Source of the DNA: a virus
DNA: 41,807 bases
IMG/VR virus record: IMGVR_UViG_3300032516_002998
Coordinates: 1 to 41,807 of that record
Direction: 5' to 3' (one strand)
The notes under the pieces were generated by a model. That model worked only from the letters and a program-made list of their open reading frames with translations, was not told where the DNA came from and ran no database searches. Position numbers and translations under genes: made by a program. Shown here in pieces: positions 1 to 41,807 of this stretch (its first letter is position 1; every line of letters begins with the position of its first letter).

Positions 1-791
1 TCAGCTGTACTGATCTTTCTGCACAGCATATTAGACAGCATTTGCATTGAAACCTTGTCAGCAGCTACTAATTTTCTGAAAACAGCTCCTGCAAAAGCCG
101 GATTAGCAACTATTGAGCAATCATAAAATGTATTTTCAAAACAAATTTCGCATGCTTTCCTATAAACTCCATCAGCACATCTAATCATCTGATTCTTTTG
201 ATTCTTAACGTGATTGCAATACTCTTTCTCGTCATGTGCTACGTTTCCGCAAATAGAACAAATTGTGTACTTTGTCGTACATCCCATAGAAACTGCATTT
301 GCCAGCCCTGTCTCTATATTATGCACCAAATCTGCATGTCGTTTATCTACGCAGAACAACAAGTCAACTAAAATAGTGTCGCCCATATCACGAGCAATGG
401 CATCTAGAACTCGACCTTTTGCATGCTCCGGACTTTGATCGTGCTCAACGTAAACGATTCCGTTGTCAACAAATGTTCGATAGTCTTTAAGTAACACATC
501 TCGAGTCCATGCATCACCATTAGTATTGATATACTTTTGTGTTGCCTTAGTAATATAATAGTCTGACTCTGGCTCTAGATCAATAGATGCCATAATAGTC
601 GTATGTATATAGATATACTTGTCAATATCTATTTGGCATACTACTTTTTGTACATTGTCAGGTTCCATATTCTTATGGATAATAATGCCTTCGGCAGTTG
701 ATGTCTTATTAACAACATCTGACCAATCACTAGCAGTCTTAATTCTATCAGCACCAGTTATAGCAAAAACTGCTCCATGTTTCATAAACAT
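1..791 (-). CDS. Prohead protease-like head protein (partial, C-terminus beyond window)
   Basis: Open reading frame read directly from the minus strand; it has no stop before base 1, so the C-terminus is outside the window. The start at 791 follows a GGGAG ribosome site with 8-base spacing. The 263 visible residues contain a His in VEHDQ (about H117) and a Ser in AVSMGC (about S168), the arrangement expected for the His/Ser nucleophile pair of HK97-type S78 prohead proteases. Next comes a CxxC...CxH cluster (C178, C181, C192, H194), probably metal-binding, then a segment (SIVANPAFAGA) like the 'NPA' region near the end of such proteases. Its place downstream of the portal supports a role in capsid maturation. 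Family assignment is by motif and context only; a fused scaffold domain may follow outside the window. Confidence 0.66.
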   Translation of the reverse strand, partial: MFMKHGAVFAITGADRIKTASDWSDVVNKTSTAEGIIIHKNMEPDNVQKVVCQIDIDKYIYIHTTIMASIDLEPESDYYITKATQKYINTNGDAWTRDVLLKDYRTFVDNGIVYVEHDQSPEHAKGRVLDAIARDMGDTILVDLLFCVDKRHADLVHNIETGLANAVSMGCTTKYTICSICGNVAHDEKEYCNHVKNQKNQMIRCADGVYRKACEICFENTFYDCSIVANPAFAGAVFRKLVAADKVSMQMLSNMLCRKISTA

Positions 792-852
792 GTGCTTGAC
801 TCCCGGTTAAATTTTCGAAACTATGTATAATATATTGAAGAAGATAAAACCA
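792..852 (-). other. Short intergenic leader before the protease-like gene
   Basis: A 61-base gap, one of the few in the head block. On the minus strand it holds an AT-rich core (AATATATTATACATAG) followed by the GGGAG ribosome site of the next gene. The core could be a -10-type or phage late promoter element, but no convincing -35 is visible and I see no terminator hairpin. Confidence 0.25.
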
Positions 853-1281
853 TTATTCAGCGTTATTGACATCGCGCTTAAATTTTAACAGCGCTGCATG
901 AACATGCTTGCATGTTAGATATTTGTACTCTGGATCCCTAACAACAGGATCACTTAAATCTGAACGTTGTCGCTCACTGCATCCATTAAGAGCAGCATTA
1001 AAGTCTGGACCATTCCATTTCCAAAAATTGCATGTACAACTAATAAATGTATCTCTATCTTTGATTTTTCTCAACTTGTCATATTGCGCTTGTGTTAATT
1101 GACTACGAATTCGTGGTTGTATCTTTTTGAATTTAATTCTTACTGTGTAATCACCTACATTATAGACCCATGTATTATTACTAGATCTAACGAACAATGG
1201 ACTGTACTCTTTAGCCTTACTTTTGATTTCAGCAGGCGCTCGACTTATTAATTCTGCTATAGTCATTGCTAGTTTTATCAT
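853..1281 (-). CDS. SWIM-type zinc-finger protein of the head gene cluster
   Basis: A 142-residue protein whose ATG overlaps the portal stop (ATGA), so it is probably translationally coupled to the portal; an AAAGG lies 9 bases upstream. The C-terminal half carries CxC (C82, C84), a 39-residue spacer and then CxH in TCKHVHAA (C124, H126). This is the CxCx(n)CxH pattern of SWIM zinc fingers, with a spacer longer than usual. The N-terminal part is a basic alpha/beta-looking segment without a family I recognise. SWIM fingers bind nucleic acid or protein partners. Lying between portal and protease suggests a packaging or head-assembly role, but that is inference from position. Confidence 0.72.
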   Translation of the reverse strand: MIKLAMTIAELISRAPAEIKSKAKEYSPLFVRSSNNTWVYNVGDYTVRIKFKKIQPRIRSQLTQAQYDKLRKIKDRDTFISCTCNFWKWNGPDFNAALNGCSERQRSDLSDPVVRDPEYKYLTCKHVHAALLKFKRDVNNAE

Positions 1282-3854
1282 GTCATCGTGCCTTTAATGT
1301 CTTCAAATATTTCATTTACGATTTCTCTAAATGCTTTTCTTACACTTTGCTCATTTTGTGCAAATACTTCACGCGACTTACTAGCGACATTATCACTCGC
1401 TGTATTTTGAGCAATTTTCCTATTAGCAGAAGATATTATTTCAATCTTTTGAACTAACTTTGATGCTCGCTTATTAACATCATCACTAAATACTTCTTTT
1501 ATGACCTGTGATGACTTAAATATAGACTCTTTCGGATTCACTAATGAATGATACATTCCTGCATAAACTCTATTCACTATTTTTGATGCTAGATGCTGCA
1601 AACTATTATCTTTTGTCTTGTTTATTAACTTATAATAGTTACTAGCTATATCATTTTCAGCTGTTCTAACAAGTCTCCTAGTATGTTCATCAACACCTTG
1701 CTTAGATAAATGTAGTGACATTTGTTGTTGATCACTATTAACAGAACCATTCTTCTCTTTCATTAATGCGACTTTTTCTTGTGACTGAAGCGGAGAATTC
1801 TCATCGTATGAATAACCCAACTCACTAATACTAGTTTTTGGTATATCCAATTGCTGTTCTTTAGATTCATCTGGTTCTTCTGCAATTGCAAATCTTCGAT
1901 TCAGGATTTGAGATGCCCTTAGAATATTCGGCATCTTTTTACGCTTCAAATCTTCTCTTGGCGGTTTCAATTTGTCACTATCTATATTAGTAACTTCTAA
2001 ATTGTCTTTAGCTGTTTCAATATTAGCATTAGATGTGCTTAGATCACGATTGTGTTCACGTTCATCTCTAGATTCAGCGACTTTAGGTATGTCATGTTCT
2101 TCAGTTATCATTTTCGGTTTGATACTTAATCCACCGTCTTTAGTATATTCAATGTCGAAATCTTTTCCAAACTTAGTAATCTGTGATTTACCGGAAGCAA
2201 ACATTCCCATTCCGCCGCCGCCCTGATCTTCAAGTTCAAGACCATAAGCTTCAGCGTATACTTTTGCAACTGCAGGTCCTAATGACCGTCCAACTTCCAT
2301 CATTATTGACCGTCTTAATTCGTTATAGACGGGATCCATCACTGTATCTTCATTTTGCTTCAATCTTTCAGCAATAGAATCTGAATTCAAACCAAAATAT
2401 TCTAACCACGTCCCTATATCGACTTTTCCTTCAGTAACAGCCTGCCCAAGCATCTGCTTATGTTGCGTGTCGTCAGTTAGATTCAGTCTATTCCATCTAA
2501 CTTTAGGATATAGATAGACTTCTTTCTTTTCTTTCTTAACAGTTCCAGGTTCGTATTCAATATAACCAGAATTTCGTGCAATTGGTAAGAACAAACTCTT
2601 CTCAATATAAGATTCAAGCTGCTCTCTAAATATTGCGTATCGCTGATTAAGAATTTCAAGTACAGTTTGTCCTGCAGCAAAATTTCCTTCACCAAGCAAA
2701 ACATTCTTGTTTATCATCAAGCCAACTAGTAAGTCTTCAGTTATCCATTCTCTTTCAGTTGCCAATTGCATTAATCCACTGCTTGTACCAACAAGTTCCC
2801 AATGTAATTCATAGTTGGTTATGATTGCAGAGTCAGGATTCATCATTGCATCTTCAACCTGCTCGCGTATTTCATTAACGTCTGCTCTACTTGCATATTC
2901 TGCATGAATCAAGTGCTTTGGCGTCAAATGTCTAGTTGCAATAGCATCTTGTGACTGCCTCAATCTATCTTTGTAAACCAATGTCTTGAAATTTCGCTCA
3001 ATAATTGACGTTCCCCAGTCAGAATAATCTGCTATTTTTCTAGCCAAATGAGCAACATGTGATCCTTCATTGGGATCAGCTGATAATGGAATTTCTTTAC
3101 CGTTATTCACATATTCAATGACTTCATCAGATAACGTCTGATAGAGTTCACCTGTCTTTTCATCTTCTGGTCCAGCATGAACAATGTGTCGTAATCTATC
3201 ATCAGGAACTAAATATACTTTCATGGCATTTGTTAATGATAGCTTCTCAATATGAACATAGTCAGGATTAAGACATGTTAGTCTTGTCCATCTAGTACCG
3301 CTACCATCCATTTGAGCCCACGGAAACACATTACCCAGTTTGTAATATTCAACACCTATCATCAACAATTTATTGAATAAATCAATACCAGTATTGCCGA
3401 TCATGTCAACATAATGTTCAAGAATCCGATTTGCTTGTTTCTTATTGACCATCTTCGGCAAATCTAATCGAATCTTAGACAATGGTAATTCTGCATGCAT
3501 GTCAACTGCTGTTGCTACCAATGCATCATATTTGTAGAAGTAGTTGCACCAGCTATTTATTTCCATCCTATCTTTTGGCAGTATTAACGATGACGGTTCA
3601 AAATCAGGATGGTAAAACAATGGCACACCTTGCTTGACGTCTGCAGCAGCTGTCTTAGCAAAATGATTGACAATCTTCATTGCTTTAGTGTTGTGTTTTC
3701 TTAGCGGTCCTTGATATGTCTCAGATTGTAATGATGGCTGTGACTCCTTAATGGCACTATTCTTGACAACTCGTGCAGGCCGACCAAGTGATGACACAGT
3801 CTTTGGTGCAGCAGCGGCTTTCACAAGTCTAATTCGTGGAATTTTATTCATCAT
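1278..3854 (-). CDS. Portal protein
   Basis: An 858-residue protein encoded just downstream of terminase. The segment FNKLLMIGVEYYKLGNVFPW (about 160-179) and the region around LLGEGNFAAGQTVLEILNQR (about 386-405) match the conserved portal core, which forms the dodecameric DNA-entry vertex of the head. The protein is long for a portal. After a Gly-rich break (DQGGGGMGMF, about 543-552), residues 560-858 are charged, low in complexity and helical, and match nothing I recognise. Two adjacent ATGs (3854 and 3851) follow AAGGA; the second has the better 6-base spacing. The stop overlaps the next start. Function comes from family resemblance plus gene order; no virion data are available. Confidence 0.85.
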   Translation of the reverse strand: MMNKIPRIRLVKAAAAPKTVSSLGRPARVVKNSAIKESQPSLQSETYQGPLRKHNTKAMKIVNHFAKTAAADVKQGVPLFYHPDFEPSSLILPKDRMEINSWCNYFYKYDALVATAVDMHAELPLSKIRLDLPKMVNKKQANRILEHYVDMIGNTGIDLFNKLLMIGVEYYKLGNVFPWAQMDGSGTRWTRLTCLNPDYVHIEKLSLTNAMKVYLVPDDRLRHIVHAGPEDEKTGELYQTLSDEVIEYVNNGKEIPLSADPNEGSHVAHLARKIADYSDWGTSIIERNFKTLVYKDRLRQSQDAIATRHLTPKHLIHAEYASRADVNEIREQVEDAMMNPDSAIITNYELHWELVGTSSGLMQLATEREWITEDLLVGLMINKNVLLGEGNFAAGQTVLEILNQRYAIFREQLESYIEKSLFLPIARNSGYIEYEPGTVKKEKKEVYLYPKVRWNRLNLTDDTQHKQMLGQAVTEGKVDIGTWLEYFGLNSDSIAERLKQNEDTVMDPVYNELRRSIMMEVGRSLGPAVAKVYAEAYGLELEDQGGGGMGMFASGKSQITKFGKDFDIEYTKDGGLSIKPKMITEEHDIPKVAESRDEREHNRDLSTSNANIETAKDNLEVTNIDSDKLKPPREDLKRKKMPNILRASQILNRRFAIAEEPDESKEQQLDIPKTSISELGYSYDENSPLQSQEKVALMKEKNGSVNSDQQQMSLHLSKQGVDEHTRRLVRTAENDIASNYYKLINKTKDNSLQHLASKIVNRVYAGMYHSLVNPKESIFKSSQVIKEVFSDDVNKRASKLVQKIEIISSANRKIAQNTASDNVASKSREVFAQNEQSVRKAFREIVNEIFEDIKGTMT

Positions 3855-3860
3855 ACGTCC

Positions 3861-4352
3861 TTACATGGTGTCGACAGTGCCATTCAAGTCAACGATCTTG
3901 TTGAGACCTAATTGATCGTTTAACTTCTGCATTTCATTCAGCAATTTTTGTTGCATCTCATCTTTTTTGCTACTAACGTCTTTCTTTATGTCTTTTAATT
4001 CTTTCATTACATCACCATCATTTGAACCTGTATCTTCACTGTCTTCATCACCAGTGCTATCTTCTTTAGTACTATCATCTTCTTTTGCATCGGTATCTTG
4101 CTCGCTATCAGCACTTTCGTCATCTAAACTATCAGCTTCGCCAGCTGCATCTTTTTTACTATCTTCAGGAGCAGAACTGCTTTCTAATTCGTTAAGCTCC
4201 TTTTCAATAGCACTTAACTCTTCTGGAGTCTTTGCATTTTCAATACGTTTCTCTAAATCTTTCAACTTGTCATCTTGCGCTGTCTTTGCAATTTCATGAC
4301 TTTCTTTTGAAATTAGATCGTCTAACCAATCTGGAGATTGATTTTGTCTCAT
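3861..4352 (-). CDS. Acidic Asp/Glu/Ser-rich protein, putative head assembly factor
   Basis: A 163-residue protein with a long acidic stretch (about residues 55-115) built from D, E and S, followed by a Lys/Glu-rich segment (about 117-150) likely to form a coiled coil. A strong GAGGAG site precedes the ATG at 4352 even though that ATG lies inside the preceding gene; the two frames overlap by 59 bases. No known family recognised. Acidic coiled-coil proteins between terminase and portal in other phages can be scaffold-like or assembly chaperones, so a transient head-assembly role is plausible but unproven. Confidence 0.72.
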   Translation of the reverse strand: MRQNQSPDWLDDLISKESHEIAKTAQDDKLKDLEKRIENAKTPEELSAIEKELNELESSSAPEDSKKDAAGEADSLDDESADSEQDTDAKEDDSTKEDSTGDEDSEDTGSNDGDVMKELKDIKKDVSSKKDEMQQKLLNEMQKLNDQLGLNKIVDLNGTVDTM

Positions 4353-4659
4353 TTTTCTTCTCCTCGGCTAATTTTTCAAGATTCTGTGCAACTATTAGTC
4401 CATGTATTTGTATGCTACAATCATTAACTAATGACTGTAATTCATATTTCAAATCCTCAGTGCCTTGTATTAGACTTGAAATAGCTTGTCGTAATCTATT
4501 TTTACGATACGTTATCTCAATGGGCAATTCATTTGCAAAACTACTTGCAACTAACAATTGCGCTAAAAATGATTCAGCTGTTACAGGCAGATCACTTAAT
4601 GTTTTACTAGCTTTTCGTCTATGCTCCTGATACAATTTAACTTTTTCATGATAATTCAT
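4294..4659 (-). CDS. Hypothetical helical protein between TerL and acidic protein
   Basis: A 121-residue protein, mostly predicted helix, rich in Lys, Glu and Leu with a basic C-terminus (RLVRRSNFKRKS). Its ATG overlaps the terminase stop (CGATGA) with TAGGG upstream, so it is probably coupled to terminase translation. The last 59 bases overlap the acidic gene in another frame. No family recognised. Position suggests a head-assembly or packaging accessory; size alone does not allow calling it a small terminase subunit. Confidence 0.65.
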   Translation of the reverse strand: MNYHEKVKLYQEHRRKASKTLSDLPVTAESFLAQLLVASSFANELPIEITYRKNRLRQAISSLIQGTEDLKYELQSLVNDCSIQIHGLIVAQNLEKLAEEKKNETKSISRLVRRSNFKRKS

Positions 4660-6572
4660 CGACGTATCCCTAGTCGTCTAGCTAACATCAACTTATCCAT
4701 TGACGACATTGAACTAACTGATGCATATGATCTTCTGCCACTTAAATTAATGCCTGCTGATTGAGCATGACTAGCAACTGAAACAGAAATAGATGATATA
4801 CTAGCTGATGATTTTTCCATTTCATTTTCTAGTGCTATTGATACTGCGTTCGCTAATACGTCTGCTAAGTCGTCAGTTGTTACATCGCCAGTCTTCGGTG
4901 CTTCAACCACAAACTGCTTTTTTCCAACCTTTTTCTCTTGTAAATACACTAATTCTTTTATTCCATCTTCATTATGCAAAAGAGCTAGTCGCTTATCATA
5001 TATAATAGACCGCAAATTCTTATAGATTTTCATATTATATTGACGTGAAAAATGCGTCTTAATAGCATCAATACCAGCCTTTATGAACTTCTGTATTGAT
5101 GCAGCTGATTCAAATTGGTCATACACGATCTTATCAACTCTGAACCTCTTAGTCAAATCCATAACATAATTGTCAATCAACTCAATATCTATAAAGTCAT
5201 ACTCTGAAAATTCAGGGTCATTGATCGACCACTTTCTCCACTTGTCAACTACAACTATCAATCTATTATGCTCATCGCGCTCACAATGAACCATTGCCAA
5301 TGAATATCCATTTTCTTGAACAGCAGGGTCAAGAGCTATATAATATCTGTGACGACCTGTCGCATATTCTGTTTCTTGTCTATAAACAGGTGCTTTTTTA
5401 GACTCGTTATTCTCATCAACATAATCTGTATACCCTAAAACACTAACGCACTCATGTATCTTTTCTGGGAACTTAAAGAATCCTGTAATCGTTGTTGAGA
5501 ATTGCGCACCATATTCTGTCCAGAATGATTCAGTATCTTTCTTGTATCTATTCTTGAGAAAGTCATCTTCAATCTTGGGATTCATTTCCCAAGTTGGCAA
5601 TTGCAACATTCTCATACTCTTGTCTTCAAACGAACTACAATAGAGTTCGTAAAATACACCACTCTTAGTATACGGACTTGATATACATATAATCTTACTA
5701 TCTTTTCCGAATGTAGCTCCTGATGGCGTTAAGCCTTCATAAACTTTCTTGCCACCTCGGTTACCTTCATTATCTACAAAGTGCGCTAGCTCATCAAACA
5801 GCGCAACAATTACAGATCCACCGCGTGATCCTCTTGCAGAACAAAGTAATGATTCAATTCGTATAGTTGATCGCTTCTTTAATGGTTGTCCATACCTCTT
5901 CTTCTCATCATTCATCTTCTTAAGATCGTGCTTAGTCCTCAAATTTATCTCAGAATCATTGAAGCTAGCTATATACGGCAAGAACCACTCAGAATTGAAT
6001 ATTCTGTTTTGAATCTGTGTTGCAAGTTCTAATGCTTGATCTCCGCTAGATGCTATGTTTACAATCTTAATGACTTCATCTTCAGCCATTGAATAGTAAG
6101 CTTGCGGATTGTCTTTAATGATTAACTTATATGACTCATATGCTGAAATGATTGATGCTAGAAATGTTTTTCCACCTCTTCTGCCGCAAGCCAAAAGTAA
6201 TTCACTAGCAGCGCAGTTCAGTAAATCGTCAATTAATGTTAAGTTGCATCTTCTCTGATTTATCAAAAATAACACATATTCTTTTTCAGTTAGAAGCTTG
6301 AAATTACTAGTCTGAGGAAATGACTTTAACTTGATACACTTTTCTTGATCATCTAACGGTAACCCATAAAAAAACTTCAATATGAATCGTTGCGGCGGTT
6401 GCAGTGTCTTAATGTTTAGATAATACGGTGATTGAACAAACGTCAATATATCTACTAACTCATCCTCTTTAATGATAGATGTGATGAACTCATTAAAGAT
6501 TTCTTCAAAAGAAGATGCAGTGTTTGATTCTTTTGATTCAATCTGTACTAATTTCGGTTTAATTGTAGCCAT
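4656..6572 (-). CDS. terL: Terminase large subunit (DNA packaging ATPase/nuclease)
   Basis: A 638-residue packaging motor. The ATPase domain has a Walker A-like ACGRRGGKTF (128-137, K135) and Walker B ALFDEL (D260, E261), with a coupling-motif candidate at ISSPYTKSG (about 297-305). The C-terminal RNase H-like nuclease domain shows the expected acidic residues: D415 in YIALDPA, D485 in VYDQFES and an Asp cluster in TTDDLADVLA (about 566-575). The C-terminal 50 residues are Ser-rich, perhaps a portal-contact tail. The ATG lies one base after the sigma-factor stop with no clear Shine-Dalgarno, so coupling is likely. No intein or intron is visible. No separate small subunit is recognisable in the window. 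Confidence 0.93.
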   Translation of the reverse strand: MATIKPKLVQIESKESNTASSFEEIFNEFITSIIKEDELVDILTFVQSPYYLNIKTLQPPQRFILKFFYGLPLDDQEKCIKLKSFPQTSNFKLLTEKEYVLFLINQRRCNLTLIDDLLNCAASELLLACGRRGGKTFLASIISAYESYKLIIKDNPQAYYSMAEDEVIKIVNIASSGDQALELATQIQNRIFNSEWFLPYIASFNDSEINLRTKHDLKKMNDEKKRYGQPLKKRSTIRIESLLCSARGSRGGSVIVALFDELAHFVDNEGNRGGKKVYEGLTPSGATFGKDSKIICISSPYTKSGVFYELYCSSFEDKSMRMLQLPTWEMNPKIEDDFLKNRYKKDTESFWTEYGAQFSTTITGFFKFPEKIHECVSVLGYTDYVDENNESKKAPVYRQETEYATGRHRYYIALDPAVQENGYSLAMVHCERDEHNRLIVVVDKWRKWSINDPEFSEYDFIDIELIDNYVMDLTKRFRVDKIVYDQFESAASIQKFIKAGIDAIKTHFSRQYNMKIYKNLRSIIYDKRLALLHNEDGIKELVYLQEKKVGKKQFVVEAPKTGDVTTDDLADVLANAVSIALENEMEKSSASISSISVSVASHAQSAGINLSGRRSYASVSSMSSMDKLMLARRLGIRR

Positions 6573-6573
6573 A

Positions 6574-7920
6574 TTAATTCAAATACTGCTTTGCTGCATC
6601 TCTATGAAAACAATCTTTACCACAACTACATACGATCTGGTTTGCAAACTTCTTTACTACAAACTTGTCATCCATCAATATCGAATCTTTAGAAATCTTT
6701 ACAACACTATCTGGTACATAAGCAAATCTAAGATGCTTATTATACGACTTGATTATTCTTAGAATTGATGATGAATGCCTTAATCGCTGTATGTCTTTAT
6801 TCTGTCGCAATCTAGCTTCTGCTCTATCTATTTCGCGCGTAACTGTCGATCTCGGCATGCCCAATATCTCAGAAATTTGTCGAGGATTTAATTGTTCACC
6901 TTCAAAGTATCCTTCGGGCAATTCACTTTGCGGCATATAACCAAACTTTAGTTTCAAAACCTTTTCTTTTGTTTCATCTCCAATAGACTCTATACTTTTC
7001 AATATCGTCTCTCTTAAGTCCTTTTGTATTTGCTCTTCTTCAGGCGTTGGCAATATTTCTGCTGCACCTTGCTCTACCTTTGAAGGTCCTAATACTTCAT
7101 GTACATCTCTACCCTCACTACCACCGCCTTCATCAATCTTTTCTTCCAAACTTATTACACCGCTTTGTAACAATGCAGAAATTTCAGCTGCATCTGTAGT
7201 AACGTTTTCTTTCTTATTAATTTCTCTAGCCATTTGATCATAATCTTGTGGTGCGTCGCCGTGTTCTTGATGATAATTGTTCACATATCGTTGTATAGCT
7301 CTAAGTTTCTCGCGCTCTTTTGAATCCATTGATATAGAAGATCTGTAAATGTCTCGGGCTTTTGCTTTTAGTTGCTGATACAAAGTAGTATTTATGTAAC
7401 TAACTATTCCTTGATTGTCTGGCTGGGCATTTGTAAGCGCTCTAAAAAATATCTGTGACGCTTGCTGTTTAATATCTTCCATGTCTTGTCTTGTAGTATG
7501 ATATTTGCGAGACCCAATTACTTTTGAAATTGTGTTAGCTATTGTTGGAAAGAAATTGTTGTACAGTCGTATAAATGATTGATCAGATTTTCTAGATGCA
7601 GCTTTTAGCTGTGTCTGTTCAGCATCTGTCAAATCTTTTGTATTAGATTTATCTGTTAATTGGTTAATGATTTGATATGCTGTCTGAAAGTCTTTTATTT
7701 CAGCTTGAATTTGCGGAATCGGCATGAACTCGTTTTTTGTAGCTTTTTGTGGTGCATATTTTGCCTGTTCATGAGGCGGTAATGATCGAATCTTTACTCG
7801 AGTTTGTTTACCGCCAGGAGTAGTATGCATCACATATTGGTCGCGCCAATCAGCTGCATGCTTGGTCATTTCGTGTCGTAAAACACTAGCTAACTTTGAT
7901 GAAATCAAAATCTTGAACAT
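6574..7920 (-). CDS. Sigma-70-family transcription factor with C-terminal SWIM-like Cys/His tail
   Basis: A 448-residue protein. Residues about 115-195 look like sigma region 2 (SFIRLYNNFFPTIANTISKV ... QASQIFFRAL ... IVSYINTTLYQQLKAKARDI). Residues about 205-262 resemble region 3. Residues 305-372 form region 4 with an HTH (LNPRQISEILGMPRSTVTRE). These would bind host RNA polymerase and promoter DNA. The N-terminal 60 residues are unfamiliar. A roughly 65-residue extension after region 4 ends in CSCGKDCFH (C431, C433, C437, H439), a compressed SWIM-like CxCx3CxH. AAGGA lies 6 bases before the ATG. Position upstream of terL suggests control of late head genes (inference). Divergence from bacterial sigmas means cognate promoters cannot be predicted here. 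Confidence 0.82.
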   Translation of the reverse strand: MFKILISSKLASVLRHEMTKHAADWRDQYVMHTTPGGKQTRVKIRSLPPHEQAKYAPQKATKNEFMPIPQIQAEIKDFQTAYQIINQLTDKSNTKDLTDAEQTQLKAASRKSDQSFIRLYNNFFPTIANTISKVIGSRKYHTTRQDMEDIKQQASQIFFRALTNAQPDNQGIVSYINTTLYQQLKAKARDIYRSSISMDSKEREKLRAIQRYVNNYHQEHGDAPQDYDQMAREINKKENVTTDAAEISALLQSGVISLEEKIDEGGGSEGRDVHEVLGPSKVEQGAAEILPTPEEEQIQKDLRETILKSIESIGDETKEKVLKLKFGYMPQSELPEGYFEGEQLNPRQISEILGMPRSTVTREIDRAEARLRQNKDIQRLRHSSSILRIIKSYNKHLRFAYVPDSVVKISKDSILMDDKFVVKKFANQIVCSCGKDCFHRDAAKQYLN

Positions 7921-7923
7921 TTT

Positions 7924-8322
7924 CTATCCTTTCAGAGCGTGATCTAGCTCTTGCTTTTTTGTCACTCCTGCTTCAGCTTTTGCTTTACTAATTGCACTAT
8001 ATGCTTCACTTTGTCTATTCAATAAGCCAGCGATGCGTTGACTTTCTTTTTGTTTCAATTCTGGTTCCGAAACTATACCAAACTGTTCTTTGTTTCGCTT
8101 GTTTTTACGTTCTTCAATTGCTGCCCATCGTCGTTCAGCATCTGCTCCAATAACTGTATCAATTGAAGAATTCGTACTGCCTTTGACAACAAATGCAGTA
8201 GCAGACATTAATTTCTCAGATTCAGCACCACATGCTGGACAATTTGACTTAAAATCATCAACTGATTTCATTTCCTCAAATTCAAGACTGCAGCTCTTAC
8301 ATACGAATTCATAAATAGGCAT
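7924..8322 (-). CDS. FmdB-type zinc-ribbon protein (132 aa)
   Basis: The N-terminus MPIYEFVCKSC matches the FmdB/CxxC_CXXC regulatory-protein family, with zinc ligands C8, C11, C28 and C31. After the ribbon comes a Ser/Thr-containing segment and a charged, probably helical tail rich in Lys, Glu and Ala. I chose the ATG at 8322, not the one at 8328, because GGGAG sits 6 bases upstream of it. It lies 3 bases from the sigma-factor gene and is likely in the same operon, so a transcriptional accessory role is attractive. The family has no firmly established biochemical function, so this remains inference. Confidence 0.8.
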   Translation of the reverse strand: MPIYEFVCKSCSLEFEEMKSVDDFKSNCPACGAESEKLMSATAFVVKGSTNSSIDTVIGADAERRWAAIEERKNKRNKEQFGIVSEPELKQKESQRIAGLLNRQSEAYSAISKAKAEAGVTKKQELDHALKG

Positions 8323-8342
8323 ATGCATCTCCCTTCATTTTA

Positions 8343-9155
8343 TTAATTTGTACGCTTTACACCGACAATTTTTTCATAAAAATCATCTAGTTCTTTGCGC
8401 AAGAAATCCTTTTCTTTCTGCTGATCTTGACTCCATCGAATTGCACGAGAATAAACATCAAAACAGAGGTCTAAAAATTTAGGCCTTAATGACAGTACTG
8501 ACAACTTAACTTCATCTCTAGATATTAACATCTTACTACTAATATACCAAATGTCCATAAACTCACTAGCTGTTTGATACAGATATTCGAATTTCTCATT
8601 AACAAACACTTTGAACTCTGTATCAGTCAAACTATCAAAAACGTCCTCAGAAATAGACTGTTTTATAAACCCTTTAACATCTTCTCGCAACATCGACTCG
8701 ACCAACCGATGATAAGTAATGTAATCTTCATGTGCAGTAATTGATGTCAAATCTTTAACCTTACTCTTAAGCATCTTTGAATAATTGTCTAACAACATTG
8801 ACTTAACAGTCGTAATCTTCTCTTCTACATACGACATTTGTCTCTCTACACGACTGATATAATCGATATAACACAACTTTGTCACGATCTCTGATGTCTT
8901 TGAAACTATGTGACAAAAATCAATATTATGTATACATGTTGCATGCGCTGGTAACTGCCCTTCTTCTATCTCATTATCAGATCTTTTCTTAAATGAAATA
9001 CTATTAGCTCCAATCTTTATTGTCGGCTTAGTTATCAGTATGATGATCATTAACACAATTGCAACAACTGTGAACATAGCTGTAACTTGTATAGGCCCGA
9101 GATGAGCAAAAAATCCCCACATTGTTGTTATGTCAGTAGCTGCTGAGTCACTCAT
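8343..9155 (-). CDS. Single-span membrane-anchored protein of unknown function
   Basis: A 270-residue protein with one strong transmembrane segment near the N-terminus (about residues 23-43, VTAMFTVVAIVLMIIILI) followed by Lys, then a long charged helical domain. There is no cleavable signal pattern, so the soluble part may be cytoplasmic. The ATG at 9155 has AAGGAG with 6-base spacing and is preferred over an in-frame TTG two codons upstream. No family recognised. It sits between two small zinc-ribbon genes upstream of the sigma factor. It lacks obvious holin, endolysin or spanin features; a membrane-anchoring or host-takeover role is only a guess. Confidence 0.72.
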   Translation of the reverse strand: MSDSAATDITTMWGFFAHLGPIQVTAMFTVVAIVLMIIILITKPTIKIGANSISFKKRSDNEIEEGQLPAHATCIHNIDFCHIVSKTSEIVTKLCYIDYISRVERQMSYVEEKITTVKSMLLDNYSKMLKSKVKDLTSITAHEDYITYHRLVESMLREDVKGFIKQSISEDVFDSLTDTEFKVFVNEKFEYLYQTASEFMDIWYISSKMLISRDEVKLSVLSLRPKFLDLCFDVYSRAIRWSQDQQKEKDFLRKELDDFYEKIVGVKRTN

Positions 9156-9165
9156 TGTCAACTCC

Positions 9166-9354
9166 TTAAACGTAAATTCTTAACTTCGTACGACCCTTAT
9201 ACCTAACTTGAAAACAATCAGTACAAACTATCTCACCATACGCAACCTCAATAATCTCTTTTGATTTCTTGTCAACTAACTCTATTACAATACGAATCAT
9301 TGCATCTTTTATCTCTTTGCAGTCGGGACATCTGAGACCGGTTTTTGCATACAT
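9166..9354 (-). CDS. Small zinc-ribbon protein (62 aa)
   Basis: Two CxxC knuckles, CPDC (C9, C12) and CTDC (C44, C47), flank a beta-rich, Ile/Val-rich core, the layout of a stand-alone zinc ribbon. GGAG lies about 10 bases before the ATG. It is the first gene after a 113-base gap and appears to lead the operon of membrane protein, FmdB ribbon and sigma factor. Similar phage ribbons often touch RNA polymerase or nucleic acid, but no specific family is recognised. Confidence 0.7.
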   Translation of the reverse strand: MYAKTGLRCPDCKEIKDAMIRIVIELVDKKSKEIIEVAYGEIVCTDCFQVRYKGRTKLRIYV

Positions 9355-9467
9355 AACAGTTCATCTCCTTGAATATGATGACATATTAAATGCACAAAAT
9401 ATCAAAAGATGTAAACAGCAGTTAGATTACTGTAATTAGAATTGTAGAAAAGCAATGCAGATTTGAA
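9355..9467 (-). other. Intergenic gap between GNAT gene and zinc-ribbon operon
   Basis: A 113-base AT-rich gap. On the minus strand it ends with AAGGAG upstream of the 62-aa gene and contains TTGATA and TTTAATATG, but their spacing does not fit a sigma-70 promoter. A promoter here is plausible because the gap separates two tightly packed gene groups, yet no consensus is convincing. No hairpin terminator is seen. Confidence 0.3.
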
Positions 9468-9797
9468 TTATTTTGTAGCAGTCCAACGAAGTCCTTCTGG
9501 CAGAATAGAGTCTGGCACGAAACCTAAAGATCGATAAAAACCATATTGATGAACCGGTTCCATATCATAACCACCCGGTGTAACGACAAGATTTGAAGCA
9601 TGAGTTTGCAGCGTCTTAACTAAAAGCGTCCCAATGTGCTGACGACGATACTTAGCATGCACAAAAACTCTAGAAATCCACCATTCATTACCAATTAAAT
9701 CAGCTGATGCAGTTGATGATACACACAGTTCGTGCTGAATATACGCAGTTATGCTAGTTTCAGATTTAGATAGTCTTACTTCAGGCTGCATCTTCAT
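9468..9797 (-). CDS. GNAT-family N-acetyltransferase (small)
   Basis: A 109-residue protein. The core motif VFVHAKYRRQHIGTLLVKTL (about 44-63) is the acetyl-CoA pyrophosphate-binding motif A of GNAT enzymes, with His where the second Gly often lies. The later YGFYRSLGFV (about 86-95) matches motif B. It is short for a GNAT (usual length about 140-170), with the N-terminal strands abbreviated. The start overlaps the end of the basic 69-aa gene; a second in-frame ATG follows two codons later. The substrate cannot be predicted; in phages such enzymes may modify host proteins or small molecules. Confidence 0.8.
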   Translation of the reverse strand: MKMQPEVRLSKSETSITAYIQHELCVSSTASADLIGNEWWISRVFVHAKYRRQHIGTLLVKTLQTHASNLVVTPGGYDMEPVHQYGFYRSLGFVPDSILPEGLRWTATK

Positions 9798-9990
9798 CTT
9801 CTTTTGTAGTAATGGTTGCTTTTATATTCAGTCTGTGCGTTGTCTTACGACATTGCGAAACTTTGAACAGCTGTGCTTTCTTTGTCTTCTTTTTGTATGA
9901 TTTTCTTATTATACGTCTGTGTCTTATTGGTAATTTTATGTTAAGAATTTTATTATTTTTTGGATTAATGTGTGGTTTAATTAGATTCAT
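9781..9990 (-). CDS. Small highly basic protein with acidic tail (69 aa)
   Basis: The reading frame starts at an ATG embedded in the end of topA (CTGATGAATC) and ends inside the GNAT start, so it is overlapped on both sides. The product is dense in Lys, Arg and His (for example RHRRIIRKSYKKKTKK) and ends with KEDEDAA. Such composition fits nucleic acid or polyanion binding, but no fold or family is recognised. The ribosome site is weak, so expression would rely on coupling to topA. The frame extends upstream inside topA to about 10050, but that longer form is not favoured. Confidence 0.5.
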   Translation of the reverse strand: MNLIKPHINPKNNKILNIKLPIRHRRIIRKSYKKKTKKAQLFKVSQCRKTTHRLNIKATITTKEDEDAA

Positions 9991-12043
9991 CAGATTTCTT
10001 CGTCTTTTTATATTTATCTTTTTTAGATTTGAATTCAAATGGTTCACCATTCATATTAAACATTCTTCTACATTTAGGAAATGATTCACAACCGCAAAAT
10101 TCTTTTCCTGATTTATGACCTGTACGAATTACAATTTTAGATCCACACCTGTCACATTTCACACCCTCAAGATATCGTTTCTCTTTTACTTCCTTGACAA
10201 TAGGTTCACCCTCAGGTCCAATCTTGAATGTCGCTGAACACTTATTTTCCTTGTCACGAAATCCATCGCAACCATAAAAAGACCCAAACCTACTAAATCT
10301 TTTCACCAACTTAAACTTGTTACACGTAGGACATGTAATGTCTGTAGTTCCTTGATTTTTGACACCTTTAGATTCTTTAGCTGCATCAAGTCGTTTCTTC
10401 AACTCTGTATAAAATCCTCCAACAACATCATACCAAACTTTTGTAGCATCAGCAACATCGTCTAATTGATCTTCAATACGAGCTGTAAAATTCATACTCA
10501 TCAATTCAGGAAATGCTCCCACTAAATACTCACCAACTTTCTTTCCCAATTCTGTGGGTATAAATGCTTTGCCTTTTTTCTCAACATATTGTCTCTTCAT
10601 CAATGTATCAATGATTGTGGCATACGTAGATGGTCGGCCAATACCCTCTTCTTCAAGTTTCTTGACCACAGATGCAGTATTGTACATTGCCGGTGGCTTT
10701 GTAAAGTGCTGTTCTCCCTTTACATCCTTCAATATGACATTTTCATCCTTGACAATTGAAGGTAACAACTCTTCTTTTGAAGTTGAATACGGCCAACATT
10801 TCAAGAATCCATCAAATACCAGTACTTGACCATTTGCAACAAATACATGTTTGTCATCACTTGATGCAATTTCAATCTTAGTCACATCAAATTCTGCGTC
10901 TGTCATTTGACATGAAACAAACTTGTAGTAAATTGCTTCATATAGTTTGTATTCATCTTCATCCAAACTTCTTCGTACTTCACTTAATGGCAATTCCAAA
11001 TGAGTTGGTCGTATACCTTCATGAGCTTCCTGCGCATTCTTATTCTTTGACTTGTAAACTATCGGTTGACTTGGTAAGTACTTACCACCAAATGATGTCT
11101 TGATAAAGTCACGTAGACCTGTCAAAGCTTCTTCACTAACTACGACAGTGTCAGTTCTATGATATGTTATCAATCCCATTCGTTCGTGTTCACCAATTGC
11201 AAACCCTTCGTAAAGAGATTGCGCAACTTTCATCGTCTTTTTACCATCCCAACTGAAGGTCGAAGAACAAAACTGCTGTAATGACGAAGTATTGAATACT
11301 GGTTGTGGCGCTCGTGTCTTTCTAGATTTGGAGATTGACTTCACAGACCAGGTCTTAATCTTGCCTATGGATTCCAATACTACTTTGACTTGATCTTCTG
11401 AGATTAACTTCTCGTCACTCTTATACGAAGTCTTGAACTCTTCGCTTTTACTCGTAGAAAACAGTCCAGCTATGTCCCAATATTCTTCGGGTTTGAATGC
11501 GTCAATTTCTTTCTGACGTTCTACGATAAGCATTAACCCAATAGATTGTACTCGACCAGCTGATGTACCATTACAAACTTTTCTCCACAATATCGGTGAC
11601 ACTTTGAATCCAACAAGCATATCAAGCACAGATCGTGCTTTCTGCGCATTATACATGTTTTCATCTAGTTTACTTGGATTTTTTATCGCAGCTAAAATAG
11701 CAGACTTTGTAATTTCTTGAAATCGCACACGCTTTACAATACATCGTTTATCAAGAATAAATTTAACAATATGCATACCTATTGCAACACCTTCTCTGTC
11801 ATCATCAGTTGCTATATAGACTTCATCACACTTTTTTGACAGCGCTTTTATCTCGCTAATTACTGCTTTCTTTTTAACAATAGGAACATAGCGAGGCTCA
11901 AAATTGTTCTCAATGTCAATAGCATCATCTTTTGGATCAATATGAAAACAATGTCCGACACTCGCATGCACAGTAAAGTCACTTCCCAAAAATCCTTGTA
12001 TCGTTTTAACTTTCCCTGGGCTCTCAACAATAAATAGCTTCAT
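9977..12043 (-). CDS. topA: DNA topoisomerase I (type IA)
   Basis: A 688-residue enzyme that relaxes negative supercoils by passing one strand through a transient nick. The TOPRIM domain starts with FIVESPGK and contains the metal-binding TDDDREG (79-85). The catalytic tyrosine is Y294 in LITYHRTDT, where bacterial enzymes usually have YMRTDS. Further conserved segments are GTSAGRVQSIGL (159-170) and EEGIGRPSTYA. The C-terminus has two four-Cys zinc fingers: C571/C574/C592/C602, then C630/C633 with C650 or C652 and C658; it ends in a Lys-rich tail. It is a little shorter than bacterial TopA because fewer C-terminal fingers are present. AAAGG precedes the ATG. All motifs needed for activity appear intact. 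Confidence 0.94.
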   Translation of the reverse strand: MKLFIVESPGKVKTIQGFLGSDFTVHASVGHCFHIDPKDDAIDIENNFEPRYVPIVKKKAVISEIKALSKKCDEVYIATDDDREGVAIGMHIVKFILDKRCIVKRVRFQEITKSAILAAIKNPSKLDENMYNAQKARSVLDMLVGFKVSPILWRKVCNGTSAGRVQSIGLMLIVERQKEIDAFKPEEYWDIAGLFSTSKSEEFKTSYKSDEKLISEDQVKVVLESIGKIKTWSVKSISKSRKTRAPQPVFNTSSLQQFCSSTFSWDGKKTMKVAQSLYEGFAIGEHERMGLITYHRTDTVVVSEEALTGLRDFIKTSFGGKYLPSQPIVYKSKNKNAQEAHEGIRPTHLELPLSEVRRSLDEDEYKLYEAIYYKFVSCQMTDAEFDVTKIEIASSDDKHVFVANGQVLVFDGFLKCWPYSTSKEELLPSIVKDENVILKDVKGEQHFTKPPAMYNTASVVKKLEEEGIGRPSTYATIIDTLMKRQYVEKKGKAFIPTELGKKVGEYLVGAFPELMSMNFTARIEDQLDDVADATKVWYDVVGGFYTELKKRLDAAKESKGVKNQGTTDITCPTCNKFKLVKRFSRFGSFYGCDGFRDKENKCSATFKIGPEGEPIVKEVKEKRYLEGVKCDRCGSKIVIRTGHKSGKEFCGCESFPKCRRMFNMNGEPFEFKSKKDKYKKTKKSDESN

Positions 12044-12053
12044 ACTCTACCTT

Positions 12054-13232
12054 TCAATTTAATCTTGTACAAAAAGGCATTCGACTAATAAAAGACCCTG
12101 ACCCTTCTTTAGCAATCGACCATATTTCAAATACTCGTTTAATTACATCAACAGACACATTGTATTTCTCTCGTAAACGTCGTAATGCAAACTTGATGCG
12201 TGTACTTTTATGACCTGATATACTTTGAAATTCTTCATTAAAAGACGCTAAAACATGCTGTTTATCGTTATTTTTCAAAAACAGATCAATTTGTCGTTGT
12301 TTGTTGTCAGCGCTTATGACGTAATCAGTAAAATTGATATTTTGCTGTTTATAAAAGTTCCATATTCCTTGAGCTTTTAGATCCGCTTGCGTTATGATTA
12401 AAAATTCATGTTTTGCATATACATGTTTAATAACATCCATTTTTATTTTATCACGAGCTTTATATCTGCCTTTTATTTCAATGTATCTATTAAGTGAAGG
12501 TAAATAAAAATCTGGATAATACAAATGTTGCTTACCATTTAGTTCATATAATAATGGGTCAATTTCTTTTTGACTTTTAAACGTAACATTGTTGGCAGTT
12601 AACCAAATAGCATATCTTAATTCCCATGTTCCTTGAAAATATCTACCATTAAACAAATACCACTGACATCTACTTTTCAACAAATAACATTGCGGATTGC
12701 GGATTTCAAATCCTGCACATGTCAGCATCTCTCTAATATCAATTTTCTTTAATTGATGTAACTTGCCATATTGACAAACCAACGCTCGTAATGCTACTCC
12801 ATTTTTATAATCACTTACTATACTTTTACCATAATTTGTACTTAATCTAAAAACAGTAAGATCATGTCTATAATTAACAAAACTCATACTATGACTTGTT
12901 CTAACATGTTGCGAAAGACTTGTTCTCGCAAATGTTTGATTGCAAATAAAACAAGTACATTGTTCTGATTTAATTTTTCTAACAGATATATTCGCGTAAT
13001 TTAAGACACGCTTGACAATCTTTAGTCTAATGTTAAGTTTAATAGCCGTCGGCTTTGCCGCACCAGTAAGTCTAAATTCATCTATAATTCTTTTGCCTGT
13101 TTCTGAATTAGCAATGTCTTCAATCATTTTGTCATAATACAATTTATAATCTATACCATGCAATCTTGTATAATGACTTGGTAACCCTTGATCACTAAAC
13201 TCTTCTTGACAAATTTTACATTTTATATTCAT
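12054..13232 (-). CDS. Freestanding homing-endonuclease-like protein: two zinc fingers plus Vsr-like nuclease
   Basis: A 392-residue protein. The N-terminus carries two C2H2-like fingers (C5/C8/H20/H25 and C94/C97/H109/H114). A nuclease domain follows at about 195-285: GTWELR (E204), YYPDFYLP (D241), YIEIKG (E252, K254), the E...PD...ExK pattern of PD-(D/E)XK/Vsr-like endonucleases found in phage homing enzymes. The C-terminal 100 residues are basic and helical, perhaps for DNA recognition. The ATG at 13232 overlaps the preceding stop (TAATG); an in-frame TTG three codons earlier is less likely. The gene lies between gyrA/71-aa and topA without an intron, which fits a freestanding mobile gene. 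The DNA target is unknown. Confidence 0.82.
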   Translation of the reverse strand: MNIKCKICQEEFSDQGLPSHYTRLHGIDYKLYYDKMIEDIANSETGKRIIDEFRLTGAAKPTAIKLNIRLKIVKRVLNYANISVRKIKSEQCTCFICNQTFARTSLSQHVRTSHSMSFVNYRHDLTVFRLSTNYGKSIVSDYKNGVALRALVCQYGKLHQLKKIDIREMLTCAGFEIRNPQCYLLKSRCQWYLFNGRYFQGTWELRYAIWLTANNVTFKSQKEIDPLLYELNGKQHLYYPDFYLPSLNRYIEIKGRYKARDKIKMDVIKHVYAKHEFLIITQADLKAQGIWNFYKQQNINFTDYVISADNKQRQIDLFLKNNDKQHVLASFNEEFQSISGHKSTRIKFALRRLREKYNVSVDVIKRVFEIWSIAKEGSGSFISRMPFCTRLN

Positions 13233-13447
13233 TAATGACAACCAACAAAAAATACACCATCATCAACTACAATACGTATTGGTTCTCGCAAACTATCCAT
13301 TGCTTCAATCCAAAAAGGCACAACATCATCCGATTCAAAACTTTTGGGAACAAAAACCACCCAATCTTCATCTCCTCCCTGAGACGTCAACTTCTGAATC
13401 TCATTCGGCGCTTTTTTGAACGGCCACACTGAAATCCGATCATTCAT
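13232..13447 (-). CDS. Hypothetical 71-aa protein downstream of gyrA
   Basis: The frame begins at an ATG overlapping the gyrA stop (ATGAATGA) and ends with TAATG at the endonuclease gene. The product starts MNDRISVWPFKKAPNEIQKL and has a beta-rich middle (WVVFVPKSF) and end (IRIVVDDGVFFVGCH). No family recognised. The open frame extends upstream inside gyrA to 13531, but that part mirrors the acidic gyrA tail and is not credible protein. Expression is probably by translational coupling to gyrA. Confidence 0.58.
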   Translation of the reverse strand: MNDRISVWPFKKAPNEIQKLTSQGGDEDWVVFVPKSFESDDVVPFWIEAMDSLREPIRIVVDDGVFFVGCH

Positions 13448-16103
13448 TTTTTTCATCATCAACAACCGTTTCTTTTGTATCGTCTTCACCATCATCATTT
13501 GCAAACTCACTATCATCATCTTTATCTTCAATCACTTCGCTCATATCAGTTTCAGCATCTTGTACCTTATCAAACTTAATGTCTTCATCAATAACTCCAA
13601 GGAATGCAACAGCGGCTACACAGTCATTACTTTGCACATTTTGAATTCGACTACCTTGAGTATTTCGGCCCAATTTTCTAATTTGCTTTGATCGCAACCG
13701 GATCAAAATACCCTTAGCTGTGATAATGATGAACTGTTCTTTTTCGTCCTTTGCAATTCCGGCAGATACAATTTTGCCAGTAGTAGTACTTATGTCCATA
13801 CAAATAACTCCGCGTCCACCTCTTTTCTGGACTCGGAATTTTCTCAATATAGTCTTCTTGGAATATCCCTTTTCAGTAACCATCATAATGAACTGTTCTT
13901 CGTGTTTAGCACTATCAAACACATTCATTGAGATGATGTAATTGTTCTCTTGTAACTTAATTGACCGAACACCAGAACTACTCTTTCCTGATGTACGAAT
14001 AGCTTTTTCTTCAAACCTTATTGCTATGCCGTCTCTAGTAACCATTAAGACATGCATATCTTGTCTATCAATGAATGCGACATCAACCAATGAATCACCT
14101 TCATCAAGTCCCATTACTCTAGTACCCGATGATCTTGGTCGACGCAACTTCTCAGACTTCAGCTTCTTAATTTGACCCTTTTTACTAACCATCAAAAATG
14201 CTTTACCATCAAGATTAGTAATTGGTATCACTCTTACAACTTTTTCACCCTCATTCATTCCAATCACATTGAGAATTGAACTACCAGAAGCTGTTCGTCC
14301 CAATGACGGAATATCATACACATTCATCTTGTAACAATTGCCATTGTTCGTAAAGACTAACGTAGCATCTCGAGTAGACAACTGGAAGATACTTTCAACG
14401 TAATCTCCGTCCTTAACATCAACTCCTATTAGTCCTTTACCTTTGATGTTTTGAGTCCTATACTCCGTAATCGGAGTACGTTTTACTGAACCATTATGAG
14501 TAACTGTAACTATCACTTCATCTTCCTGAACTTCTTCAATCTCTTTAATCTCTATATTTCCATCGCCATCTTCTGGTCTTGTCTTGATAATCTTAGTGCG
14601 ACGTTCATCGCCATACTTGTCTCTAATTTCAATGAGTTCAGTCTTTATGGTTTGCAACACGAGTTCTTCAGAGTCTAAGAGTTGTCGCAATTGAGTAATC
14701 TTTGCTACAAGTTCATTTCGTTCAGTGGTAATTTGATCACGTTCAAATTGTGCAAGACGTTGAACTCTCAATTCCAAAATGGCTTTGATTTGTTCATCTG
14801 TTAGTTTGTACTTACGAAGTCGCTTGTAAGTTTCTTCACTTGATTTTGAAGACTTAACATCTTGAATGACTACGTCCAAATTATCAAATGCGATCAAAAA
14901 TCCCTGTAGAATATGATCTCGTTTTTCTGCACTTCTAAGATCAAATTCTGCTCGTCTAATAACAACACTTTTACGATGATCTACAAAGTGCCAAAATACT
15001 TCTTTCAGTCCAACTAATTTAGGACTGTTATTAATCAATGCTCTCATCAATATTGAATGCTTTGTCTGCATTTCAGTTCTACGATACAATGTGTTCAAAA
15101 CCATCTTAGCTTTGACGCCTTTACGTAACTCAATGACTATTCGGGTCCCGGTCCTATCAGACTCATCTCGAATATCGGTAATACCATCAATACCTTCAAG
15201 CTTCGTCTCCTTATCCTGATACAACTGAGCAATTCGAGCAATCAATTTTGATCGATCTACATGATACGGTAATTCTGTTACAATAATCCGTTGTCTTTTA
15301 TTAGTCTCTTCAATTTCTGCTTTTGCGCGAAGAACAACAGATCCTCGACCAGTCTCATATATGTTTTCAACATTTGAATCAAACATATACGCAGCCGACG
15401 GAAAATCAGGACCCTTAATGTACTTTACTAATTCAGCAACAGTAACATCTTCATTGTCAATGAAAACCAATAATGCGTTAACGACTTCTGTCAAATTATG
15501 GGGCGGCGCAGATGTAGCCATACCAACAGCAATGCCTATCGATCCATTCAATAAGAATAACGGAAGTCGTGTTGGCAATACTTTAGGTTCTTGTAATGTA
15601 CCATCAAAATTGGGTTTGAAATCAACAGTTTCTTTGTCAAGATCAGCTACGACTTCTTGCGTAATCTCAGCCATTTTCATTTCAGTGTATCGCATTGCAG
15701 CTGGCGGGTCTTCTAGAGACCCAAAGTTGCCTTGACCGATAATTAACGGATATCTTGTTGTAAATGGTTGCGTGATCCGGACAGCCGTGCCATAAATTGC
15801 CCCGTCACCGTGAGGATGAAGTCTGCCCATAACGTCGCCAACAACTCTTGCAGATTTTCTTGTCGGCTTATTATGAGCCAATCCCATTTCATTCATGCTA
15901 AATAGTACGCGTCGAGCAACCGGCTTTAGCCCGTCACGAATATCTGGCAATGAGCGATCTTTGATGACACTCAAAGCATATGCCAAATACATCTTTGGCA
16001 ATACTTCATGAGATTTGACATCAAATTGACCAATTTCTTGACCAATGTTTACCTGTTCTTCTTCCTGATCTTCTTCTCGATCTTCTATCTCATCAGCCAT
16101 CAT
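13440..16103 (-). CDS. gyrA: DNA gyrase subunit A (type IIA topoisomerase, DNA-cleaving subunit)
   Basis: An 887-residue subunit. The winged-helix cleavage core has the catalytic Y139 in AAMRYTE and the usual LSVIKDRSLPDIRDGLKPVA start (about 44-63). The C-terminal beta-pinwheel begins near residue 525. The first-blade GyrA box, QRRGGKG in E. coli, is degenerate here (Q551-NIKGKG), while a good QKRGGRG occurs in a later blade (759-765). The last 40 residues form a strongly acidic tail. The gene follows gyrB by 7 bases, with GGAG before two ATGs at 16103 and 16100; the second has better spacing. It should pair with the neighbouring GyrB. Gyrase rather than topo IV is favoured by the full pinwheel, but supercoiling ability is uncertain. 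Confidence 0.92.
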   Translation of the reverse strand: MMADEIEDREEDQEEEQVNIGQEIGQFDVKSHEVLPKMYLAYALSVIKDRSLPDIRDGLKPVARRVLFSMNEMGLAHNKPTRKSARVVGDVMGRLHPHGDGAIYGTAVRITQPFTTRYPLIIGQGNFGSLEDPPAAMRYTEMKMAEITQEVVADLDKETVDFKPNFDGTLQEPKVLPTRLPLFLLNGSIGIAVGMATSAPPHNLTEVVNALLVFIDNEDVTVAELVKYIKGPDFPSAAYMFDSNVENIYETGRGSVVLRAKAEIEETNKRQRIIVTELPYHVDRSKLIARIAQLYQDKETKLEGIDGITDIRDESDRTGTRIVIELRKGVKAKMVLNTLYRRTEMQTKHSILMRALINNSPKLVGLKEVFWHFVDHRKSVVIRRAEFDLRSAEKRDHILQGFLIAFDNLDVVIQDVKSSKSSEETYKRLRKYKLTDEQIKAILELRVQRLAQFERDQITTERNELVAKITQLRQLLDSEELVLQTIKTELIEIRDKYGDERRTKIIKTRPEDGDGNIEIKEIEEVQEDEVIVTVTHNGSVKRTPITEYRTQNIKGKGLIGVDVKDGDYVESIFQLSTRDATLVFTNNGNCYKMNVYDIPSLGRTASGSSILNVIGMNEGEKVVRVIPITNLDGKAFLMVSKKGQIKKLKSEKLRRPRSSGTRVMGLDEGDSLVDVAFIDRQDMHVLMVTRDGIAIRFEEKAIRTSGKSSSGVRSIKLQENNYIISMNVFDSAKHEEQFIMMVTEKGYSKKTILRKFRVQKRGGRGVICMDISTTTGKIVSAGIAKDEKEQFIIITAKGILIRLRSKQIRKLGRNTQGSRIQNVQSNDCVAAVAFLGVIDEDIKFDKVQDAETDMSEVIEDKDDDSEFANDDGEDDTKETVVDDEKNE

Positions 16104-16110
16104 TTACTCC

Positions 16111-18045
16111 TTATGCATCGATTGCGTCTTCGTCTATCATTAAGGCATTCTGTACAATATACTCTCTTCGACTATCAACATCATTGCCCATCAATATAGT
16201 AAATATCTTATCTGTTTCAGCTTCATCTGTGACAATGACTTTAGCTAATCTTCTTGTAGCAGGATTCATTGTAGTTTCACCAAGTTGTTCAGGATTCATT
16301 TCTCCCAAACCCTTAAATCGAGTAATCACTGCTTTATCTGGATTCTTCACTGACTTCTTCCAAGCAGCTAGCGCTTCGTCATCTGCTAAATAAAAGTCAT
16401 TGGTACCATACTTAACTTTATACAAAGGTGGCTGAGCAATATATACATGACCATTTATTAGCAATGGTTTCATAAATCTGAAAAATACTGTCAATAGTAA
16501 GGAAGAAATATGAGCACCATCGACATCTGCATCGCAATTGATAATAATCTTACCATAACGAAGTTTTGAAATGTCGCCTGTTTGAATATTTATACCTATC
16601 GCAGCAATCAGTACTTTTACTTCTTTATTTTCGAGTATCTCGGACAACTCACTCTTTTCGACGTTCAAAATTTTACCTTTTAATGGCAAAACTGCTTGAA
16701 AAATTCTGTTACGCCCCATCTTGGCAGACCCGGCTGCAGAATCTCCTTCGACCACAAAAACTTCGCAAATATCGACATTCTTACTTGAGCAATCAGCCAA
16801 CTTGCCAGGCAAGATCGATGATGACAACACGTTCTTTCTTCGAACTGCATCACGAGCTTTCCTTGCTTCTTCCCTTGCTATGCAAGCTTGAGAAACCTTG
16901 CTGGCAATCAGCATCGCTACATCATCATTGCTTGAAAAATATGATGTGATTGCTTCAAGTACTTGACTGTAAACAATCTCTTTGATTTCAGGATTACCTA
17001 ATGTAGATTTTGTCTGACCTTCAAACTCAGGATTCGGTAACTTAACCGAAATTATCGATGCCAATCCCTCTAATACATCACGAGGAGTAGGCCGAATTTC
17101 CAATCCCTTGAATAGCTTCTTCTTTTCAGAATACTTGACGATAGCTTCAAGCAAAGCTGACTTAAACCCAGATAGATGCGAACCACCGTCCCTAGTATTT
17201 ACATTATTGGCAAACGAATAGATGACGTCTGAATATCCATTATTATACTGAAAAGCAATTTCTATCTTGACATCATAGTTACCAACTGTTTCATTCTTTA
17301 TTTTGACAGTTTCGTCAAGATGAATGATTGGCCCAAGCGATTCTTTGTCTTTGTTCAAATCCTCAATGAACGCGACAATTCCACCATCAGAATAGAATTC
17401 AGCTCGTTCTTCTGTCCGCTCATCAATAACTTCAATTTTCACACCCTTATTTAGGTATGCCAATTCTTTCAAACGATCGTGTAAGATCTTGTATTGAAAA
17501 TCAACAGTCTGGAAAATCGTATGGTCCGGTTTGAACTTGACTGTCGTACCTGTCGTGTCTGTAGCATCGCCTTTTACAAATTGAGTAGTTACCAGTCCTT
17601 TTTTGTAGGACTGTTGCCAGGAGAAACCTTCACGACAGATGATTAAATCGAGGTGATCAGATAGAAAATTAACGGCCGAAACACCGATACCATGTAGACC
17701 TGAAGATGTTTTGTAAGAAGTACTATTGAATTTGCCGCCAGAGCGCAATGAAGTCATCACCATTTCAGCCGCTGACTTGCCTGTTTCTTTCTTAATGCCA
17801 ACCGGAATACCTCGACCATTATCGACAACAGTAATGAATCCATCTTTATGGATAGTACAGGTAATAGTATCACCAAAACCATTAGTAATTTCATCGATGC
17901 AATTGTCTACGACTTCATATACCAGATGATGAAGACCGAAAAGACCTGTGTCACCAATATACATCGCTGGTCGTAGTCTAACATGAGATCTGTCATCAAG
18001 CTGTTGAATCGAATTTTCGTCGTACTTATCTTTTTCTTTGGCCAT
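16111..18045 (-). CDS. gyrB: DNA gyrase subunit B (ATPase subunit)
   Basis: A 644-residue subunit. The GHKL ATPase domain shows YEVVDN (E44, N48), VDNGRGIP (74-81) and SSGLHGIGVSAVN (114-126). The transducer QTK loop is FEGQTKSTLG (341-350). The TOPRIM domain has EGDSAAGSA (433-441) and DADVDGAHI (505-513), followed by RFKGLGEMNP and the C-terminal GyrA-binding segment. Length fits GyrB proteins lacking the large proteobacterial insert. I chose the ATG at 18045 (MAKEKDKYDE) with GGAGAGAG upstream, rather than an in-frame start 11 codons earlier, because it gives a normal N-terminus. It overlaps the end of the upstream Cys-rich gene by 20 bases. All catalytic motifs are intact. Confidence 0.94.
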   Translation of the reverse strand: MAKEKDKYDENSIQQLDDRSHVRLRPAMYIGDTGLFGLHHLVYEVVDNCIDEITNGFGDTITCTIHKDGFITVVDNGRGIPVGIKKETGKSAAEMVMTSLRSGGKFNSTSYKTSSGLHGIGVSAVNFLSDHLDLIICREGFSWQQSYKKGLVTTQFVKGDATDTTGTTVKFKPDHTIFQTVDFQYKILHDRLKELAYLNKGVKIEVIDERTEERAEFYSDGGIVAFIEDLNKDKESLGPIIHLDETVKIKNETVGNYDVKIEIAFQYNNGYSDVIYSFANNVNTRDGGSHLSGFKSALLEAIVKYSEKKKLFKGLEIRPTPRDVLEGLASIISVKLPNPEFEGQTKSTLGNPEIKEIVYSQVLEAITSYFSSNDDVAMLIASKVSQACIAREEARKARDAVRRKNVLSSSILPGKLADCSSKNVDICEVFVVEGDSAAGSAKMGRNRIFQAVLPLKGKILNVEKSELSEILENKEVKVLIAAIGINIQTGDISKLRYGKIIINCDADVDGAHISSLLLTVFFRFMKPLLINGHVYIAQPPLYKVKYGTNDFYLADDEALAAWKKSVKNPDKAVITRFKGLGEMNPEQLGETTMNPATRRLAKVIVTDEAETDKIFTILMGNDVDSRREYIVQNALMIDEDAIDA

Positions 18046-18238
18046 CTTTGATCTCTCTCCATTTTCTATATGCTTCATCTAAATTCTTTGCACTTATTTC
18101 TTCGTGAATCGTATATTGCATTGGTCCAAGTATTCTATAGCAATGAGGACATCGAGGACCAAAATTCCAACTACGATTTCTACGAATTGTCTTTCCACTT
18201 GCACAATCGCAGTTAGTATGTACAACGACAAACTTCAT
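18026..18238 (-). CDS. Small Cys-rich zinc-binding protein (70 aa) upstream of gyrB
   Basis: CDC (C10, C12) and CPHC (C30, C33) form a putative four-Cys zinc site separated by a basic loop (GKTIRRNRSWNFGPR); a helical, charged C-terminus follows. The 3' end overlaps the gyrB start. No clear Shine-Dalgarno precedes the ATG; instead TATAGT lies within 10 bases upstream, so a very short leader is possible (weak). No known family recognised. Co-location with gyrB suggests co-expression, not a defined function. Confidence 0.6.
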   Translation of the reverse strand: MKFVVVHTNCDCASGKTIRRNRSWNFGPRCPHCYRILGPMQYTIHEEISAKNLDEAYRKWREIKDGQRKR

Positions 18239-18399
18239 AATACTATAGTCATGTAGACTGGCATAGAAAACATCTAAAACCTATCCACAGTCCTGGTATT
18301 CAACTAACCAATAGAATCTATCATTTACCGGTACAATCATGGAATTTATGTCAAACGACAAATCAATAGCTGTAGATAATTTTGCATTGACAATTTGAT
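18239..18399 (-). other. 161-base intergenic region with possible regulatory motif
   Basis: The largest non-coding gap in this half. The minus strand contains TTGACA near 18355, the 8-base palindrome TACCGGTA (18326-18333) and GGTAAATGATA (18319-18329), which recurs before the kinase gene. A short frame (18281-18361, TTG start, 26 codons) reads like protein at its end (NDRFYWLVEYQDCG) but has no ribosome site. No terminator hairpin found. It probably holds the promoter for the gyrase block. Confidence 0.35.
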
Positions 18400-18663
18400 T
18401 TACTGGAGATCGCCGAGCGTTGTAACCGGCTTATGATGATCTTTGGCTTTTTGACCTTTGTGAGCGCTTTTCTTTGTCATAGAATTCTTGAATCTTGCAT
18501 CAGCAGACGGCCAACCACCGCCCTTGAATACTACTCCTGTGCCGCCAGTAACAATACGTTGCATTGTTTGAGAACATTTGCTGCAAGTCACAACAGGATT
18601 TTCAGTCATTCCATGAATTTCTTCTTGTACATTACCACACTCACATCGATAATCATAAATCAT
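18400..18663 (-). CDS. FmdB-type zinc-ribbon protein (87 aa)
   Basis: The N-terminus MIYDYRCECG with C7, C9, C27 and C30 followed by TGVVFKGGGWPSADARF matches the FmdB family layout (ribbon then a Phe-Lys-Gly-Gly segment). The C-terminus is basic and Lys/His-rich. The ATG at 18663 is preceded by GGGAG about 9 bases upstream; an in-frame TTG at 18681 is less likely. It closes the kinase/radical SAM/UDG operon. It is a second FmdB paralogue in the window, shorter than the one by the sigma factor and quite different after the ribbon. Confidence 0.82.
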   Translation of the reverse strand: MIYDYRCECGNVQEEIHGMTENPVVTCSKCSQTMQRIVTGGTGVVFKGGGWPSADARFKNSMTKKSAHKGQKAKDHHKPVTTLGDLQ

Positions 18664-18677
18664 TTGAATCTTCTCCC

Positions 18678-19097
18678 TCAATAGTTTGAGATACTTCTAA
18701 GTAATCTATCTCTATTCTTCAAAAAGACTTTGAATTCAATGTGTCTAACTTCACTACTAGTTTTAGAATTTTGCAAAATGTCAACCAAGTCATCAACTGA
18801 CTCAGGCACATCTATTACTCCAATGCTAATCAATTCATCTTTTGCATCACTTGTATTAAGATGACTAACGGTCTTTTCAAGTACGTGAATACTTTTGTCA
18901 GTCAATCTAATTTTCTTACCATAGCACTCTGACTTTTTGCCTACTATGAATAGCCATTGATTGCCGCCGCCTTCACCTTTGCATATCTTTTTGTACAATT
19001 CAGATCGAATCTTTGACCAAAATCTATCTCTAAGCAATGATGGCACTTCATTATCCTCTTGATCAAATTCATTCATGTACATCCATGAATTATCCAT
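18678..19097 (-). CDS. Hypothetical protein (139 aa)
   Basis: A charged protein with an acidic N-terminus (MNEFDQEDNEVPSLL), a predicted alpha/beta middle and a basic C-terminus (FLKNRDRLLRSISNY). A Gly-rich turn (GEGGGNQWLFIVG) precedes a beta strand. The start overlaps the stop of the preceding gene (ATGGATAA), indicating translational coupling. No family or catalytic motif recognised. Its place in a tightly coupled cluster with the UDG-like and radical SAM genes suggests a shared programme only. Confidence 0.6.
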   Translation of the reverse strand: MDNSWMYMNEFDQEDNEVPSLLRDRFWSKIRSELYKKICKGEGGGNQWLFIVGKKSECYGKKIRLTDKSIHVLEKTVSHLNTSDAKDELISIGVIDVPESVDDLVDILQNSKTSSEVRHIEFKVFLKNRDRLLRSISNY

Positions 19098-19467
19098 TAC
19101 AAATCTTTAGCCATTCAATCAGTTTACTCTTAACGATGTCAAAATCTGCAGTAACAAACTTATCTGTTTCTTTTCCTGTTTTCCATAATCCGCCTGTCAT
19201 ATTCAGCCGTATTGCATCCCATGCAATAACTGCATTAGCAAATTCACCAAGTATATACACTGGCGCAGCCTGCACTTTCAATATCTTAACTGCATCATCA
19301 ACACCTTGTTCATCAGATATTGTCCAACCAAATTTAATGATGCCATTATTAGTAACATAGTTGACATGTTTAACAGCAAATTTTGCTTTCAACAATTGAT
19401 TTACTTCATCAATTGATGCTGATAATGGCACTGTCTTAATGTACTTTTTGCGTTTTGATTTTTTCAT
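19090..19467 (-). CDS. Hypothetical protein with basic N-terminus (125 aa)
   Basis: The protein begins with a basic patch (MKKSKRKKYIKT) and continues as a compact alpha/beta domain; the segment AAPVYILGEFANAVIAWDAI may be its core. The ATG at 19467 is preferred to an in-frame TTG four codons upstream. The start lies inside the 70-aa gene upstream and the stop overlaps the next gene, so the whole group is translationally coupled. No family recognised. The basic start could contact nucleic acid (inference). Confidence 0.6.
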   Translation of the reverse strand: MKKSKRKKYIKTVPLSASIDEVNQLLKAKFAVKHVNYVTNNGIIKFGWTISDEQGVDDAVKILKVQAAPVYILGEFANAVIAWDAIRLNMTGGLWKTGKETDKFVTADFDIVKSKLIEWLKICNG

Positions 19468-19648
19468 TATAGTATTCAAGCATTAGAATATGACACTTTG
19501 GCACAGTTATTTTATGACCGTGAATGTCTACAACTGTAATAAACTTGCTAAAATGAAATATGCTAGTAAATTGTCGTTTACAACGATTGAATTGTTTGTC
19601 ATCAACAATTATCGCAAATCCATTTATGAGTTGTATCACATGAGACAT
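19436..19648 (-). CDS. Hypothetical small protein (70 aa)
   Basis: Starts at an ATG overlapping the last codons of the UDG-like gene (TGTCTCATGTGA) and overlaps the following gene by 32 bases. The beta-rich sequence includes FAIIVDDKQFN, FITVVDIHGHKITVPKCH and ILMLEYYNEK, consistent with a small SH3- or OB-like barrel, but no family is recognised. The ribosome site is weak, so coupled translation is likely. A real gene is supported by the tight fit between two coding neighbours. Confidence 0.5.
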   Translation of the reverse strand: MSHVIQLINGFAIIVDDKQFNRCKRQFTSIFHFSKFITVVDIHGHKITVPKCHILMLEYYNEKIKTQKVH

Positions 19649-20250
19649 TTTTTAATGCTGTCTGCAATGCTATTTATGTAGCCCTGTCTCTCAGACTCTG
19701 GCATATATGTATAAATGTAACTCGGATGATGCGAATAGACTATAGGTACGTTTGGTTTTAACCGTTTGACTATTCCTTTTGCAACAGTACCAAATGTAAC
19801 AATGACTTGCATTTTCTGTAACAATTCTATACGCATTGATAAAAATGGCAAACAATTCGCAACTTCATCAATTTGAGGTTTGCGATAATTCGGCGGACTA
19901 CAGCAAACTACGTTAAAGTGCTGTATATCATTCCACGTCAAATTTGCTTTACTGTATATTTCAAAAAGTCTAGAGCCTATTAGCGCGATATTTTGAATTC
20001 TATCATCGTATATCTTATGAAAGTCTTCAAGCTTATCAATTAATCTTTCGCATTTATGAGGCTTGTATACTCCTGGTGCCTCACATATTGAACAAACTCT
20101 AGCATTAGCATAGTGCGTTGCGTCAAATCCAAGAACAGGACAATTGTGAGTTTTACTTTGTCTTAATTCAAACAGTTCTTGACATTTATTACAATTGAAT
20201 ATCTGCTGTTCAACTTCATTAACCTTTTGCTGCAATAAAGAAAATTTCAT
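19636..20250 (-). CDS. Family-4-like uracil-DNA glycosylase homologue (putative Fe-S protein)
   Basis: A 204-residue protein. CNKC (C20, C23) plus C117 and C133, 15 residues apart, match the four Cys that hold the 4Fe-4S cluster of family 4 UDGs. ICEAPG (55-60) corresponds to the GEAPG active-site motif, CSPPNYRKP to the 'PP.NR.P' segment, and SHHPSY (173-178) to the HPS motif. About 25 extra residues follow EAPG, and the normal acidic/Gly motif (EDxxGxPFxG) is not recognisable; extra Cys (C37, C53, C56, C67) lie nearby. It may excise or recognise an altered base, or it may be a non-catalytic relative. Start overlaps the radical SAM stop (ATGA). Confidence 0.78.
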   Translation of the reverse strand: MKFSLLQQKVNEVEQQIFNCNKCQELFELRQSKTHNCPVLGFDATHYANARVCSICEAPGVYKPHKCERLIDKLEDFHKIYDDRIQNIALIGSRLFEIYSKANLTWNDIQHFNVVCCSPPNYRKPQIDEVANCLPFLSMRIELLQKMQVIVTFGTVAKGIVKRLKPNVPIVYSHHPSYIYTYMPESERQGYINSIADSIKKCLM

Positions 20251-21332
20251 AGAAATATCGGATCAGTCACTCGCTTGTGCTTATTTAGATGTGCATTAAT
20301 ATGATCAAATCTGTCGCAATACTGACACATTTCGTATTTCTTATCACAGTTAAGAAACTGATCTACAACTGTCTTATATCGATCACTAGAGTAAATTTCT
20401 GATAACGTACTTTCATTAACATTGCCAATAACGAAATTTGTCTGTTGTTTGTCAATTGAAAATACTGGTTCATATGCATAGCAGCACGGAAACACATTGC
20501 CATCAGAAGCTATTAATGCAAATACTTGAGGAATGAAACATGAATGGTAGTTGCCAGTCACTCTATCATCAAAGTGAGAAAAAACGTTACTAAAGTTGCG
20601 AAGCCTAACACTGAGCAGCTCCTTGCTAAAGACGCTGCCAAAAATTGCTTTACCATCATCTGAATCTATTCGTTGCTGTCTATTTTCAAATTGCCTTAGT
20701 CGAGCAATTATTTCTCTTGATAACCAGAAAAATATTTCGACATCAATGTTGTTTTTGTCTAAAAACTCTGCTAATCCGTCTGTGAAATTGTGCTTATTAT
20801 AGTCATGTATTGTGACGTTCAATCTAGTCTTGCACTTTGTCTTCTTATTCTCTTCTAATAAAGTCAACAGATTTCTTGTCCACTGATCAAGCATATCGAC
20901 ACCACGAGTTTCAGCATAATTTTCTGGTGTAAACCCGTCAGTTGAAAATCTGATCCAGCTGCAATCTCTAGACAATGATGCCCAATCTAAACTAGCGCGA
21001 CCTAATCCTGATGAAATTATACCGATATTCAAACCATATTCTTGCTTGATTTGATGAACTATCTGCTCAACATCAGGATGAAGTAATGGTTCTCCGCCCG
21101 AAAGAACTATTGATTGTAGTGAATCAAACTCTTCTAAGTAAGGTAAAACGTTCTTATCTAGTATTTCACGACTAAGTTTTGTTTTAGTTGGCCATTTCCA
21201 ATGTTCACAACCTTTGCATTTACAAACGCAAAAGTCAGTGAGATCAAGCTGTAATGTCAATAGACATTGTTTATTGGATGATGTTATTCTATCAGCATGG
21301 TGTCTTACTTTTTCTTCGGCTGACAAACTCAT
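20247..21332 (-). CDS. Radical SAM enzyme with SPASM-like C-terminal domain
   Basis: A 361-residue protein. CxxxCxxC (C35, C39, C42 in CVCKCKGC) binds the radical SAM 4Fe-4S cluster, and LSGGEPLLHP (77-86) is the SAM-binding GGEP motif. The C-terminus has a second Cys set (C265, C283, C284, C329, C336, C339) with ASDGNVFPCC and IGNVNESTLSEIYSS, typical of SPASM/twitch domains that bind auxiliary Fe-S clusters. The ATG at 21332 follows AGGGAC and overlaps the kinase stop (ATGA); an in-frame start 13 codons upstream would lie inside the kinase gene. SPASM enzymes mostly modify peptides, but the partners here suggest nucleotide or DNA chemistry (inference). No short precursor peptide gene is obvious. 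Confidence 0.88.
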   Translation of the reverse strand: MSLSAEEKVRHHADRITSSNKQCLLTLQLDLTDFCVCKCKGCEHWKWPTKTKLSREILDKNVLPYLEEFDSLQSIVLSGGEPLLHPDVEQIVHQIKQEYGLNIGIISSGLGRASLDWASLSRDCSWIRFSTDGFTPENYAETRGVDMLDQWTRNLLTLLEENKKTKCKTRLNVTIHDYNKHNFTDGLAEFLDKNNIDVEIFFWLSREIIARLRQFENRQQRIDSDDGKAIFGSVFSKELLSVRLRNFSNVFSHFDDRVTGNYHSCFIPQVFALIASDGNVFPCCYAYEPVFSIDKQQTNFVIGNVNESTLSEIYSSDRYKTVVDQFLNCDKKYEMCQYCDRFDHINAHLNKHKRVTDPIFL

Positions 21333-21868
21333 GAAATGTCCCTCTGTATAAATTCCAAAGCGATATCGCAAACTTCTAATTTGCTAAAACTACCAGTATC
21401 AATAAGTACTGACGGAATCAATGTCGCATTATGCGCTTTTTCAAATGCTAATGTCAATGTATCATAATCATCTTTGCAATACTTACTATTTTTCTCTTGT
21501 AACCTACTAAGCATAATATCATAGCTGCATGTCAAAACAATCACTCTGACATTACACTTAGATAAAGCTGTATCTATCATTCTAAAGTGCTTGAAAGCTT
21601 TAATCTCATCTGCATGACGAATAACAGTACTGTATGCGTATTCAGACATGTGAAGTCTATCAAACAAAACATCATTCGTTGACAATTCTTTTGCAAACCA
21701 CGAAATAGAACAGTTAACACCAAATGAAAAATCTGTCACTTGCGCATTAGCTGAGTCAACTAAATCAGGAAATGCTCGTCTGCAAGAAAATACTTTGAAT
21801 TTATTACTCAATGATTCAACTAATGTAGTCTTGCCAGTGTTGTGAATTCCCTCGATTATCAAGAACAT
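21329..21868 (-). CDS. P-loop nucleotide kinase (thymidylate/deoxynucleoside kinase-like)
   Basis: A 179-residue kinase. Walker A is GIHNTGKTT (7-15), close to the GxxxxGKT of thymidylate and deoxynucleoside kinases. LFDRLHMSEYAYS (68-80) matches their DR(S/H) substrate-binding motif. A LID-like Arg/Lys segment lies at SRLQEKNSKYCKDD (about 125-138). Length is short compared with cellular TMP kinase (about 210). AAAGG precedes the ATG. First gene after the tail-fibre terminator, it probably opens the coupled cluster with the radical SAM and UDG-like genes. The substrate could be dTMP, a modified nucleotide or a base in DNA; sequence alone does not decide. Confidence 0.82.
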   Translation of the reverse strand: MFLIIEGIHNTGKTTLVESLSNKFKVFSCRRAFPDLVDSANAQVTDFSFGVNCSISWFAKELSTNDVLFDRLHMSEYAYSTVIRHADEIKAFKHFRMIDTALSKCNVRVIVLTCSYDIMLSRLQEKNSKYCKDDYDTLTLAFEKAHNATLIPSVLIDTGSFSKLEVCDIALEFIQRDIS

Positions 21869-21883
21869 AGAAAACCTTTAGTG

Positions 21884-21894
21884 TATCATTTACC
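21884..21894 (-). promoter_or_regulatory. Candidate regulatory motif before the kinase operon
   Basis: On the minus strand GGTAAATGATA lies 16 bases upstream of the kinase ATG; the same 11 bases occur at 18319-18329 before the gyrase block. Both sites lie in the few non-coding gaps and just ahead of operons, so a shared promoter or operator element is possible. Two copies only, so this is weak. Confidence 0.25.
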
Positions 21895-21914
21895 ATAAAT
21901 GTCGACAGGTTCAC

Positions 21915-21942
21915 AAAAAAATACCGTGAACAAAGTCACGGC
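21915..21942 (-). terminator. Rho-independent terminator after the tail-fibre operon
   Basis: Read on the minus strand: stem CCGTGA, loop CTTTGT, stem TCACGG, then TA and seven T. The stem is perfect over 6 bp and can add a G-T pair. It lies 8 bases past the stop of the last fibre gene and ahead of the kinase operon, the right place to end the long tail transcript. Confidence 0.85.
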
Positions 21943-21949
21943 TTTTAGG

Positions 21950-23593
21950 CTACGACACTAAATCAATCTCTATAAAGTCTACAATATCAAAGGCGTCAGT
22001 CGCAATGCTATCGCTACTATCACTAAAAACTGTTTCAACAAAATTCAGATCTGCGTCATATCGTAAAACAGATTTATTTTTATTGTTGTAAGTCAATAAT
22101 TTTGCATCTACAGATTCTTTTAGATGTGTAATTGCTGTTGCAATTTCATCAGAATCACCAACGTTCTCAAATGATGAATTCACTTTGATTAATTGTAATC
22201 CATCATTCAAATAAAAGTATCCATTAGAATGTTTAATCATACCCATATATCTACGAGGACTTTGACCAACTATAGCTTGATTTTCAAACGCTGTAAATGT
22301 AGAAAGTGACTCAAGCGTTCTGTAAATGTCATTACCTAAACCGCACACTAAAAATTCGTTGCTAGTAAAACCTTTGCATATAGCTGTCGGCATTAAACCA
22401 TCTGTCATCTTTCCAAGAAAGTCACTAATCTTCTTGCTTGTGAAACCATCATTATCAAATCCTAATCTCTCAAGTTTCATATTCCACAAAGACTCAGTTA
22501 TCCTCAAAACATACAAGTCAGTTGATGAACTATCATAATAAATCAGATAAGGTTTGTCACTCATGGTTATAGAAGTATTGTACTCATAAATGAAATTTAG
22601 TTCTTTATCAAATCTAATGACTCTACTATTTTTATAATCACACATAAATATGTTGTTTCCGTCAGTAGTTACACTTGAAGGAAACCTTAATCGTCCAGAT
22701 TCACCGTAAATACCGTAAAACTCACCATCAAAAACTGCAGGCGCAACATTAGAATCCAATCTCTTAATCACGTGTCTGTTCACGCATTGCACTAAATACA
22801 ACCTGTAATTACTGACATCAAAAAAGAATGCACCGATACCAGCAGCAGTTGATCTTAGATTGCCAAACAAGTCATATTCATAATTTGTAAAACTTCCAGT
22901 GGCAGTTATTAGTATGTCAACTCCCAAAATTGAATATTTCCATGCATCCTTTGTAGCACTCCATAATGGCCATGTTGGAGGAATCCAATCAAACTGACAA
23001 CTTACAATACTACTAACTGAACTCCACGCTGATGCTGGCCTATTAAGAACTGAATTTCTAAATTCATTTCCACGATTTACGTTAGAGTCAACAATCAATA
23101 TACTGTCTCTAAGGTTAAGACCATTCAGCACGGTCTGAGGAGTAGAGATATCTACATCAATCGTATCGCACTTAACAATGCAACCTTTGAAATACATATT
23201 GACTGCGTTACCAAGCGTGCTGCTAACTGTTATTTGATTGCTAACGATAAAATTAGTGTCGTAGAAATTGTAATTTCTAACTGTACCGGCGCCTTGAAGA
23301 ATAATGTTACTAGCAGATAGTATTCCGCCAGTTAATGACCATGTATTTGAATATACTACTGCAGTTCCAGAGACTGTTAATACGTTCATTCTCCAGGGAC
23401 CAAACGCGCTTAAGCTCCATGGTAATAATATTTTGTCTGCTAGGTATAATACTCTAGTTGGATCATCTCTCAGACCTCGACAATAATATGTTCCTGCCGG
23501 TGCACTAACAAAGTCCAGCCATCCCATAGGATTAGTTGGGTCATTTGGTAAATACGGAAGATTATCGGCTACAAAATTCACATAATATGCCAT
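21950..23593 (-). CDS. Tail fibre/adhesin with beta-helix-like N-terminus and NHL-type propeller
   Basis: A 547-residue virion protein. The N-terminal half (about 1-250) is beta-rich with repeated Asn/Ser/Thr turns, like right-handed beta-helix adhesins. The C-terminal part (about 270-547) has NHL/six-blade propeller-like repeats: NRHVIKRLDSNVAP, FPSSVTTDGNNIFMCDYKNS, SRVIRFDKELNFIYE, MIKHSNGYFYLNDGLQLIKV. This domain is shared with two other fibre proteins in the window. The ATG at 23593 follows AAGGTGG; an in-frame start six codons upstream overlaps the preceding gene. It ends the tail operon just before the terminator. Surface binding is likely; receptor unknown. Confidence 0.75.
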   Translation of the reverse strand: MAYYVNFVADNLPYLPNDPTNPMGWLDFVSAPAGTYYCRGLRDDPTRVLYLADKILLPWSLSAFGPWRMNVLTVSGTAVVYSNTWSLTGGILSASNIILQGAGTVRNYNFYDTNFIVSNQITVSSTLGNAVNMYFKGCIVKCDTIDVDISTPQTVLNGLNLRDSILIVDSNVNRGNEFRNSVLNRPASAWSSVSSIVSCQFDWIPPTWPLWSATKDAWKYSILGVDILITATGSFTNYEYDLFGNLRSTAAGIGAFFFDVSNYRLYLVQCVNRHVIKRLDSNVAPAVFDGEFYGIYGESGRLRFPSSVTTDGNNIFMCDYKNSRVIRFDKELNFIYEYNTSITMSDKPYLIYYDSSSTDLYVLRITESLWNMKLERLGFDNDGFTSKKISDFLGKMTDGLMPTAICKGFTSNEFLVCGLGNDIYRTLESLSTFTAFENQAIVGQSPRRYMGMIKHSNGYFYLNDGLQLIKVNSSFENVGDSDEIATAITHLKESVDAKLLTYNNKNKSVLRYDADLNFVETVFSDSSDSIATDAFDIVDFIEIDLVS

Positions 23594-23595
23594 GA

Positions 23596-26500
23596 CTATG
23601 CCACCTTCCAAACGACGTTACCTAAACCTGAATTACTGTCCCAATTTGTATAGTCAAACCATGAAGGTTCCGACGGTCCATAATGATATATAGTACTGAC
23701 TTCATCATCACTTAATAAGTCTGAGAATATATACACATCAGAATACATACCACGAACTCTATTTAGTGCCTGTTTACTTCCAATTGACAATACAGCATTA
23801 GCTCCTCCTGTAGGATCTGCGCCATACGATCCATAATTAACAACTCCGCCGTCAATACTTAGTTCATAATTTCTTGTAGTTGAGTTTCTACGAAACATCA
23901 GCATGTGTTGCTGTGAATCACGCGGAAATATTAACCCAAAGACAGTTACTTGCGTTCCGCCGGCATCTTCATAATATATACTGATACTGCCAGTATTACT
24001 AACTAAAATACCATATAGCATATATTCTGCAGGCACATGAGTGTTATTTCCTGAACAATCTAACATAAAGCCACTAGATCCAATAACGTCATCCCATTTG
24101 TGCCAGATTATTATCGTCATGTCACCGGTAATTCTAACATCATTATTTGTTAAGCTTGACGTAACTATTCCATTACCACTAATCGGATCTAATTCTAACG
24201 AACCGTCACTAACTTGGTCATAACCAGAGAAACCAATCAGCTGCAGTCTATTAGCTGAACTATAGCCTTGATTAGCTGTGTTCGGTGAATATCCTGTCGA
24301 ATGACCCTCTTCTGAAAATGGTGCCCAAAATTTCAAACTATGCGCACTCAAGATAGAATATATATCTCGCGGCATACCGACATAATTGACAGCTATATCA
24401 AATGTGTTATAGAAACATGTTGCAGGCGTATTACCTGAATCTATGTAAAATTCATCAACATAATTTAAGTTAGAATCAATTGCAATTAATGATTGTTCAT
24501 CTGCATTATATACCAACAAATTATCATCAAACCCTTGCTTAAGACCGTATAGCGTCTTTGCTACATAGTTAGAATCACCAGTATTTCTAAATGAACTATT
24601 TGATTTTATTAATTGTATACCGGTATTCAAATATAAATAACCATTTGAGTGTTTTATCATACCAACATATGCATTCAATTGCTCACCGGCTATAGTCTTC
24701 TCTATAGCAGATGAAAATCCTGTCAAAGTCTCTGTCACGCTATAAATCGTCTTGTTGACTCCAGTAATCAAATATTCGTCTGCTGCAAATCCTTTGCAAA
24801 TACTATTAGGCTGATAAATATATGCTCTTTGTTTCAGTCTCCTATAAAATCCCAAAATATCATCTAAATATTTCACACTTGCAAATGATGTAGTACATGT
24901 GCCAACTCCAATATACATGTCTCTACTATCAATTGGAAAATATCTAACTGTCGTAAAGTACAAGTGCTGATTGTCAGTGTCAAATACTATTGCGCAAGGT
25001 TTGCCTATCGATACAGTACTTAACTGTGCAACATAATGTAAGTTTCTGTCCAATTTAACAATTCTACTATTTTCATTGTCGCATATGTACACGCTATTGT
25101 CAAAGTCAACAGTTATACCATTTGGAAAGTTCAATCCTGTAGATCCAGAACCAATAGCTGCAAACGTACCGAAATATTTTTCATCATAGACAAACGGAGT
25201 CACTGTTGCATCTAATTGTTTAACTATGTGTCTGTTAGTTCTCATTGACGCAAACAATTTTCTGTACGTAATGCTTACCATGTTAATAGATACAAAAGCA
25301 ACATTAGACCAACCTGAGTCACCCAGCATATTTCTTGATTTGACTCTGTAATAGTATACAGCTGTCTCAGTCACAGTATCGGTAATTAATACAAGTGGAC
25401 CGGTATAAACATCAATTGCACTATCAAATGACGCGTCTTTGTCTCGTTGCAAAATGTAAATGTCTGCTTCTACAACTGTATCCCAAGAAGCAAGAACTTC
25501 TCCAACAAAACTACCTGCAACAGCTGTTAAGTTTGTCGGTATAGTAGGTCCTGAAACAACAACTGATGCAGGCGGTGACCAACTTGAATCACCTAGAATG
25601 TTTCGTGCCTTAACACGATAGTAATAAGTTGTAGCCTCTGTAACTGCATCTACAAACAAAGCTGTTGCACCTGTATAGACTGTTGTCAATTCAATTGTAA
25701 ATAAGTTATCTTTTGCTCGTTGTAATACGTAGTCATCAGCTCCGGCTAAAATATCCCACGACGTATCAATTTCACCCAACAGTACACCATTAACAGCTGC
25801 TAATCCCGTAGGAGGTGTAGGCCCTGAAACTATTGCTGTTGCAGTAACTGACCACGATGATTCTAAAGAAATCGTTGTAACTCTTGCTTTTACTCTATAG
25901 TAATATGTATCAGCAACAGTTACGCTATCCAAGAATGATATTAATGGTCCGACATATCTAGTTAATGGAGATGAAAAACCAGAATCAGTGTCTCGTTCTA
26001 AGACATATTCATCTGATCCAACAGAAACATTCCAATCAACTTGCACAGTCGCACTTACGTCCACTTGAGACGCTGTCAAATTAAGCGGTATTGGAACTGA
26101 ATAACTCTCAGTGTAATAACTAAATGGTGAAGATGCATTAGTATATGCAACTTCAACCAGTTCAGTATCAGAAAAATTAGATATACTGTCACCTCTAGTA
26201 GCTGACCAGTCGAGTATAGTAACTTCCGGATCATCTACTTTAACGTGTTCATACTTCAATAGCTTCAACGTCTTTGGTAACGAATCTGACAAAACCAATA
26301 AACGTACTGCGTCAAGTTCATTAACATGAATACTAACACTACTTACATCTGTCCACCTTTGTCTAACAAAATGAACAATTGGATCTTCGTCAATACTTGG
26401 TTCTATTTCAAGTAATGTTAATGTTTTGCTAGTACTGATGTACCATACCCAGAATCTATCAGTGTAAAGTTCTCCAGAATTTTGAAGTGCTGATGATATT

Positions 26501-26685
26501 GTGAAACTAAACAATGGCAGTTTGATAACGTACACTTTGTCATTATAGTATTCTTTTATCAATAACTTACCATACGATTGCATAACGGTCCACAATGAAT
26601 TCTTTACTACAATTCCTTGCGGTATAGTCTCAGTACCATACCCGTTTACAAAAAGTTCTTGTTTATCAGTTATTGGTACAGCCAT
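23596..26685 (-). CDS. Large tail fibre/adhesin: three FN3 domains, NHL-type propeller, LamG-like domain
   Basis: A 1,029-residue multidomain protein. An unfamiliar N-terminal domain (1-195) probably attaches to the tail. Three fibronectin type III repeats follow (about 199-475), each with the YYYRVKAR strand and closing SW motif. A propeller (about 485-770) is paralogous to those of two other fibres here. The C-terminal 250 residues (LKFWAPFSEEGHS ... ELSIDGGVVNYG ... YSDVYIFSDLLSDDEV) resemble a concanavalin A/LamG jelly roll, a common carbohydrate-binding fold. The ribosome site is weak (GAG, about 7 bases). FN3 domains in phage tail proteins are thought to bind cell-surface sugars; the exact target is unknown. 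Confidence 0.78.
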   Translation of the reverse strand: MAVPITDKQELFVNGYGTETIPQGIVVKNSLWTVMQSYGKLLIKEYYNDKVYVIKLPLFSFTISSALQNSGELYTDRFWVWYISTSKTLTLLEIEPSIDEDPIVHFVRQRWTDVSSVSIHVNELDAVRLLVLSDSLPKTLKLLKYEHVKVDDPEVTILDWSATRGDSISNFSDTELVEVAYTNASSPFSYYTESYSVPIPLNLTASQVDVSATVQVDWNVSVGSDEYVLERDTDSGFSSPLTRYVGPLISFLDSVTVADTYYYRVKARVTTISLESSWSVTATAIVSGPTPPTGLAAVNGVLLGEIDTSWDILAGADDYVLQRAKDNLFTIELTTVYTGATALFVDAVTEATTYYYRVKARNILGDSSWSPPASVVVSGPTIPTNLTAVAGSFVGEVLASWDTVVEADIYILQRDKDASFDSAIDVYTGPLVLITDTVTETAVYYYRVKSRNMLGDSGWSNVAFVSINMVSITYRKLFASMRTNRHIVKQLDATVTPFVYDEKYFGTFAAIGSGSTGLNFPNGITVDFDNSVYICDNENSRIVKLDRNLHYVAQLSTVSIGKPCAIVFDTDNQHLYFTTVRYFPIDSRDMYIGVGTCTTSFASVKYLDDILGFYRRLKQRAYIYQPNSICKGFAADEYLITGVNKTIYSVTETLTGFSSAIEKTIAGEQLNAYVGMIKHSNGYLYLNTGIQLIKSNSSFRNTGDSNYVAKTLYGLKQGFDDNLLVYNADEQSLIAIDSNLNYVDEFYIDSGNTPATCFYNTFDIAVNYVGMPRDIYSILSAHSLKFWAPFSEEGHSTGYSPNTANQGYSSANRLQLIGFSGYDQVSDGSLELDPISGNGIVTSSLTNNDVRITGDMTIIIWHKWDDVIGSSGFMLDCSGNNTHVPAEYMLYGILVSNTGSISIYYEDAGGTQVTVFGLIFPRDSQQHMLMFRRNSTTRNYELSIDGGVVNYGSYGADPTGGANAVLSIGSKQALNRVRGMYSDVYIFSDLLSDDEVSTIYHYGPSEPSWFDYTNWDSNSGLGNVVWKVA

Positions 26686-26734
26686 AGTTCTACTCGTTAT
26701 CTGTCAAGTTTAGATGTAGTTTACAAATTTCAAT

Positions 26735-26947
26735 TTAGAATTGGCGCATTTGAAATCTTCGAGGGTAATCTAAACCTAACATATATGCCACGCTCATGTT
26801 AAGTGTCTCAGATGCCTTAGATAGATTGCATAGGGCAGTGAAAGTATCTTCTGCCACAATGGGATCTTTTAGTACTTGAATCTTAAGCTGTGAAGTTAGA
26901 TACTCTTGTCGTGCGATCAAAGCAACAATGTCTTCTGTGGTAGTCAT
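26735..26947 (-). CDS. Small conserved partner of fibre cassette B (70 aa)
   Basis: A helical protein containing DIVALIARQEYLTSQL, which aligns clearly with the 69-aa protein at 31669 (NIVALVARQRYLTNQI); both end with an aromatic/basic motif (RRFQMRQF versus VRLKTRTF). AAGGAG lies 6 bases before the ATG at 26947. It sits immediately after the large fibre gene, exactly as its paralogue does in the other cassette. The fixed pairing suggests a chaperone, cap or adaptor for the fibre, by analogy with tail fibre assembly proteins, but no known assembly family is recognised. Confidence 0.72.
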   Translation of the reverse strand: MTTTEDIVALIARQEYLTSQLKIQVLKDPIVAEDTFTALCNLSKASETLNMSVAYMLGLDYPRRFQMRQF

Positions 26948-26957
26948 TGTATTCTCC

Positions 26958-29900
26958 TTAAACAAAGAGTGAATAAGTATAAGTCAAAGTCAAGTTCTTG
27001 GTTGCATCTGCTGCTGCAAAGATGAACACACCATTCGATCCAAAGGAGTATTCACCTGTACCTGGTGTAAGTACCGCTATACGCCATACGGGACCAAAAG
27101 CATAACCTCCATTAAGGAAGTCGATTGGTGTATTGGCTATAGCATCTGCATAGGTTGCTGCCAATTTGATATGGGTGACATCCACGTTAATTGCATAATA
27201 GATACCCCCATCCACAAGAGGCGTCGGAAACATAAAAACAGAGTAGTTTGTTTCCGTGTGATACAACTTCACAGGTGTACCTGTCGCGATATTAAGCCCA
27301 CAAGCAATAGTATCGTTTGGTAGATCGGATACTGACCATGTACTCGTAATTGTGGGTGTATACTCAGTATACGCTGTTACACCTTCCATTACTTTGACTA
27401 CCATTGCGTCAGGATCAGTTGCCCGAAAATCTGGATCAGTTGTTTCCGTTACATGACATACAAAGGGGACAGAGGCAGGAACTGCGAAGGCTATGGCATC
27501 TGCGACATCCACGGGAACGTGATAATTCTTAGCTGCTACGCTGATCGTTTGCAGATTATCTTTGATCTTGTTTGGACCGTGAACCCAAGTGAAACGATCG
27601 CCCGATACAAACTGCTGATCCCAGGGTTTACCAGTTGCATTGTTGAAAGCAACACTAACTCCTTGCAATAATGCTGTCGCGCCTGTCTTTGGTATTGGAC
27701 GATCCAATATATTGTCTTTAATCCAATTCGCACCATCCCAACCAAATGGAGTTACAATACCCAAAGCACTATTGTATTGTATGGCATTGAAGAAATTTAT
27801 CGCTACCAAAATACCATTACCTAAATCGATAGTATTGTGAAGCATGTGAGTTATTACATGGGACGCACCTGTCGCACCTGTATACGCATTCCCTAAAAAA
27901 AATGACTCGGGTGACCATGCAACATAATATGAATTATACACAGCCACAGGGGTCGATCCTATAACATAAGTACATCCGTATACATAACCACTATCATTTT
28001 GGAAATTGAACATAAATACAGAGTCTGAGATTTGGGCGATAGAGACATAATACTGTAGATTCCCTAGACCGAAATTCCCAGTGTAAGTAGTAACAACAGT
28101 GCCGGAGTTAAGTCCTAAAACTGTTACATCATACACATTATAATTAGTCGCTGTTAAATCTACTATTTGATTTGTGCCTTTTCTAAGACAACCATTTCTG
28201 GCGTATGAAGTGCCACCAAAAGAACACCAACCTATACTATTCCCATCATTGGCTTCGTCCTGAAGTACCCATGCCTTTACTACATCGGTAAACCATTGAT
28301 CGTGAGCACCACCGTTATAGTAGGCACCGTCTCTTATTACACGACCATTATAAGCTTCTAACTGTCCCGTAGCAATATGTACCATACCCGCAGTCATACC
28401 TTCAAGTTTCTGACCTGTACCCGTGATGTATTGAGTTGCTGTCAATGCGCCCAAATCAATCTTGCTAAGACCTGTAGTGTGACCTGACCACATATAAGTT
28501 GAAATTGGATCGTAAGCCAGATCATAGACATTATTATCAATGATACCCGTAACGGTTAAAAGGGATGGAGCTACTGTAGGTGTAGTAGTATCATACAAGT
28601 AGATTCCGTCGGATGTTGCAATGTAAACATCGGTACCTACTTTAATCATTCGGTATGCTTTAGTCCCTGTTGTTCCAAACTTACACAAGGCCTCGGATGT
28701 TTCGATAGTCCAAAAACGCCATCGGCATACATTCTGTAATTGAGTTGATCTACTCTTTTGGATTGTGTAGATGAAATCCCCAACTTGGATCTGATCCTCT
28801 ATCATATTGTCATATCGAAATGGCCAAACCTCATCTTCTGCCCTCGCTCCATTTACCCCATAACCCTGATCACTCAAAGAATGCGCCTGCATCTTATTGT
28901 CTACGTCAACACCCATACTCAGTTGAGATAGAGGATACCCATTCCAAGTCCTATACTGATAAGCCCAAGGCTCCAATTCAAGTGAGAACCTGCCTGTATT
29001 CTGTCGGATAATAGTATGAGTGCCTGTACCTTGATCTGAAATCGTGATAGATAAACCACCCAGAGAAGTAGAAAGTTGGATGGTGGTTCCTGCCTGAATC
29101 ACATAGTAATCCACACCAACAGAAATTCCAGTGGGAAGTGCCCCTCCTGAGTTAGTGAAACGAACAATGTCATCTAATGCAAAAGATTGGGCGATTGTAA
29201 TTTCGTTTGTACCTGTATTTACTGCAGCAGGTAAAAATGTCTCATCCACAATATCAGAAGCGTCGCCTGTTTTTGTGATCCTCACGCGACCAATAATTGG
29301 ATGTTTGTTTGTAGGTGTACCTGATAAAGCAACCGTTCCTTGTGAATTCGGTGGGTAAGCTGGATCACTAAAGACCTGAGCTATACGACTAGCAGGGTGC
29401 GTAAACACACGAGAAATAGCAGGACCAAAATCGGATGGGATAGAATATCCAATAGTCATTGCCATGTCATAAGGATCAGCCTCTCGAACTGGTAATCCAA
29501 AAACGAATATCCCAAGTGGACCCACCAACTGTGTTGTAGTATAATTATCCACCCACTTTTGGCCGTAGCATGGACCTGACCATTCAATAGCCGAAGAATT
29601 GGCTAATCGCCATATATGTCGCATTACCTTATCTTTGTCAGTCGGAGGATTGAATGGACATAACCCTTGTACGCCTGCACCACTAAAAGCCCAATTGGAT
29701 TTATAGAGTAGGTTTTGAGTAACCCTACGTTGAATGTAACGATTATCTGGAGAATTATAACCCCCAGCTACAAAACTATAAAATACAGTGTATTTAACAA
29801 AAAGATACTGGTTAGTTTGTTGTGTGATTGGGGTAGATAATTCAATAAAAGATGCATACTCGTAAGGATGAGCTTCAGTTACATTATGACTAGAGCCAAT

Positions 29901-30257
29901 AATTTTTATTGTACGTGGCGATATAGGAGTAGCAAATAAATACTGGGCTACTGCAGTATTGACTATTTTGTCAAGAGTTGGTTCTAAATATCCCACCCTG
30001 CCATTAGTTAAGGTGTTGATACGCCGGTATGGCGCGTATCGTTGGCGAAGATCACCAACAGGGGCAGTGTCACCGGAGAGATGAATCGACCTATAGTGTT
30101 GTTGATTGCCACCCGGTGGTATAAATACATAGGGTCCTTGCCAACCACCAAGAGCCAGTATCATTTGATCGGTAGAAGTATTCCATTGGGAACCCTCAGC
30201 CACAACTTTATCATTTTCAATTAGCTTCCACTCATACAAACCTTTGTTCTTGAACAT
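26958..30257 (-). CDS. Large tail fibre protein, cassette B (1,099 aa)
   Basis: Paralogue of the 1,066-aa protein at 31888. Both open with KGLYEW(K/E)L and QWN, share PITQQTNQYL(F/Y)VKYT, carry an almost identical block of about 100 residues (FLPAAVN to GTGTHTI), share SEALCKFG and a probable propeller (YIATSDGIYLYDTTTPTVAP, GHTTGLSKIDLGALTATQYI), and end ADATKNLTLTYTY. The C-terminal 250 residues include repeat-like segments with DATHIK(L/F)A. AGGAG precedes the ATG. G+C looks higher than in neighbours on sampled lines (about 45-50% against about 40%), hinting at transfer. Likely a receptor-binding or structural fibre; receptor unknown. Confidence 0.76.
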   Translation of the reverse strand: MFKNKGLYEWKLIENDKVVAEGSQWNTSTDQMILALGGWQGPYVFIPPGGNQQHYRSIHLSGDTAPVGDLRQRYAPYRRINTLTNGRVGYLEPTLDKIVNTAVAQYLFATPISPRTIKIIGSSHNVTEAHPYEYASFIELSTPITQQTNQYLFVKYTVFYSFVAGGYNSPDNRYIQRRVTQNLLYKSNWAFSGAGVQGLCPFNPPTDKDKVMRHIWRLANSSAIEWSGPCYGQKWVDNYTTTQLVGPLGIFVFGLPVREADPYDMAMTIGYSIPSDFGPAISRVFTHPASRIAQVFSDPAYPPNSQGTVALSGTPTNKHPIIGRVRITKTGDASDIVDETFLPAAVNTGTNEITIAQSFALDDIVRFTNSGGALPTGISVGVDYYVIQAGTTIQLSTSLGGLSITISDQGTGTHTIIRQNTGRFSLELEPWAYQYRTWNGYPLSQLSMGVDVDNKMQAHSLSDQGYGVNGARAEDEVWPFRYDNMIEDQIQVGDFIYTIQKSRSTQLQNVCRWRFWTIETSEALCKFGTTGTKAYRMIKVGTDVYIATSDGIYLYDTTTPTVAPSLLTVTGIIDNNVYDLAYDPISTYMWSGHTTGLSKIDLGALTATQYITGTGQKLEGMTAGMVHIATGQLEAYNGRVIRDGAYYNGGAHDQWFTDVVKAWVLQDEANDGNSIGWCSFGGTSYARNGCLRKGTNQIVDLTATNYNVYDVTVLGLNSGTVVTTYTGNFGLGNLQYYVSIAQISDSVFMFNFQNDSGYVYGCTYVIGSTPVAVYNSYYVAWSPESFFLGNAYTGATGASHVITHMLHNTIDLGNGILVAINFFNAIQYNSALGIVTPFGWDGANWIKDNILDRPIPKTGATALLQGVSVAFNNATGKPWDQQFVSGDRFTWVHGPNKIKDNLQTISVAAKNYHVPVDVADAIAFAVPASVPFVCHVTETTDPDFRATDPDAMVVKVMEGVTAYTEYTPTITSTWSVSDLPNDTIACGLNIATGTPVKLYHTETNYSVFMFPTPLVDGGIYYAINVDVTHIKLAATYADAIANTPIDFLNGGYAFGPVWRIAVLTPGTGEYSFGSNGVFIFAAADATKNLTLTYTYSLFV

Positions 30258-30265
30258 AGCTACTC

Positions 30266-31600
30266 CTATGTATTTACGAGAGTCATTGTGGCGTTGTATC
30301 CAGCACCTACTTGGAATGCAGGTATAGTATCCTGTTCAAAGTCTCGCGATTCTTCGTACTCGAAAGTCTTGGTAAGTTGTCCCACAGATCCCATACCTAC
30401 TTGGAATGCAGGTATAGTATCCTGTTCGAAATCCCGTGTCTCTTCATACTCTAATGTCTTAACGATTTGTCCGAACTTTGCGCCGGAAGATGTAAAAGTA
30501 ACAGGTTCCGTAATGATTTGTGCATTCTCTGTATTGTCAACAGTTTCCTGATACTCAAAAGGATCATATATAAAAACTTGCTTGTACCCAAAAGAGGGTG
30601 TAAAATATTCCCCACCCATTAATGGTGTAAAACACCGCACTCGAATATATTTCAAACCGAGGGAACCTGTCCATTGACGCCAGCGTCCATACGAGTCGTT
30701 ACTATTAATGGTAACTGAGTCTTCAGTTACAAAAGTAGACCCGCTAAGATGCCCGATTTCTATTGTGTATGGATACTTAAGATATTGAAGATAACTTCCA
30801 ATTATGTATGGAATATAAATGAAAGGTTCATAGGCACTAATTACATATTGGAAGCTAAGTCCTGTTACACTCAATGGAAACAATTCGACATCAACTATCG
30901 CCTGAGATGAGGAATCTCCAGCACCGACATTAAATTCTATTGATGCTTGAGGGTCACGATTCAAATGAATGGTATTAGGATCTTGAATATACGTATTTGG
31001 AACATATCTCCAAGATAATTCATCTGATGTATTAAAAATTCTAAGATATACTGTACTATCTTTCTTATATTGAAGATAAATTTTGTCTAAAACTTGATCA
31101 TAAAATGCAGTAGGCTGTTCACCGGTGTTTACAATATATTCTTGATTAGTCCACTGCCATACTGATGCAACTAATTCCTGTTTTTGAGTATATATATAGT
31201 AGCCAGTTTTTTCAACTTCTTCTAATCGAGTTATCGCAGAACTACCTGTATAAACATACGCAAGAACTATAGCTGATGCAATCGTCGTCATATCCCAAGA
31301 CACGTCTGTATGTATCGTACCTGAAGAATCAACATACACGATAGTAAATGAATCAGCAGTTATTGGTAATGAAACAGCACTCCATGAAATAGCAATTTCG
31401 TTTAATGTGCCGTTACCTGCTTCAACATTTATAGTAAATGGCACTGTAAACGTTACTCGTGAATTGCTCGTCCTACCAGATGCAAATTGCTTTGTGTAAA
31501 ACGCAAATTTTTGTCCAGTAGGTTTAATAACCAATGACGGATGACTAACAGATCTTCCATCATCAGTTTCAACAGTGAGTTTAGTTGTTATCTTGTCCAT
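30266..31600 (-). CDS. Tail protein with C-terminal LEYEE repeats, cassette B (444 aa)
   Basis: Paralogue of the 449-aa protein at 35184. The N-terminus (KITTKLTVETDDGRSVS, GQKFAFYTKQFASGRTSNS) is almost the same in both, followed by a shared domain (EVEKTGYYIY, FYDQVLDKIYLQYKKDSTVY). A variable beta-rich region lies at about 225-350. The end holds two copies of LEYEETRDFEQDTIPAFQVG-type repeats, about 30 residues apart, with a degenerate FEYQETVD upstream. Ribosome site weak; a candidate promoter lies just upstream. No named family is recognised. Gene order suggests it is a fibre connector or baseplate-proximal component. Confidence 0.7.
   Translation of the reverse strand: MDKITTKLTVETDDGRSVSHPSLVIKPTGQKFAFYTKQFASGRTSNSRVTFTVPFTINVEAGNGTLNEIAISWSAVSLPITADSFTIVYVDSSGTIHTDVSWDMTTIASAIVLAYVYTGSSAITRLEEVEKTGYYIYTQKQELVASVWQWTNQEYIVNTGEQPTAFYDQVLDKIYLQYKKDSTVYLRIFNTSDELSWRYVPNTYIQDPNTIHLNRDPQASIEFNVGAGDSSSQAIVDVELFPLSVTGLSFQYVISAYEPFIYIPYIIGSYLQYLKYPYTIEIGHLSGSTFVTEDSVTINSNDSYGRWRQWTGSLGLKYIRVRCFTPLMGGEYFTPSFGYKQVFIYDPFEYQETVDNTENAQIITEPVTFTSSGAKFGQIVKTLEYEETRDFEQDTIPAFQVGMGSVGQLTKTFEYEESRDFEQDTIPAFQVGAGYNATMTLVNT
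30305..30427 (-). repeat. Two direct 33-bp repeats at the 3' end of the cassette B 444-aa gene
   Basis: The 33-bp block at 30305-30337 is repeated exactly at 30395-30427, a 90-bp period equal to 30 codons. It encodes the DFEQDTIPAFQVG part of the tandem LEYEE protein repeat. Exact identity at DNA level means recent duplication or continuing gene conversion; the period keeps frame. Confidence 0.85.
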
Positions 31601-31605
31601 ATCAT

Positions 31606-31625
31606 AGGTCTAAATATAAACTGAC
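31606..31625 (-). promoter_or_regulatory. Candidate promoter/leader element before cassette B
   Basis: The minus strand reads GTCAGTTTATATTTAGACCT, ending about 5 bases before the ATG of the 444-aa gene. A 20-base counterpart with 16 matches occurs at 35101-35120 before the 1,066-aa gene. The common TATATTT core resembles an extended late-type element, but no start site can be proven from sequence. Confidence 0.35.
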
Positions 31626-31668
31626 ATTCATTTTAGAGTACTCACTGTACCAGCAATAATGTCAATTG

Positions 31669-31878
31669 TTAAAATGTTCGCGTTTTAAGTCTTACCATAT
31701 ATTCAGGACTCATTAATTCACATATTTGACTAGCTAATTCATCATTCACTTTAATCATTTTTCCAAGCAAATCAAATAGTGATACGTCATCAATTACGTC
31801 ATTTAACGCTTGTAACTCTATTTGATTTGTCAAATAGCGTTGTCTAGCAACTAATGCAACAATGTTTTGCTTGTCCAT
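31669..31878 (-). CDS. Small conserved partner of fibre cassette A (69 aa)
   Basis: Paralogue of the 70-aa protein at 26735 (NIVALVARQRYLTNQI), mostly helical, ending in MVRLKTRTF. AGGAG precedes the ATG by 6 bases and the gene starts 10 bases after the 1,066-aa fibre gene. Identity is concentrated in the first 20 residues, while the rest has diverged, which would fit a shared docking helix with a fibre-specific remainder. No known family recognised. Confidence 0.72.
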   Translation of the reverse strand: MDKQNIVALVARQRYLTNQIELQALNDVIDDVSLFDLLGKMIKVNDELASQICELMSPEYMVRLKTRTF

Positions 31879-31887
31879 TTTTATCTC

Positions 31888-34800
31888 CTACGAAAATAGT
31901 GTGTAAGTATACGTTAACGTCAAATTCTTAGTTGCATCAGCTGTTGCAAAAACAAACACTCCATTTACACTGGCATAATATGTCCCAGTAGTCGGTTCTA
32001 CAACTACAACTCTAACAGTTCCAGAAGTATTAGCAGCTGACAAATCTATTGCAGTAGTTGCTAGTGCGTCTGCATATGATGCTGCAAATTTTATGTGCGT
32101 CGAATCATCTCTAATTGCATAAAAAATTGCTTCACCTTTCATTTGAATTGAATGACTAGAAAACGGAGCATAAGACGGAAAGTTACCGGTAGTAGTTAAT
32201 ACGATCGCAGTACCTGTTGCTATATCTTGAGCAATTGTAACTTTATCATTTGGCAAATCCCAACCAGTTATTGCAACGCCTACAGGCAAAGTATATAAAG
32301 TGTATTGAGTCACTCCTTCATAAACATCAGTCAGATAATCCAAAATATCCATATCTCTAAAATCTGGATTACTCTTTTCTTCAATGTTAAATTCGTAGGG
32401 CACAGACGCCGGAATAGTTATTGCTTTATTCTCGTGAACTTGAGCATCTCCATAATAAAATCTAGCTTGTGCTTGCATAGTCTGCAAATTATCTTTTATC
32501 TTAACTGGTGCATACACAAAAGTAAATCTTTCACCTAGCACAAATTGTTGATCCCAAGTTTTTCCAGTAGCATTATTAAAACTAAGAATTATACCATCAA
32601 GAATTGTCTCTGTTGCTGTTTTTGGCATGTATTTTTCACCTGAATTATCTAGAACCCAATTTGCACCATTCCAACCATAAGTCGCACGAAGAGCTCCCTG
32701 ATACTCAATAGGAGTAAGTACCCCGTCACCCAAAGCCTGACCTATACATAAACCACTGTCATTTACAGCCACAACATTTTTAGAAAGCGAATATTCCCAA
32801 GGTGTTGCATATAAAAACCCAGCGTATGCTGGGTCCACGTCAGTAGGGTCAGTCCAGACTCCTTGACCTACTCTATAAACAGCTAAAGCAGTGCGCGCTC
32901 CTGAATAATATTGAACACTGTGCTGAAACATAAACGCATCTTTGTTTAGACTTACCATAGGTCCATAAGTAGAAGCATTATTATTTGAAAATGCGTATGT
33001 TTCAGTAACTGTATTACTTCCTGTTCCTTTTCCTGTTACCATAACATTATACAAAGTAACCCAACTTCGACCACTACCCACAACTTGACTTGTTCCCTTT
33101 CGAATAGCTCCTCGTGAACAAGTTCCCCACTTATACCAACCTACACCGTCATCCATAACCCACATAGATTTACTATTTCTACCTGCTCTAAATATTCTAC
33201 TATTATATGCTTCAAGTTCACCTGCTACGATATTTACATCATCTGTCAGCATACCATCTAATTGCTCGCCTGTACCACTCAAATATTGTGTAGCTGTTAA
33301 AGCACCAACATCAATTTTAGATAAACCCGTTGCATGGCCTGTCCACAAATATCCAGTAATTGAATCATAAACCATATCAGTTATAGCCGTACCAATCATA
33401 CCTGTAATGGAAAGTAATACAGGAGCCACAGCTGGAGTAGATGTATCATACTTGTATATGCCGTCATTTGATGCAATGTACATGTAAGTACCATCATTTT
33501 CAACACGAACAATATCGGTCGATGCGTTGCCAAACTTACACAATGCTTCTGACGTTTCGATGCTATTAAATAGCCATTTACACATTTGCATTAAGTTTGT
33601 TACAGCGCTTCGCTGCACTGTGTATAAATAATTTCCAATACGAGCAACACCTCGAACCATTGATCCTACATTTGCTGTTCCGCCCTCACCAGTATCATAA
33701 AGTGAGTATACATTGTGTGGCATGATATTGTTGTCTATATCAATTCCCATAGAAATCTGCAAAATACGAGAAGATGTATAAGATCTACCAGAACGTATCC
33801 CATTTATCCAGGGTTCTAATTCTATTTGAAATTTTGCAGTATTCATTCGATAAATAGTATGTATGCCTGTGCCTTGATCAGAAATTGTTATAGATAATCC
33901 ACCAAATGAAGTCGACAACTTAACTGTCGTGCCAGCCTGAATCACATAATAATCTATACCAACAGATATACCAGTAGGAAGCGCTCCTCCTGAATTAGTA
34001 AATCTAACAATATCATTCATGGCAAAAGACTGTGTTATAGTAATTTCATTTGTTCCGACATTTACTGCTGCAGGTAAAAATGTTTCATCAACAATGTCAG
34101 ATGCATCGCCAGTACGCGTGATCTTGACTCTAGCTATGATAGCCCATTTGTTCGTAGGAGTACCACTGGGAACAATAGTACCGTTAGATGATGCAGGGTT
34201 TGCAGGGTCACTAAATATTTGGTTAATGTTTGCACTTGGATGAACAAAAACTCTAGAAATACTTGGCGCAAGAGCAGACATTGGTGAATAGCCATACGTT
34301 ACCCAGTCCCACCAACCAGAAGAGCTATTTAATTCCAATGCGTTTGAAAATGTTATAGCACCGATAGGGCCAACGACATCACCAACTGCAAACGATTTTG
34401 ATATTTTTCTAGAATACTGTGATCCAGAATTAGGACTAACAAAATCTGATCCACTATAAATTGAACCTGTTCCAGTGTTACCTGTTCTGCGCATTACTTT
34501 ATCAATATCTGACGGTGGCACAAACTGTGTAATATTCCATTTGAAATAAGTAGCATGACCAAACATTAACGCTGTTCCGCCGACTATGCCATTATTCATG
34601 CCCCATTCTACATATCTATTGTCTGGAACATTAACACCGCCACTAGAATAACTGAAATACATAGTGTACTTAACATAAAGATACTGGTTTGTTTGTTGTG
34701 TTATCGGCACAGACAACTCAATAAACGAATAGAAATTATCAGTAGATCCAATGCCTATAACATTAACAGTTCGTGGAGCTACAGGCGGCACAAAATTGTA

Positions 34801-35088
34801 TCCAACATAACAATTCTTTAGCACTGCACTTGAAGTAACAGCAATTGCACCCGACTGAACTAAAATATTAAAACTATTTGACATTCGTGCAGTACGATAG
34901 TCTGCTGATGGATTCGGTGTAGAATCTGACAATTGAATACTAAAAGAAAAATTTGATGGACTGTTATTAGTACACATTAATGTTAAAGCAAAGTCACTTA
35001 CAACATTCCATTGTTCGCCTTTTTTAACTATTTGCTGTGTGCTAGCATCTCGTAATTCCCACTCATATAGACCCTTTAACTTAACCAT
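31888..35088 (-). CDS. Large tail fibre protein, cassette A (1,066 aa)
   Basis: Paralogue of the 1,099-aa protein at 26958, with shared start (KGLYEWEL), PITQQTNQYLYVKYT, the near-identical FLPAAVN-to-GTGIHTI block, SEALCKFG, a propeller-like middle (YMYIASNDGIYKYDTSTPAV, GHATGLSKIDVGALTATQYL) and the end DATKNLTLTYTYTLFS. The first 300 residues outside these islands have diverged strongly, as have parts of the propeller tips, which is where receptor contacts would be expected. AAGGAG lies 6 bases before the ATG. A terminator-like hairpin and a candidate promoter lie upstream, so this gene may start its own transcript. Confidence 0.76.
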   Translation of the reverse strand: MVKLKGLYEWELRDASTQQIVKKGEQWNVVSDFALTLMCTNNSPSNFSFSIQLSDSTPNPSADYRTARMSNSFNILVQSGAIAVTSSAVLKNCYVGYNFVPPVAPRTVNVIGIGSTDNFYSFIELSVPITQQTNQYLYVKYTMYFSYSSGGVNVPDNRYVEWGMNNGIVGGTALMFGHATYFKWNITQFVPPSDIDKVMRRTGNTGTGSIYSGSDFVSPNSGSQYSRKISKSFAVGDVVGPIGAITFSNALELNSSSGWWDWVTYGYSPMSALAPSISRVFVHPSANINQIFSDPANPASSNGTIVPSGTPTNKWAIIARVKITRTGDASDIVDETFLPAAVNVGTNEITITQSFAMNDIVRFTNSGGALPTGISVGIDYYVIQAGTTVKLSTSFGGLSITISDQGTGIHTIYRMNTAKFQIELEPWINGIRSGRSYTSSRILQISMGIDIDNNIMPHNVYSLYDTGEGGTANVGSMVRGVARIGNYLYTVQRSAVTNLMQMCKWLFNSIETSEALCKFGNASTDIVRVENDGTYMYIASNDGIYKYDTSTPAVAPVLLSITGMIGTAITDMVYDSITGYLWTGHATGLSKIDVGALTATQYLSGTGEQLDGMLTDDVNIVAGELEAYNSRIFRAGRNSKSMWVMDDGVGWYKWGTCSRGAIRKGTSQVVGSGRSWVTLYNVMVTGKGTGSNTVTETYAFSNNNASTYGPMVSLNKDAFMFQHSVQYYSGARTALAVYRVGQGVWTDPTDVDPAYAGFLYATPWEYSLSKNVVAVNDSGLCIGQALGDGVLTPIEYQGALRATYGWNGANWVLDNSGEKYMPKTATETILDGIILSFNNATGKTWDQQFVLGERFTFVYAPVKIKDNLQTMQAQARFYYGDAQVHENKAITIPASVPYEFNIEEKSNPDFRDMDILDYLTDVYEGVTQYTLYTLPVGVAITGWDLPNDKVTIAQDIATGTAIVLTTTGNFPSYAPFSSHSIQMKGEAIFYAIRDDSTHIKFAASYADALATTAIDLSAANTSGTVRVVVVEPTTGTYYASVNGVFVFATADATKNLTLTYTYTLFS

Positions 35089-35100
35089 GAAAAACTCCTT

Positions 35101-35120
35101 AGGCCAAAATATAGACTGGC
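35101..35120 (-). promoter_or_regulatory. Candidate promoter/leader element before cassette A fibre gene
   Basis: The minus strand reads GCCAGTCTATATTTTGGCCT, followed at once by the AAGGAG ribosome site. It matches 16 of 20 bases with the element at 31606-31625. It sits downstream of a hairpin terminator candidate, a sensible place to restart transcription. Overlaps the palindrome GCTATAGC (35119-35126). Confidence 0.35.
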
Positions 35121-35154
35121 TATAGCTAGTGAGCTGCTTGTTGACTCATAATGC

Positions 35155-35179
35155 TAAAAGAAAGATGTCAGCATCTTTC
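35155..35179 (-). terminator. Probable hairpin terminator between cassette A genes
   Basis: On the minus strand: stem GAAAGATG, loop CTGA, stem CATCTTTC, then TTTTAG. The 8-bp stem is perfect but AT-rich and the T run is short, so it may be a partial terminator or RNA-stability element. It lies 5 bases past the stop of the 449-aa gene. Confidence 0.55.
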
Positions 35180-35183
35180 AGAA

Positions 35184-36533
35184 CTATACGTTAACTATAG
35201 TAATTGTATTCCTAAATCCAGCACCTGCTAATAATTCAAAACTATCTTGCTCAAAATCTTTAGTCTCTTCATATTCAAGTACTTTAGTAAGTAGACTTCG
35301 CATGCCTGAAGCAGCCATTGTATCAAATGAATCTTGCTCGAAATCTTTTGTTTCTTCATATTCAAGTACTTTATTTACCAAACTATTTCTTGCAGCTGAA
35401 CATGACGAGCTAAAATATGTTTCTATAACGTCATCACGAATATTGGTCGGATCAATACTAGAATACAAATCAAATGGAGCAAATATGTCTAATACTATTC
35501 GTAATTCTGGTGGTGTATAATAAGCTGACGAAAATATAGTACTGTAAACTTTCAAGCCGATATATTTTCTACCAAATGATAATTGCCAATGATACCAGCG
35601 TGAATCATGTATTGACGTGTTATTACTTTGAATTTCAATTGAATCTTCTAGTACATAGTTACTACCTACTAATTTATAAACTTCCACCCAATATGGTAAT
35701 CTAAGATATTGCGTATAGCTACCAGTAACAAACGGCATAAAAATATGTGGTTCATATAGACTTGAAATTGTATTGTATGGGAAACTAAGTGCAGAACCAC
35801 CTGTCATAGAAAACAATTCAATATCGCTAATAGGCATTGTAGATGCATTTCCGGCGCTAGCTGTCAAATTCAAGCTGTTTTGTGGATCTCGATTCAAATG
35901 AATGATATCAGGCGCTTGAATATATACATTTGGAATGTATCTAAAAGATTGTTCATCTATAGTATCAAATATTCTCAAATATACAGTGCTGTCCTTCTTA
36001 TATTTAAGATAAATTTTGTCAGCACTTTCATCATAAAATGCACTGGGTTGTTCTCCAGTATTAACTAGATATTCTTCATTTGACCACACCCATGTTGATC
36101 CGACTAATTCTTGCATTTGAGAATATATGTAGTATCCTGTCTTTTCAACTTGTTCTAATCTAGTTATCTCAGAATTACCGACATAAACATATGCAAGTAC
36201 TATAGCTGATGCAATAATAGTCATATCCCAGGATAACACTGCATGAACTGCGCCCATAGAATCAATGTATACTAGCATGAAAGAATTAGCTGTTGCAGCA
36301 AATGAAACACCACTCCATGATACTGAATTACCGTTCAATGACCCTGCGCCTGCTTCAACATTTATAGTAAACGGTGCAGTAAATGTTACTTGAGAATTGC
36401 TTGTCCTACCAGATGCAAATTGCTTTGTGTAAAATGCAAATCGTTGTCCAGAAGGCTTAACAACTATTGACGGATCACTGACTGGTCGACTATCATCTGT
36501 CTCAACTGTAAGTTTAGTAGTTATTTTTTGCAT
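35184..36533 (-). CDS. Tail protein with C-terminal LEYEE repeats, cassette A (449 aa)
   Basis: Paralogue of the 444-aa protein at 30266; the first 220 residues are strongly similar (KITTKLTVETDDSRPVS, FAFYTKQFASGRTSNS, FYDESADKIYLKYKKDSTVY), the middle has diverged, and the end carries two LEYEETKDFEQDSF repeats 29 residues apart. The ATG lies 2 bases after the stop of the PKD fibre gene without a clear ribosome site, suggesting coupling. No named family is recognised. The repeats are spaced slightly differently from cassette B, so the arrays evolve separately. Confidence 0.7.
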   Translation of the reverse strand: MQKITTKLTVETDDSRPVSDPSIVVKPSGQRFAFYTKQFASGRTSNSQVTFTAPFTINVEAGAGSLNGNSVSWSGVSFAATANSFMLVYIDSMGAVHAVLSWDMTIIASAIVLAYVYVGNSEITRLEQVEKTGYYIYSQMQELVGSTWVWSNEEYLVNTGEQPSAFYDESADKIYLKYKKDSTVYLRIFDTIDEQSFRYIPNVYIQAPDIIHLNRDPQNSLNLTASAGNASTMPISDIELFSMTGGSALSFPYNTISSLYEPHIFMPFVTGSYTQYLRLPYWVEVYKLVGSNYVLEDSIEIQSNNTSIHDSRWYHWQLSFGRKYIGLKVYSTIFSSAYYTPPELRIVLDIFAPFDLYSSIDPTNIRDDVIETYFSSSCSAARNSLVNKVLEYEETKDFEQDSFDTMAASGMRSLLTKVLEYEETKDFEQDSFELLAGAGFRNTITIVNV

Positions 36534-36535
36534 TT

Positions 36536-38437
36536 TTAACCCAAGAAATCTACAATGTCATAAGCATCATCTGCAATCCCTGTGCCAGTGTCAATGTACA
36601 CATCTGAAACAAAATTCAAATTTTGATCGTATGTCATTATTTTTTGTTTGTCAGCGTTATAAATCAATAAATCACCATTATGATCTACTTTCAGTCCTCT
36701 AATTGTCTTAGCAATCTTATTTGAATCGCTGACATTTTCATAATTAGAATTTACTCTTAATATTCGCTCACCGTCATTAATATAGATATCTTCATTGACA
36801 TAATGATAAACTACACCATAGTATTTCTTTAATTCTTCGCCCTCAATTGGTCTAACTACAAACTGAGAAAATCCTGTCGACTCTAATGTTTCGCAAAGAC
36901 CTAACATAGAACCGGTAACAAACAAGCTATTACCACTAAAACCTCGACAAATACTTGTCGGCTTGTCAACTAATTGTCCTATCGCGTGTAAATCACCACT
37001 TACATCAAGACTACTAAAATCCCATGAATTAATCTTTTCAATCTTAGTCATATTATCTTTCACGCCTACAAAATACAGATAACTATTAAGCGCTACTTGA
37101 TATGGTTGACCAATGGTGTCAGCTGTACTACGTTCAGCTACATATGACAAATTACTATCCAATTTCAATATTCTTTTATTTACAGTATCACATACAAATA
37201 TGCCATCTATAGTTTCAACTATACCGTTTGGAAATTTCATCGTTGAATTGTTTGAACCTGATTCACCATATAGACCAAATTCTTTACCAGTATATGTTGC
37301 AGGCAAACTGCCAACATTTAATTCCTTAATCACATGCCGATTAGTACGCTGAACAACGCATATTTTCCAATTAGCAACAATATAGTTAACTTTAGTTTCT
37401 GTGTCTGAAAATGCTCCCTGAGTAGCAGTTAACGATACAGTATATGTGCCAGCATTACTATAACCATTGACGGGATTTTGATCAGTCGACGTATTACCAT
37501 TACCAAAATCCCAAAACCAACTCGTAGGAGTACCCATAGACAAATCAGTAAACGATACAGCTAACGGAACAGACCCGCTAATAGGTGCTGCTGTAAAGTC
37601 AGCAACCATGTTTACAGTTATGTAATTTACTTTTGTTTCAGTATCTGACCCGTAGCCGTTAGTAGCGATCAGCGTGACTGTATACGTTCCCGCTACTGTA
37701 TAGATATGAGTAGGATTTTGAGTAGTAGCATGAGTCGATCCATCACCGAAATCCCAGTTCCATGACGTAGGGGTACCTGTAGAGGTGTCTGTAAAAGTAA
37801 CAAGTGAACCAGCATTAACTGTAGTTAGATCGGCAGAAAAATCAGCAGTGACACTAACCACCTGTATTACTGTGCTGGACTGTGAGTAATACGGACCAGC
37901 GAACACTCTTAAATAAACAGTATAGTTTCCACTGTTTGTATACGTATGTGATGGACTATACGCGGTGCTAGTTCCCCCATCCCCAAAATCCCAGTGGACT
38001 TCTGTTATAGGACCCACCGAATTATTAGTGAAATTTACCGTTAAAGGGGCGGATCCTGTTGACACAGAAGCCGTAAATGCGACAGAAAAAGCAGGTTCAG
38101 AATCTCCTTCGTTTATTAAAATTGTTGCAGGATCAACTATAGGGTTAACAGCAAAACTAGGAAGGATAATTGTTTTTTGCGGACTTTCAGTTGCAAAATC
38201 CAATGAGTCAAAGACACCTGTAATGTCGTAAGAAGATAGCGTTTGATTATTAGATGCAAAATCTAAATCATCAAAGATACCTGTAATGTCGTAAGAAGAT
38301 AGCGTTTGATTATTAGATGCAAAATCTAAATCATCAAAGATACCTGTAATATCATAGGAGGATAGCGTTTGATTATTAGATGCAAAATCTAAAACATCAA
38401 AGATACCTGTAATATCATAGGAAGTATAAGCTGCCAT
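36536..38437 (-). CDS. Tail fibre/adhesin: N-terminal 21-aa repeats, three PKD domains, NHL-type propeller
   Basis: A 633-residue protein. It begins with four tandem 21-residue repeats (SYDITGIFDDLDFASNNQTL type, residues 6-85). Three PKD domains follow (about 118-195, 197-275, 278-355), each with WDFG(D/N)G and GTYTV- or GNYTV-like strands. The C-terminal 275 residues form the propeller shared with the 547- and 1,029-aa fibres (TNRHVIKELN, FPNGIVETIDGIFVCDTVNK, INDGERILRVNSNYENV). GGAG lies 7 bases before the ATG. PKD domains are extracellular beta-sandwich spacers or binding modules, so this is probably an exposed fibre. The N-terminal repeats may be a stalk or an attachment array. Confidence 0.78.
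   Translation of the reverse strand: MAAYTSYDITGIFDVLDFASNNQTLSSYDITGIFDDLDFASNNQTLSSYDITGIFDDLDFASNNQTLSSYDITGVFDSLDFATESPQKTIILPSFAVNPIVDPATILINEGDSEPAFSVAFTASVSTGSAPLTVNFTNNSVGPITEVHWDFGDGGTSTAYSPSHTYTNSGNYTVYLRVFAGPYYSQSSTVIQVVSVTADFSADLTTVNAGSLVTFTDTSTGTPTSWNWDFGDGSTHATTQNPTHIYTVAGTYTVTLIATNGYGSDTETKVNYITVNMVADFTAAPISGSVPLAVSFTDLSMGTPTSWFWDFGNGNTSTDQNPVNGYSNAGTYTVSLTATQGAFSDTETKVNYIVANWKICVVQRTNRHVIKELNVGSLPATYTGKEFGLYGESGSNNSTMKFPNGIVETIDGIFVCDTVNKRILKLDSNLSYVAERSTADTIGQPYQVALNSYLYFVGVKDNMTKIEKINSWDFSSLDVSGDLHAIGQLVDKPTSICRGFSGNSLFVTGSMLGLCETLESTGFSQFVVRPIEGEELKKYYGVVYHYVNEDIYINDGERILRVNSNYENVSDSNKIAKTIRGLKVDHNGDLLIYNADKQKIMTYDQNLNFVSDVYIDTGTGIADDAYDIVDFLG
38183..38422 (-). repeat. 63-bp in-frame tandem repeat, four copies
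   Basis: Recurring TAATRTCRTARGARGATAGC (plus strand) at 38221, 38284 and 38347, with a related start at 38410, gives a period of 63 bp (21 codons). Inner copies are identical over long stretches and the outer copies diverge, typical of a slipping minisatellite. Copy-number change would keep the reading frame. Confidence 0.88.
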
Positions 38438-38441
38438 AATA

Positions 38442-39887
38442 TTACTCCAAAGGCATCAATAAACCAACATTACCAGGTGAGGGATATAAATAAGGCATCA
38501 CATCGCCAAAATATAAATAATTTACGCCATTAACTAATACTGTATCAACCAAACGTGTTAATGGCAAACCATTACAAACATATATATGATCGGGTGTTCC
38601 TATTACTTTGGCACCTGTTGCCATAGTGCTATTGAGACCATCTGCACATTCGCTAAAAACGTGTCGTTGAACCAAAAGTTTTTCATTATCAAGCTTACTA
38701 AGAGTATCTAATAATATATCAACATTGCTCCGACAAACAGATCTAATCCATCCTGTCTGGTTATGAAAAATTCTTTCACATGGTGTTGAACTTACGGTTC
38801 TTGGATATACTGAATAATAAGGCACCTGCATACATGAGGCACCGTTTCCAAGTATATATGGAGGGTTATTAGACGCGCCACAAAGTGTACAAAATCTGTG
38901 AGGATATGAACCGATTACAGCTCCTACAGGATAACTATATGTTAAAAAATCTACTACGATAGTAGTATTGTTATCTGACGTTTTACATAACACGTACTCA
39001 ACTTGTGAGTGACCATCAAAGTCATAAATATAATAATATTTTCCTGGAGTAAAATTAGCGGCTTGCCCAGTTCCAAGTATAATGGTTACATCTCTACCTG
39101 CTGCGGGTGTATTTGCTACTATTCCAATTTTGCTAGGTGCTTCATAACCAGCGGTATTGTACGTCCAATCATCAATAGCAAAGCACGCACCATTTCCACC
39201 ATAAGAACTTCCAATCAAGAACCAGTTACTATCTCCAGAAAAATACGCTGTTCCTGTAGTTGGCATACCTGAAGCAATCAAAATTGTGCCACCCCTAGAC
39301 CAGGTACCTCTTGGTATATGATTAGTAGTATCCCACCATAAATGAGCAAAACATCTTGGAACTCCATATACTCCTGCCGAATTATCTATATTATATGGCC
39401 ACCAAATCTCAACAAACTTAGTTGTATTATTGTTAAGAACAGGAGATAAAACATTACTATATACTTTGTATGGGCACGAATACAGATGTACAGTTGAAGA
39501 TCCAGGCACACTTAATGCCACTGCATTTGTATCTGCTAACGAATCAATTAAAGTTAAATACAACTTTATTGTGCTATTATCTACAGCGCGTACATAATAA
39601 ACCTGAGTTTTTATAAAACCTCCAACATAGGCATCAAGTACAACTTTCTGTCCAGTAAATAAACCATGAAGAGAAATTGTAATTGTATTCGTTGGGTTAG
39701 CAATAATAGCGACGGAAGGATCAAAAGTATCTACAATGGAAGTAGAACCATCTTCAATTGTGTACCACCCCGCTCCACCAGACACACTAGGTAGAGTAAG
39801 CCAATAATCAAGATAATGTAGATATCCTTCTGGATGTGTTTCTTGAAATCCTACTCCTGAATATGCAAACGACGCATAGTTTGACAT
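38442..39887 (-). CDS. Virion structural/tail protein, paralogue 1 (481 aa)
   Basis: Beta-rich protein related along its length to the 477-aa protein at 39899. Shared features: GAGW(Y/T) near residue 40, a module with TITISLHGLFTGQ (about 87-99), CPYKVYSNV, WWDTTNHIPRGTW, IYDFDGHS, SYPHRFCTLCGAS and FHNQTGWIRSVCRSNV. The paired Cys of FCTLC could bind metal. AAGGAG precedes the ATG. Typical of long-fibre or baseplate proteins in large phages, though no named family is recognised. It follows the paralogue by 11 bases, implying tandem duplication. Confidence 0.68.
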   Translation of the reverse strand: MSNYASFAYSGVGFQETHPEGYLHYLDYWLTLPSVSGGAGWYTIEDGSTSIVDTFDPSVAIIANPTNTITISLHGLFTGQKVVLDAYVGGFIKTQVYYVRAVDNSTIKLYLTLIDSLADTNAVALSVPGSSTVHLYSCPYKVYSNVLSPVLNNNTTKFVEIWWPYNIDNSAGVYGVPRCFAHLWWDTTNHIPRGTWSRGGTILIASGMPTTGTAYFSGDSNWFLIGSSYGGNGACFAIDDWTYNTAGYEAPSKIGIVANTPAAGRDVTIILGTGQAANFTPGKYYYIYDFDGHSQVEYVLCKTSDNNTTIVVDFLTYSYPVGAVIGSYPHRFCTLCGASNNPPYILGNGASCMQVPYYSVYPRTVSSTPCERIFHNQTGWIRSVCRSNVDILLDTLSKLDNEKLLVQRHVFSECADGLNSTMATGAKVIGTPDHIYVCNGLPLTRLVDTVLVNGVNYLYFGDVMPYLYPSPGNVGLLMPLE

Positions 39888-39898
39888 AAAATTCTCCT

Positions 39899-41332
39899 TT
39901 ATGGTAAATCTGCCACTGGTATTAATACAGCTACAACTGAACTACCTCCATACGAAATAATTTCCGCCACAACAAAATATTTGTAAGGTATACCACCTAT
40001 TAAACGTGTGGATGCTACTACTGCTAGATTATTGGGGCTAGAAAAATACATGAGTCCTACAGGTAATTTCCCATATACTCGAGGATTACTTGTTATAACA
40101 CCATCTGATCGAAAATGTTCAACTATAGCTGGTAGTTGAGCGTAATATCGATTTTCATCCTCAGGACTACCATATATCAAAACATCATCATTAACTACTA
40201 AATGACAGGTTGTGGATATTACTCCTGACTGAGGATAGAAAACTTTAGGCTCACCTACAACTGAAGAAATGTATGGAATAGTAGCGTACGAATAAAGTCC
40301 ATTATATCCGACGGCCCCTCCTCCAGTAGCATTACAACAAGTACAAAACCTATGAGGATATGCTCCTAATATAGCTCCTGTGGGAAAGTTATATCCTATA
40401 GAAGCTACAGTTATTGTATCTGTACCTGTATTCCTGTCAGTAATATTAACATAATCAACCCAACTATGTCCATCAAAATCATAGATAAAGTACCGGTTAC
40501 CAATAGTAAAATTAGCAGCCTCTCCAGTCCCTAGCTGTATGACTACGCTTGATCCAGCGGTGATGCCTGATTGTAAAGTTCCGGTTAATGCTGCTGATTC
40601 TACTAAAGGTGAAACTCCCGCCCATATACTCCAATGGAATACAAAGTAAGTATTAGTACTGAATTTTAGCGCAACGTTTATAAAACTTGTATTTCCGTTA
40701 AACCAATAGTTATTAAAGGTAGTTTTCTCACAATTAGGAGAATACTGTGCCCAAGTACCTATTGGTATGTGATTAGTTACATCCCACCACAAGCACTCTA
40801 ATATATGCCAAGAATTTACATTCACACCTTCAGCAGTATTACAATATCCAATTTTTAGAAAGTTTGCAACTTGATTAACTGAAGGCGCAGCTACGTTACA
40901 ATAAACCTTATATGGGCACGATACAACTGTCTGTATACCAGTCCCCGCTCCAGTAACATAAATAGCAGTACCTAACAAAGAATTAGCAAAAGTAGTGCAT
41001 AAACCAAAGTCATCCGGACCTATACGATAAATCCAATACTCAGTATTAACGGCTAAACCTGTAGGGGCTGCACTAGAAGTAGTTAAGTATACTTGTTGTC
41101 CTGTTTTTAATCCATGACCCACAGAATGACAGGTAATATTTGATGGTCCTGGCGCAGGAATAGTATACACGTCTGATATAATCGTACTTTGGTCATCAAT
41201 TAATGTCCAACCTGCTCCATGATTAGCGTATGAACGTCCTAACCAATCACAAAGTCTTTGACAAAAACCTTGTGGATCAATTGCAGAAAATCCGCGATTA
41301 GTGTAGCTACCTGCTTCATAACGTGACGCCAT
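39899..41332 (-). CDS. Virion structural/tail protein, paralogue 2 (477 aa)
   Basis: Paralogue of the 481-aa protein at 38442 and, in its C-terminal third, of the partial protein at 41349. It shares GAGWTLIDD, the module SVGHGLKTGQQVYL (which also appears in related form in the big fibres), CPYKVYCNV, WWDVTNHIPIGTW, IYDFDGHSW and AYPHRFCTCCNA. AGGAG lies 6 bases before the ATG. Sequence is beta-rich without signal peptide or membrane span, as expected for a virion protein. Function unknown beyond structural/tail. Confidence 0.68.
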   Translation of the reverse strand: MASRYEAGSYTNRGFSAIDPQGFCQRLCDWLGRSYANHGAGWTLIDDQSTIISDVYTIPAPGPSNITCHSVGHGLKTGQQVYLTTSSAAPTGLAVNTEYWIYRIGPDDFGLCTTFANSLLGTAIYVTGAGTGIQTVVSCPYKVYCNVAAPSVNQVANFLKIGYCNTAEGVNVNSWHILECLWWDVTNHIPIGTWAQYSPNCEKTTFNNYWFNGNTSFINVALKFSTNTYFVFHWSIWAGVSPLVESAALTGTLQSGITAGSSVVIQLGTGEAANFTIGNRYFIYDFDGHSWVDYVNITDRNTGTDTITVASIGYNFPTGAILGAYPHRFCTCCNATGGGAVGYNGLYSYATIPYISSVVGEPKVFYPQSGVISTTCHLVVNDDVLIYGSPEDENRYYAQLPAIVEHFRSDGVITSNPRVYGKLPVGLMYFSSPNNLAVVASTRLIGGIPYKYFVVAEIISYGGSSVVAVLIPVADLP

Positions 41333-41348
41333 GTTTAACTCCTATAAA

Positions 41349-41807
41349 TTATGAATTTTGGGCTTGAGTCAATACTGCGATAGTAGAGTCGCCACCTATA
41401 GTAAATTGAGTGTCTGAAGTATTATAGTATAAATAATTAATCCCTGACACTGCAAGAGGTGTTACAGCTTTCGTTAGTCCCACAACAGGCGCAACATATA
41501 AATCGCCTGTACCAACTTTACCATAAAATCTAAGACCGGATGTGTCTACTACCCCATCTCCACGAGCATACTCAGATAAAATTGGTATCTGTGCATAATA
41601 AAAACTTTGATCATCGGGACTACCACCGAGAGCAGACATGTATAAGTTTACACGACAGGATGGTCGGATTAGTCCTGTTTGGTTATGGAATACATTTGAC
41701 GTAATTCCACTAGTAGAAGAAATATACGGTAGTACACTTCGATTATAGCTCATGTTATCACTATTAGTAGTTGACCCAGTTGTCACCACATTGGTACTCA
41801 TTGAGTA
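41349..41807 (-). CDS. Virion structural/tail protein, paralogue 3 (partial, N-terminus beyond window)
   Basis: The frame is open to the last base (TAC TCA ATG ... on the minus strand), so the ATG at 41801 is probably internal. The 153 visible codons match the C-terminal third of the two paralogues downstream: LPYISS, VFHNQTGLIRPSCRVN, YYAQIPILSEYARGDGV, YGKVGTGDLY. Full-length paralogues are about 480 residues, so roughly 320 residues should lie to the right of the window. It makes this a family of at least three tandem genes. Confidence 0.68.
   Translation of the reverse strand, partial: YSMSTNVVTTGSTTNSDNMSYNRSVLPYISSTSGITSNVFHNQTGLIRPSCRVNLYMSALGGSPDDQSFYYAQIPILSEYARGDGVVDTSGLRFYGKVGTGDLYVAPVVGLTKAVTPLAVSGINYLYYNTSDTQFTIGGDSTIAVLTQAQNS

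Follow-up and report, generated by a model that had tools for sequence, protein, structure and literature searches.

Gene neighbourhood of the sigma factor gene

We analyzed a 41,807-nucleotide stretch of viral DNA (IMG/VR record IMGVR_UViG_3300032516_002998, positions 1 to 41,807; hereafter the window) and found on its minus strand, at positions 6574-7920, an open reading frame for a protein of 448 amino acids, opposite a plus strand that was full of stops. Based on its translation, a match to PHROG 1740, a Foldseek search and an alignment of seven homologues, we annotated the frame as a sigma70-family gene with a C-terminal Cys/His tail. The gene for the terminase large subunit, terL (4656-6572, minus strand; PHROG terminase large subunit, E=2e-20), begins one base downstream, in line with the original prediction that the sigma gene directly precedes terL. 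On the other side, 3 bases upstream, lies a gene for an FmdB-type zinc ribbon protein (7924-8328, minus strand; Pfam Zn_ribbon_8, E=8e-12) that is kept in the relatives. Downstream of the portal gene, a separate protein with a CxCx(n)CxH arrangement and an n of 39 is encoded at 853-1281 (minus strand). Besides an alignment, we used the Pfam SWIM profile (cut-off 19.6), against which it scored 18.2 bits, while its close homologue L004 passed with 24.1 bits; the earlier description of this protein as SWIM-like thus holds.

The sigma gene belongs to a co-directional set that runs from gyrB, gyrA, an endonuclease-like gene, topA, a GNAT-like ORF and small zinc-ribbon proteins, through a 272-amino-acid protein with an N-terminal hydrophobic stretch, the FmdB-type zinc ribbon, sigma, terL, two small genes and portal, to the SWIM-like protein (the names gyrB, gyrA, topA and GNAT were assigned by eye). 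Since the gaps were at most 14 bases from a 62-amino-acid protein down to the SWIM protein, the genes in this part probably share a transcript; further upstream there are three wider gaps, of 113-198 bases. The IMG/VR record is a fragment, and its terL and portal were nearest to those of the huge phages LR745208 (uncultured, 485-kb), Bacillus phage G and Tunturi_5. Relatives were found on contigs of 330 kb and 416 kb, and the order from sigma through terL and portal to the SWIM protein was kept in every contig that has these genes. We also noted small zinc-ribbon-like proteins near the sigma and gyrase genes at 9166-9354, 7924-8328 and 18400-18681 (all minus strand), two of which are FmdB-like by look or by Pfam.

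Domain layout of the sigma protein

Sigma factors read promoters through their regions 2-4. PHROG 1740 (RNA polymerase sigma factor) matched residues 97-374 of the window protein with an E-value of 5.5e-6. Pfam Sigma70_r4 was found in six of the seven homologues; the window copy scored weakly (16.2 bits; cut-off 24.1), and homologue L022 passed (34.0 bits). Two homologues, L020 and L021, matched Pfam Sigma70_r2, both below the cut-off. When the predicted sigma structure was searched against BFVD with Foldseek, 12 matches had E-values below 0.001; those with names were sigma factors, with phage sigma factors at the top, and several were unnamed. The claim that the gene encodes a sigma factor is therefore borne out by the PHROG match, by the region 4 profile in L022 and by the fold, and the window protein can be placed among the sigma70-type factors, with a predicted role in transcription initiation together with the RNA polymerase core.

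The alignment and the Foldseek match to phage sigma factors make an assignment of regions 2-4 plausible. Region 2 covers residues ~96-199 (7324-7635, minus strand) with approximate boundaries, as placed by the alignment and the sub-cut-off matches of L020 and L021. Region 3 and a linker occupy residues ~200-292 (7045-7323, minus strand) between regions 2 and 4, an assignment based on the helices of the model and on a profile alignment to the sigma protein of a sister clade. Region 4, with its helix-turn-helix, was placed at residues ~293-374 (6799-7044, minus strand) on the strength of the Sigma70_r4 matches. These regions, the helix-turn-helix and the Foldseek and PHROG matches are shared with known phage and bacterial sigma70-family factors (PHROG 1740/351, Pfam Sigma70_r2/r4). 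Unlike those factors, the window protein adds an N-terminal module that also occurs on other phage proteins and a C-terminal Cys/His domain within the ~74 residues downstream of region 4.

Alignment of the homologues indicated that residues 1-60 (WRDQYVMHTTPGGKQTRVKIRSLPPHEQAKYAP; 7741-7920, minus strand) consist of a leader and a module that comes in two interchangeable kinds, A in the window protein or an unrelated B. Both modules occur on other proteins of related phages, and module B, with the pattern W..LS..Q..YL..HP.SKRR.T, is found in several of the sigma homologues. More than 50 unrelated ORFs in two large relatives (G002, L055-L075; G001, L076-L092) start with M[KN]H[LI]AxIQxEF[VIL]KxA, and in about 30 of them a module B of ~30 residues follows. 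The leader and module were absent from Pfam and the PHROGs, and a single weak match was obtained among isolate phages. T4 internal proteins have short N-terminal targeting leaders that are cleaved by the prohead protease (PMC9026906). By analogy, the leader that recurs on the ORFs of the relatives recalls a T4-like capsid-targeting leader or a sorting tag.

Conservation and predicted fold of the C-terminal tail

The tail domain comprises residues 383-448 (6577-6774, minus strand), with a net charge of +6, and ends in the putative metal site C431-S-C433-G-K-D-C437-F-H439 (6604-6630, minus strand). The translation gave the four ligands exactly where they had been predicted, with an n of 3, and the three cysteines of the tail are the only ones in the window protein. 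We compared seven distinct homologues, namely the window protein, L018, L021, L024, L022, L020 and L019; the six others were 37-68% identical to the window protein. The pattern CxCx(3-4)CxH was present in all seven, with an n of 3 in three and of 4 in four. Only 39 of the 377 ungapped columns of the seven-sequence alignment were invariant and the four ligands were among them, while none of the 33 other columns with any Cys or His was conserved, indicating that the conservation of the ligands is not a chance effect. The compressed motif that was originally noticed in one protein is thus a conserved feature of its homologues. The bare motif is in itself non-diagnostic, as the radical-SAM-like ORF at 20247-21371 contains CVCKCKGCEH, which matches CxCx4CxH.

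The tail is the most conserved region of the sigma protein, both by dN and by pairwise identity. Between the window protein and L018, dN was lowest in the tail (0.094), followed by region 4 (0.130), region 3 (0.206) and region 2 (0.335). Across all seven homologues the mean pairwise identity was highest in the tail (0.48 versus 0.38 for region 4), and the net charge of the tails ranged from +4 to +10. In the AlphaFold2 (AF2) model the tail has strands at residues 397-401, 406-410, 413-416, 420-425 and 428-431 and a helix at 438-447, such that CxC closes a strand and CxH opens the helix at C437-H439 (pLDDT ~75-85). The tail modelled alone gave a similar fold with a mean pLDDT of 77; the full-protein model had a pTM of only 0.38 with an alignment of seven sequences. 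In the structure prediction that had been proposed as a check, the ligands are therefore positioned suitably for a metal site, although the model contains no metal. Taken from sequence and model, the tail is a conserved basic C-terminal mini-domain that probably binds zinc.

Comparison of the tail with SWIM and other zinc fingers

The SWIM zinc finger was reportedly described by Makarova, Aravind and Koonin in 2002 (Pfam PF04434), and n ranges from 6 to 25 in the described members. The tail has the same CxC...CxH ligand order, and its AF2 model suggests a strand before CxC and a helix at CxH, which is the arrangement that a SWIM finger should have. It differs in an n of 3-4, where the SWIM-like proteins of this analysis have 8, 9 and 39 and glutamyl-tRNA synthetase (GluRS) has 24, and in being the terminal part of a sigma factor. 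None of the seven tails matched Pfam SWIM when the full-length homologues were searched at E-values up to 1-10. This is weak evidence, since two clear SWIM-like phage proteins with an n of 8 were likewise missed by the profile. When a profile of the tail was compared with phage SWIM proteins, each of the two ligand pairs, CxC and CxH, fell on its counterpart, at a non-significant E-value of 0.16. A Foldseek search with the tail gave no significant SWIM match either, a phage SWIM-type protein being fourth (E=0.87). We therefore filed the tail as SWIM-like and not as SWIM: the ligand order and the predicted layout of strand and helix agree with the earlier assignment, while membership of the SWIM family is not established given the missing Pfam match, the short n and the lack of a significant match by profile or fold. 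We also considered whether the tail and the neighbouring SWIM protein are mutual copies and rejected this, as a profile comparison of the tail with the neighbour gave no match and that with phage SWIM proteins gave the E-value of 0.16.

Searches beyond the SWIM family were similarly negative: the tail had no significant match to known zinc fingers by profile or fold, and no match in the PDB by sequence or by fold. PHROG 5768, which is without known function, matched the tails weakly (best E-value 4e-5). A tblastn search of isolate phages with the whole sigma protein gave no match. With the tail alone it returned matches at E ~1 in Erwinia and Salmonella phages, which we rejected because they correspond to a 63-amino-acid protein of a different zinc-ribbon-like family. 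This uncharacterised protein, encoded at 307-498 of L041 (Erwinia phage phiEa104) and in Felix O1-like phages, has CSCGCNCFH followed by CNGC (CxxC) and is probably a zinc ribbon.

A comparable zinc site is known from E. coli GluRS, in which 98-CxCx24CxH, classed as SWIM, binds Zn via three sulfurs and one nitrogen (PMC4381286). The kind and order of the ligands are those of the tail, and the GluRS site is experimental; GluRS differs in the long loop between the ligand pairs, in its binding of tRNA and in being unrelated to sigma factors. Among sigma factors with a fused zinc finger, the closest precedent is the ECF52 group of Actinobacteria, whose members carry a C-terminal zinc-finger domain (PMC5826349). 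Like the window protein they join a sigma factor to such a domain, but theirs is an anti-sigma-type zinc finger with another ligand pattern, accompanied by membrane and carbohydrate-binding parts in a cellular protein (PMC5826349). Pfam detected no anti-sigma-type zinc finger or transmembrane region after the sigma domains in any homologue, and the tail consists of 66 charged residues. Our literature searches turned up no sigma factor with a SWIM-type tail, in agreement with the novelty suggested at the outset. In a survey of 224 jumbo phage genomes (PMC7824862), the passages found on sigma factors mention no tail of this kind, and the word SWIM is absent from the text.

Distribution of the tail

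IMG/VR scans with the tail or the sigma profile returned matches confined to phages of the tail-bearing clade, and no relative was found among the GTDB genomes. Phage G, Tunturi_5 and LR745208 likewise lack the tail. In Bacillus phage G and Tunturiibacter phage Tunturi_5, both related huge phages, gp3 is annotated as a sigma factor near terL; unlike the 448-amino-acid window protein, these proteins (208 and 326 amino acids, respectively) have no Cys/His tail. Using portal and terL we found a sister clade in which terL is 47-48% identical and a sigma-like gene lies directly upstream of terL (L198, 8910-9977; L197, 8991-9980). The L197 protein matched PHROG 351 (E=2.5e-13), and the sister sigma was homologous to the window sigma over 245 columns (hhalign, E=2e-9). 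In both L197 and L198 the protein ends shortly after region 4 and lacks the Cys/His tail. The sister clade nevertheless retains the SWIM protein encoded separately close to portal (L198, 15374-15883), which indicates that the tail was gained or lost in a clade-specific manner and independently of its SWIM neighbour.

Candidate phage promoters

An ordinary sigma-70 promoter scan of the window performed no better than on shuffled sequences. In the 416-kb relative (G002), the motif TCTAYGA-N9-TGATTATA was present at 22 sites with a spacing of exactly 9 bp, as opposed to 1-4 sites at any other spacing, and it occurred in 12 of 187 intergenic upstream regions versus 0.32 in shuffles. Judged by its sequence pattern, this motif is a putative phage-specific promoter class with rigid spacing. 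The window has a promoter-like site, TCTATGC-N9-TGACTATA (18244-18267, minus strand; PWM score 14.2), upstream of the gyrB-gyrA-topA-sigma-terL-portal cluster and 13 bases before an ATG. Variants at the matching place were found in the window and in G003 (35772, plus strand), and in G002, whose sites include one at 40515 (minus strand), a site lies just before gyrB. The large relatives contain at least one further sigma-like gene; G002 has a 253-amino-acid region-2 sigma (PHROG 351) beside a primase-like gene (L114, 1093-1854, minus strand) and a protein with two helix-turn-helix units that resemble sigma region 4 (L101, 1219-2133, minus strand). Because of these genes, we rejected an assignment of the promoter to the tail-bearing sigma as unproven.

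At several sites an ATG is found exactly 13 bases after the start of TGATTATA, hinting at leaderless messages. A second promoter-like class was seen in G002 (L060-L062), for example near 107610, 134076, 136767, 137846, 143992 and 144041, with a GCCACATTTTGGACGC-type box, perhaps an activator site, ~31-32 bases before TGATTATA.

Proposed role of the tail

The explanation that we favour, with a probability of roughly 60%, is a sigma70-type factor with a zinc-held tail that adds a contact behind region 4. It builds on the sequence, its conservation, the synteny, the tail-less sister and the predicted fold; the zinc, the contact with DNA or protein and the promoters served are what we infer. A complete factor with regions 2-4 would direct the host RNA polymerase to phage-specific promoters. 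The C-terminal 66 residues would fold as a small basic domain whose strands end in CxC, with CxH starting the helix 3-4 residues on, and the four ligands would hold one structural zinc that maintains the fold of the domain immediately after region 4. In this position the tail would most likely stabilise promoter binding through a contact with upstream promoter DNA, with the RNA polymerase flap or with a phage partner. A metal-dependent tuning of promoter choice by the tail, as in the original prediction, is possible. In favour of the explanation we also counted the positive net charge of all seven tails, the zinc-binding CxC..CxH of GluRS and the candidate phage-specific promoters. Against it we counted the tail's lack of a zinc-finger match, the sister clade that manages without the tail, the extra sigma-like genes, the low pTM of the full-protein model and the alignment's size of seven sequences.

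The zinc itself might be doubted, with the Cys and His residues serving a disulfide or packing and resembling a finger in look only, as the missing profile and fold matches and the same bare pattern in a non-SWIM window protein would allow. We regard this as the least probable of the readings considered, since the three Cys and the His are strictly co-conserved across a variable inter-pair spacing, in a cytosolic protein that has no other conserved Cys or His. The tail could instead act as a zinc or thiol switch, an autoinhibitory built-in anti-sigma element from which region 4 would be freed by a redox or metal signal or by the binding of a phage partner. The position directly behind region 4, three Cys that could be redox-active, the zinc-ribbon and SWIM genes around the sigma gene and the C-terminal fusion in ECF52 (PMC5826349), which is comparable in principle, are consistent with a switch. 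We nevertheless consider it unlikely, as Pfam finds no similarity to an anti-sigma zinc finger in the tail, the CxC/CxH layout is unlike that of ECF52, and a gene in the terL cluster offers no obvious input for redox control.

Two further readings draw on the gene's place beside terL and portal. The protein might be packaged in the virion via an N-terminus that targets it to the capsid, as in T4, and leave the virion along with the DNA for immediate transcription, the zinc tail helping to retain it on DNA. The shared leader on more than 50 ORFs of two large relatives, ~30 of them with the module carried by several sigma homologues, and the T4 leaders that the prohead protease removes (PMC9026906) would fit such a route; the sigma's own leader, MFKILISSKL..., differs from the MKHL leader, however, and a leader could tag for something else, which leaves packaging quite unlikely. 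Its union with a zinc-clamped, promoter-contacting tail that one clade has gained and the sister lacks is an improbable idea, which if true would give a huge phage a new route to the immediate capture of host transcription. It had also been suggested that the tail links transcription to head assembly, and a physical coupling to packaging could run, for example, through binding of TerL or the neighbouring SWIM protein. The order from sigma to the SWIM protein is indeed conserved in every contig with these genes, but adjacency alone is weak evidence and the sister clade keeps both order and SWIM protein with a tail-less sigma; a head-assembly link through the tail is thus not supported and appears very improbable.

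Under the favoured explanation of a promoter-contacting tail, a metal-held domain behind region 4 would provide a new handle on the recognition of promoters and would mark how huge phages redirect the host RNA polymerase. The tail-less sister sigma in the same place is a natural control for the effect of the tail on promoter choice, and the candidate phage promoter in the same genomes makes that effect testable in vitro.

Other features of the window

Neither the Rfam search nor the tRNA search of the window gave a match. Similar long tail-fibre-like genes lie in tandem pairs on the minus strand, 26958-30257 corresponding to 31888-35088 and 30266-31600 to 35184-36533, in what is apparently a duplicated two-gene unit.
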